Positions 1 through 64,000 of a DNA stretch of 64,000 nucleotides are shown piece after piece. The DNA lies in contig CP114120.1 in NCBI GenBank assembly GCA_029959195.1, forward strand, positions 806,001 to 870,000, in the 5' to 3' direction. This stretch comes from Dictyophora rubrovolvata. Lineage: Eukaryota > Basidiomycota > Agaricomycetes > Phallales > Phallaceae. Position 1 is the first letter of the stretch; each line of letters begins with the position of its first letter. The notes under the pieces are model-generated. The model saw only the letters and a program-made list of their open reading frames with translations, was not told the DNA's origin and searched no databases. A program made the translations under genes and the position numbers.

Positions 1-1870
1 GACCAATTTGATGGTAATGGATGTCTCATTCGCGTTGCTGTATTTTCGCCCAATGGAGACTGGCTTGCCTTTTATCGGGACTCTCGAACTGAGGTGTACA
101 TATGGAATACTCGGAAACATACACAGGATGTCGTATTGCGCAATTCTCAAGGGTATCTGGCACTTACTGACAGCTACATTGCCTTTGAAAAAGACGACAC
201 CTCAATAGAGATCCGGGATGTACGGTCGAACACTAAAGTCGCTGAAATTCAACACGATTCTTATGTCAACTGCTTCCAGTTTTCCCCCGATAATCAATAT
301 ATCCTTTCTGCCTCCCACAATGTGTACTCAATTTGGAGCGTGTCTACAGGGGAATTAATCAGTCGATCCGATGTAGACAACATCATCCATTGTCTAACGT
401 TCTCACACGATTCCAAATCAGTTGCGTTGGGCACATCCGATGGTACAATAAATGTTCGAAAATGGGATAAATCTGTGGAACTGGATGACTCGCATGGGGT
501 TGAAAATGGGAGCGTAAATGCAATTTGGCTACGGGGTGTATATCTTATTCTTCAGTATGTGACGTCCCTTGGTCGCGGTTACCTCCAAATTTCAGATACT
601 ACAACAACAAATACAATTGTTCTTGAAGTCGAACTTATAACCCCTGGACCTGTCAGAGTTTTCCCTGACGAGGAAAACGCGCGTGTGGCATATATCACCA
701 GTCGTGGACTCTGTCTCTGGAACGAAAAAGAAGGCGAAATTGTTGTAGACGAACCAAGGAATTCAATCACCGCGCTCGGATGTTCAGACAAATATCTTAT
801 CTCTGGGGACATGAAGGGAATCGTTAAGATATGGGATAGTTGCACCCGCAGCTTGATTGGTGGTCCAATCGCCGTTCCGGAGTGGGTAAGAATTCTTCTC
901 GTCACCACAACGGGTACCCGCTTTGTTGTTGTTTATGGTGATGAAATGGAAATTCGAGAGTGCGGATCGGGTGGTATAGTAGGAGGACCGTTTACCTCCG
1001 AACCATCTTCGTTTCGCCCGGTTGCTTTTTCTGCCAACGAGACACATGTTATATGCATGTCAAATAATAGTGTCGATATCTTAGATGCATTAACGGGAGC
1101 AAGTGTGGAGTCAATTCCATTCTCATGGTTTGGTTCTGAATGGCAACTTTCTCTGAATGGGAAATATTTGACATGGATAGACAATGATGAAATGAAACTG
1201 CTCGACGCGGACACTGAAACATTGCTCAACGGTCCATCGTTTATTCAACCCGTCAGAAAGTCATGGTTTTCCAATGATTCGAAATCAATCATAACAGCGT
1301 CGAGTGCGGATACTTCGGGGAACACCGCATCTTTAGATATCTGGGACATCCAAATCGAAAAAACAATTATCGGGACAATTCGGTACCCGTTCAAACCGGA
1401 GGACATAAATACCCTAGCTCTGAGCAATAGATGTCTTGTTGATTCAATTGATCACTCTTCGCAATGTTTCATCTGGGACTTGGATGTATATGAGATGATG
1501 TCTACTCTGTACAACCCTCCATTCGCCGTTGATTGTCTCGACATTGAGGGGTAAGTTTAGTATTACTTGTATTAAGTATGGTTCACTTAAAGAAACACTC
1601 AGAAAACTGGCACCCAACAAGACGGAGATATTGGATTATGCATTAACGGCCTGGAAAAAAGCTTCGCTTTCCGCTTTCGCTAAGATGGATAACGGATGGG
1701 TTTTGGGTTTGCAGGGTGAGCTTTTGTTTTGGGTTCCAGAAAAGAGAAGAGCGGAATTCTGGTATCCATGCGTGATGCATGTACCGCATCGACATGTTAC
1801 CAAACTTAATTTCGAGAATTTTGTGCATGGTACTAGTTGGACAGAATGTAGAAAATGCACTAGTGTGTAG
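1..1870 (+). CDS. C-terminal WD40 part of a NACHT-WD40 (NLR-like) protein, cut by the window edge
   Basis: The reading frame is open from base 1 to 1550. A 52-base intron (GT at 1551, AG at 1601-1602) joins it to a last exon 1603-1870 ending in TAG; the visible part is 605 residues. Repeated WD-type blades are seen, with words such as VYIWNT, NVYSIWSVSTG, LCLWNE, IIKIWDS-like and LDIWDI. It aligns end to end with the minus-strand gene at 19.06-24.43 kb, which carries C2 and NACHT domains, so the missing 5' part outside the window probably encodes these. Fungal STAND proteins of this build are candidate intracellular sensors, with the WD40 propeller as ligand-binding end; that role is family inference. 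No internal stop is seen here, unlike the second copy. Confidence 0.85.
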
Positions 1871-4716
1871 CCTCCGAAGATGATCTTAGGCATGTTTGTA
1901 CAATTTTTCCGGTCTCGAGTTTGCGTTTGGTGAGACTTGTCCAGGAACAAAGATCCGTGCGAAATTATGAGTCTAAGATTCATTTATATATGCATAAACA
2001 TCAAGGATTTTCAAAACGAATGAGACAGTCGACTAACTTTGACAAATATGTCCTGCGTCCCTCAGAGCGCGCGCACGCACCAGCGTCAACACATAGTATA
2101 GTCTTCAAGCGGTTTCAGTTGAAGATTTCATGATTACAGCGGATGAACAGGAATGGAAGGTTATTTCAAGACTTAGCATTCATTGATTAAATTTGTATCT
2201 TACATGCACATCCCATATAGTACATCTGGGGATTGGTTTTAAATTTGAGCGGTACAAGACCACGTACACACCAAGTACACATACCCATAAATATAAGCTA
2301 TATAAGTACACATTGTCAGCCCATCGGAATGACGTCAACACTCGGCACATTCGAAGAGAAGAACGGTGTGTCTCCATCGGAACGCATTGTATGATGCGAG
2401 GTATCCGAGGGGTGAGGGTTGTCCCCTCAGATACAGATGCATTCGTCCTTGACCAACTTCGTGGTAACGAAAGCCTTAGGACGACGTGCGTATCCACCCT
2501 GCTTTGGTTTGATATCTGAGGCAATTGGAAGCGAGAGGCGATGTAAGTTTTGGCTCTTTCGTCAACAGTCCACGTTACACTGTCTCACTGAGACAGGCAC
2601 GCTGACCGTAGCGCGCGTATTCAGAACGAGGACGAAATACGTCATATTGGTACCGATAGGAAGAGAAAACCAGGTCCGCTTTTCAAACTTATGGCACAAC
2701 GAAAGTCAGAGCACGCGACCTTGAACAAGGATATCAGCCAATATCGTCTCCACCAGGCATCGTTCAAAAGCCCATGACAAATCCCTACTGACAGAGTCCC
2801 AGACCAAATTTACGTTGTGTGGTTTGAGACCGAGTGATCGTATGTAGTGATAGTTCGCGGTGACATCTGCGGCCAGGAGATGATAAGTGATAGGGAACGT
2901 ACGAGTTGGGAGCTTGGTGTTTCTCTCTCGATTCAGTTAATGGTGGTACCGTATAACAAGGTGAATGTTCATCGTGGACTTGGGTTGATGCCCTTGAGAG
3001 CACCATGTATCTCATCTAAACCGGGTATAGCCATTCATCCGAATGCATGCTGAGGCGGTTTGCACATATATGTATACGGCATAAAAAAGTCTGTATACGA
3101 ATGAGTATCTCTGACATGAATAGGTACAAAAAAGAACAAACCCGTAATATACCGCTGTGTTTGAATACGTTACTAGTTCAAAAAAGCACGCGCCCGAATT
3201 ACTGCAAAGAACCGCATGCGACACTTTCTTCTACCGTGTTTGGTATTGAGATTTTGATTCTCGTGCAAAGTATGATAGAGTGAAAGATCCTCTTTGAATA
3301 AGATTAGCAAAAAAAGCATTAGCGGTGAGCTGAACTGAAGGGCAGAGCGGTTACTAACCAGGCTAGCCTCCTGGCAGCGCCAGTCGGCCAATTGTGGTGA
3401 TTGTCATTCCGATGCATTTCGGGGTAATACCAAGTGTAATTCTTGATACCTAACGCAAAAAATTGTGTTAGTTGGAGAGTTTTTTCGTCGCAAATTGTCC
3501 TGAATTTTTTTAGTGCCTTGGTGGGGGTGGGATCGGAAGAAAACATAGCAGGATTACGTAAACTCATTCACGGAGTTTGCCAGTTCGCGTCAAAGTTTTA
3601 CAGTGACAACGACTAACGTTAACGTCGACACTCGACTCAATGAGACCCATGCAGACTCTCAGAAGAGGATTGACCCTTCAGTTGGCCAGATTAACCTGTT
3701 GACATCACGGCTTTCTTTATCTATTTTGCTCTTCAGATTCCCGCTGTAAGCGGCAACTGAGCAATCGAAGCCTGGGCCCTGTAAGTCTGTTGTTTCGACG
3801 AATTCGTGAAGAGGACGCCCAAACGACTATCACCTGTATCACAACATAACGAAATACCTGTACACGGGAATTCTCGACGATGAGGAAAAGGCATACAAGT
3901 CATCCAGCTTACTCTCTCCATGTTCGTCCAACTTTTTGTTATTATTATGCGCAATTTGACGTATTCTGTTCTTTTAAAAGCATTTAACATTGTAAAACCC
4001 TCCAAACCCGCCCCTGTTGGTGTTATCCCATCCCGGTAAATTGGAGAATTTGATCCAATTCGTTATCTGCGGGTAATCGGTCATATTGTCCCCACAAAGA
4101 TTCAACTTTTTGGTCGAAATGCCCAAGTTCGTCCCAGCGACCAATGACGATCCGCCACCTGTCAGGACATTATGATTCAGCAAATTAAATCATCAACCAA
4201 TACTTATGTGCCAACGGGCGAATGTCACTTTCTGATGTTGAAGGTTTAACGGTATCTTCCATCAATTTTTCGAATTTGCTCAATAATACTTAAAAGGAAC
4301 ACAAGGCTAAACTTTAAATCTCGTTTTGAAATCACCGTCGGTGAAATCCTTACTAGTGCGACGTATAGTCTTTTCTTCGATAGAAGTCTCATTGCTAAAT
4401 ACGCTGCTACATATTCATACTTTTAAAATTCTTCTTTACCTGTGACAATCCGAGCACGGCAACACGGAACTCAACCACAAAATTGGTACCGCCTAAGTAC
4501 TACAACTTGAAATGCAAATCTGGGTATAATACTCCACATGTGATAATTTTTATTGGCCTACAAAAATAAATGGTCTAAACTCTAGGTTTGATTACCCCGA
4601 CTCTCGTGACCATCGGGAGGTCTTCTCACCGGCCCCGGCTGGTCCGACCCTGTTGCAATACATATAATCTTTGACTAGACCTGTTTGAAATGATCTTTTC
4701 TTTACATACCCCGTAA
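1871..4716. other. left arm of the inverted duplication: spacer with decayed sequence, eL38 relic and amylase upstream region
   Basis: No intact gene was found. About 1871-2960 matches, with many differences, the reverse complement of about 17,960-18,950. Shared blocks include the stretch around 2215-2300 (GGTACAAGACCACGTACACA) and the one near 2850-2880 (GTGACATCTGC). On the minus strand, short protein-like pieces such as LLAADVTAN sit where the right copy has FIAAADVTAR; the original gene was not identified. About 3760-4000 is an eL38 relic, described separately. From about 4000 to 4716 no homology was seen; this is probably the amylase upstream region. Confidence 0.6.
3760..3995 (+). pseudogene. 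RPL38: decayed copy of ribosomal protein eL38 (copy A)
   Basis: The stretch CGACGATGAGGAAAAGGC (about 3878-3895), preceded by AATACCTGTACACG and followed by TCTCCATGTTCGTCCAACTTT and GCATTTAACATTGTAA, matches base by base the better preserved minus-strand eL38 copy at 16.60-17.06 kb. That includes the intron before the last exon. The block encoding the [12 protein letters not shown] core is largely missing and no open frame survives. It lies in the same relative position in the left arm as copy B in the right arm, so both came with the segmental duplication. Identification rests on copy B. Confidence 0.6.
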
Positions 4717-8037
<3,321 letters not shown>

Positions 8038-8537
8038 AACTCGAATGATCAATTAATCAGAATCACTAGTCACTCACGATATTGTTTGAACCTTTTCGAG
8101 TCAAAGTCTAGCCTCAGTCTATTTGTCACTTTTGTTTGTCGGCTTGTTTATTTGTTTCTGCCAAATTTCTTTTTTTCTGCGGAATGCTGTGTAATAATAT
8201 TTTGCCAAGCCGCGGAGCCGTGCGATCAAAGTTGCCTCGGCAAAGCACCGTGTTACAAAGACATGTGACGCGGCGACCCTTGATTAATGCTTGAAAATCG
8301 TAATAAAATGTCGCGCCTGTCCTGCAGGCATAGACACTTGAGTCAAAAGGACCGATTTTAGATGCCGTCGCCCAATTCTTCTTTTTTTTTTGCTTTTGTC
8401 CTTTTTTTTTCAGACCCATAGTGGTGGTCGCTATTCCTCGGCATCAAGGACGTGAGGCGTTACCGCAGTGCCGTGTCTTCTTTTATTCATAGCTACAACT
8501 ACACACTTTTCCGTCTCGTTTTGCGCTTAACCTCAAA
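8038..8537. other. intergenic region between amylase and DUF3433 genes
   Basis: About 500 bases with T-rich tracts (8170-8180, 8383-8412). It presumably holds the amylase 3' end and the upstream region of the next gene. No protein-like frame or repeat was seen. Confidence 0.6.
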
Positions 8538-11466
8538 ATGAAGGCTTTTCGACACCTTCATCTGTCTTCAATACTGTCTCTGGATGATAAAAGATCATCT
8601 ATCGCATCCCCTTCCATGTCTTCTTACGTCGACATTCCAGGAGGAAAAAAGAAGAAGAAGAGCAAGGTCTGTTATCATTATAATCTCCAGTTGTAATTTG
8701 CATTTTGCCTCAACTTTCTATAGACTCCAGCAGCTCTTAACACATGGCGATTCGCGACTGCCATTTGTCTGATGTTTTCGTTAGTTATCGCCCTCGAGGT
8801 GGCTTTAGCAATATCCGTCAAACAAGAAGGCAAGTCCTATTCCGCCCATTCCTTCCGCGTCTTAAAACGTTCTCTAACGTCTTGTGGCCTATTTGCTCAG
8901 GGTTTCCAACCGGGAATATGACTACGGGGAGAGTCCAGTTCTATAGCGTACGTCTCATTTGATTGGTCAACCACAGGGAACGGATCACCAAAGTTACGGG
9001 CTGCTCTATAGTCGTTTATTCCAACACTTTCAATCACCGGCCTGGCATATTATTGGAGAAGTTTGGACAGAGCGTATAGGAGAATGCAGGTGAGTATCCA
9101 TTTTCAGTGTCCTTTAAACGGGCCTTAACCTTAACCACCGACCCTTAGCCCTACATTAATATGTCACAAGGGCCAACGACAGCCCAGGACAGCGTACTAC
9201 TCGACCTGGAACACATGAGGTTCGTCCCCATCGCGCATGTTCTCCGTCTCCTAGCTTGCTGACCTCTAAAATTAGTTTTGTGAAATTGTCCAAAGTCTCA
9301 CTTGAGACAGGACGCTACGTAGTTTTATTCTCAACAATTCTCGCATTTCTGGGTATATTCTACCACCCCTTGGCCAGTTCATTTTTCTTTGTGAAGAGTG
9401 TTCCATTTGTTTTTCCTGGTGAGTTGGTAATTTGATCCGCCATTCAAAAGTTTTTTTTTGCTAAATCGGGTCACAAAGCCGACGCCGATGTCCAGAGTGT
9501 GGCCACTTTGGGATTAAACCCTCTCTTTAAAGATTTATCCTCTTTCGTGGCCGCAGCCGGATTTTCAGAAGCTGCAGCATATTATGGTCTGGACGAACCC
9601 CCGTTTGTCAATGGTTCTTGGGCAGTAGCTCGATTCCAGGTCAGTTTCACTGTCCCCTTTACCCCCTTCCCTCAGGATAGCTTATCCTTGCATTGATTGT
9701 TTAGTACCCTTCTGATATCTCAGTAAACTCTACGGTAACTGTAAACACGACCGCTATAGAGTCCCAGCTAAACTGCTCTTCCATTCCCGTGGATGTTATC
9801 CTAAACTCACCACAACCCCTGAATACCACCCTCCAAGTGGACATTGCTCCAGGATGTTCTAGATCAGTATTAATTGATCCAGCTTCGTCACCCAACCAGT
9901 ATGGAGTTCAGGCGATAACGAATTGTACGACTAGTGGTGGCGATGCAGGCACCGTTTCTCCTGAATTTGCTCCCGTTTTGTTTTGGTTTTATACTATCGG
10001 AAGTGGCACAGGCCAGGTCTTGGCCAGGTCTGTGTTCTGTGACATTTCGTTGAGAACTGCTGCTGTGGAAGTCACAGTGGATGGGACAACGGGACTTTTG
10101 ACACAGTTGAACGAGATTGGAGACGCTGCTTCCAATGGCAATAACGTTACTAGTGGTCCTTTTTCCGGACACGCTTTTAACGGGTAGAAAAAATTTCTCC
10201 TATCCTCTTCTCCAGTTCGTTCTCTCATATTGTTGAACAGTATAGCTTTTGATTCTCAAAATCCTGCTGCTTCGTTCAACCTCAGCAACCCTTTTATTGC
10301 TGCGAGAGCACTGGCCGTCCAATCACAAATACCCGGTGCGATTTTCAGGTGCGATTTTTATGTAACCTTGTTATCTGTTAGATATTGACCCTAAAGATTT
10401 AGGCTCGCCACTGATGCAGTATTGAATCCTGGGGGATTTTCAGACCAGGGGTTGTTATCCATCACAGAGAGCATCTATGTATGCCTTTCTTTCATGCACT
10501 ATAGAAAAATAATCGATCTAATCATTATTCAGTCGCAATATCTCAGTGTCATTGCCCTGGGAAATTATTTTATACCTGCCTCGGAGAAACTGGTCGCCAA
10601 TGTGACGCTCTGGCCTAATCGGCTTTTCATGAAGTTCGTTCATTTTTGCTTTGATTACTGACTTTATTTCTGCCACTGACGCTAATTGTTTTTTTTTATC
10701 AAGTCATATGACGGTCCACATTCTTTCGTGTCTGCTCATTGTCGTTGCGTTCACTGAGATAGTGCTATACTATTTCTACCGTAAACGAAGCCGAAACATC
10801 AACCTGGGTACTCGCCCGGGATTCATCGCTCACTGCATGAGTATCTTGCCATATGCCAATACCAGCCTGATAACACCAACAGACGATAGACAGTCTTTAA
10901 AACGGAAATTGGACAAGTTGCAATTCATGTTGGACGACGATGGGTATATTGTCGCATTACCGACCGGTGAACTGGATGCAGTGAAAAGATCGAGGGGGGC
11001 TTCGTGGCTTTCTCAGCAGAAGTCGATGCTCAAGTTTCATATGGAACCATACGAGGATATATCCCCGTTCTCTCCTAAATCTGATGATGATGATTGGCTC
11101 AGTGTATCGTTGAAATCACCTTATTCGACGCCTTTGTCTCCTGCGAGTTCTGAAAACACGGGAGGAGTATCACATTCAAGGAAAGGATCTTCAGGTGGGC
11201 GTAGTGTGAGGTTCTCGTCTAAAGTTCCAAGTCCGTTAAGTCGATCAACCTTCGATCGCGAGAGCTCGATCACTCCTCGTGCAAGGGGTTCGGTGGAGTC
11301 GACTGCGAGCTCTGGGGAAAGTCGGAACCAGCGGTCGTTACCGGTCCCGCCTCCTGGTCTATCAAATCCTCCGACTTTTATAAATCCGTTTTTGCAGGCA
11401 GAAGACACCTCGAGCTCAAGCTCGACGAGTTCGCATGATAGTGGGAACGCAAGAGATATTGGATAA
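8538..11466 (+). CDS. DUF3433-type multi-pass membrane protein
   Basis: Twelve exons give 753 residues: 8538-8666, 8724-8829, 8901-8947, 9012-9089, 9149-9219, 9276-9418, 9479-9639, 9705-10183, 10241-10348, 10403-10478, 10533-10633, 10704-11466. A short basic cytosolic N-terminus (GGKKKKKSK) precedes a membrane helix (AICLMFSLVIALEVALAI). Then comes the DUF3433-like block around LAYYWRSLDRAYRRMQPY, a second helix (VVLFSTILAFLGIFY), and a large extracytosolic region with many N-x-S/T sites. A final helix (LSCLLIVVAFTEIVLYYFY) is followed by a Ser-rich cytosolic tail. The family is fungal and has no settled biochemical role. Intron 2 starts with GC (AG|GCAAGT). It sits about 250 bases upstream of SLD5 on the same strand. 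Confidence 0.85.
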
Positions 11467-11713
11467 TATCTACAGGGCCATTATTATAATTTATCGTAAA
11501 TTTACAATTGGTTTAGTTTTATTTTGGGATTGTCGTAGTTATACATCATTGTATATACCCCTTGTGTAAAGTAGTGTAACATAATTTTATTAACGACGAA
11601 ATGCTTTATATCCTCAAACAGTAAACTGTAATTGGAAATTGTAGCTGGGAATGAGATTTATTTTTTCAGCGCGTTATAGCGCTGCGTGACAACACGTTCC
11701 AATCCTACCTCCG

Positions 11714-12754
11714 ATGCTTCCTCGTGCCAAACGACCTCGTACGGAAAGTACGAGCCTGGCCGATAACTCCGATGATGATCTTTTCGATGTCAGACCTTTA
11801 CAGCTACTTTCTTTCATGACAGAAGACATTTCTGCCGGAGGAAGTTCTTCTAATGCCCGAAGAGGACCTGCTGCAGTTGACCAAAGACCCATAGAGCCTA
11901 TGGTCATAGAAGACGATCAACAAGATACGCACGTCATTCAACTTATGAGACATTGGATGAACGAACGTCTTTCTCCGGAGTTACTTCAACACTGTGGGGA
12001 TCTGTTGCAGACTTTATTGGATAGAATTCGAGATCAGGCATGGGCTCCGGACGAAATGTGAAATACTCTTTTTTTGAGATTCTTATATTAACAAGGCTAC
12101 GCTGGTTTCGCAATTGCGAGGTGATCCGGATGCGAATGAAGATGAGCATTATCAGATTATTCTTGTGCAGACGGAAATGGAGCGGATTCGGTTTGTTATA
12201 CGATCGTATACCCGGGCACGTATAGCTAAGGTTTTTGATATCGTCTTTCTCTTTATTGATTCTCATGGGACTGAGCTTTGAAGCAGATTGAGAAGTATGC
12301 AAAGTTTATTCTTCAAAATCTGGATATGCAAAGACGGCTTTCGATGATGGAACTCAAATACCTGCAAATGTACGGTACTTCTCCCTGAAGTTTTTCCGTC
12401 CTTGCATCGTTCATGTTTCGTTGCAGGTACGAACGGCTGTTGGAGAACCACTTCAGCACAACTGTTCTTAAAGATTTGCCGCCCTGGATCCGTGTTGAAA
12501 GAGAAGGATCGAATTGGCCTGGTCCAAGTACAGGTAAGTATCACCTTTATATCTTATGCCTAAACTCACTTATTCTCACCTTAGTTTCCAAACCAAATGG
12601 GGATACACCCGTATTTGTTCGTGCACTCCAAAACTGCGATCATATTTTATTGCCTGAGTAAGTTCTACGAGTCCAAATTTGCGCGCGGCTTTCCTTGCTG
12701 ATTGGGAGCGTTTTGCAAGTGGTCGCCCGATTGATCTCAAAAAAGGCTCCATAA
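11714..12754 (+). CDS. SLD5: GINS complex subunit SLD5
   Basis: Six exons give 255 residues: 11714-12037, 12096-12230, 12287-12369, 12427-12533, 12585-12657, 12709-12754. SLD5 is one of four GINS subunits; with Cdc45 and Mcm2-7 it forms the replicative helicase. Diagnostic stretches are HVIQLMRHWMNERLSPELL, RGDPDANEDEHYQIILVQTE, RFVIRSYTRARI, IEKYAKFILQ and the C-terminal B domain with VFVRAL. Length fits the family. Only a GC-AG first intron (donor CAG|GCATGG at 12038) keeps the frame and the expected spacing before LRGDPDA; reading through meets a stop after 115 codons. That donor departs from the usual GCAAGT, so the first junction should be checked with transcripts. Confidence 0.9.
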
Positions 12755-13023
12755 GTTTATTGCGTTATTCGTCCATCGTGAACCATGTACTTCGAGGGGA
12801 AATGGAGCTTGTATAGAAATGGACTTTCTTTTGTAGAATATTACCATGTATCGCTATATAATGGCTTTTTGGACATCGCTACTACGTACAACGAAGCGCA
12901 CCTGATTACGTCATCTACATCGCATACTCAGTTGTGGCTATCAGCCCCATAACACATTCTTCCTCCCGCCCCCCCAATAATCTTTTCCACGTTTCTGAAA
13001 CAATACATCGACTAAACGGCATC

Positions 13024-13882
13024 ATGAAGATATTTGCATTGTCTGTTTTCCTTGCACCAGCCAGCGGCGCAGTTACTTTGCTTTCATCTGCCTCCGATCT
13101 CTCATCATTCTCGTTTTATCAGCGCCCTAGCCTCAGAGAATTCCTAATATTCTTTACGAAAACTGTGGTTGAGCGGACAAAGTCGGGGAATAGACAAAGT
13201 GTACAAGAGAATAGTTATGTTGCCCATATTTATAATCGAGGTGGTCCTGAGCAATTAGCTGGTTCGTCGGATGTCAACTTTTCTTATTGATAGCACGTAT
13301 TGGGAGTATTGATATCTTCTTTTCTTTTTATAAGGTGTCATCGTTACTGATGGAGAATATCCTACTCGGCCTGCGTTCTCGCTTTTGACGAAAATCCTCG
13401 AGGAGTTCAGTACATCTGTCCCTCAATCATCTTATTCTACTCCATCTTCAATTTCTTTCCCCCAGGTACGATAATTTATCCTCGCCTCTCATCCTTGTCT
13501 GATCCCTCATGTGTGGTGCAGATCGAAACTTATCTTTCAAAATATCAAGATCCCAAGCAGGCCGACACCATCATGCGAGTGCAACAAGAACTAGATGAGA
13601 CAAAGATTGTCTTGGTGAGAGCTTTTTCGTTCTTCTCAACTTAGTTAGCACTGATTGCGTTTTTCTCACTTTTGTGACATTCAATCAGCACAAAACTATC
13701 GAGTCCGTTTTGGAACGTGGTGAGAAATTGGACAACCTAGTGGAACGTTCAACGGCCTTGAGCGCTCAAAGCAAGATGTTTTATAAGACAGCGAAAAGCG
13801 TATGCTAATTTCTTTTTCTTGTCTTGTTCCTGACCCAATTGACTCATTCATCTAATAGCAAAACAGCTGCTGTAACATATGA
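13024..13882 (+). CDS. YKT6: R-SNARE YKT6
   Basis: Five exons give 198 residues: 13024-13261, 13335-13465, 13522-13614, 13689-13799, 13859-13882. The N-terminal longin domain starts [10 protein letters not shown] and contains [10 protein letters not shown]. The SNARE motif follows, with the central arginine context [19 protein letters not shown]. The protein ends SCCNI, placing a cysteine pair at the C-terminus: farnesylation of the CaaX cysteine and palmitoylation of its neighbour are how YKT6 proteins reach membranes. It works in fusion at Golgi, vacuole and endosome. Length matches yeast and animal YKT6 (about 200). The next gene, site-2 protease, is convergent, with 148 bases between the stops. 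Confidence 0.95.
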
Positions 13883-14030
13883 TTCCGGAGTTGCCTTCCC
13901 CGTCTTTGGCTTAATGATTACTTACCATCAGTTGTAAAGTATTTATACTCCATGTTAAGTAGATATCCTTGAATTTCATTACGTGGAAGTTTTAATCTAA
14001 ACATGCAAATGCGAGATGGCTATGAGGTTT

Positions 14031-16043
14031 TCATAAAGGAAGGAAATTGCTGATGGCAAGACTAGATGCTAAAATAATGGTAACTCTTTCAAAAAAGGTG
14101 AGAATGCTTTTGGCACGGTAGGTCCGAGATAGACTGCCGGATTCCAGATCGAAGGATTCTGCCGTTCGCAATTTAAGTGAGATTAAATCTGCGATGGCGA
14201 GAAATAGTTCTCCTCCGTCCAATGCTCGTATTGGAAGTAAATTCAAAAAGAAGAGAGAAAGCGATACGGTGTTTATGTATCTAGTTTGGAGATTAAGTTT
14301 GTGATAGATGATTTGGTTTACGAATGACTCACTCCATTAATAAATTCAACCAAAAGGGCAAAGAACTTGGGAGAAAAAAAAGACTGGGCTGGAAATTATC
14401 CACCATAACTAATGAATTGTGTCAGAATGCGAACACAATTCTGATCTAAATGCATACTTTGATCCCAAACTTCTTGTTTTGGACCATTCCATACCACCGT
14501 GCGAGATCTCTCTTCACTAGGATCCTTAAAAATAATCCGCACTAACGATGTCGATGGATGAGGCCGGATACATAAATTATCGGTCGGACAGTCTACGTTG
14601 GAATCACATCGAGGCCACGAGGGGTCTTCCATCATGACAAGGGGATCTATACAACCATTTTCTGTCTCGTCGGAAGTGGTGAAACATGTTCCATTTCCGC
14701 TGGCCAGTGTGGACTCAAGATAACAGCAACTTCCAAAACGAACTAAGATTTATTTATTATAGCCCTTGTAAATGATAAACGAAAGCGTATAGGAGGCCAT
14801 CTCACCGTGAAGCATAGAGGATTGAAGACACCAGCCTGTTGTTTCGTGGTGACCGAGTAAGATATCTGACCAAGAATCTATGGTTGTAGTTTCGAAGTAG
14901 CTTGTTATGTGTGAATCATCTATTTGGGTGATTATTGCAGCACGGGGTATATGCTGGGATAGTGGGGAGTCCTACAATTTCCGAGCATTTAAAAAAAGTA
15001 GTTTGTGAATTCACATATTAAACTAATACCTCTCCGAATCCTATCACTTTCACACCATCTTCCAAGGGTTTATAGCCAACGTAAGGCAGAAGATGTTCTT
15101 TTAAACGAAATGAGGACAGCAAGAATAAGATGGCGATCGTTATAAAGTTGTGAAAAACGCCGGATGAAGCAACGCGAATACGGGAGGCAGGGTTCTGTTC
15201 CTTTAGGGGAACGAGCTCTACAAATGCCGCTGGAATGACAGCAAAAAGATTATATCCCCATCTGGTAAGTGGAATATTCTCCCTGAAAGTATTTTTTTTC
15301 AAGTGTCATAATATATAACACAATGGGAAACTTACAATGAAGCTGTGACGGCGTGTCCGTATTCGTGTATTCCGGTGCAAATTAGTAAAGCAATGACTAT
15401 GGGATAAACATGTGAAAGAGGAAGATTGAAGCCGGGAATCTTCAAAAATTGGAATGTAAATAAAAACGTCCGACTAACGCGTAATGGTACCTACAAGTAG
15501 TCGTGGGTTTAAGATTTGGGTATCGTCAGCGGGACGAGGGGTAAAAGCTGCCAATCCTCGTTTAACAAAAGTTGATGATGGTGATGTAGCCGAACTTCTA
15601 GGTACGAAAAAGCGATAATATCGTCCGAACAGAAGAACCGCGGACCACCAAAGCGCCCCAACGGTAAATATTTGACCAGCGAAGGCTATGAGAGAACCCA
15701 AGTTGTAGAACGCTGTTAAGAGTCTTGAATTTGGGTGACTATTTCTTGAAAAACGATCTCGGCCCGTGGAATCGCTCGAGGTGCTGGTTAACGTCGCTTC
15801 CGTTTTTTTACCCTTTTCAACATACAAATTGGTCCAAAATCGAATTAAAAGGAATCCAGCAAGTTCGATGCTGATAATAGAAGTGCCGATTTTGGCGTTC
15901 CACAAGGAGCCTTTTATTGGTGCGTCTTCGGGTCTTGCTGTAACAGGTAGAAAAGAAAGGCCATCCCGCCTCAGTTTGGTGTGTTTATAGTAAATATAGA
16001 GCCAGAATACGACCACAGATCCGCAGAGCAGTAAGAAAGACAT
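14031..16043 (-). CDS. site-2 protease (M50 intramembrane metalloprotease)
   Basis: Seven exons on the minus strand give 560 residues: 16043-15495, 15439-15336, 15282-15030, 14971-14806, 14742-14458, 14408-14333, 14280-14031. Several hydrophobic helices are present. The zinc-binding HEYGH lies near residue 208 in a membrane helix and the third zinc ligand is in NLLPIRALDGG (Asp near 499), the arrangement of S2P/MBTPS2. A cysteine-containing luminal insert (CDSNVDCPTDNLC) lies between the two halves. S2P cuts membrane-anchored transcription factors such as SREBP homologues after a first luminal cut, so a role in sterol/hypoxia response is likely by family. The frame is continuous only if the 49-base intron 14409-14457 is removed. 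No defect was seen. Confidence 0.93.
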
Positions 16044-16602
16044 GGGTTTGGCTGGAAAACAGTATCATACCATTGACTCCCGAGAGTTTTTAATTTTTGT
16101 GATTACATCAGCAATTTCTGAGGGCGAGTCTGGGCAACTTTGGGGCAAGTACGCAGAATACTAAATGAGCACCACACCGCAGAAAACGTGGTGATAAGAA
16201 GTTTATTTCCTTTCAAAAATTGCCTTTACGTTGTACATTTCGACGCCCGTAGTTAACATTTTCTGAACGGACTATCTAATATGTTGTCGAAACTTTGAAG
16301 CAGAATGTCGGACCCCATTCGATTAAATGACATTTGTCACTGGATTTTTGTTTCACGGACGTAGCAGCTCATCGACATCGGCAGTTGAGGCAAATACGTA
16401 GGGGAGCAATATGCACGTGGGGGGGTCAAGTTTCGTCTAAGCGGTCTTGCCAGTGATAATGCTGTTTTGTCGTATATTCTGCATGTACGCATAACATTAA
16501 TTGAATGATGCATACGATAAGGTAAGTATAGAGGGCGCGACTCTCGCCCTCATAAAAACACCGGACAGCCTTTAAAACACCTACGCCTACGCCCACAGGT
16601 GC
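16044..16602. other. intergenic region upstream of site-2 protease
   Basis: About 560 bases between the start of the site-2 protease gene and the end of the eL38 relic. It should contain the protease promoter. A G run lies at 16,418-16,425. No coding signal or repeat was recognised. Confidence 0.5.
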
Positions 16603-17056
16603 TTATTCTTTGGCAGGTTTAGCGGCCTTCTTGGAAATTGTTACAATGTTCAGTGCTTAAGAAAGAGCAGCATGAGTCAAATTGCACACAATAATAACAA
16701 GAGATGTAACGAACATGGAGACAAGCTGGACGCCAACTTGTCCGCCTTTTCCTCATCGTCGAGGACCAATGTGTACAGGTACCGTGAGCATCGGACCTTC
16801 AGTTTCGTTCTGATTTTTTGTGATCCTAAGGATAGTCATTTGGGTGTCTTCTTCACCCGTACTGCTGGCAAGAAAAAAACAGTTTAGTTTTTTGTCTAAA
16901 CAGTTTTGTCTACAATAGCTACAGTTTCCACTGACATCGGGCATCTGGATAAGCACAAACCTCGAGAAAATGTTTGATGTCTGTGAGCACTTTTGGCTAA
17001 ATGAACAAGTCCTATGAGTTCAGTTTTCTTCGGACAGTTCAGACGGGTCTCACCAT
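16603..17056 (-). pseudogene. RPL38: broken, intron-bearing copy of ribosomal protein eL38 (copy B)
   Basis: Read on the minus strand, a first exon consists only of ATG (17056-17054) followed at once by GTGAGA, a layout common in ribosomal protein genes. Next comes a second exon with TDIKHFLE, then fragments with [29 protein letters not shown] and ADKLASSL, and a last exon ending KKAAKPAKE and TAA at 16605-16603. These match eL38. The intron after HFLE has shrunk to about 16 bases, the following ARRKD block is out of frame, and the donor after KKTPK is missing, so no full protein can be made. Because introns are kept, this is a DNA-level duplicate and not a retrocopy. A functional eL38 gene must exist elsewhere. 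Confidence 0.75.
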
Positions 17057-19055
17057 GATGAGTGCTGAGTGTAAGGATGCGGATGTAAACTATAATTTAC
17101 GTAATCCTGCTATGCTTTCCGGTTCCACGTTCGGCAAGTCACTGGATTCAAACTATTTACCTTTGCAGTAAAACTATCATTCAAACTGGGAATTTACACT
17201 CTGATCGAAAAATTCGGTAATATCGCAAGCGCGTTGGAACCAAAATTATTATGATTGGATCGTTAATTCATTCAGCGCAAGTTCAGCAACGAGCTTCTGG
17301 TAGGTGACTGTTATTCGTTTTGGTTTGCTGCTAATGCATTTTGTTTTTCAGAAAATGATCTGTGAATCTGCGCAATTAATTTGAGCAAACGCTGTACTCA
17401 GATGGCAACGAGAACATTTCATTTGAATCGTAAAAGATGATAACGCATGCGCTGGTTCGCTATAATTCAGGCGCACCCTTTTCTGAACCAGTGACGCATC
17501 AAAGTGCAGTGATATATTAGGTTTTTTTTTTTCATTTCAATACTTATCTCCTTTTCGAAAATACTCAGCGTATGCATTTTCGTCAGAGATCGTCCGGCTG
17601 TACCCACTCCTCTCCATCCCGGTGCCCATATCAGCTGCACCCTTTTCCGCTGCGCTTTGTGAAAGGTTTCTGTCTGGCGCCAGGTTGGTTCCACAAGGTG
17701 TTGCCCTGATATGCCCTTTGTCATGTCGCTTGGATCGCCGCTTGGTTGTCCAATTTTATGTACACTTGGTTCGAGGTTCGGATCCCCTTTACGATATGCT
17801 CCGGTGCATAACATGTGAGTTTAGTCATTGTCCAGGAAGTTATAACATAGCGCCACGAATGCGAGCTCAAAAAAGCTTTACTCGAAGCTTAGCTCAGAGT
17901 TGCATTTAGCTTCAAAAGACAGGGCTTCAAATCGAGATGGGATTTCCGACTCTCAGTTGCCGACTTCCTATTGGCATGGTTCCGCCTACTCGGCCAAAGT
18001 ATCTGCTCCCGTAACTAAAGCAATTTCGGAACACCCCAAGACTGTAACTCGCACATTTTCTTCCAACATGTATAATCATCTTAGTTTCATCGCTGCTGCA
18101 GATGTCACAGCGAGGACTCAATTTCAAACCTCGGCACGTGGTTTTGGTCGAATACTCTACTGGTGGTGACTTGACATTGTCTTTTGGATGATCTCCTTAT
18201 TCCAGACTGCGACACGTTCGAGGAACGAGCCTGATTCTTCTCTTCTCTTCGCATCAGTACCAGTATGATGTGCTCCAACCCCGCTTCTAATACGTGCGTT
18301 CCGGTCAGCGTACCTACCTCGGTGTAACGTGGACTATTGACGAAGAAGCTAAAGCCTACATTGCCTCGATACCTCAGAGATTGCTACCATGGAGGTATGA
18401 ATGCACTTGTACCTGGGGACTCGACGATCCTCGGCCCGGATACCTCACGTGATACTGTACCTTCCGGTGAAAGACACACCGCCCTTCTCTTTGAATCCGT
18501 CTAGTGTCGACGTCATATCGAAAGGTTGACAATGTGTATATAGCTTATGTTTATGGGTATGTGTACTTAATGTGTACGTGGTCTTGTACCGCCCAAATTT
18601 AAAACGATCCCCAGATGTACTATATGGTATGTGCCTGTAAGATACAAATTTATTTAGTGATTTTGAGGTCTTGAAATTCCATTCCATTCCTCGTTCATCT
18701 GCTGTAATTACGGAACCTTCGACTGAAGACTATACTATGTGTTGACGCTAGTTGTGCGCGCTCTGACCTGGGCGCAGGACACGTTTTTCAAAATTGTTTA
18801 ATTGTTCGACTGTCTCGTTCGGTTTGAAGATCCTTTATTTGCGTGCAGATATGAATGGATTTCGCACAGATTTTTGTTCCCGAATATGTCTCACCAAACA
18901 CAAACTCGAAGCTAGAATAATAATTCTACTTAACGTTCTATTCGGACGCTACATACTAGTGCATTTTCTACATTCTGTCCAACTAGTACCATGCACAAAA
19001 TTCTCGAATTAAGTTTGGTAACATTTCGACGCGGTACATGCATCACACATGGATA
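17057..19055. other. right arm of the inverted duplication: decayed sequence between eL38 relic and WD40 gene
   Basis: About 17,960-18,950 is the counterpart of 1871-2960. On the plus strand, protein-like text is visible at 17,990-18,150 (KVSAPVTKAISEHP, YNHLSFIAAADVTARTQF) and 18,300-18,390 (TYLGVTWTIDEEAKAYIAS), without a continuous frame. It looks like a decayed gene that ran opposite to the NACHT gene; I cannot name the family. From 17,057 to 17,600 nothing was recognised. Confidence 0.5.
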
Positions 19056-22000
19056 CTAAAATCCCCTTCTTCTCTTCTTTGGAACCCAAAACAAAAGCTC
19101 ACCCTGCAAACCCGAAATCCATCCGCTATCCACCTCAGCGAAAGCGGGAAGTGAAGCTTTTTTCCAGGCCGTTAATGCGTAATCCAACATCTCCGTCTTG
19201 TTGGATGCCAGTTTTCTGAGAGTTTTTTTAAGCGAACCGTATTAAATATAATAAGTAATACTAAACTTACTCCTCAATATCGGCGGCGAGTGGGGGAGAG
19301 TTGTACAGAGTAGACATCATCTCATATGTATCCAAATCCCAGACAGAACATTGCGAAGAGTATTTAATTAAACCTACCAGATGTCTATTGCTCAGAGCTA
19401 AGGTATTTATGTCCTCCGGGTTGAACGGGTACCGAATTGTCTTAATGATCGTGTTTTCGGACTGTATGTCCCAGATATCTAAAGATGCGGTGTTCCCTGA
19501 AGTATCATCACTAGACGCTGTTATGATTAGGTTTGAATCGTTAGAAAACCATGACTTCTTGACAGGTTGAATCAACGATGGACCGGTGAGCAATGTTTTG
19601 GTGTCTGCGTTGAAGAGTTTCATTTTGTCGCTGTCAATCCATGTCAGATACTTCCCATTGAGGGATATTTGCCTTTCAGGATTACTACGAGGTGGAAATG
19701 AAATCAAGTTCACCCTTGCTCCCGTTGATGAATCCAATGTATCGACACCATTCTGTGACATGCATATAATATGTGTCTCGTTGGCAGAAAAAGAAACCGG
19801 GGCATAGAGGGTGTGTGGATCGAACGTAAATACCCCTACTTTTTCACCCGATTCGCATTCTCGAACTTCCGCGTCATCGCCGTAAATAACACGGAAATTG
19901 CCATAAACAACAGCGAAGTGGGTACCCGTTGCGACGAGAAGAGTTCTTACCGGCTGTGAAACGGCAATTGGACCACGAATCAAGTCGCGGTTACAGCTAT
20001 CCCATATCTTAATGATTCCTTTATTGTCGCCAGAAATAAAATATTCGTCCGAACATCCCAGCGCGGTGATTGAATCGTCTGATCCGTCTACAATGATCTC
20101 GCCTTCTTTTTCGTTCCAGAGACACAGTCCACGACTGGTGACGTATGCCACACGTACATTTTCCTCGTCAGGGAAAACTCCAATAGGTCTGGATTCCACA
20201 AGCTCGACTTCAAGAACAATCGTATTCGTTGTCGTAATATCCGAAATTTAGAGAATACGTCTATCGAGAATCGTCTCATACTGAAGAATGAGATATGTAC
20301 CCCGTAGCCAAATTTCGTCCACTTGCCTAATTTCCTTGCTATGCAGATGACTCAGATCTATAGATTTATCCCATTGTCGAACATTTATTGTACCATCGGA
20401 TGTGCCCAACGCAACTGATTTGGAATCGTGTGAGAACCCCAGACGTTGGATGAACTCGTCTACAAAGGATCGACTGGTTAATTCCCCTGTAGACACGCTC
20501 CAAATTGAGTACACGTTGTTGGAGGAAGAAATGATGTATTGATTATCAGGGGAAAAGTGGAAACAGTCCAAACGCGTTTCATGCTGAATTTCGGTGACTT
20601 TGATGTTTGCCCGTACATCCCTGATCTCTATTGATTTCTCTTTTCTTAAGGCAATGTAGCTGTCGGTAAGTGCCATATCGCTCACAGAACCGCAGAATAC
20701 GACATGCCATGTTCGTACCTGAGTATTCCATATGTACACCTCACGTTCATAGACCCATATGTCTGGGACCCATATGTCAGAGTCCAATGTGGACGGCTTA
20801 GAGTTCCGTATTAACGCCAAAAAAGTGTCCCATAAGGGCGGCCTAAAGCACCGATAAATGGCAAGCCAGTCCCCATTGGGTGAAAATACAGCAGTGGGAA
20901 CGGAAAGCCCATCGCTACAAAATCGTTTAACAATCTGATGATTTCTCCGGCCGAATAGGAGTGTTCCCATCTTCGTGCACCAGGTTATAAAGCACCCGTC
21001 CGAAGACGATCACCTCCTCATATACCTCCATGCTCGTTTCATTCGTCCTCGTATTCCATACCAGGATATCACCGTCGCAAAAACAGCAATAGGCCAATTC
21101 TCCGTCGCAAGAATATACGATGTCACAGACTCCCCACGTATGATAGGGATCTTTTCCAATTTTAGAACGAATGTCCCTCAGGAGTCGCTCCCCCGTTACA
21201 TAGTTCCATACCCAAAATTCACCTTCGTTAGAGCCAGCTGCGATGTATCTGCCTTTCGGCGAGAAGGTAAGCGATCTTGGAGTCCCAAGAGCTTTCTGCG
21301 TGATACCCATTTTGCGCGATGAACCGACTGGTTGGCCAAGATCGAACGTGAAAAGACCAGGATACGTTTCAAGGTATTTTTTTGATACGAATGAACCACG
21401 AGGGGTAAAAGGAAGGGCCGAGAGATAAAGATGCGGCATGCTCTCCATCATTGCCTCTCCAAAGTCATACCCAAATTCCCATGCATTTATCGCATCGGCC
21501 GCCAAGTCACCGTCTGCATCCTACAACCTGATTCAGTTATTAATATGCGACAGGCAAAGAATCACCCACATTACACCAGTTTGCTATTTCTCGCATTGCC
21601 ACGCAACCTTGATCAACCGCTGTTAACAAACTGAGCACTTCAAAAAAATACAGCAGGTTGTAGTTCATCAATCCTCGAATTTCACGAACAAGTTCCTCGC
21701 TATGACCCGAGGACTGGAGATGAAAGGCCCAGAAACGACATGAATACGACAAATGCGACGGAATAGCTTTCTCGACGCGTGAAATAAAATCGGGCACCTC
21801 GCGATTGCGCAGCTGCGATGTCTCGAGGTGACAAATATTGTAGCATAGCATTCGATTCATCAATTTGAGACAAGCGAGTGTCATGAGATTTTGGTTTGAG
21901 GTGTCGATGTAGTACTCGTTGGTTTCTTTAGTGGCGAAAAAATCGAATAATGAGGTGTGAAGAGGTCGCACTGTAGTAGACAAGTCATGAACGCCAACGA

Positions 22001-24427
22001 AGAGAGAGCTGAAGGGAGAGAGTATGGACTTGATATCTTCAATACCGTCAAAGATATTTTGTAATGTATTTATTGAGAGGGGTTCCCGCGCCGTTATGAT
22101 CGCACCTACAATCGTCTTAAAGTCTTCGATAAAGTCAGCGTCCTTGGATTTCGACTGGCTTGAAATGATTTGGCGATATAATCCATATAATGACAAGGAC
22201 GAGCTTGACACGCAAGTTTTCCACTTCTTCGCTACTAGTTTTGAACGTGGAATGGTGGGATCAATGAATTGGCAAACAGTCTGAGCCCATTGGAAAAGAC
22301 CCTCAGCGCGCTTGGCTAGTATACTGCGCCAATCTCCATCTATCTTGTCCAGGTCTGGCGATATTGGAGCAAGACAACTCGAGACATAGGCTTGAATATC
22401 GCAACGTGTTTCCTCTGCATCAATATCCCCCATCCGTTTACACAGAACATTAGATTTTTGACATTGAAGCTCAATGTCCTGTTCCGGACGAGTGGTAACA
22501 ATGATACGATAATTCTTCGGAAGCGAGGAGCATCTGTCGAGGAGTAATCCTAAAATTTCCCTGCGTTCGTTACGGTTCCCACTTTCATCCAACGCATCCA
22601 CAACGATAACTACCGATCCAATAGTTGCCACGTTTTCCGAAGGCTTAACAATAAGTTCTTCAAATTGCGTTTCGGCATCCTTCTTCTTCCGAACCGCAGA
22701 CTTTTCAATAATGCTCACTAATTCTTTTCGCCACAGGACATCGCTGTCAGCCAAGTCGCGGGATATGGTGCTAAAAAGATAATTGCGTCGATCTGTGTAA
22801 CTCCTGTTAAAACAGAACATGGACCCGAGTCGATTTTGTTTCTGGAATATTCCAGCGATGGTGTGTGCCACTGCGCACTTTCCTGCTCCCGCTTGTCCAC
22901 TCAGGACGAGGATTTGTGGCGATGCGTCATCGTTGATCCATTCTAATATTTCATTGATCAACGTTTGGCGAGTCCCTGGTAAACATCGTTTCTTAGGGAA
23001 AAATCCAGCGTCAGGGTCGTAGGGCATATCACCAAGCAGTGTTAAATCATCTTGTGAAATGAGGTCATGGATAATTGATAATAATATATAACTTTGATGA
23101 TAAACGCACTTAGATCACTGATTTTCTCGGACACACGAAGTGTTACAACGCTGGTTTCAAGATTGACCGAATCCGTCATAACCTTCATAAGGTGGTCTAA
23201 TTTGTCGTTGAAATCTTGGATCTTGCCATCCATACTCCCGCTGACTCCTTTCACCATGTTCTTGACTAGAGCTTGAAAGTCAGACTTGATCTCACAATCA
23301 TAACCTTGAGAGAAACACAACCTATATTTTCCGTACTGTACTCTCGTATAAAATAGGCGCATTCAATGGTTTGCCGAACCAGTACGGAAAGCGTCTTGGA
23401 TTGGGTTGTAGTAAGCTCGCGCAGCCGTTTCGCATCCGTAATGTAGTCGTAAGTGTCCTTCAGTTTTAAGCATAACTGTTTGACTTTGTCATCACGGTTT
23501 TTTTGCGTTATAATAACCTGAAAATAATGATCATATCTGATTTTATCGAGTTCAAATGATAAAAAGAGAGTGGTATTTACCTTTGGAATAACAGACAGAA
23601 TACTCCACGCTATCTTCACATATGGACTTATCTAAAGAAAATTTAGGGAAAGATAAAGGTATGTTTTGCACGGGACTACCTCAGAAACATCATCTATTAC
23701 TTTCATAAAAACCTGAAACTGGAGGAGAAACGATGTCCAGGTCTCATCTTGATCGTTGCAGACTTGCACCACAGAGGTGATAAAGTTGGAAGCCTCGGCT
23801 GAAACTTCCAGATTCGGTAGGTTTACTAATGCTGCCGATGCTTCTTCTACCACTTCCGAAACGACGTCAGATAACTTCTCAATGTTGAATGTTAATTGAC
23901 ATTTTCCAGCGATGTCTAATTTGCATGGACCTGCAATCATGTAAGTGCTAAACTATTAACGATAACAATGTTTTCAATAACTTGACTAACCAGAACTACT
24001 TTGTATCTTGAGGAGGTCAATGGCCCGGCGTTTGCACGAGCCAATTGTATTGTCTGGAGTAACTCGATGGGCACGGACAACGGTAAAAGTCAGGAGAGTG
24101 TCGTCAGTAGGTTTGCCGTTGCTACATTGTCATTTGAGGTGACATCAAAACAGATCGTGGTCTCTGACATACAAATTGAAAGAGTCGTTCCAAATCACGC
24201 AATCAGGATCACCTTTCCTAAATGCAGTTTTTGGGCTCGTTTTCGCATCGCTGCCGTACTTGATCACGATTTGAAATTTAGGGTCGTTTTTCCATGAGGA
24301 TGGAGGATTAAGCAAGCGAACGTCTTTATGAATCAGAGGGATGAGATAAAACGAAACTTGAATAAGAAACTCTAAAATTACCAGATATTTTTATACCTTC
24401 TCGCGAATAGCTCGTCGGAACGGCCAT
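19056..24427 (-). pseudogene. C2-NACHT-WD40 (NLR-like) gene, probably a pseudogene
   Basis: Minus-strand exons: 24427-24382, 24323-23991, 23930-23680, 23631-23581, 23517-23322, 23271-23110, 23050-21570, 21520-20996, 20934-19271, 19215-19056. The first two encode a C2-like domain (SSWKNDPKFQIVIKYGS). A helical region of about 200 residues follows, then NACHT (Walker A GQAGAGKC, Walker B VVIVVDALDES, TTRPEQDIEL), then WD40 blades to the C-terminus. Damage: in exon 2 the frame changes after NDSFNLYV and a TGA follows; a TAA at 20250-20248 replaces a Gln codon present in the paralogue at 1-1870; a TAG at 19058-19056 replaces a Trp codon. Walker A ends Gly-Lys-Cys where Ser/Thr is expected. The WD40 region carries about 30 extra residues around 20,760-20,860 relative to the paralogue. 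Some shorter product may still be made. Confidence 0.8.
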
Positions 24428-26262
24428 GATTAAGTTTATCGCTACACAGTTGTAATGAGCACGATCAAAATTCAATGGGAACGTGAAAAACGCGAAAGCT
24501 GCGCTCCTGAGCGCCTTGCCAAGCCGGATTTGAACCTTGGTTATAAGCTCACACCCGTTGTTTCGTTAGTTTCCTTTTTTACTGTCCGCACAGTCTTCAT
24601 TGGTTGAAGCTAACATACGTAGGCCAGAGAGCACCAAGACGTTTGATTAGAAAATCTCCAGCATCCGCACCCGCGCCTTCAGCAGCTTCAGTACTCAGTC
24701 TTCAAACACCAGAGGTACGCAATGGCATTTTCTCCCTATGGTTAACATTACCGTTTCTGATAGAAAATAAACCGCTCAAAACAGAAACTTACAAAACGTC
24801 ACACATAAAGTGATAAATTAACTGTCTGTGACGAATGCTGGATCAGATCTAAAAACCTCACAAGAAAAATCTCCGCACCCTACCTATTCTCTGGAATCAA
24901 AAACCAAAATAAATAATGACGAAATATATGTACACCATATCATTTGCGCCACGAATGTTACCGATAAATTGAAGCTTTCAGCATCTCGCGGTATCGCAGT
25001 TACCTTACGCGCGAACCCCATAACTTAGTGAGAAAATAGACGGACGTTTTCATAGACGGTAGAATTAACATTCACGAATCACGGCACTCCTCGAAGATTT
25101 CAGCGTCAAATTGAAAAAGGAAAAAAAAACAGACAACTACATTTATCCAATTTCTTGAGTACAATCGTTGAAGGTGGCTGTCCCATCATTGGCAAAAACC
25201 ATTTATTGCCGTTCTTCACAATCCTTGCAGCAGACTGTCTAGGGAGCTCATTTTGGGGATTTCAATCGTTGACATGCACTACCATGCTTCTGTCATCATA
25301 AAGAAGAAATTGAATACCTCATATATAAGTTTACTTATCAAAAAGCTGCTCTCCGAAAGTCTGAGGGGGACACTTCACAAACCGATGTTTATGCTCGTTT
25401 ATAGGACCGTCAGCACTTGCAGGTGACTTTCAAACTCGAAACCCAAACCATGATTCATTTCCAAACGTATCAATTCGGAGAACTCGAGTTTTTCTGCCGA
25501 GGGAATATTGATTATCATTAAGGGTCTTTTCCCGGATGTTTTATCCTCCAAGTGTCCTCGGTCAAACGGACTAAACTGAGATTGGCATAGGGATAGTTCT
25601 TTCGGAAATCCTAGGATTTTATGTGAAAGAACAGCGTATATGTTTATTACATAGTCTATGCATGATTGAAATGAGTAAACTTCCGGAGTAAATCCTGATT
25701 GCAGGTAAAGAACTTAGGAATCTCATTCAGAAAAAAAAAGGGACTTTTTGAATGTAATAACACAAAATAGCAATGTCCGTGCTGAGTGGGTTTTATCCGC
25801 TTACCTCATGCTTTTCCACGGCTCGGAGACGCAGGCTTCCAAGTACTAAAAACCTTTTTCCCTGCGCTGTCCGACACCCTAGATCCCTAATAAGGCCGTA
25901 TTTTCTGCGATGCTTTTTAAGGGTATATTCATTATTCTGTCGATGATTATTTTTGGTCCTTGCAGATCATACGTATAATTCCATATTTATATGAGATCAA
26001 AGTCAGCCCACCAAGATTGGACGACGACAGCTTCGACCCAAATCTTATTTGTTGCGGTGCCAGAGACTACCATCACTGCCAACTATCTCAGCTGCAACTT
26101 TGCCCTATACCACCTGCCACCCTGAACTTTTGCTTCATTATAGGGAATGGGCCAAAGAGTATCTTCGAGCAGCGGGAGACACGCCATTCTGGTACGGGAA
26201 CGCACATTTGTTTCTTTCCTTTGCGACCCAGTGCTAACGCACTGATAAGAGAAATGATATAG
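24428..26262. other. gene-poor stretch upstream of the NACHT-WD40 pseudogene
   Basis: No supported gene. The first few hundred bases would be the old promoter of the minus-strand NACHT gene. Near 26,120-26,235 a short plus-strand piece reads HYREWAKEYLRAAGDTPFWY and may be a 5' exon of the next gene, but no splice that keeps the frame was found. Confidence 0.5.
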
Positions 26263-27078
26263 CTGAGTCCTCAGTACTGCAGCAATTTTACGCGACCCTT
26301 ACGGCGAGTTTGCAAAACGGTACAAGCACGAGACCCGGTTTGCCAATGGAACTCGTCATCTACATCATAAGATTGGCCGACTGCGTACTGCTATCCATGT
26401 ACACGCGGGTGTCAACGAAGAGTTTCGTCGTTCATTCGAGTAACTCAGGGCTGCAATCGCAGACTTGTTTACTGACGAATCCTGTGTCCAAAAGGATGGT
26501 GTCTCATCTTGCCAGGATGCGTCTCACAACCAATTCACATGACCAAGGCTGGTGTAATGATCCGAGCAGCGGGACTTGGACTTGGTTTGAGATCTCCTTG
26601 GTTGAACGTGACGAGAAAGGTGGTTTTCAGGTCAAAAAGATAAGGAGAAGGAATACCAGCGATGCACAAGCAGGTAAAATCCAAAGAAACATATCTTTCC
26701 CGTACCGCTACCACTCACGAGTTTCTTTGCACGACAGGAAATTCAATGTTGCTATCGGATCCTACCCTCGAGAGTCGACATAGGGTTAGACCATTACTCA
26801 GGACAGATGACACCAACGACAGCACGATTAGCAACGACTCAAGGGTACCCGAGTACCGTCCTCTTTCGTGGATATCCCACTATAATCGCCAAGCCTCCTC
26901 TGAATTTACTGTATACGAGGGAATCGAGTTCGGTCCTGATCATGAAATTTGGAGCCATATGTCTGAAGGAGATCGAATTCTTGTTCGAGCGTTTGCGCGA
27001 TACGCTGGATGGACGAATCATGTTGATTGGTCTGTATTGAGATTATGGGAATGGTATGATCCGACGAGTTGTAGTTAA
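26263..27078 (+). CDS. conserved fungal protein of unknown function (5' end unresolved)
   Basis: Two exons are clear: about 26263-26673 and 26738-27078, joined by a 64-base intron (CAG|GTAAAA to GACAG|GAAATT). The product has an N-terminal helix-like segment (LPMELVIYIIRLADC), reminiscent of an F-box-like start. Then come DQGWCNDPSSGTWTWFEISL, VERDEKGGF, FGPDHEIWSHM, GDRILVRAFARYAGW and LRLWEWYDPT, ending in TAA. The Trp-rich core resembles a family I recall only as hypothetical in Agaricomycetes, possibly a lectin-like beta sheet; that is a guess. The first in-frame ATG in the visible exon is at 26346, and an upstream exon probably exists. Confidence 0.65.
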
Positions 27079-30000
27079 GCGTATTTTAATTTTTTGTACT
27101 CGTTGCATAATATTTTGTCTTGCCTATTTGAGTATCGTAATTGGAATCAATACCAGTATCGTTTTTGGCCGTGACAGTCGCGTAGTCACACCTTCAGATC
27201 TCATACTATCAAATCGGGTAAGTTTCAGTTGTAGTCAACCCTCGGAGAAGTGCTGAATGATTTCCACGGAATACTCACCCTTCAAATCTCGGCCTATCGA
27301 GAAAAACTTCACTCCGTTCGTCAACTTTTCATTGTTTCGTAGTTTCTGATAAGAAATTTTCTTGCTAGGCAAACAAGTGTTTAGTCCGTTTGTTTCTATG
27401 GCTAAAGTTAACTTGTCTTAGACTCTTAGTAAAGTTGAGCGAGATTTCCGCGGAGGCCAGTACACGTGCTATCGTGGCAAATAATTGCACCAGACTTAAG
27501 CGAATAATGATGCCATATTTGAACGTTTAGGGCATGTTTCATGTGCTCATGCCAATGGTTCCCGGATTTCATCGGAGCGTCCAAGACGTCACTTTTAGTA
27601 GGCATCACTGGTCACTGTTGCGCTTCTGACGGATGTTGAATGTCTCCGACTCACTGGCAGTGTCTTCGAAAGAACCTCCTCCTTTTGGCTCTACGGAACC
27701 GCCCTTGTGCTGCGATCCTGGCCGGCTACTTACTATTTACATTAATCCATAATCTATCGGGTGGTCCTTCTTCAGTTTTCAACAGATATGGAGTTCATGA
27801 TATTTGGAGCTTGAAGTTCGATTTTTATGTTGAGGTGAGTGCTGTTTATTACGCTGAAACATTTTTGAAGTTTCGTTGACACGATTCAATCCTTGTTAGT
27901 AGATGAACCCATGAGTACCATGGGGTGGATGATAAAGCGCGATCCTATCCCGTGTTACCCCGCATTGGGATTCGTAACTTCTTCAAGGTATCTGGCAATG
28001 TTCTTAAGTACCGTACGAGTCGGAACCAGTTTCTGTCCGATCAAAGTGGCTCGTCAAATGGAAATTTTCTTCCCCGATTTTATGTAAGAGAATTGTGCTA
28101 GTCTATGGAAAATGACAAGTGATCGATTGATCTGGGCTAAGACAATTGTACATATATAAGTCGTTTTCATCGCTGAGCTCTTCAGTTGATACTGGGCGGG
28201 TACACAGTACATGGCAGTCTGTAAAATTCTCGCACCTGGAAGTTTTAAAATGCTACAACCCCTGCAAACGGAACGGCGGATTTTTTTCTCGGGTAAGCTC
28301 CTTCTAAATCTGCCATTTGAATCAGGAAACTGTATCTTTACGTGTTGGAGAGACCCACTTTTCGCTAGTTAGCATCAGTTTTGAGCAAATTCCGATCGAT
28401 TCAATGCCGGGATAGGAAGGTCAAACAGGAATGAATGAAAAGCAAACAAGTATGGAAAATATTTTTGCTAACACAACGGAATATAGCCTTCTAGGCTATT
28501 TTACTTTCAAAACTAAAGAAGCAGGACGAAAACGCAAAGTCCGAGAACAGTAAGATTTTCCACGATGTGACGTCGGACGATCGGCTCGGGGGGACTCACT
28601 GTGCGTCGATGAGACCTTTATAGCCCGAATTGATATGGGAGGGCTGTGCAGTCTTCATTGTCTAGGGATTATTCATAGCTATCTGGATCCCGAATAAAGC
28701 ACAGATGAGTTTAATTCAGCAAGCGTTTGGCAAGCGTTCAAGTTGTACTAAATCTCGAGCATCCAAACCTATCCCTAGGATTTTATACCTTTTGTTCAGT
28801 ACAATTACTTAGTTTATTCTTTCAATAGTGCCAGAACCTGGAATAGTTAATTTCCACACGTTGGTGTTTCATTCTCATTCTTATCCATCAGGAAAAAAAG
28901 ACATGGCTAAAAGTGGCTATATGGTCCGATATAGGCCGTGTAGGCCGTGTAGCCGTATTGCCACGTCCCCTGTTTTATTGGCCGCTGTAGTGCACCATAG
29001 CCAGACTCGGACTACATTGTTATATAGAAAGCAACACGATGCTACCAAAAAATGCCAAACATTTCTATATAGACCTACGTAGTACTATGACAGGATTTAT
29101 GAACTTGTTGCTTACACTTAGGTCTATTGGTTATGGATGCCTCAGGTAATGCACACAAGGATGGTTTGATTACAATAATGTCTGAATCACTTATTAAAGA
29201 AAGTAATTACAACAAAACTATTGTTTTCATGATATGTATATATATCGTTTTTACTATCATCATCACTATCACTATCACCTTCACTTCCATCTTATCCCTC
29301 TTAGCTTCCATCCTCCATTGCATTGTTAACTTACGTGATGGAGAGCGAGAAAGGAAAGGTTAGTGTCAATGATAAGGATGGTAAAAGAGGTGGACATACG
29401 AATATCTGCCGCCTTCATTATCTCCGTTGTTAGTCAATAAGCTATGGAACAATGAGGACAGCGACAAGTTTAGAAAAGCTAAAAAGTCTATGTACGTGAA
29501 ACTGACTGACTTGGGTAATAACTCGGATTCGACATTTCTTGGCGTTAGGAGAGGAGAAAAGGGGAGGGATGAATGAGGGCAGTTCTAAGGAGTTTGTGCA
29601 GTAAAATGACAAAAGCTTCTATTATATAAATTTTGACGGAATGAATCACCTGACTTGTTCAAACGTTTTTACACGTTCGTCGTTCCTGAATAATACCGGC
29701 CTTGTGTCTCTGGGACTTATATGTAGGGAACTTGAAAGTTTCGCAGAGCAAAGAGAAGGGTTGGAGAAGCAAAAGTTCATGCATTGAATAGCACAAATAC
29801 AGTCAGTCGAGGTAGTAATCAGGAGGCTAAAACGTGACTCAAAAAAAAATATTAGACCGGTAGCTCCCGGTAGCTCCTGTAGCCACGAAGCATCACATAG
29901 TTTTACTTTAGATATGGAGGAATTATGGACAACAATGTAGCGGCGACGTGGACACAACATAGCTATGAACTGCTATAGAGTGTACATAGCACCGTCACGT

Positions 30001-30206
30001 TACATAGCACAAGCGCCCGTCACCGGGCTTGTGATATATCGCGTTACCGCAAGACTTGAATTTTCCTGATGTCGGGCCGTCGGCGAGAACATGACGAATG
30101 AGGCCGAGGATTCATAAGCCACCCATAGGCACCCACAAAACTTCCTCCATTCCGTATTTACGCTCCTCATTTCTACCATTCACCAACGCTTTATAATTGA
30201 TACGAC
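27079..30206. other. gene-poor stretch with a possible gene fragment
   Basis: No supported intact gene. At 27,640-28,085 on the plus strand two adjacent protein-like pieces (AAILAGYLLFTLIHNLSGG, and EMFF-like text ending FFPDF) are separated by a GTGAGT and a TTAG, but the frames do not join; this may be a decayed gene. Short tandem repeats occur at 28,934-28,962 (GTAGGCC units) and 29,246-29,285 (ATC-rich). Confidence 0.4.
29246..29290. repeat. ATC/TCA-rich short tandem repeat
   Basis: Imperfect three- and six-base units (ATCATCATCACTATCACTATC) form a simple repeat of about 45 bases in otherwise unassigned sequence. Confidence 0.6.
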
Positions 30207-31221
30207 CAGCTTCGACGACGAATCAGAGAACGGAGCAATATGTCTATGCCATATCCTTGGAAGCCCAAGAGCGTCAAACATATGAACGCAAGCAAAAGTT
30301 CAAGGAAGCACTAGCTTCAGGAAAAAATCTCCCGAAAAGACGCGAAAGAAATTGCAAAAGATTTACCTTATGATGAAGCTCAGGCAGGTATGAAACCTCT
30401 TATTTATACTGTGTTGGGCAAGTGATGATTGTGGTGTTTTTAGAACCTACGACCCACTTTGACGAGTATGCTCGAGCTGGCGTTCTTGACCCTAAAATTG
30501 TCATCACAACATCTCGAGATCCTAGTTCCAAACCTCCTCAGTTCTCAAAAGTATGCAATTAGTCTATATTATTATTATTCGGTGTTTTCATCTTCAGTTT
30601 TTTAGGAAATGCGTCTCGTGTTCTCAAACTCTCATCGTATCAATCGAGGATCCTACGTCGTCAAAGAATTAGCGGCGGCGTGTAGAGCCAACGATATCAT
30701 GGATCTTATCATTTTACATGAACCCCGAGGCGTACCAGATGCTATGATTGTCTCGCTTTCCCGCACGGTCCTACTATTTACTTCACCCTCCGACACGACG
30801 TCGCTGTTCACGGCGAATCAACGGTCTCGGAACAATACCCGTAATGGACATCCTTTGCTATCTGTTTCCTGTGCCAAAAGAAGATGCCAAACGTGTAATG
30901 ACGTTGAATGATTTCATTGCCTTTCGGTGTGGACTTTCTTTTTGTTAGTTTTCATACATTTTAAACTGAACTATACCGTGTATATCTAGGCATCACGTTT
31001 TGTTAAAAATTCGCATAAAGATGTACAATTGGCCGAAGTTGGATCTCGGTTCGAAATGAAGCGTAAGCGTTGCTACGTATCCTATCTCCCTTGCATATTC
31101 CTGATCTATCTATCTTGAAGTGTATGAGATACGGCTGGGGACCATTGAGCAAACGGAAGCTGACCGAGAATGGGTACTAGCAAATTACACACGGACTTCG
31201 AAAAAGAGACGTCATTTATGA
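30207..31221 (+). pseudogene. IMP4: pseudogene of IMP4, a U3 snoRNP protein (Brix domain)
   Basis: The exon order of IMP4 is recognisable. Exon 1 has LEAQERQTYERKQKFKEAL and EIAKDLPYDEAQA. Exon 2 (30444-30550) has THFDEYARAGVLDPKIVITT. Exon 3 has MRLVFSNSHRINRGSY, FPHGPTIYFTL and LFPVPKEDAKRVMT. The end has LAEVGSRFEMK and IRLGTIEQTEADREW. Damage is spread along the gene: the start codon position reads CAG; about ten bases are lost after KNLP near 30,340, shifting the frame; exon 3 changes frame near 30,755; about 14 residues with a frame change are lost near 30,828; and a base is lost near 30,992. Introns are kept, so it arose by DNA duplication. IMP4 is essential for 18S rRNA processing, so an intact copy is expected elsewhere. 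Confidence 0.85.
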
Positions 31222-31377
31222 CAATACGCTATTTGTGTATCAGGTGTATTAACATCCTAACTATTCATTCTTAATAAAAACAGTCAATGACCAAACTCCA
31301 GCACGAATATCAGTGCATTGCCCAAGCGTTGTTATCTTGCTAAAAGCCCCGAATTAGTAATCCGCGTCTATTTCACA

Positions 31378-32750
31378 ATGTCTCCATTTTCGCAGATTCA
31401 TCTAGCTTTCGATCTTTACGGGACTCTGCTTGATACATCCTCTGTTGCAAAGAAACTCGCCGAGCATTTACCAAAGGATGCTGATGTGGATCATATAGCT
31501 GCTCAATGGAGAAAACATCAACTCGAGTGAGTGTATTTATTTTGATACTTAAATTGCATTTGAACGGGATTGTCTCATCTGTTTGAAGGTATTCATGGAG
31601 AATTGTAGCCATGGGTACATGTGCTCAGCATTTAGATGACCGGGTATCAAAAGCTCAACATTACCGTTTTGATTATCGACAGAACGCTACGAGAACTTTG
31701 AAAGCCTGACTCGCAAGAGTTTGTTTCATGCAACCGACGAAGCAGGGTATTATTTGGATATCTCAGCCATTCAAGATATCATCACCGCATATGACAAACT
31801 CGATTCGTAGGCATTTCTTCGCCATTACAACCGTCTGGAGTTGTTGATGGTTTTTATCTCGACCCTTTATCATCTGCAGATTCCCTGATGTACATCCTGC
31901 TTTGGAGAAGATAGGCACCTTGTCAGATGTGTCCTGTGTGATCTTCAGTAATGGTACGTGGCAGGGTGAAACGTCGAGGCCCCTGTATTTCAAAGACTAT
32001 GTGCTGGTCTCATCTCGATGTTTCATCTAACGTTTTGATCAGGTACCGAAAAGGTTTGCATCGGTCTTTTCTCCCGCTTTATATTATTCGTGATGGCGCT
32101 CGAGCTCGAGTACGCCAGCGGCCACAGTGCCGTAGCATGTATACCGTATATCGGATGCACGATTGCAATCCCAGTTGGAATCGTGATACGTGATACAGGG
32201 CGACCTTATCTTTCTCCTTTTATTTCAAATACCCTGCGGACTGACAAGCTAAAACAATCTGGTTTAGATGGTCGGCAATTCCATCAGAAACGTCGCAAGT
32301 TTATCGAGCTTCGAGAACGGAACGCTTGGTCAGCTTTCCCATATCGTAGTCGACGATGTCAAATCGTTCAAGCCTTCCCCAACGGTGTATGAATATCTTG
32401 CGACGAAAATAGGTCAAGGAGCAAGCGATGATCGGCAAAATATTTGGTTGATTAGCGGGTGAGTACCAGATCTATGTATGAACCAAGTTTTTTTTTTTCT
32501 CCTGCGGGCTTCTTCTCGCCGATGAGACGACCTGCAGAAGGAAGGAGTATTTCCAGTCTGATTGTTGTCGTCTTCTGAATATTGACTTGTGGATCATAGC
32601 AACGCTTTCGATGTCATTGGAGCCCGCAGTGCAGGGCTAAACGCAATCTGGCTGGACAGAGCAGGCAAAGGATGGGTAGACCAGCTTGGGACTCCCACTG
32701 CAATTGTAAGTAGCCTAGAAGGAGTGGCAGATATCATCGCCAAATTGTAG
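31378..32750 (+). CDS. HAD-superfamily hydrolase, haloacid dehalogenase type II
   Basis: Seven exons give 241 residues: 31378-31526, 31589-31614, 31683-31806, 31880-31953, 32043-32053, 32268-32458, 32600-32750. Motif I is FDLYGTLLD (Asp nucleophile near residue 12), motif II the serine/Asn in IFSNG, motif III the lysine in DDVKSFKPSP, motif IV the acidic pair region in NAFDVIGARSAGLNAIWLDR. Length and order match L-2-haloacid dehalogenase-like enzymes. The true substrate is unknown; most fungal members are not shown to act on haloacids. Odd points: an 11-base exon (32043-32053) and a 214-base intron after it, three to four times longer than other introns here. Confidence 0.9.
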
Positions 32751-32928
32751 ATTTGTAACATTTTATATTTTATTATTGTGCCTTTGCGTGTACATGTATA
32801 CATAATTTGTTGATCAAGCGGAGTAGGTGCCCGTAAAGCTCCCTTGAGCTTCCCCCCTTTTTGATTACATAACCCGCCACATTGATCGTCCACTACAGCT
32901 AAAGCAGGCCGACGGGGTTCTCATCAAG

Positions 32929-34157
32929 ATGACTTTGGAAAATGGACAAGCCCACCCTGCTAATCTGGACTCTAATAATAATAAGCTTCCCGAATCAAAT
33001 CTCATAACATACCCTGCTGAGGATCCTCCATCTCCTTCACCACCACCCGCCATGCCCGCCCAACCACAGATTCTTAAAGACCGTTTGTATGTTGGCAATT
33101 TACATCCCTCCGTCGATGAGTAAGTGCAATTGTTTGCTGTATTTCAAGCTGCATGAACGTGTTGTTCTAGATATCTTCTTGCTCAGATTTTTTCCAAGTA
33201 CGGGAAGATATCAAAAATGGACTTTCTGTTCCATAAGACAGGACCGCAGAAAGGAAAGCCTCGGGGCTATTCTTTTATCGAATTTAGCACACAAGACGTA
33301 TGTGCTTTGCTGCCATGTCTCCTTCCTCTGGGACCCTCATCGTCTTTTCTTGCAGGCAGCCATAAATGCTCATGCAGCACTCAATGATAAACTCTTACGA
33401 GGACGCAGAATGGTCGTCACTTTTGCTCATCAAGTATGCTCATAGCTCATTTTCTTCTCTTATCTCTTTGATACGTACTGTTCAGGCTCCTCAACCTGAT
33501 ACGACCCGTCCAACAAAACGATCGACAGACACGTCAAGGCCGACAACGTTGTCTTTATTGAAGGGGCAAGGGAAACCATCTGCGTAAGCTTTCGCTGTTT
33601 GACTGCGGGTTTGATCCTCATTCTTGTTTAGGACGAAAGACCGTATAGCAGCTCTTGAAGCCAAACTAAGGCAAATGGAAGAACAGTCTTCTCATACACC
33701 AGTACTACCCCAGTCAGCCAGCTCGAGTGTGGATGCCTCGTCGACATCCGCATGCGTTCCCACACCCACATCCAATCCAAATTCAACAACACCCCTTCCT
33801 CATGGTGCATCAACTTCATCTTCCTCACTTCCATCATCAGCACCGGAACCTCAGCCGTTAACAATCTTCCCATCATCCTTACCTCCAAAGCCCCTGGTCT
33901 CAACAATGCCGACAGTGCCCTCTGACGGAGCACAACGGAAGCCAGGCATACGAACCGGTCCAGGTATCAAATCCTCAACTTCCATCTCCAGCTCCAGCTC
34001 CATCTCCAAACCAACTTCTTCTATTTCATCTGCATCTTTACCGCGTGATCGCGCGACTGCAACAGTCACATCAACAATGAGAGCTACACTTCCTTCAAAA
34101 CCGCTTCTCCCTCAGCGGTACACAACCAATTCACTAGGGATCGTTATCAAGCGGTGA
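32929..34157 (+). CDS. RNA-binding protein with one RRM, RBM18-like
   Basis: Five exons give 339 residues: 32929-33119, 33171-33297, 33356-33433, 33486-33583, 33632-34157. The single RRM near residues 50-135 has RNP2 RLYVGNL and RNP1 KPRGYSFIEF, and continues AAINAHAALNDKLLRGRRMVV, which fits RBM18. A short coiled-coil-like segment (RIAALEAKLRQMEEQ) follows, then a long Ser/Thr/Pro-rich, probably disordered tail ending SLGIVIKR. The tail is longer than in animal RBM18. The start lies 178 bases after the HAD gene stop on the same strand, so the promoter is short. Confidence 0.85.
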
Positions 34158-37100
34158 TGACTCAATCCCATGTCACCTGTTCATCGCTCAATTTCAAATT
34201 CCCATCCCCGAAACCCGGTGGCTTTTATTGTAACACCTTGTGAGGAAAAGACCGGAATCGTTTCAACTTAATTATGATTCTAGTCTGAATCACTTTCGAA
34301 CTTCGCTCTTTTTCTTTTCTTAAGATATATTATCACCTATTCACGCTTCGACATTGCTCTTCGATCCATACTTGGCATCTCGTCACCTTCCGGTATCTAA
34401 CTTATTCCTTTACGTCAATCTGTCCTCATATTTTTCTAGGATTCTTCTCTTGTCTTTCTCTCGTCTTCTCTCCAACCATGCTTCTTTTCCAACAAGCTCT
34501 CGTTTACTGCATATGTTATTCTAAGGAAAATTTTTCATCCTCATATAGGTTAGACTCAAACTCAAAACCTTATTCCCGGGCGTTCCGGGTAGCATCTTCA
34601 TTCAATTGTCGATAATATGTTCCTCGACCTTCTGTCTTCCGTGTGGGCTTTTTGACGGCATAGTTCTATTCCTTTTTCCTAATATGTCGAAGTGCAATGG
34701 ACCGACTTTAGAGTATAGAATAAATGTAACATTGTGTTGTGTGTAACAATAAATACTTTCATCACATCTGATACAAAAATAAACGACTTTTTCGTACCTT
34801 GCAGAATCATGATTTCTTTTTGTTGATACGCTATGTGTGAAAACAAGTTCCAAAAACCAATCGCATCACTTTTCCAGCTATTCCTACGAGAGAATTACCA
34901 GATGGTATATCCTACTGTGATTTGAGCTGATAATGACTACGCTTCACAACCCCAGCTTTAAAAGCTGTTGAACTCATTGGTGCCCTTTCACGTTCGGCAG
35001 AAGCGTCTTCATAATCTTGATGCTTCAGTAAGTTGACGTTCCAAACTCTAATGATAATCCGTTAGAAATTATATGATATGAGATTACACTGTACCTCTTT
35101 GGATTCAATCGCTTCTGCTAATCAATTTCCAGCTTGGCTTTCAACGGGTTTCGCCTTTTCGGTACTTGTCTGCCGCTCCTGGCTGTTCTTCAAGAAGGTC
35201 TTGCTATAATGCGACCTCCACGATCCATTACGAACCCCTCCGATAAAATCGACTTCAACTCTCAACTCGCTCTGGTCTTCTGATGCCGCTCGACGGACTT
35301 TGACTGCTCTCCAACGTATCAAATTCTTTATGGCTTTAAGAAGGTTGTCAACTCTCGTCCCTTCAATTCTTTCCACGCTTACATCTCGAGGCTTAAGCTT
35401 CAGGAGGTTTAGTATTGAAGTTTGATACAAACCTAACTCTCCCGTTCGCAATCATGAATCTGAGCCCTCAACGTTCCACTTTGAGGTTACGTTGACTAGC
35501 CGAACCCACAACTTCAGCTGGTCTGTTTCTTTTTGACACCAGCCATCTTCCTCAGATTTCAAGACTGTGGGTAAGCCAATTGATATTTACGTCTCGTTTT
35601 CGAATAATGTTCGCAAGGTCGGGAGCAGTAACTTGTTCCTTCGTCAATTGGTACACATTTAATCACCTTGGGAAATCCGTCTAATGAGAAAGGTCAGGAA
35701 TAAATGTAGAGGGCATAAGGATAACTGACCTTCTTTCAATTACCAATGCTACCTGTTCCGAGCTCAGTGACAACGTTATCCATCCGTTTATTATTTGAGC
35801 GATACCTTCTTTACAACCAACAAGCGAAAGGAGTAGTTCTTTTAAGCGTTCTCTTTTAATCGTTGTCAAAGCTGCAGTCCCCAATTTTCATCAGCTTCCT
35901 GCGCAATCCGGACTGATATAGCGTGGTCGAGTTAGGACCGACCCTAAGGTTTCTGTAAAGCAGTCGTATCTTCCCCTCTTAGATTCCTCGTTTCGCTCCA
36001 ATGACTCATCCTCTTATCAGTCTCACGATTACATTCAGCCTCGACTTTGGCATCTGTCGTATTCTGATCGTGTCTTTAAAGGCTTTGGCATCTCCTTTGG
36101 TAACCACGATCTACGTGTTCACAGGAAAGCCCCAGTGGCCCTTTCTAAAAAAGTTCTCCATCATTGAGTGTTTCTGCCAAAGGAAAGCGGTACTCAGATT
36201 TAAACGATTCATGAGGTGTATCCGGCTATTTACCTTGTAGAGCCGCGACAGGTGCCAATCCCTTCATTTATCGTGAATACGTGCATCGCGTTGAAGGATG
36301 TTGACAAGAATAACCTGTTGAAGATCTTCTTCATCCGTCGGCGAGCAAACCACATTTAGACCATAGCCTGATCCTGAGAAGGCATCGCATAACAAGACAT
36401 TTGTATTTACGCCTCTAAAGCCCGGCCAATATGCTTATTCCGAAGAGGTTTTCCGAGAATTCCATGTTAAGACGCCGTATCTTTGACGAAACTCGAAAAA
36501 GGTAACCTATTAGGACATCCTAAACGAGCGATACCGAAGCTGCAGATTATTGGAACTGGTTTATGATAAAGGTGTGTCGACTTCCTTTCTTCAAGTCGAT
36601 AGGAGGCAATGCAATGAACAAGGCGGAAGGCGGGGTTGTCGTGCTTTTGAATGGACCGTGAGGCTGGCCAATTGTTCTTCATAATGCTTGCTGACAGTCC
36701 TGAAAGCGTTCTTCCAAAGAATCACATCCTTGCCAACACCGCAATAGTCTGAATATGATTGTAGTCCTCGAGAAGTGGAGCAATGTACCTTTAGGGGAGG
36801 TCCAGGTAGAACTCTATCAAGGTCGTCGTTTTTTTGTTCGATGGTTGACTTCTCCAGCGATGAGAATCCTTAGCCTCAGCCAAAACTTGCTCTGAAGCTA
36901 TGCTGAGGACCCTCGCGACTCGAATGACATCGTTCCAGGTATAATAGAGTTCGCTCATGAATGGTAGTCGGTAGGTTTGAGCATGATCCATTCCTCGTCT
37001 AGCAACTTGGTATAGCAATTATGGTGGTATTAGCTCAATAAGGTCGACTGGAAGTTGAAATCCAGTCCGAGGTTGACGAAGCCCAGCTGGATTCTCCCCC

Positions 37101-40066
37101 ATGGTCGCTTTCCGCTCGAGAACGAACACATGGCAATTGTGGTATTTTCCCAAGTTCTCGGTCGTATGCTAATAATTAAGTGTTCAAAACCACTGATGTT
37201 TTATGTAGGAGTTAAATTTGGAGTGACGCGCACCTATGAAGTGATTCAACGTACAAATACACCAGAACTAGCCTTAACAATATCCAGGATATCAAGATGA
37301 AAGGTCGTTCCAAGGCTCGATTAAATAGACACGGTAATAAGGCTCCAAACTCTTTCATAGAGTCTTAGGACGTGCGATATATTCACCCCTTGCTCGTTGT
37401 TTGGTCCCGGCCCGAGTGACCCACTCGCGACGAGCAAGGACTCGAGGACGACAGACAGCATTTGTAAACCCATGAGTACACAGTCCAAAATGTTGACAAG
37501 CTTTTTCTCCTTAAGAGGGTTCCTCCATTTGGGCTTGATCCGGACCATGGAGGATCGCGGTCACGCCCCCTCTAATCGTAAACAGGTTTTAAGGACGTTC
37601 TCCAAGTTGTCGATCATCTTTATCAATAGCAACGCCCTAACAGCAGAATATCTGACTAATATGCTCACCCCGCATTAGTTTAGCAAATTGGTTTGAAAAT
37701 ACATTCAAAGCTCCACCACCTTCTAGCTTCAGACCCGGCGACACTCTCCTTCAGCGAACACTGAGCGATATTAGCACCTGTTCTATCGTCTTTTGGGAAA
37801 TAATCAGCGCAAGCTATTGTCCCATCATGCTTGAGGTTTCTTGGAAGCTTATAAGATAGGATTGCCCGCAAATATTAGATGATCCAGTACACCTTGAAGG
37901 CACCAGTAGGTCCGAAGTGAAGATAGAGCGAGAAATTGCAGATGGAGAATCCGTGCTGGGACACGTCATCGTAGATATATCCAAATTCGGAGATGTGGAG
38001 AGTACAACGGCAGACAAAGCGAAACCAGGTACCAGACAAGCTAATTATTTGATAGTAAGTCAGTGTACATTGACAGAACTGCAGCTGTCTCACCACGTCT
38101 CACTAGAATAGCGTAATGCCTCATCAAAGGCGGGCATTTCTCTCCAGGAGTCCTTGTTTCGATTTGTACGAAGGCTGAAACTCGCGAGATCAGATGATGA
38201 ACGAATGTGGGCTTGTAATTGCGCATGATATGAATCTGTCATCATTGCGATTAATTATTGAATGACTTTCTTTTCAATCCAAGTTCGAGCACTTGATTCT
38301 TTGTCAAAAAAAAGAAAAACTTTCTGTAAACGCCGCCATCGCTACTTGCAATCAATCATCAGACACATACGGAATAAGAATACTTAGTTCTGCCTTTCCT
38401 CCACCATATCCATTTAAACTCTTTCTGCGAAGGGAAATATGTGCGGCGGGTTTTCTTCCTTCCTGTCGGTACACAATGGTAAAATGGTATCAGTGTTTAT
38501 GGCGACCAAGGTGACCACTATACAATCTCTCCAGTTTCACCCTATTCATTCGCCAAGGTATCCTTCTTTCTTATCTGTAGCATAATGCCGGGTTTTCTTG
38601 AGCAATTAGGCGCAAGGCATCTGCCTAAGTAAACATCGCACTTTCAGAGAGTGATTGTGCATATAAGCGATGTCCTAAGCCTGAACTTTGCTCCGCTTTC
38701 GTTACGACACGTGACATGTGACAGGTTTTTGATTGGGAGTCAGTTCGACAGGACTCTTGAAGAGTCCTTAAAAATCGCTAATGGTAGGAAATTAGCTGCT
38801 ATAAATTTCCTTGAGGTTCAATAATTACTCCTACAGGCCTAGAGCACTCCAAAAACGTCTATCGATCCGTATGTTCAAGGACAGAAGTTTGGAAGTTGGC
38901 AGCTATGTCGGATTCCAACATAGGTAATTGACATCCATATTGAACCCTGAAGCCCTTAAATAAATACGGCATAGTTCCTTTACAATGCTGCAAGACCATG
39001 CACATAAGGATCAAATGATGTTTGGCGCATTTTTCCCTGACTCGGCCAGTGTGCTGAACGTTCAAAGCCCCGCAGTTGATGGGCTTCAAGGTAGTCGACT
39101 TGGTCTCAACTCAAGACACGTTCGCATACTTGTTCAGAAGCAAAACCAAACTTTCATGAACGACGAAAGTGGTCACTGGAAAACGAGTTGCTTGAAGTCA
39201 TGTAAACTGCGAGGAATTTTATCTGGCAGACGACATCAGACGAACCCGTGAATTGTGATTCGTTTACCAAGATGTCGATTAGAAGTGAGTTTCCTGCTTA
39301 AATTACATCAGGTTTATTGGTAACAAACCTAATTCTCAGCTATCGGACTCGGAGGTCCAAACCACCGGATGTTACCGGTACCGGTGGTTTATGCTACCGT
39401 TCAGCCACAAGCTCGACGCTGCGCTCAGCTGTCATCGTAAGCGAGACGTATTCGATCGGGTTACGAATGCACGGGTATTGAATTTCGAGCTGGACTAAAA
39501 CATTTATAGATAGTTTTATCCCACGTAACCGTGCGTAGGTATTGTCAGATTGCGTTGCCATAAATTTGAACTAAATGACAACAATGTTTTCACAGTAAAA
39601 TTGATTACCATCCTCTAATTTTGAATGGAAAATCCTCATCCATACAACGCAGTCTCCCCTTACTTGAATGTCTAATCTGACCATTCGTGTCTGAAAGAAC
39701 AAAGCCGTACTCGGATCTATTCCAGTAAATGGGCCTACACGTTTTCTTGTCAACACGGATGTATGTCCCGTTTTTCTGTAATCTGGGCTTGAACATTCAC
39801 CCACTTTACGGGCAACTTATTTGCCCATTTTGTGCCCTAACATGTTGTGAAGAGCTAGGTTCAACCAGCCCTTCCTGCGGACTGTTGTATGATCATTTTC
39901 AAAGTTTCATCGATTGCCTTTGGACTACTCCTGAGGTGGGTAATGCTTTTAAGTAGCTCTCTTTTTCCTCATTATTCAATATCCAAAAGTTGCAGGCTCC
40001 CTTGGGTAATTTAACAAGACTATAGCAAGGTTACAGAACTTCGCGGTTTATATCTTCCAAAATTTC
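34158..40066. other. gene-poor region with minus-strand decayed coding-like pieces
   Basis: The first 700 bases look like 3' flank of the RRM gene. On the minus strand between about 37,550 and 35,120, several pieces look protein-like: KEKKLVNILDCVLMGLQML near 37,490, SELYYTWNDVIRVARVL near 36,930, LKELLLSLVGCKEGIAQI near 35,830 and LLKAIKNLIRWRAVKVRR near 35,330. They are in different frames with stops between, and no splice scheme joined them. This may be one large decayed gene; I do not recognise it. Around 38,100-40,066 nothing was supported. Confidence 0.35.
39359..39390. repeat. short inverted repeat (10-bp stem)
   Basis: AAACCACCGG at 39359-39368 pairs with CCGGTGGTTT at 39381-39390 around a 12-base loop that itself contains the palindrome TACCGGTA. 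No gene is adjacent. Confidence 0.5.
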
Positions 40067-40621
40067 TTGTTTGTTGATTCAACAACATCACTGTCCTTGG
40101 GTGAATCCCATTACACCAATCAACAATTAATGGTCTCGTCGTCATTAGGTTATATGTCTTATGCCGTATCATATCTTTTGTCAATAACTGCGCCTAAAAG
40201 GTTTCGGGCGACGTCGTACAATCACTGGCTCTATCTAGTAATGCGAAGCTTAGGACAGCTGTCCAGTTCACCATGGTTTCCCTATCCTTTTATTGATCTT
40301 GATAGTTCTCCGAGTCATCTTTTCGTTTATCTGGTATTGCATTGCTGGCCAACATTGATGTTAAATCCCACCGCAAAATTTGCACCCTCTCCACGCCCCA
40401 ACGACTCGCCCAATCGCACTCAACCAATTTTTTTTGAATCGTCTCTTACTCGGGAAAATGCAGCAGAACGGGAAATTTTATGTTGGCTCCTCCCCTCAGG
40501 TGATCCTCCTCATCGCAGGTTATTAAAGCTATGTAACATGCAGAGTTTCATCTGCCCTGCGGCTCGACGAAGGATGTGGGACACTCCTTGCCCCATTGTC
40601 TTACGTCCTGCCGAAAAATAA
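40067..40621 (+). CDS. open frame of 184 codons, uncertain
   Basis: An uninterrupted plus-strand frame in a gene-poor region. Its text is not low-complexity (for example YMSYAVSYLLSITAPKRF and SYNHWLYLVMRSLG), with one weakly hydrophobic stretch. I recognise no family, no clear splice partners, and no start context that stands out. It may be chance or part of a larger spliced gene. Confidence 0.2.
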   Translation: MFVDSTTSLSLGESHYTNQQLMVSSSLGYMSYAVSYLLSITAPKRFRATSYNHWLYLVMRSLGQLSSSPWFPYPFIDLDSSPSHLFVYLVLHCWPTLMLNPTAKFAPSPRPNDSPNRTQPIFFESSLTRENAAEREILCWLLPSGDPPHRRLLKLCNMQSFICPAARRRMWDTPCPIVLRPAEK

Positions 40622-43600
40622 TTATAAAAAAAACCATGCGGATAATTTTGAACTTGGTAAACGTATGGGTGACATATTCCATCATCTCAACGGACTGGCA
40701 GATCAGATTCGGATGACCATCTGATATCGATTCGAACATTAATATATCATTTGGATAGGGTTATTTTTTGTGTTGGAGATGAGCCATCGATCCGCCTATT
40801 CGTGCATCATATCCTGGGGTCGCAAAGCTACGGACCGATTCTCTAAATTCGTCTCATGCGGTCGTCAATTCGAGTCTTTCAATAATTGGATCAAAATTAT
40901 CCAAATTATCTATCTTGAAGTCAATAAACCAAGCTCTGAGGGCGCTAAATTGATACCCTATTTCACGCAGGAACTTGAAGAGGAGTTACCGGCTGGACCC
41001 GATGCTTATATTCCCTGAATTGTTTCCTGTGGGATTAGCTGCGAAGTCTGTTGCGAGGGGCTACACCATCTTGTTTGATATGGCTCCCTTGTGATAATTA
41101 TCATGTTACCATCTTGGATCCGTTTAATCCAGTGTCCAGTGACGTGGGACCCCGTCTCCTTGTGTATTGACTGTCGTCCAGACGGGCGATCTCCTTTTCC
41201 TGTCTTTCTTATTTCAGCTTTGTGGCTTCTGAAAATAACATGACCTACAAAGTACGAGGAAAAATTCCAACGCATGACTATAACGCCTGGCCCGAAAGTA
41301 GCTCTTGCATCACCCCCGGGTGTTGTATCTTGTTCTGGCTCACGCTCACGATTCACCCGTCTGGATCGGTGTAGTTTTCTGCGTGCTCATGGGTAGCATT
41401 GATAGTCCGACCACGCGGCTCTATGGATAAGATTGAGGGTACACAATTCAATCTTGTTATTATGTTGAATTGAATTTGGTAACACGGTCAAGTCTTAGCG
41501 GATATTCTCATCACGTTCCTTGATGAGAATTGAACAGCAACAACGGGTACGACGCTTTTGAATATCTAACCCGATTGCGCTCGCCCTCGTATGGTCCGGC
41601 AACATCATCTCATAGCAGACCGTAGTTTTAATCTCAAACAGGGTGTCAACCTATTACAATGTCCTGTTTCAGGAATCCTCAGCCTTTATGCCCTCAAAAT
41701 GGATCGTGTCTATTGTATTTTCTCTTTTCATTCACCTTATTATTCTAGGAGGGGATTGTGAGGACGCCATTCACTGTACGTTTATAAGGTAATTTATCAA
41801 AATTTTCGCAATATATTAGCGGCTCATAACGAGATTCCTACACCGCAGTCCTATGTACATGTATGCATAGCAATCCTCAAAGCTGAACATGTTATTCTTG
41901 GAGAAACAATTCGAACTTGAAACTTGAAATGTCGTTTTGTATCAAATTAAGTGATTTATCATTCGGGCGGCTAGTGTCGCCAATGGGCTTTTGCTGAAAA
42001 AACATTCAAGCTCCAGGTTAGATTGGAACTACGGACTTGACTAGCGCTGGCATGCAACGGAAACTTGAAAGTGCACTTCTCAGAAAAAAATATCCAAACA
42101 ACGCATTAAGGATTTTTCGTGTATCGCCGAATATTCAGCCGTGTTGCACATACAGCCTCAAAGGCGTCATAAAGCTAAGTCTGATCGCATTTACGCATTA
42201 TGTTTTTTGTTTCTTAATTACAATCGGAAATTAGCCCAACAATTGAATTGTATTGACAGGTTTCCAAATATCGGACGCCTTAGTGCGTCAAGGTGCCAGG
42301 TGGTTCGAAGTTACATAACGTCCTTATCTGAAACAAAGTTCCGAGCATTGCCAGCTCATACTCCAGCGTCCTCAACGAAATCTCTCGAGCATCTAACATC
42401 AGCTTCTTTTTTGCTTAGATTTACTTATATAACCTTCGATCCTTATCATCAACGTCGAAAATGATGATCAATCCATTGTGATCTAATTGAACGCTCATGC
42501 ATTCTCACCTTACTTATACGATTGTGAGCCTCATGAGATGGTTCTCCGCAGCAGGATGTCGCAGTGCGCAGTTATGGAATAGATAAAAGTTATAGAACTT
42601 GTTATTTAGTGCTCGAAAATATAGAGCTTTATATACAGAATTATAAATATTAAAAGGTGAAAACTAGCTACCGGGATTTATAATATTTTTACTAAGACTT
42701 AACTAATGCGTCGTCGGCGACGACGCAATATTAATTTGAGTGTTAGCCGGCGACTCCGATACCAACACAGGACAGACATGACTACCAATAAAAGGCAACC
42801 GCCCAACAATCTATTTATTATACATTATATGAGAGCGTTCTTTTTGAGGGGCTACTATTTTTGGTTGAAATGAATTGACTGAGAACTTAAGAAGTGCTTC
42901 AGCTGGCTGACCGATGATGATCAGAAGCAACTGCTACTTGTCGTTTAGCTGCATGTTGGCGTTTTACTCCGGCACTGCTTCGCAGTGTTGAGGTAGAATT
43001 GTAGCTCACCAGTACCGGCACCGCTGACCAGGCTGCTGTTACTACTGGGTTAGTACTAGCCGAAGCGCGATTATGCGGTATTATCGAATTACTTGCAAGT
43101 ACGTATATAAATAAATTGATTTTTCTTAACAGACCCAAGTCTTTCTTCCATTCTTAACAACGATTCGAGCTTGTTTTATGGGATGACTGGACAGATCTAC
43201 CAATTCTATCTTTTCCTAACCTTGCATCAGATTGTGGAGAGATTTAAAATTAAAAAGTGTTCCTGACCTTAAGTACCTTTTAGAAATCTACTCCCCCCCT
43301 TTGTCGCGAGACAAACACTGATATACTTGACCCAAAACCCAGAGAAAAAGAATATTTGGAAGAAGATCGAGATCTGCCGGAAGGGGGGCAACGGCGAACA
43401 CAGGGTTGGCAAAGTATTTCAGATTATCACTGCTTTAGTATGCCTTACGGTGATTTGGATGTCCCTGATCTACATGAAAACTACACTTGTGTATGCAACG
43501 ACAGATTTGAAATAATCATGTATACGAAACTATCACAATAACTCTCATTTATAAACCAAACTGTGAGCTCATCAGTTTTTTATCTCTTTCTGATGACTGT

Positions 43601-44871
43601 ACACGTTGTTACCAATGACAAACACCAGACAAAAGAATGTACTTACCTTTTGAACGGTTCGCTTTTCAACGTGTAAACGTGCTTGAGGGAAGATATTCAA
43701 GAATCTGACACGGTCATCTTTCTCAAGATCAGCGGGATTGTTCGTCGTCTATTTACCCTCGTTCCCTGAGTTGTGCCAATGGATAACTTCCGAACATGAG
43801 CTTACGTACTGCAGGATGAGGCAAGATCGAAAATTTTGGTTCTTGGGTTTTTCTCGTATCTCGTTTGTTTGACATATTGAAGCAGTAAAAAATCAAGGCT
43901 GATTCACAGACATGTGTTTGATGACGTCAGCGTCGCGACCTAAGCGCCAAGCTCCCAGGACAAAGCTTACGCAGTTTAAGTGCCTAAGTTTCCCGGTATG
44001 AATTCAACTTTTAGGGGATATCTTCGTCTCTATCTTCTCCAATGATTGATGCTGCGTTATGCCGATGGGCTTCCGAGATCCTTCGAAACTTGAGAGCGAT
44101 CACATCCAAGCACCAACCGAAATTCCGCTCCTTCTCACACCTGAACCTGAAGGATCGGTAATCTTGAAGATCGTTTCATCCCTTTGAGCATCTTGTGATC
44201 GTCATGGTTACCCCAGACAGTCAAGTCACAATATTGAAGATTCTTTCGGTTTGAAAACTCCCATATACCATGACATGGCATCATCCAGTAAAACACAGAT
44301 CAGTCGGCACCTTCAACACAAGAGCAAAAGCGGACAGGGCAGAACATCAATTTGAAATGACTGGGGGCACATGCACACTGCCATGATGCACGATCAAACT
44401 GGTTCCTCCGGCTATCGTCAAATCTCGAGCCGTCTCCTTTGAAAACGCTCTCAGACACTCTTCTCATCGCCAACCAGCCGCACGGCCACTGATCATGCGA
44501 AAGAATAAGCTGTCGACTAAGCCTATTTTCATGAGCACGGATGCTATCCAGTCGCGATTGCGCCACAGGGCTTCCCATGGGCTTATGGGCGCTCTGATAT
44601 TAATACTTTGACAGTTAGACGGGTGGAGTTTTCGGACTCACCCATGGTGGTGGTTTTTGGGAATGTTGATTGCGGCCCATTTGGAAAATTTGGCTTATTA
44701 TGTGGCAAGTCTTGGACTGTGTCTTTATCTTTCTCCTCTTTTTCTTTGCGACCCTGCGAGATCTACACGCATACCCCGGCCTGAAATCGGCGCCGCTCCC
44801 GTCCCTTCTCTTGGATTTCTTAATCTTTCTTTTCTTTGTATAAAATCTTGAATTCTGTAAAAGTCGGGTCA
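40622..44871. other. gene-poor region
   Basis: No supported gene. At 41688 an ATG opens a signal-peptide-like segment (WIVSIVFSLFIHLIILGGDC) ending at a good donor (GTACGT, about 41,780), but no second exon was found. At 42707-42727 there is a perfect hairpin. Other frames look random. Confidence 0.45.
42707..42727. repeat. perfect GC-rich hairpin in AT-rich flank
   Basis: TGCGTCGTCG, one G, then CGACGACGCA: a 10-bp perfect inverted repeat with a one-base centre, set in AT-rich sequence. No flanking gene explains it. Confidence 0.8.
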
Positions 44872-46758
44872 ATGTCTGGACTTGTTCAGGAAATTCAACT
44901 ATTCTCTAGTTTGTTGCATGATGACAGGGTATTGGCTTACAACGCCCGTGAGTAAGATCTCGCTCAACTAATCGTTACATTTAAAACGCTCTTCGCGATA
45001 TCTAGTCTCCGCTACTTGCCTTTTTCTCTACGAGGTTATAATCACTTTTCCTGACGAAGTTCGTTATGTATGGCGGTATGTCTTGTTCGTATTTTCTCTT
45101 GCGTCGACGAGTATTGATTTGGCGGTATTGGTTAGCTCGTCGTGGTCATTCATAACGATTCTTCATGTCTTAATCAGATACTACACGCTCGCATTCCTCA
45201 TTGTGAATACTTACGGTGAAGCCAAGTCAAGTTTACTCCTTCACTTTCACTTCTGACTCACAATCTACTTCAGTCTCTATTAGCGCAAACTTGTCTCCTG
45301 AAGTACGTCATTTCAACTTTCGTTACAACTCGATCTCATTTCTTGTTCTTTTTTCCCTTTCAGTTGTAAGAATTCCATAATTTTATACTAGGCACCACTG
45401 AGACAGTTCCGTAGTTGTAAACCATTCGACATATTTCAAGTTTGGTACGATCCTCCATTTCTTCGCCTTCATTTTTTGACATAGTATAAAGGGGAGCAAC
45501 GGTTCTCGTGCCTGTGGTCGATATCCTCATATTATTGAGAGTTTATGCGCTGTATAATCAGAATAAGCGGAGTACGTTGTTAGACTGTTCTAGGAATGTC
45601 GTTCTAATCTTTCGGATGTTCAGTTGGAGCCGTTCTAATGTTTTTTTGGTTGGGTGAGCTCACATTTCTCATTCACCTTCGGAATCTCACTGATGCCTAC
45701 CTTATCACCAACAGTCGAAACGGCTGTACGCAAACCTTCTTATTTTTTTTAGATTTGGGTTTGGGTATCAACTAGAACTATGTCGATCTAGATCATCTTC
45801 TACTTTAGCGGTTCAGGGTTCCAAAGAAACACAAACGCGATGCCTGACCCGCTCCCGGGTATATTGCCCGGGTGCTTTCCTATCGCACCATTCACTGGCC
45901 ATAATTTTGTTCGCGGAGGGTATGCATTTGATTGCTTTTGCTAAGAAAAAGTCTTAATTTCTTAATCTTATCTTAGCGCAATTGCAATATCATGTCAAAG
46001 TAAGCTGGAGTTATGCGGTCTTCGCCTACTCCATGTAACGCCTAATATCTGTCAACAGCCGTTTATCTCGGTCTCGCGCTTTACAAGCTCGCGCGGCAAA
46101 TCAAGGAATTTCAGTTATGGCGTAGTCTAACGCCGCTTTTGAGAACGTTCTTTAGGTGAGCTGAGCCATGTTCATTCACGTGCAGTCTCAATAAAAGCGC
46201 TTTAGGGATGGTGCCTTGTACTGCTTTAAGTATGCTTTCGGCTTCCTGTTTCGATCCAGATCTAGACATTGACTGGTTCCTTAAATTTTCTATTCAGCGT
46301 TTTAGGTAGCTTCTCGTCAGCAAACAAAATAACTGCATACTAAACCATATCACTTCAGCAATGTACACGCTTAATGTTATTTTCGTTCAGCATTATGGTG
46401 TAGGTCCGCTGCAAGGATTTGGCGAACTGTAAGTGATGTCTATTTTTAGTTTGGTCGGGGGATCTGAGATCGTTTTGTTTGTTTTATCCAGCTGGCTGGT
46501 GTCAATTGTCTCCATTACCGTGAGTATTTTCCATCAGGCCAAGGTGATCGTACACTGATCACACCGATTCGTCAGGCGGGCCGATTGGTTCTAAATCTCA
46601 GGAACAGCGTCCAATCCGATGGACACACGGCTTCAGATCCGTTCCAGCTGCAAGCCTCCACCGCTGACAACGGTCAGTTTACGTCTGTCATCGTCCTCGA
46701 CTCCCAAAGGATGGCAGATAATCCTAGCGCCGACCCGTACTTGTCGTTTCTACCCTGA
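44872..46758 (+). CDS. DUF6533 seven-helix membrane protein, tandem copy 1
   Basis: Sixteen exons give 329 residues: 44872-44947, 45006-45075, 45136-45215, 45274-45302, 45392-45444, 45492-45571, 45624-45653, 45715-45725, 45792-45919, 45977-45999, 46059-46155, 46206-46229, 46298-46305, 46359-46428, 46492-46519, 46576-46758. The N-terminal DUF6533 block reads LFLYEVIITFPDEVRYVWR. Hydrophobic helices follow, including VDILILLRVYALYNQNKR, then the pattern DGALYCFN before the last helices, and a polar C-terminal tail (LVLNLRNSV). The family is abundant in Agaricomycetes, is predicted to span the membrane seven times and has no known ligand. Copy 2 lies 2.2 kb downstream in the same direction and has the same exon plan. 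Confidence 0.9.
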
Positions 46759-48983
46759 ACTCCAAGAAGAGTGGCGGCGTTTTATATTCAGAATTAGATA
46801 GTTTTTCCCCCTTGGCTGTTAAACGGACTAATACGCTAGCATTTGCATCTTAAAAAAAGGAGTTCTCATCGCAGGTCATTTTCCTATTATAGTCATTTGT
46901 ATCATTATTAAAGCCACAGAATAAGTTGATTATTTTCAGGTTGAATGCACATATGTAGTACGTTATGAATTTCTCAGCTCGACCGAGCCGTCGACACCAC
47001 GGATACATTTATAAGAAGGTATAGGATTTTATATTACGATATCTACTACTATGTACTGGTATTGCTAGCCAGGATATGTTAAGCAGAGGCGTGTACCGAC
47101 AAAGTTGGAATATAGTCAAACGTTTGAGAGCAGTATTCCGATCCTGCTTTAGATACCTAGGGGACTCTTTTTTGACATTATAGACTAAATTTATAAGGCG
47201 CCGGATGATAATGAAATTGTCTATCAGCATTTGAGAATAACTGAAATGTCCCACATGTGTTATGGATTATAATAAGAAATCCAAATTTGTCGACGAATGG
47301 TTGATGTCCTGTCTTCTGCCTTCAAGTTCATAAATTTGAATGTGTGTCTTTGTGGCCACCACTCAGTCTGAATTCGACGATGCAAGGAGGAATTCGACGT
47401 TCATCTGCCTTAGATCTCATCTGACATCGATGGTGGTGATGCAATGCGTATGTTATTCAAAGGCGAGGAGCGGGTGAAGGAAAGACCGAGCCGAAATGGA
47501 GTCTTCTTAACCTCAAATGTTTATTGCAATCCTATTTGATGTTACGCCATCAAATGGCTTTACATATATGGTATTCAATATGGTGTCGAGGAGGCATCCA
47601 AAGCCCTGGGCTCTTGAGTCGGCAGTTGTAGTTACTCACCAATGCGAGATAGTGGTATGTAGACAAAATCATCCACGAAAAAATATCCGACATCGGCACC
47701 GCGCAGTGCTATTTTGACCATTAATACTGCGCGAGTCCACCCAAGCCTGCAGGTGTCAATAAAGTTAAAGAATATAAAAACTCGAACACCAGGGTTTACT
47801 GGTTCAGAGCTGCAGCTGAGAAGGGATTTCTCACCTTCATCCCGTTTTAAAATTGGCCAATCCGGATACCCAGCAAGAAATCGATTGTCCGACCCAAAAC
47901 GTATCATTCGCGATGTATTTCACATTGCGCCGTATCATCGGCTCTTTGAATATATAGTGCCCAAGAGAGTACTTTGAATTCACGTCAAAGTTCCTCATTT
48001 CTAATAGTTAGGCGTATCTGGAAGCTTTCAAGGAAAAGACCGACAAAAAAGGGACGCCATAGTACCTGTACTGTTGCAATAGACTTTTTTGTCGTATCGT
48101 TAGAGTATCAAAACCCAAAAATGTTGTGAGCATCTTAGCTAGAACTTCAAAGTAAATCAAAGTGCAAGTCTTAAGAGTCAAAAATTCGCGTGTGATGAAG
48201 CTTGAACTTAAAAGCTTAAATAAAGCTTATGGTGTGACCGTGTGAGTCGTGACAATCACGGGTCGATTACAAACCCGTGACGCGAATCATGTATGTAACA
48301 GTTCCGCGCTGGGCGAATCTCGATGCAGTCAATATCTTCAAGTTTGATCATTGCGGCACTTGAGTCCTAACAACACGTTACACGATATGCTCAGTTAACA
48401 TTCACAAATCGAGAAACTACCGGTAGCCGGATCGAATTCCCTTTTGAGCTAATCTACTTCGGCCCTTTTCAAGTTGGCGGCACTTTAATCCAAGTAACAA
48501 TAGCCACCTACCTCCAACACCTTAAGGGGTTAATCTACTCCCAAAAAAACTCTTCGCGAAGGAAATAAATAAGTCGTTGTATTTATACTATCAATGCATA
48601 GCCATTGTTTTACAATTTTAAAGGAACTCTCTTAGCTGGGGACCAACCATTACGTGACTTAAAAGTGTGTCTTGGAGATATCCTATTTATTCTGCTATCA
48701 ATCGGTACAACATCTGATCGTGTCTCTGGCTATTTGTTCCAAGGTTATGGTAAAGAGAAAAAAGATCCTAGCCGAGGTGTATGGTCAGCCAAGGGTGGTT
48801 CCTAAACGTCATCTTCCGCCTGTTAGTAGGCAGCGATTTGTAAAAATCCTGGATGCACTGCTAGTGGAACGGAACCGGCAGGCACCTTATGCTAGAAGCC
48901 CAGCAGCTGTAAAATGAGATATGGAGCCAAGGGTATATATACTATTGCTTTTCAGCCGTACAAACGTCACCTTGTGTGCCAAT
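46759..48983. other. spacer between the two DUF6533 genes
   Basis: About 2.2 kb without a supported gene. Several short frames exist on both strands (for example plus 48,672-48,917) but none shows a family motif or a consistent splice pattern. A palindromic word, CACGGGTCG...CGTGACG, near 48,255-48,283 was too imperfect to call. Confidence 0.5.
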
Positions 48984-50792
48984 ATGAGTTCTCAAAACTC
49001 GACTTTAGGCACACTATTAATGCAGAATCGTGTTGCAACCTTGAATAATTGTGAGTATTCAGAATCTATTTGTATTTGTATTTATGTAAATCTGATATAA
49101 ATGTACTTAGTGGCTGGTTTAACACTAATGGTATACGAAATACTTTGCACACTTGACAAAGAGATTCAGCTTGTTTGGCGGTGCGTTCCGGTCCAAGTTC
49201 TATAATATGAATGAGCGCCATAACTGACCTTTTAGGGCACCTTGGTCATTAATGAACATCATCCATCTTGTTATTCGATACTATGCTATTGTGCTTTTGC
49301 TGATCAACGTTTACGGTGCGCTCCCGTTATTTTCCTCGATGCGTTTCTAACTATGTAGGTCAGCATTTGGCACGTTGGACCTGTCAAACAAGGTAGGATG
49401 TCTCCAGGCTCTCACGAAACAAATCTGATCTTCTATTCACTTCTAGTTGTGAGTCTCGAAAATTCTCCCCTCCTCACTCATTACTTACATATCATCCAAT
49501 AAGTTGTGAACGATTCAATATTTTTCAGACATGGTCAGAAAAAGATTGCCCATTTAACCTACCACGCTATGTCTAAACTTTGATTGTCAAAGGGGTGCCG
49601 GTGTCTTCATACCAGTGATGAATATTGCGTTACTGCTTCGAATTTTTGCGTTGTATGGACAGAATAGTCTGAGTGCGCTGTTTATTTCTGTTCAAAGATC
49701 TAACATCATTCATCTTTTTTTCTTATACATACAGTGGGCGCCCTCCTGGTTGTCCTTTGGCTGGGTAAGCTTTGCTTGGCAGAACAGCATTCCGAGTTGT
49801 TTAACCCACATATCCTTATCATGGGCTAGTCGAGACTTCGGTTAGATATTACCATTCACCACCTCCAACATAAAGCTTAACGTTCACAGTGTCTTTTCAT
49901 ATTTATGGGTGAAGCGTTTTCATCGCCTCAGATGCTGGCTAATCCGTGGCCTCATATTCTACCCGGCTGTTTCCCTTTGAAGCCTGCTAGCTATGCAATG
50001 ATAATCCGTTCTGGGTGAGCTGAATTCTGGTTTGTTATCCCCTTCATTATGATAACATTCTGTCGGGTGTTAGTGCTGTTTCGGTTGCTTTCCAATGTAA
50101 TGCGAATAAACCGGCCTATGTCTTTAATTTGTTGATGTGTACCAGGTCTTTATTTAGCGATTACACTACGAAAAAAAAATTATCGCGTGAATACGCATCC
50201 CATGCTGAAAGTTTTTTTTCGGTAAGTTTAACTACGCTACCTCTTCCTAGTTGTTCATTTATTAAGTTTGTTTAGGGATAGCTTGATCTATTGTATAAGG
50301 TTCGTTACTATCTTGAACTAAAATTTATGAACGGACTCTCACGACTTGACATTCAATTATGTAAATTAGTATTTTAGGTTTGATGTCTATCTCCACTGAT
50401 TCACACCGCGTTCCCTGAATTGATAGGATTTTCAGCGGTTTATGCATTTGAGGCCATCCTTGTAAAATTACTTCCTCCCGGTATCTTGCAAAATATTGGT
50501 TTAACGTGAGTTGTTCTATTAATGCTATTGCTCTTAAGGATAATGATTCTCTCCCAAGTTGGTTAATGGCGGTTTTACCTATCGTCGTGAGTTTCATCGT
50601 TCGGTACATGAGCGGAAATTCTCATCACACATCCCACCAAATTCTGTATGCGGATAGACGGGACGGCTAATTCTCAACCTGAAGCACGTGGGCCAGAAGT
50701 CTTTATCCTCTGTCCTCCCTTCATCTGGAGCCGACAATGATCCCGTTCTATTTACGAGTGTTATATCTATTCACTCGTTTAGCCCGTCATAA
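48984..50792 (+). CDS. DUF6533 seven-helix membrane protein, tandem copy 2
   Basis: Sixteen exons give 311 residues: 48984-49050, 49111-49180, 49236-49315, 49364-49392, 49454-49533, 49593-49672, 49735-49764, 49830-49840, 49890-50014, 50074-50096, 50146-50221, 50276-50299, 50370-50377, 50436-50505, 50559-50586, 50658-50792. The DUF6533 block reads LMVYEILCTLDKEIQLVWR. Matching positions to copy 1 include NIALLLRIFALYGQN, ILPGCFP and RLILNLK. Ten exons have exactly the same length as in copy 1 and phases agree throughout. No stop or frame break is seen. The two are diverged paralogues, so the duplication is not recent. The fifth exon uses an acceptor inferred from frame and is less certain. Confidence 0.88.
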
Positions 50793-52365
50793 CGAGTGGA
50801 TTTCAAATTCTTTCTTTGAGAAGGTTTCGTAACTGATTTACATAATGACTAAGGGTTAAGTTGTTATCTTAGTCTCCATGATGGCGTGATATGTATTTAT
50901 TTTGTATTGGCCTTTTCAATCTGAGCTGGGACCTGACCTTTTCCTCCTTTGGAGGGTTAGTGTTCTGCGCAGCTCAGAAGGAAACGCCAAGCCGCCACTG
51001 TACTTGTTTATACATTGAAGTGTTGGTGACCGAATGAACATCACATTCACGCATGCACCATATGTTCTACAAACCCTTCTTCCTTTCATTGCGCTCAAAA
51101 TACAAGGAGCGCATGCACATATAAATGTTATCGCACATACATACATCGAATTCTGTCGGAAGATGCCGCCTCAGTGAAATTGTGCACTCCGCTTCGCGCA
51201 TGAGAAAAGGGCGCTCCTCGATACCACTGATGTTCTGGTCGATGTGTAGTGCAATCATGGGCGATAAATGCACAAGTAGGTATATACTAGGAATAACACT
51301 GCTAATTGATACATGAAATGTCTTCCGGAGGGACAGCGCCGGCGAAATTTCACTACGTGCGACCTGGGAGAACAAAGTCATGTATTCATCGCACCAAAAT
51401 CAGCCGATTTATTGGTAGAATTACTACGACTTTTAAAAAACAGTTACGACGGAGCAATGTCCCTATTCGGGAAAAGCACAGCATGACGTCCGAACCTCCG
51501 TCGATGAGGCGGTGCACATCCCGTAAGAATACCACGCTGACAATGAAAATCATACCAAAATCGTCAAATGAGACGTCGTCGATGAATTCAGTTGCATCGT
51601 CGTCGATGTTACCGACGAATGATTTTTTATCCTTCTACGCAAACCAAAGGCCTGGGTACTAACCTTCCTGACCCCCACCTGGCTTAAAAAAATAAAGCCC
51701 ATAAAGTGAGATAAAAGTCATAGTAGGAGACCCAGGTTCGGCCAGGCGTAGATTTACGGGAAGAACGTTCTAGGATAGTAAGTAGTGGGTGAGGTTATAG
51801 GAGGCAGTGCGAGGGGGTGTGAAGGGGTGAGAAAGGGCAAAGGATAAGGTTCGTAAAAGGCGATTATACGTGTTGGTTCCGCTAAGAGTTTTTATACCCA
51901 AAAAGTTGTCTTTCCAGCGGGAACAAGGAGTCGCCGTAATGACAACAAAATTCAGGGGCAATTTCTTTATAACATATTCAAAGGGATAGATAAGGATAAA
52001 TGGTTAAATTATCTATTATAATAAGTACAATATATACCAAGTGGGTATAATGATTAATGATCCTCTAACAAGCGCAGAGTATCAACGAGGTCACCGCTCG
52101 GGATCCGCTCCTCCCGGTGGGAGCTGCAACATCCGATTGTTCGTGAAAGATTAGCGGAAGTTTAATAGAATTGCAGTTGGTCCAGATGTGCTGATATTAG
52201 TCCAAAGCATCATGAATACCGTGGGGTGGACTGGGGAGTTCGGAGCAATGCCGACCCGGCAAACGGTCTGAGTTTGAAAGTCAATCTCCCTCACTGACGA
52301 TTTTGAAATTCAACTGCCACCACAAGAAATACAAGAAAACACTGTCTATCTCTTAGCATTCTGAC
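50793..52365. other. intergenic region
   Basis: No supported gene. A minus-strand piece at about 51,620-51,480 reads VGNIDDDATEFIDDVSFDD and DVHRLIDGGSDVML and sits in CGACGA-rich sequence, so it may be chance or a fragment. Confidence 0.4.
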
Positions 52366-53198
52366 ATGTTTGATGGTCCTGTTCGAGGTGGAACCCGTGG
52401 TGGGCATGCCGAGTTCAAATGGTCTGACGTATCTGCCGACAAAGATCGAGAAGTGCGCCACTTTTGTTTCTCCACGGTAGCATGTAAGCTGACCACCATA
52501 TTAGCACTATTTAGGACATTCGATCAATGCTCCGACAGGACGATGGCAAAAGAATAAGGATGTTCATTGGTACAACCGTGACTTAAAAGACACGGATGAG
52601 GAGAGACGAGAGGAAGTTAGAAGAGTCAAAGAAGCAGAAGCTGAGGCTCTTTCTGTGGCATTGTAAGTCTAAGTTTTTTTCTAGAGGATTATCTAACACG
52701 GCTCCTTAAAGGGGCTTCAAGCCAACTCCCAAATCTGGATCGACCGCACAGACTACGTCCGTCGGGGAAGCAGAAGCAAGATTCAAGGAAGTGGAAAACC
52801 CCTCCAGTAAAGAAGAACGTAAACGAGAAAAGGAAGAACGAAGAAGACATAAGGAGGAGAAAAGAGCTTTAAAAGAGTTAAAGCGTGCGGAAAAATTGGA
52901 GAGGAAACGTTTAAAAGCTGAACACGAAAGCGACGAAGAGTACGAGCCGAGATATCGCCACAGGACCATGAGCAGGTCTCACTCGCCACCATCAAAGAAA
53001 ATAAGAGGGCGCTCGCGTTCGCGTTCAAGGTCACCGTATCGTAATTATTCACCAAATCGACATCGTGACAGAACTCCGAGAAGTCGTTCACGGTCGAGGT
53101 CACCTGCCCGGCGAAGGTTGAACGACAGAGACAGCGGTCGCGAATACGTCGAACGAGAACGAAGGGTCGATCCTATTATCAGAAACTACAGACGATGA
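52366..53198 (+). CDS. MMTAG2-like SR-rich nuclear protein
   Basis: Three exons give 243 residues: 52366-52452, 52505-52662, 52712-53198. The N-terminus MFDGPVRGGTRGGHAEFKWS and the following YLGHSINAPTGRWQKNKD are the hallmark of the multiple-myeloma-tumour-associated protein 2 domain. The middle is a highly charged Lys/Glu/Arg helix (KREKEERRRHKEEKR), a likely coiled coil. The C-terminus is an RS region (RGRSRSRSRSPYR, RSRSRSRSPARR), typical of splicing-related factors. Nuclear location is inferred from this; the biochemical role is not established. Confidence 0.88.
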
Positions 53199-53393
53199 CG
53201 GGTTTGTTACAATATCTCAATTTCCTATGGAATTAGTTGTTAATCAGTGCTGTGACATGTTTTGTGACAACTTCATTGCACTGTCTTCGTCCCTGAACCT
53301 GTTTGTGGTTTGCCTCCAACTCGCTTCTGCTTCTGCTTTCTCGTGTACAACATTCTTTCTATTCATTTATCTTATACGAATTGTCCAACTTTG

Positions 53394-54976
53394 ATGAATA
53401 ACGACGTTCTGCAACGGAATAGTGATAATTGGCCCAAGTCTACAAAGAACAGAAACGCTCGAGGTAGAGGCAAAAAGGCTACTGGAAAGACCAATCCTCC
53501 CCCTGTTCCTCAGATTTTGACGTTACCTTCCGAAATTCTCTCTTATATCTTTGAAATCGGCACTGTTCTTCCAGACTCAAACGGAAGTGATGGTGCTGAT
53601 GATTCTAGCCCCTTTCCGCGTTTCGCTGTGTTGTGCAGCCATGTCTGCCGACATTTCCGGGAAATCGCTCTTTCTACGCCGCAATTGTGGACATACATTG
53701 ACTTTCGAGAAGGATATCCTTACCAGAACGCACACATTTTTCTGTTAAGGTCCAAAGATGCCCCCTTAACGTTGGACATTGACCTCACCAATGGCCCGGA
53801 TACTCAGGGTGACCACTACATTATTGAGGATCTAAAGAATGAATCTGACGAGATCTATTCTATGATTTCTCACCATGTTCATCGCTGGAAGGATTTTGAA
53901 CTCAAGGCGGATTACTTCGAGATTATACGATACTGGCTACTCAAACTCTCCGGACATCATTCAGCCCCACGCCTTGAAAGTTTTGGAATATTTTGTCACG
54001 AAGATTGGAATGATTCAGAGCAATTCCAACCCAGCGAATTAGGTAACGCGTTGTCTATATTCCCCGGTGGTACGCCAAGGGTTAAATCTGTTGAACTATG
54101 GGGTGTCCATTTCGATTGGAACAATATCACTTTCCTTCGTGGGCTGAGAACTCTCCGACTTGCATGGCATGCACGCAATGTTGGCTTAACTACTATCCAA
54201 TTCATGGAGATTCTGAAGCAATGTCCTAACCTTTACGAACTCTCCCTTCAACACTCTGGCCCCGTCAAAGAGACGTGGCCTATAGATTGTGTCACACTGG
54301 AGCATCTAGAAGTGCTTGAACTTGCTTATCTTGATCTGAACACTGCCATAGATATACTCAAACATGTACAGTTCCCAGCGCTGGTGCGTATCGATACTTT
54401 TTAGCTATTATTTGGCATGGCAGCTTACGTTTGCTATTGCAGAAAGACCTTTCGCTGGATCTAGAACAAAATAGTGTTGAACCATTCATCACTTCCTTTG
54501 TTGTTCATCCACATCGGTTTAGCAATGTACAGTCTCTGAAGCTTCGCTCATTCCAATGCTCAAACGCCCAAGCACGTGCATTTCTTGCAGCACTTCCCAA
54601 CCTGACATCTATGAATCTTAACTTCAATTATCTTGCGATAAGCTTTCTGGTGGTTCTCAGAAGTCGTCTTTGTCCCAAACTCAACACACTGAAACTGTCG
54701 GGACTGCAATTTCAGATGGTGAAAAGAATTTTACAATCCCGTCCGCCCAGAAGTATTACGACTCTATATCTCGATGAAACTGATCCTTGGGAGAAGTTAG
54801 AAATTCTATGGCTCGAGAAAGCCGTCAACACCGTACATTTTTACACTTGTTCTGATGACGAAGAAGCGACGTCCTCGGGCGAGGAGGAATACGAAGAGGA
54901 ATACCTTTCTGGGGCGGCAGAAGATTATGATCCACATTATCAAATGTACGGTGACAACGGTCATATGTACGATTAG
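53394..54976 (+). CDS. F-box/LRR-like protein
   Basis: Two exons give 507 residues: 53394-54383 and 54443-54976, with a 59-base intron. A basic N-terminus (RGRGKKATGK) precedes an F-box-like helix set (ILTLPSEILSYIFEIG, then VCRHFREIALSTPQLWTYID). Loosely spaced leucine-rich stretches follow (LRTLRLAW, LYELSLQHSG, HLEVLELAYLDL, LTSMNLNFNYL). The C-terminus is strongly acidic (SGEEEYEEEYLSG). Such basidiomycete proteins are putative SCF ubiquitin ligase receptors; substrate unknown. The frame stays open upstream to 53310, but the ATG at 53394 gives a more usual start. It follows the MMTAG2-like gene by about 195 bases. Confidence 0.82.
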
Positions 54977-55417
54977 AAGAATTCCTTTTTCATTAATAAT
55001 AAAAAATGAGAAATCGTAGCTTATTTTTGCCGAGTTCGTCTACTACGGTTTTACGTGCGGCGTGACAGTGACCCAGTACTGAGTCCGACGTTAGACTAAC
55101 TTCGTCCGACGAAGGGTCCCAACTTCATTTCTATTTCACTTTACGGCCCCCAAAAAAACACATTCCTTTCTGTACCCTACGTCAAGTGCTTTCATCGAGG
55201 CTAGTCAGTAAAAGAAGGAATAACCGATAGGCGCCGCCCTTTCTAACAGGAGACATCCAGAAGTCAAACTTTTTCTGGCATTCCATCTGGGCCTTATCAT
55301 TCGTTCTCATTTTCCCCGACCAACGCCTATTTTTCCTCTTTATCATTTACGATCGAGACGCGAACGCGAAACCCGTGGATTTTGCCCGCTTGTCAATATT
55401 AGTATCCTCGATAGAAG
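54977..55417. other. intergenic region before the septation GTPase gene
   Basis: 440 bases with no coding signal. Pyrimidine-rich patches lie at 55,230-55,345, as is common upstream of fungal starts. It presumably holds the promoter and 5' leader of the GTPase gene. Confidence 0.5.
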
Positions 55418-56476
55418 ATGGCGTCAACGAGTGCAACACCGGCAGCAGGTCCTAGTACTAGTCCTACTCCAAGTTCGATGAATGGACAAAATCAACATCC
55501 CCTTCTGGAAAATAACGAGGAAAAGAACAGGTCTGGTTTTTCTTCTCCAATAGCGCGTATTCGGTTTGATATTCCGGAAATTTTGATTTCATATAGTGTT
55601 GTAATTAAGGTTGGAATGGTCGGCGATTCACAGATCGGAAAGACGAGTTTAATGGTTAAATATGTGGAAGGGAGTTTTGATGAAGATTATATCCAGACGC
55701 TGGGTACGTACACCGCATTTCTGTTCAAGTCAGTAGACCTGACCAAAAACTTACCCAAATTCGTTGCAGGCGTCAACTTTATGGAAAAGACAATCTCAGT
55801 AAGGCGAACAACGATTACTTTTTCTATATGGGATTTAGGAGGTACGTACATTAGAAGTTTTCCCAACCGCTGTTGTTATCTTGACATTGTTTTCTGATCG
55901 TAGGGCAACGTGAATTCGTAAACATGTTACCTCTAGTCTGTAATGACGCCGTGGCGATTCTCTTTATGTTTGATCTATCACGCAAATCGACTCTCAATTC
56001 AGTTAAAGAATGGTATCGACAAGCACGAGGGTTCAACAAGGTGGGACGGCGAACTAGTTCACTTTTATCGGGGAAAGGCTGATATATCCCTCGGTTTAGA
56101 CTGCTATACCCTTCTTAGTCGGGACAAAATTCGACACCTTTTCTACGTTTCCTAGAGATGAGCAAGAAGAAATCACAAAACAGGTGCGTTGGCTTTGATC
56201 TTACCTGGTCTAACACACTGCGCCGACGCTCTTCTTATCCCTAGGCGAAACGATTCGCGAAGGCAATGCACGCTTCACTAATATTCTGCTCAACGTCGGC
56301 GTCCATTAATGTTCAGAAGATCTTCAAAATCGTACTTGCAAAGGTAACTTACGTGCGCTTGTTTGTTATGACCCTCATAGCTGATAACCACTGTTCACAA
56401 GGCATTCGATTTGAAGTGCGTAATACCCGAGATAGAAGGTGTCGGAGAGCCCGTTCTATTATACCTGGATGTTTAA
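55418..56476 (+). CDS. spg1: septum-promoting small GTPase Spg1/Tem1
   Basis: Six exons give 250 residues: 55418-55703, 55770-55841, 55904-56040, 56100-56183, 56245-56343, 56402-56476. A Ser/Pro/Thr-rich N-terminal extension of about 65 residues precedes the Ras-like fold: P-loop [10 protein letters not shown], switch [14 protein letters not shown], switch II WDLGGQREF, NKxD position as GTKFD, and the SAS-type G5 in STSASINV. The LGVNFMEK and [18 protein letters not shown] stretches are those of Spg1/Tem1. The C-terminus lacks a prenylation cysteine, as in this family. It starts the septation initiation/mitotic exit network at the spindle pole body. Confidence 0.94.
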
Positions 56477-57999
56477 CTCTTTCGGGAGAACGAGCAACCT
56501 TAATGCTCTGATTCACGGATTTGAAATATTATGGAAGTCTGGCTGTATACATTCAAACGCAAGTGCGTAATCCCTTCTTGTGATTAGTCATCATAATGAG
56601 GAAACCTCTTTGTTTAGGAAATGCCATTGCCGTCGATAGATGATTCAAAAACCGTTCATTGGCTTCAAAGGCATCGGAGTATAGCTCAAACATCCTGGGT
56701 TTTCTTTCGGTCTCTCTTTTCCTTTTTATCCCGCTTATTTGCATATCCTCATTTATACATCATACCATGTTTTCATATTTCTTGAATGCTCTATCCCTCG
56801 TTCTATCTTTCCATGTCTCGCTTTCGCATCAACTTGCATCTCTTCAATCACCGTCAGTGTCGCGACTCAGTGTTCCTCGCGCGCTCGTTTTCCTCTGCTC
56901 CTCTCCGGCAAACTTATGCTAAGACATTTGCATCACGTTCGTTTGTTTCAATTGCCTACTAAAGATTCTTGTTTTCATCTCAGTATCGCTTCTTTGGCAT
57001 CCAGGGTCCGCCTCTGAGCACGCTGATGTTTCAGCATTCAGCATTCTCCTTAGACGATACTTCTGTATTCTTTGCCTCATGTTTTTCTTTCATATCCTCG
57101 TTTTCTTCATAAAAGCTACTTATTATTCGTTTTAGTCTTCTTTTGTTGACTTATGCTATGAGTATTGCTTGGGTTTTCTTCTTCTTGTCATAGCGTGATC
57201 TGTGTGTTTTTTCATGAACGGTGATTTTTGAGTTGTCCATATCAAGATCTACAATAGCCACTCTCTTAATTATTTTCTTTCCTTTGTCACAAGCTCGTGA
57301 AAACCATCGACAAATTGGTGAAAAGGCCGTCTTTTTAGTTTTTACCCAATTAACCCAAGACAGGTGACAATCTTGGTCACTTGATAGCCAAAAACTGATA
57401 ACTTTAATTTTTTAAGGTTTGCTAACGTAGAATACAAGTTTTATACCAAGATCGATCTGTCAGAATTCTTAGTAGCCGCTGACAGTCAAAGCTACTGTCC
57501 AAACTGACAGTGAAATCCCGAAAGGTTTGCCACAGCCCGATCAGCATCGATGTTTCCTTCAAGCTCACAATACTTAATCTCCAGGTCAATAATTATATTC
57601 AGCCACCGCTACTTGAACCCAAGACGTCCACATGATATTGTATCCACCCCAGGATCTGAGCTCCGAAACCTTTTGCTAAAAAATTTAAACACACGTGAAA
57701 AGCTTCTTTGAACTAAATCTTACTTTCATTTGTATGTTAGTACATTTGCCACTGATAAGTGCCAGTGAACACCGGAGAAGAAAGTTCAGATTTACTGACA
57801 GGTTTGGACCGGTAACCCAAAAGGATGGCCCGGGCGCGCAGAAGTTTATGTAAGTTGTCCGAGTCGCTATGTAGTATGATTGTGCTGACAAGTGAGCGTG
57901 TTGCAAATTGCAATGTCGTGCAGACATAACTACTGTAAGTAGGTCATAAGGTATTTGAATAACTAATTTCAAGAGAATTAGGAGAACTCCTTTTTCTCT
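56477..57999. other. intergenic, pyrimidine-rich region
   Basis: About 1.5 kb without a supported gene. 56,700-57,200 is rich in T and C on the plus strand, giving several short chance frames. 57,990-57,995 contains TCTC just before the next ATG. Confidence 0.5.
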
Positions 58000-60900
58000 A
58001 TGGTTCGACAGAGTAATACCGAGAGTCTTCTTCAGAGTGCTTCATGTGATGCACCGACATCATCCTCGAGCTCTTCTACTTCCGACATCCTTCCGTGTTC
58101 AAAGTCTCCTTCGATAGGAGATGAATCATTGAAATACTCCACTTCAGTACCTTCTGCTGTACAAACTATACAATCCGGCGGGCCGTGCGATATGTTTGAA
58201 ACTTGGCCTTTACCTATTTCATCACAATTAAATCTCAATCATGACTCAAAGAATGTCGAAGCATTCGATAATGAGTTCTCTGTTGGAAATCAATTACCCA
58301 TTTATCGATGTGAAGAGAAAGTTAGAATTGTTTTCACATATATCTTGGTCTTATGTTGTCCGCTCCTATTGTGGAGGATATATCCTGAACATTTCTCTAC
58401 TCACCTAGCGGATATTATGAAGACGTATTTTGGCTTTTTCCGTGCTTTGAATGCTTTGATTATACTGAACAATATAAGTCAAAACAAAGCTGCTGTTCCT
58501 CAGCTATTCCCTGCTTCAGGCAAAGCTTTATGGTTCCGGTCCCCAGGCGTCGTATGGGCTGAAGACTATCTCCCTGTTGGTAATGGATATTTGGCAGGTA
58601 ATATATTACTCAATTGGTTTTCATTTAAGGATGACTTTTCACTTTGGATAGCCATGGTTCCTGGAGGAACCGTTCATGATGAAACAAACCTAAACATTGA
58701 ATCTCTATGGTCCGGTGGACCTTTTCAAAGTGATGTGCGTATAGTAATTTCTCTGATTACGCTAATTAACAGAACAGTCGCTTTTTTTAGACTTATACCG
58801 GAGGAAACGCTGATACCTCCGATGCTCCGGCGTTACATATCGATATGCAAAATATCCGTTCCGAGATATTCAATTCCCCAAATGGAACGATACCCAGTAT
58901 GATTTTCTTCGTATGTGTAATTGTAAATAGTGAAAAGGTTATTCCAAATAGATGCCGAATTTGATATCATAACAACGCCTGTTGAATACTATGGTGAGCT
59001 TGTTTTGCCTTTGGAGAAAGGATATTTCGTTGAACCACAGTTTTTTTTCCCAAGGTTCTTACACCAGCCCTGGTCGTTTAGCCGTGACTTTGCTTGGAAA
59101 CGCTACTTCCGGTCCAGTCACTGAATATATTCGATGGCTTGATTTAGATTTAGGTGTGGTCAGATCTCGGTGGAACATCGGGAAAAACGAGCTGATGCGG
59201 TATTGTCCCTTTTTGTTGTCTCCCGTTGTTACACCGTGAACTCTTCACAGGGAAACATTTTGCTCTCATCCTGCTCAAGCATGCGTCCAACTTACTCAAT
59301 CTAGTGTTGAGGAATCCCTTTTTATTCTGTATGCCTTCGCGGGAACCCCTTCCAACCCTACACCAACCGTCGATTGCTTTAATGATGGCACCCTAATCAT
59401 TCGTGGGGCTGCCTCCGATCCCGGGATGAGCTATGAGATACTTGCTCGTGTTCAGACCGAGCCTCCCGATCTTGCTGAGTGTGTCGCCTCGAATTCCAAC
59501 GCGACTGTCACCGTTGACTCTGCAACTTCTTCGTGGATTACTTGGATCGGAGGAACAAATTTTGACCAGAACGCTGGAGATGCTATCCACAATTTTTCTT
59601 TCCTAGGCGTCGATCCACACAGTACCCTTCTCTCGCTACTTGAAGAAGCTACATCACAATCGTATACATCGCTGTTTCAGAGCCACGTTGATGATGTTAC
59701 ATTGGGGCTATCAACCAAGAATACTTTCCAATTATCGCTCGGACAAAATCCGGATTTCGTCAATTCCACAGACGAACTAAGAGCCATATATGAAGTGGAC
59801 ACGGGTAATCCTTATCTAGAGTGGCTGGCTTTCCACTTGGGAAGATATATGTTGTTTAGTAGTGCGAGGGGTGCTCTCCCGGCAAACCTGCAGGGAAAAT
59901 GGGCGCGGGATAGCTCAAACCCGTGAGTAACTCTTATGATACTTTGCTCAGCTTAAATCATTTTCTAGGTGGGGCGCTGGTATGTCCTAGTTGAAAGAGT
60001 TTAACGTCAATACCTTTGAATGACTGGTTTGATTCACTTGGATCAGATTATCGTGAGTAGACTGCTAAGAGCTTGTCCCTTCAATATCTCATGGTGATTT
60101 CATCTTTTCAGACTCCAACATCAACCTTCAAATGAACTATTGGTCAGCTGAGTCTACAAACCTCGACGTGACTTCCTCCCTTTGGAATTATTTAGAGGCA
60201 AGTACCTATCATATCCTTCAAGTTAGGTAGCGATACCATATAACAATTGCACTAGAAAAATTGGGCACCACGTGGGGCGGTCACGGCGCAAATATTGTAT
60301 AATATCTCACGAGGATGGGTAACACACGACGAGGTTTGTGCCCGTTAACCGTTTATGTTCTTAATTTCCTTGCCGAATGTATTTTCAGATGAATGCAAGT
60401 CCTTTTTCCCAACCTTTATGCCGTTCAATATATATATTCCCTTTGACAATGTAGATTTTTGGATATACAGGGATGAAAGGAGTAGGGGGCACAGCGGAAT
60501 GGGCCGAGTATGTGTGGCGAAGTCATTTATGAGCGTGTTTTACGTTAATTGTCTTCTTTTCTCCTTGACAGCTATCCAGGTGAGCTTCTACAAAATGGAA
60601 TTTATTCGCGCTTTATTTTGATCCTGGCACTCAGAGTCTGCCGTTTGGCTTGTGAGGCTAAACAACGATTGTTTATTAATGATATCTGAACCTTAGCGCA
60701 TAGATGATTCACGTATGGGATCACTTTGACTACACGAATAACGTTGATTGGTGGAAGAAGCAAGGATGGCCTCTGATTAAGGTGCGTCTGATGGTTCGCT
60801 TTAGCAACAACCAGTTTGAATTGACAGTATACTTCCCAAGAGTGTTGCTTCTTTTCACCTCGACAAGCTAATCGAAGATTTACACTTCAATGATGGCACG

Positions 60901-62132
60901 CTTGTTGTCGCCCCCTGTAATTCTCCGGAACAGCCCCCTATCACGCTTGGTAAATGGCAGAACTTTTTATCCAAATTACAGTATTTTTAAATCCGTCATA
61001 GGCTGTGCACACTCACAACAGGTCATATGGCAAATGTTCAACGCCGTTGAGAAAGGTTTCCTCGCTTCAGGTGACCCAGATGTGGCATTTCTGCAAGGTG
61101 CTATGCTGTCCGTGTATTTGAAATAATGTTATTAATCCTCTTGGTAGAAATTCAAGCCAAGAAGACACAAATGGATAAAGTGTGTTGAGCCACTTGACCG
61201 TATGTCCGAGGAATTGAATTTGTTTAGGGATTGCATATCGGTTCTTGGGGACAATTACAAGGTCTCTATTTGATTGACACAAATGTTTTCTATAATGTTG
61301 ATTTCAGCTCAGAATGGAAAGTCGACATGGATTCTGAGACCGATACACATCGGTGCGTGTTTTTTTTTTGGATTCAGCAAGCGGTATTATATTAATTGTC
61401 GGACAAAGACATTTATCACATTTAATCGGCTTATACCCTGGGTATGCAATTTCTAATTTCGCTGGACAAACGAACAATACGCAGGAAGAGATTCTTAAGG
61501 CCGCTGAAATATCTTTGATACATCGAGGTAATGGCACAGGACCCGATGCAGACGCCGGGTGGGAAAAGGTGTGGAGAGCAGCCGCGTGGGCCCAGCTGAA
61601 TAACGCTTCGACGTTTTATCATGAACTGACGGTAAGGCGTATTAATGATGCCCGTCGGAAATGTGATCATTTATACCAAATCAGTATGCTTTGCAACGTA
61701 ATTTTGGACCCAATCTTCTTTCTTTGTACGATCCGGGCGACCCAGATCCCATATTCCAAATTGATGCAAATTTGGGATACCCCGGTGCTGTCATTGTAGG
61801 TCGATGGAGCTGTTTGCCCTTAAATTAAAGTAAAACTCATTTCGGAAAAGAACGCATTATTACAGGCTCCAGATGTATCCTTCTATGACGATAGTTTAAC
61901 TCTAACACTTCTACCAGCACTACCATCCGCATGGAATACGGGAAGTTTCACTGGTCTTAGGGTGCGTGGAGGGCTTTCGGTGGATCTTTCATGGCGAAAC
62001 GGTCGGCCTATCAATGGATCAATAATAATCGATGAAACAGCGCGAGTTCGGAAGGCGCAAGTAATTTTCCAAGGAGCTCCTGTTACTTCCTTCAATACGC
62101 AACCAGGCACCACCATCAAATTACCGTTCTGA
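58000..62132 (+). CDS. GH95 alpha-L-fucosidase
   Basis: Twenty-three exons give 966 residues: 58000-58597, 58652-58734, 58791-58896, 58952-58993, 59055-59199, 59251-59922, 59969-59979, 60047-60052, 60112-60197, 60256-60333, 60389-60394, 60455-60507, 60572-60579, 60635-60651, 60704-60781, 60841-60949, 61002-61097, 61148-61179, 61228-61261, 61313-61352, 61409-61631, 61685-61795, 61866-62132. GH95 landmarks are [37 protein letters not shown] (catalytic asparagines), [28 protein letters not shown] and [12 protein letters not shown]. The enzyme inverts alpha-1,2-linked fucose bonds; a few members act on other sugars. The model includes two 6-base exons, one of 8 bases and two GC-AG introns. The first 139 residues are an unusual extension with a membrane segment; an alternative start at 58417 ([17 protein letters not shown]) would give 827 residues with a signal-peptide-like start. 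Confidence 0.9.
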
Positions 62133-64000
62133 AGCTATTGTTTTGTTGTTTTTTATGATTCAAATATGATTCTCTTTGTTAAGATTTCTGTTTACTTTGG
62201 CACCTCTTTCATTTTTCAAAGTGAATGGCTTCTGCTTTCTTTTCATACATGAACGAATCATGAAACGAATCATAAAACAATCAATACAGCATGGCGGGGA
62301 GTATGACGTGTTAGAAACGTGTCTTGATAGTTTGAAAGTTCTTTTGATGAGCGCGGGGAAAAACACTCTTTGTCTTGGTGAGCCTTAGTAATTTAGCCCT
62401 GGTGATACCGAGTCGGGCCTCTACTCTTCTCGGCGACGTAAACTTCGAAGACCGAACTCAGACAAGCCTAACCTCACAATCAACAGATAATCAGCTTTTC
62501 GGGTAGAGTGATTGACTCTAAATTTCATTACTTTGAAACGTTACTCACTCGTCCTGAAGGCGCTTCGTGCCCCTGTTAACGGGCAGCTGTCCGTTTCTTG
62601 AAGGACACAACAAAGTCAAGTCGACTAGCCATTTCGTCCAGGAAACTCTGACACCAAAACACTGCTTGGTCATCCCGTTCAAAAGCTGTTTTTACGCATG
62701 TATTATGCAGTTATTTGTGGCATATTCGGACCCTCTTCCTGTGGCCTCAAATGTTCCGAGGCATGTCCAATTTTTTCCTCTTTAGTCTATGAAGCATATA
62801 AATCGCCTTGAAAGCACGCAGTCCATGACCATTGACAACAATACAATCAAGCAATCAAGTCTCGTTCATATCATTGAGTGCCGGTCAGTAGCCATACAAC
62901 AGAATCTCACTTCCCATGAGAAAAATGCACGAACCCCACCTCCTTATTCAATCTGGCGAGACGGTGAAACACAAAAAGCGAGATCCGATCGATGAAATTT
63001 TGAAGACCTCGATATCGATGTTATTCCTGATGTTGGAAGGGGTCCCACACTTACTTTCGTTTTACATTCGAGGAAGAGCAAGTTATCGTGTGTAATCTAG
63101 TTCCAATAATAAATCTATAAACGCTCACATACTTTATCGACTCCTAGGAGGGTAATAATGCTCACATAGGTAATTGGGACGTCGGAAAAAACATGAAGTC
63201 CGACGTGGTGAGCGGTTTTCAATTTGTTATTTTGATCTGCGTTCTTTGACTAAATTTTCTACTCGTAAGACCCTAGAAGAAATGCGCAGATATATGAAAA
63301 CTTCGACAAAGAGCTTCCACCTGCAAACATTCTGTTGCCTCAAGGTGCACTTAACGATCAGTGGATAATACCCGGTTTGATACTTGGCAGTCAACCACTG
63401 GAAGCCCCTGAATTTAATCCATGGTTTAATCTCAGCAATGCACCTTGTTTGCCAGATCTGACACCTTCACTCACAATACCACCCAGCCTTATGCATATCG
63501 TCACAAGCGCAGCAGAACTGGCCTCTTCTAACTTTGATAGCGGTGGCAAACCATCAAAAGAGCATTCCGGTGAAGACTCAGGACGTGAAACGCAAAACTG
63601 GAGAACATTCTTCTCCTATCCGTGCTAGACGACGGCGGGTGTCCGTTCGAAAGCCAAAAGGGCTTTTATCTTCACTCGCCTGCAGTGAAGTTTCAGATAC
63701 CAAAAGGGCAAACCAGGGGAAGCGAGCGCAGAAAGGAAACCAAACCATCTTTGAATATAAAGCTGTTGTCGATAAGCACGATCACCGGTCCAAATCGACT
63801 ATGCAAGCACCTCATCAACCTGTCAAGTTGTCGCACAAGTCAGAACCTAAGTGAGTCTTTTCGACGCCTGGTGATATTAAAAGCCAGGTAGCCTCGAAAA
63901 CGAAGTTGAGTAATGTTCGTAGCTTAGCATTCAGTATGTTAGAGCCCCCAGGACCTCTCCGTTCCGCAGCGGTTTTTGAACCGACAGGGATGATCATGCC
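62133..64000. other. unassigned right end, possible gene at 63.2-63.85 kb
   Basis: 62,133-63,200 shows nothing firm. From about 63,270 to 63,850 on the plus strand the sequence looks coding: one frame reads NDQWIIPGLILGSQPLEAPE and PSLTIPPSLMHIVTSAAELA, and an overlapping frame from about 63,590 reads GEHSSPIRARRRRVSVRKP and is very basic. The two frames would need an intron or shift I could not place. This could be the start of a nuclear protein that runs on past the window. No family was recognised. Confidence 0.3.

Follow-up and report, generated by a model that had tools for sequence, protein, structure and literature searches.

Inverted members of a dispersed NACHT-WD40 gene family, with probable gene conversion, around multi-copy housekeeping genes in Dictyophora rubrovolvata

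The window analysed here is a stretch of 64,000 nucleotides of Dictyophora rubrovolvata (contig CP114120.1, positions 806,001 to 870,000; C4 below). Near its left end two inverted, inward-facing arms enclose a block of core genes. They belong, as members B and C, to an old, dispersed NACHT-WD40 (NLR-type) family, in which the unit comprises a gene and a non-coding tail, and copy C is a pseudogene. The most probable history is that this family has been homogenised by conversion, beside a relocation at the DNA level of housekeeping genes, possibly via circular DNA. All comparisons rest on one assembly, in which error is possible. The features of the arms and of the block are as follows, in window coordinates.

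1..1870, + strand: 3′ part of NLR copy B, comprising the WD40 exon (to 1550), an intron (1551-1602) and the last exon (1603-1870)
1871..3544, + strand: non-coding tail of unit B, from sequence comparison
3545..3997, + strand: old eL38 relic of arm B, with 70% identity to the intact gene across 221 columns and elsewhere barely alignable
4717..8040, + strand: amylase gene as originally called, limits approximate, with a CBM20 starch-binding module (CBM_20, E 1e-6)
8540..11466, + strand: DUF3433 gene as originally called, limits approximate
11584..12873, + strand: SLD5 gene with flanks (CDS model 11714-12816; domains Sld5 and SLD5_C)
12874..16090, no strand assigned: YKT6-S2P cassette of 3217 bases, missing from the matching C9 junction (389155/389156)
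13024..13881, + strand: YKT6, intact, with Longin and Synaptobrevin domains
14031..16043, − strand: S2P-type M50 protease, approximate splice model, from domain match and comparison of copies
16091..17113, − strand: young eL38 pseudogene of arm C and 3′ flanking sequence, 80% identical to C9:388144-389155 over 1061 columns
17114..18950, − strand: tail of unit C, from self-BLAST and comparison of units
18951..24957, − strand: NLR copy C, pseudogene (NACHT exon 21543-23114)

Self-BLAST of the window aligns 86-2444 with 20748-18399 in inverted orientation (79.2% identity over 2411 columns, 2061 bits), with further collinear inverted pieces at 2535-2667/18367-18243, 3130-3220/17532-17444 and 3855-3995/16781-16641. 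The original prediction of an inverted duplication carrying NLR-like genes is thereby confirmed, since the match extends past the WD40 coding region; homology limited to that region is excluded, as the tails and the eL38 remnants also match, and each of the two remnants matches the eL38 gene of C9. Direct reading gives the predicted last introns of 52 bases (1551-1602) and 55 bases (19270-19216), and the distance from the WD40 stop to the end of the relic is similar in both arms (about 2.1 and 2.35 kb), also as predicted. The extent of 4 kb given for the arms was wrong. With limits drawn by comparison with unit D, each arm is ~8 kb long and comprises the NACHT-WD40 gene, the tail and an eL38 remnant. 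Arm B runs over C4:801945-809995 (window -4055..3995), so that it begins 4 kb outside the window, and arm C over C4:830957-822641 (window 24957..16641). Direct matches between B and C start at 802086/830860 on C4. The gap between the arms is 12.6 kb.

The arms are not a dedicated private pair, because five close units (A, B, C, D and E) are found in the genome. One of the others is a tandem neighbour to the left of the window, one (D) is ~105 kb away and one (E) is on another contig. Copy B starts at ~C4:802 kb; its WD40 exon is a single open frame of 723 amino acids with zero stops, and the frame of its NACHT exon is open too. Copy C is interrupted by in-frame stops at 20250-20248 and at 19058-19056, and its frame is broken between 21009 and 20930. 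Thus the placing of NLR-like genes on both sides of the block holds for family membership, while the right-hand copy is a pseudogene. Its inactivation by RIP was rejected, there being no C-to-T bias at CpA: changes by context are 25/396 for CpA, 22/309 for CpC, 22/264 for CpG and 17/312 for CpT, and C>T plus G>A total 110 vs 98 for T>C plus A>G. The NPHP3_N nucleotide-binding domain is above cut-off in the two exons scanned, those of copies C (E 4.8e-22) and E (E 1.7e-24). WD40 (PF00400) is matched by four stretches of copy E (E 5.9e-21) and by the window part of copy B (38.4 bits). For an N-terminal effector domain the sole candidate is NT-C2 in one upstream piece of copy E, below cut-off (E 0.056). 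Near-identical WD repeat units are not seen, self-BLAST of the window giving no direct repeat at E 1e-3, and Rfam gives no match in the window at the gathering threshold.

A decayed opposite-strand gene had been proposed within the tail. This is unsupported, with neither a Pfam family nor coding periodicity: none of 10 ORF pieces reached the Pfam cut-off (seven from the tails of units A, B, C, D′ and E, one from between the A gene and its tail, and two elsewhere), the mismatches between tails have no 3-base periodicity and the indels do not keep frame. Over its aligned part the tail of B is 85% identical to E, 76% to A, 74% to D′ and 64% to C.

Copy B is a mosaic. By 300-column window it is 99% identical with A at 804.4 kb, 95-97% identical with D at 802.6-803.2 kb and 97% identical with C at 805.6 kb, the remaining cells being mostly 78-92%. 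A run test with 2000 shuffles was applied to 1620 polymorphic sites among 5388 gap-free columns. Runs of 69, 56, 45, 40 and 38 sites are shared by A and B (shuffle maximum 23), runs of 46, 40 and 28 by B and D (maximum 25) and one of 36 (803673-803828) by B and C (maximum 24); the remaining B-C runs have single-pair p values of 0.001-0.01, before correction for 10 pairs. The significant tracts of copy B therefore match tandem, inverted and distant paralogues, and the mosaic points to gene conversion. Short tracts would have been traded between units in tandem (A-B), inverted (B-C) and ~105 kb apart (B-D). From the sequence we infer both conversion as the process and its direction, which for every transfer is based on parsimony. 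There are also runs of 17 sites in A-D (above its maximum of 16) and 20 sites in A-E (p 0.0005), which blurs the separation of the exchange partners.

Inverted arms could in principle allow inversion of the block by recombination between them, and the original prediction was that the 12.6 kb block may be a polymorphic inversion; crossover between the arms would leave it segregating in both orientations. The arms are ~8 kb long and share a significant tract, from which they have probably paired, and a 24-kb yeast region is described as flipping between 4-kb inverted repeats (PMC9731477). Those repeats are almost identical and kept so, unlike the arms here, which are 79-90% identical on average: the WD40-tail segment gives 79%, and windows of 250 columns in the NACHT exon give 86-96%. 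The arms are moreover old, with dS between B and C of 0.39 in the NACHT exon and 0.42 in the 3′ part of WD40, and identical runs of 159 bp at most. It is thus unlikely that the block is flipping at present. The mosaic is also tract-like, unlike the single lasting switch expected from a crossover, and we regard a polymorphic inversion as very unlikely. A block flipped once by staggered breaks, with the inverted NLR-tail-eL38 duplication as scar and not cause, would account for the way in which B and C each carry a tail and then an eL38 remnant, inward-facing and at similar spacing. However, from 808100 to 809348 the tail of B has 85-88% identity with E and 61-81% with C, so that in this stretch the pair B-C does not share the most recent ancestry; just before the eL38 remnant the two are barely alignable (67/138 columns), and several of the copies require other mechanisms regardless. 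Such a flip is distinctly improbable, if marginally less so than the segregating one. An assembly chimera is an extremely improbable source of the mosaic in copy B: the paralogues are similar and near each other, but copy B has 86 private substitutions, many alternations of tract, and open WD40 and NACHT exon frames.

The genes of the block had been called intact and of single-copy type. For the amylase region and for 8300-11583 no second DNA copy was found in the genome; the single-copy description fails for SLD5, YKT6 and S2P, which have copies of 84-95% identity on C9 and/or C6. Three other exon pieces tried gave no match to an amylase catalytic domain, and three pieces of the DUF3433 gene gave no Pfam match. 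The SLD5 copy lies at C9:390454-389156 (91-94% identity). Of the three S2P copies, that of the window alone lacks a large internal deletion. The sole intact eL38 found in the genome is on C9; the pseudogene of arm C has one in-frame stop in the exon scored, and an origin as a retrocopy was rejected because it retains intron sequence. The copies of SLD5, YKT6, S2P and eL38 on different chromosomes contain introns, and which of them are decayed differs by site.

On C9 the eL38|SLD5 junction is uninterrupted (...ATTA|TCCAAA...), and on C4 it is split by 12874-16090 without target duplication. A second copy of this cassette, at C6:463195-460448 (94-95% identity), has nearly the same ends, BLAST homology stopping 6 bases past one and 13 short of the other. 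The third, at C9:393687-396472 (84-92%), is circularly permuted, with 13889-16069 followed by 12897-13890 and internal losses. The permutation opens at 13889-13890 with a 2-base overlap and no loss. A Helitron origin was rejected from the termini: on the + strand the cassette starts with CATCG and ends with GTTTT, vs 5′-TC and 3′-CTRR, or the non-canonical fungal TCAG...ATTTT, described for Helitrons (PMC5148889). The absence of target duplication on C4 is a Helitron-like trait.

The block between the arms is probably composite. The eL38-SLD5 pair has its counterpart on C9, and the 3.2 kb cassette would have been inserted into the C4 junction, its source being C6 or a source common to both. 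The route was probably copying at the DNA level with a circular intermediate or some equivalent joining of ends, with later decay of one or more redundant copies (eL38 on C4; S2P on C6 and C9). A circle is not proven, as the 36-base C9 spacer at the expected join of the ends is no closer to the predicted join than are shuffled sequences (2131/5000 match at least as well). Tandem duplication and deletion would permute the order as well. The C9 order, with S2P and YKT6 back to back, might accordingly be ancestral, and that of C4 and C6 derived by tandem duplication and loss of the outer halves with no circle. A short shared promoter region would be natural in such an arrangement, and the spacer test gave no support for joined cassette ends; on the other hand the homology on C9 stops no more than 21 and 23 bases short of the C4 cassette ends, a fit that independent deletions need not produce. 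We consider this history possible, if on the unlikely side. A bolder version of relocation by circle is rather doubtful: YKT6-S2P would repeatedly leave or be copied as a DNA circle and re-enter at defined ends, the NLR arms would mark or seed the landing site, and essential genes would relocate between chromosomes, with functional copies differing by locus and hence by strain. If true, such cycling would leave strains with reciprocal gene losses and make hybrids inviable.

No causal role is required of the NLR arms, as dispersed gene copies are present elsewhere in the window too. At 31354-33973 the window has a copy at C6:329197-331717 (87%), and at 30153-31319 one at C4:2436618-2437843 (78%); further matches of 25000-40000 are pieces of 64-74% in the area of C6:480-484 kb and a repeat of 1.19 kb that has six other near-full places. 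Gene-sized dispersed copies are thus not confined to the NLR-flanked block. In 40001-60000 the 39 candidates scored, of 65, were all matches of a short repeat, which is uninformative on genes.

Both processes in the preferred history, conversion within the family and relocation of the housekeeping genes, have parallels. The HNWD/NWD family of Podospora anserina (het-d, het-e) is described as dispersed NACHT-WD40 paralogues that exchange sequence within and between loci, with pseudogene members and, apparently, a 60 kb inversion that splits one member (PMC1805685). The family here is likewise dispersed, with probable exchange and a pseudogene. Near-identical WD repeat units are exchanged in Podospora (PMC1805685), whereas the tracts here span NACHT and WD40 exons, the WD40 regions of the window lack near-identical internal repeats, and pseudogene C is without RIP-type C-to-T bias. 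NLR clusters of Sordariales are defined by distances of under 40 kb and eight genes between NLRs, a definition that A, B and C fit, and conversion and unequal crossing-over have been proposed for them (PMC12258605); in comparison, the present analysis maps the tracts explicitly, within one genome, across paralogues that are in tandem, inverted or distant. The Saccharomyces flip/flop region resembles the window in that inverted copies from a duplicated gene family enclose a block of genes (PMC9731477). Human segmental duplications ascribed to circular DNA change order from A-B/C-D to B-A/D-C, with microhomology or short indels at the breakpoints (PMC7450558); order is changed between copies here too, in a 3.2 kb two-gene housekeeping cassette with a putative circle. 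A 17 kb horizontally acquired segment of Z. bailii is reported to have been amplified in wine yeasts via extrachromosomal circles (PMC3053389). It resembles the cassette in lying at several genomic sites with little or no similarity at the breakpoints, and differs in that the genes here are resident.

For the reading of genome windows there is a caution, in that genes called single-copy by type were multi-copy. For the family, the result is a one-genome map of probable exchange between NLR-type paralogues that lie in tandem, inverted or far apart, with the exchange outside arrays of near-identical repeats. If strains retain different working copies of the relocated genes, crosses between them would lose essential genes.

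Self-BLAST of the window shows inverted homology that takes in the end of the WD40 coding part, the last intron and the last exon, and reaches as far as the eL38 remnants (79% identity over 2.4 kb, followed by short collinear pieces). The last introns of 52 and 55 bases and the spacings in the original prediction both hold. The inverted order of the two arms is real, but the arms are longer than had been proposed (about 8 kb each) and belong to a family of five NLR-type units. The genome searched comprised 28.2 Mb in 11 contigs, with introns and fungal-type genes. At least 23 places match the right-hand WD40 piece in a protein search, five of them, the query itself counted, with 68–100% identity. 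The limits of the whole-gene units were set by comparing the stretches with one another, and are as follows (C4, C9 and the like are contigs of the assembly; the window begins at C4:806001):

Unit A, C4:793203-798556, + strand; tail at 800222-801785
Unit B, C4:801945-809995, + strand; left-hand arm, its 3′ part opens the window
Unit C, C4:830957-822641, − strand; right-hand arm
Unit D, C4:697473-691539, − strand; preceded by a truncated tail, D′
Unit E, C9:1260409-1267461, + strand; on another contig

Units A and B are in tandem, ∼9.3 kb apart. The NLR copies scanned have clear NPHP3_N/NACHT and WD40 domains; the only N-terminal domain match is NT-C2 (E 0.056, below the cut-off).

Copies A, B, D and E each have the WD40 exon as a single uninterrupted frame (723–738 aa). 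In copy C this exon is in three pieces, with a frame break at window 21009–20930 and a stop at 20250–20248, and the last exon of C has an additional stop at 19058–19056. RIP-type bias is absent among the private changes of copy C. Calculated by NG86, dN/dS is 0.13–0.19 for the NACHT exon (10 pairs), 0.34–0.40 for the WD40 exon (A, B, D and E; 6 pairs) and 0.36–0.56 for the WD40 3′ part (C included, 10 pairs), where C–D and C–E have the top values. The B–C dS is 0.39 for the NACHT exon and 0.42 for the WD40 3′ part.

The tail, located 3′ of the NLR gene, had been taken for a decayed gene on the opposite strand. It is not a gene. Ten ORF pieces were scanned (seven from tails, one between the gene and tail of A and two from elsewhere) and none reached the Pfam cut-off (best E 0.035); the mismatch phases are even, and the indels do not keep frame, multiples of three being about a quarter of them. 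In aligned stretches tail identity is 85% for B–E, 84% for A–D′ and 58–64% for C with the other four. On sectioned comparison the first 245 bases of B, C and E are all 76–80% identical, while at C4:808100–809348 B–E is 85–88% and B–C drops from 81 to 61%, so that most of tail B is nearer the unit on the other contig than its inverted partner. A piece of tail C (17617–17788) has a 73% match at C3:1069168–1069343, and the search that gave this match linked it to no other tail. In both B and C the tail is followed by an eL38 remnant, alike in order and orientation; the stretch just before the remnant is barely alignable between them (67 of 138 columns). We infer, weakly, that the founding NLR gene adjoined eL38 and that B took a piece of eL38 along.

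Copy B has a mosaic structure. Over windows of 300 columns it is 99% identical to A near 804.4 kb and 94–97% at 805.9–806.9 kb, 95–97% to D at 802.6–803.2 kb, and 93–97% to C at 803.5–804.0 and 805.6 kb; the remaining cells are mostly 78–92%. In a run test (1620 of 5388 gap-free columns polymorphic; 2000 column shuffles) there are A–B runs of 69, 56, 45, 40 and 38 sites (shuffle maximum 23), B–D runs of 46, 40 and 28 sites (maximum 25) and a longest B–C run of 36 sites (803673–803828; maximum 24). Further B–C runs of 21, 19, 18 and 18 sites have single-pair p of 0.001–0.01, which is only suggestive across 10 pairs. Runs also occur in A–D (17 sites, maximum 16), A–E (20, p 0.0005), A–C (16, p 0.001) and B–E (20, p 0.017); by the same test C–D and C–E have no run with p < 0.1, and D–E has one at 0.063. 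The simplest reading is gene conversion, which may have run in either direction. A crossover is expected to leave a single lasting switch of relationship, and this is absent from the profile of copy B. Tracts without such a switch thus indicate that the inverted arms B and C probably swapped short stretches of DNA, and do not show an inversion.

Between the arms, SLD5, YKT6 and S2P had been regarded as single-copy in type, yet all three have further copies on C9, and YKT6 and S2P also on C6. The genome search found no second copy of window 4600–8200 or 8300–11583. A PF01781 search picks up eL38 exons only at C9:388274–388553 and in arm C, the latter with one in-frame stop; a predicted splice model of the C9 gene gives an intact 88-residue protein. 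Directly past its 3′ flank lies a reversed SLD5 (C9:389156–390454; 91–94% identical to window 12873–11584), in which the part covered, residue 65 onward, is open and has its splice sites kept. These include a predicted GC donor: the window SLD5 model (11714–12816) requires a GC-AG intron at 12038–12095, and this is retained on C9. The window has YKT6 and S2P (12874–16090, the cassette) between eL38 and SLD5, with matching flanks on either side, whereas C9 is uninterrupted across the junction ATTA/TCCAAA. No target duplication is visible at the cassette junctions on comparing C4 with C9. The comparison is one of an occupied with an empty site.

The cassette recurs at C6:463195–460448 with 94–95% identity, lacking window 14557–15008 inside S2P; its BLAST homology overruns one end of the C4 cassette by 6 bases and stops 13 bases before the other. 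At C9:393687–396472 it is ordered 13889–16069 then 12897–13890, lacks about 14109–14606, and contains a ∼170-base inverted-end element (ACACGCCCAACTG...CAGTTGGGCGTGT; C9:393724–393894). Protein searches agree with both deletions, S2P residues 314–427 being unmatched on C6 and 415–592 on C9; residues 13–131 are open on C4 and have four stops on C9. YKT6 residues 1–191 are matched on C6 (80–96%), and on C9 residues 7–71 (89%), 79–101 (74%), 96–159 (61%) and 154–191 (95%). The C9 YKT6 is not called broken because reading across introns yields such single-row stops in the C4 gene too. The opening point of the permuted copy lies nine bases 3′ of the YKT6 stop, with an overlap of only 2 bases. The permuted order and nearly matching ends favour a putative circular intermediate, short of proof since the 36-base C9 spacer where the ends would meet is not significantly like the predicted join (2131 of 5000 shuffles were as like it).

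In the control region 25000–40000, 31354–33973 (2.6 kb) has an 87% copy at C6:329197–331717, two ORF pieces from it having no Pfam match, and a 1.2 kb stretch has a 78% copy on C4. Gene-sized dispersed duplication therefore extends beyond the NLR-flanked block, and no claim is made that the NLR arms cause relocations. The 40001–60000 control gave a short repeat, uninformative on genes, at 42592–42768 (∼177 bases, MITE-like, at least 39 places across all 11 contigs, 90–98%). A 1.19 kb repeat at 28886–30072 has six near-full places at 96–98% (C5, C6, two on C7, C8 and C9) and a 99% partial one on C1; its longest ORF pieces are 86 and 108 aa, and it is probably a non-autonomous mobile element. 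The window also contains 3 kb of strongly negative GC skew (33001–36000; −0.15 to −0.26), an F-box-like ORF (53268–54401) and a piece of glycosyl hydrolase family 95 type (59240–59923).

Ordered by divergence, old NLR duplications (dS ∼0.4; relic B 70%) would have come first, followed by the eL38–SLD5 copy between C4 and C9 (SLD5 non-coding 92%, eL38 intron 88% and eL38 3′ flank 87%, with gaps omitted and exon limits approximate) and then by the C4–C6 cassette copy (94–95%). The C9 cassette is 84–90% identical to C4 over its main pieces, and its age is uncertain because its S2P part is decaying.

No publication on this locus was found by title or abstract, the basidiomycete NLR literature lying outside this scope. 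Podospora NACHT-WD40 genes are described as swapping repeats within and between loci, in a family with pseudogenes and a member apparently split by inversion (PMC1805685), and NLR clusters are reported as common in Sordariales (PMC12258605). In yeast, a block is reported to switch orientation between 4-kb repeats that are almost identical (PMC9731477). A reversed order in human duplications has been attributed to circles (PMC7450558), and in wine yeasts a segment is proposed to have spread by way of a circle (PMC3053389). The events here are mostly of known kinds. The arrangement is real, and larger and more composite than first noted, and the history of the cassette is the part worth following.
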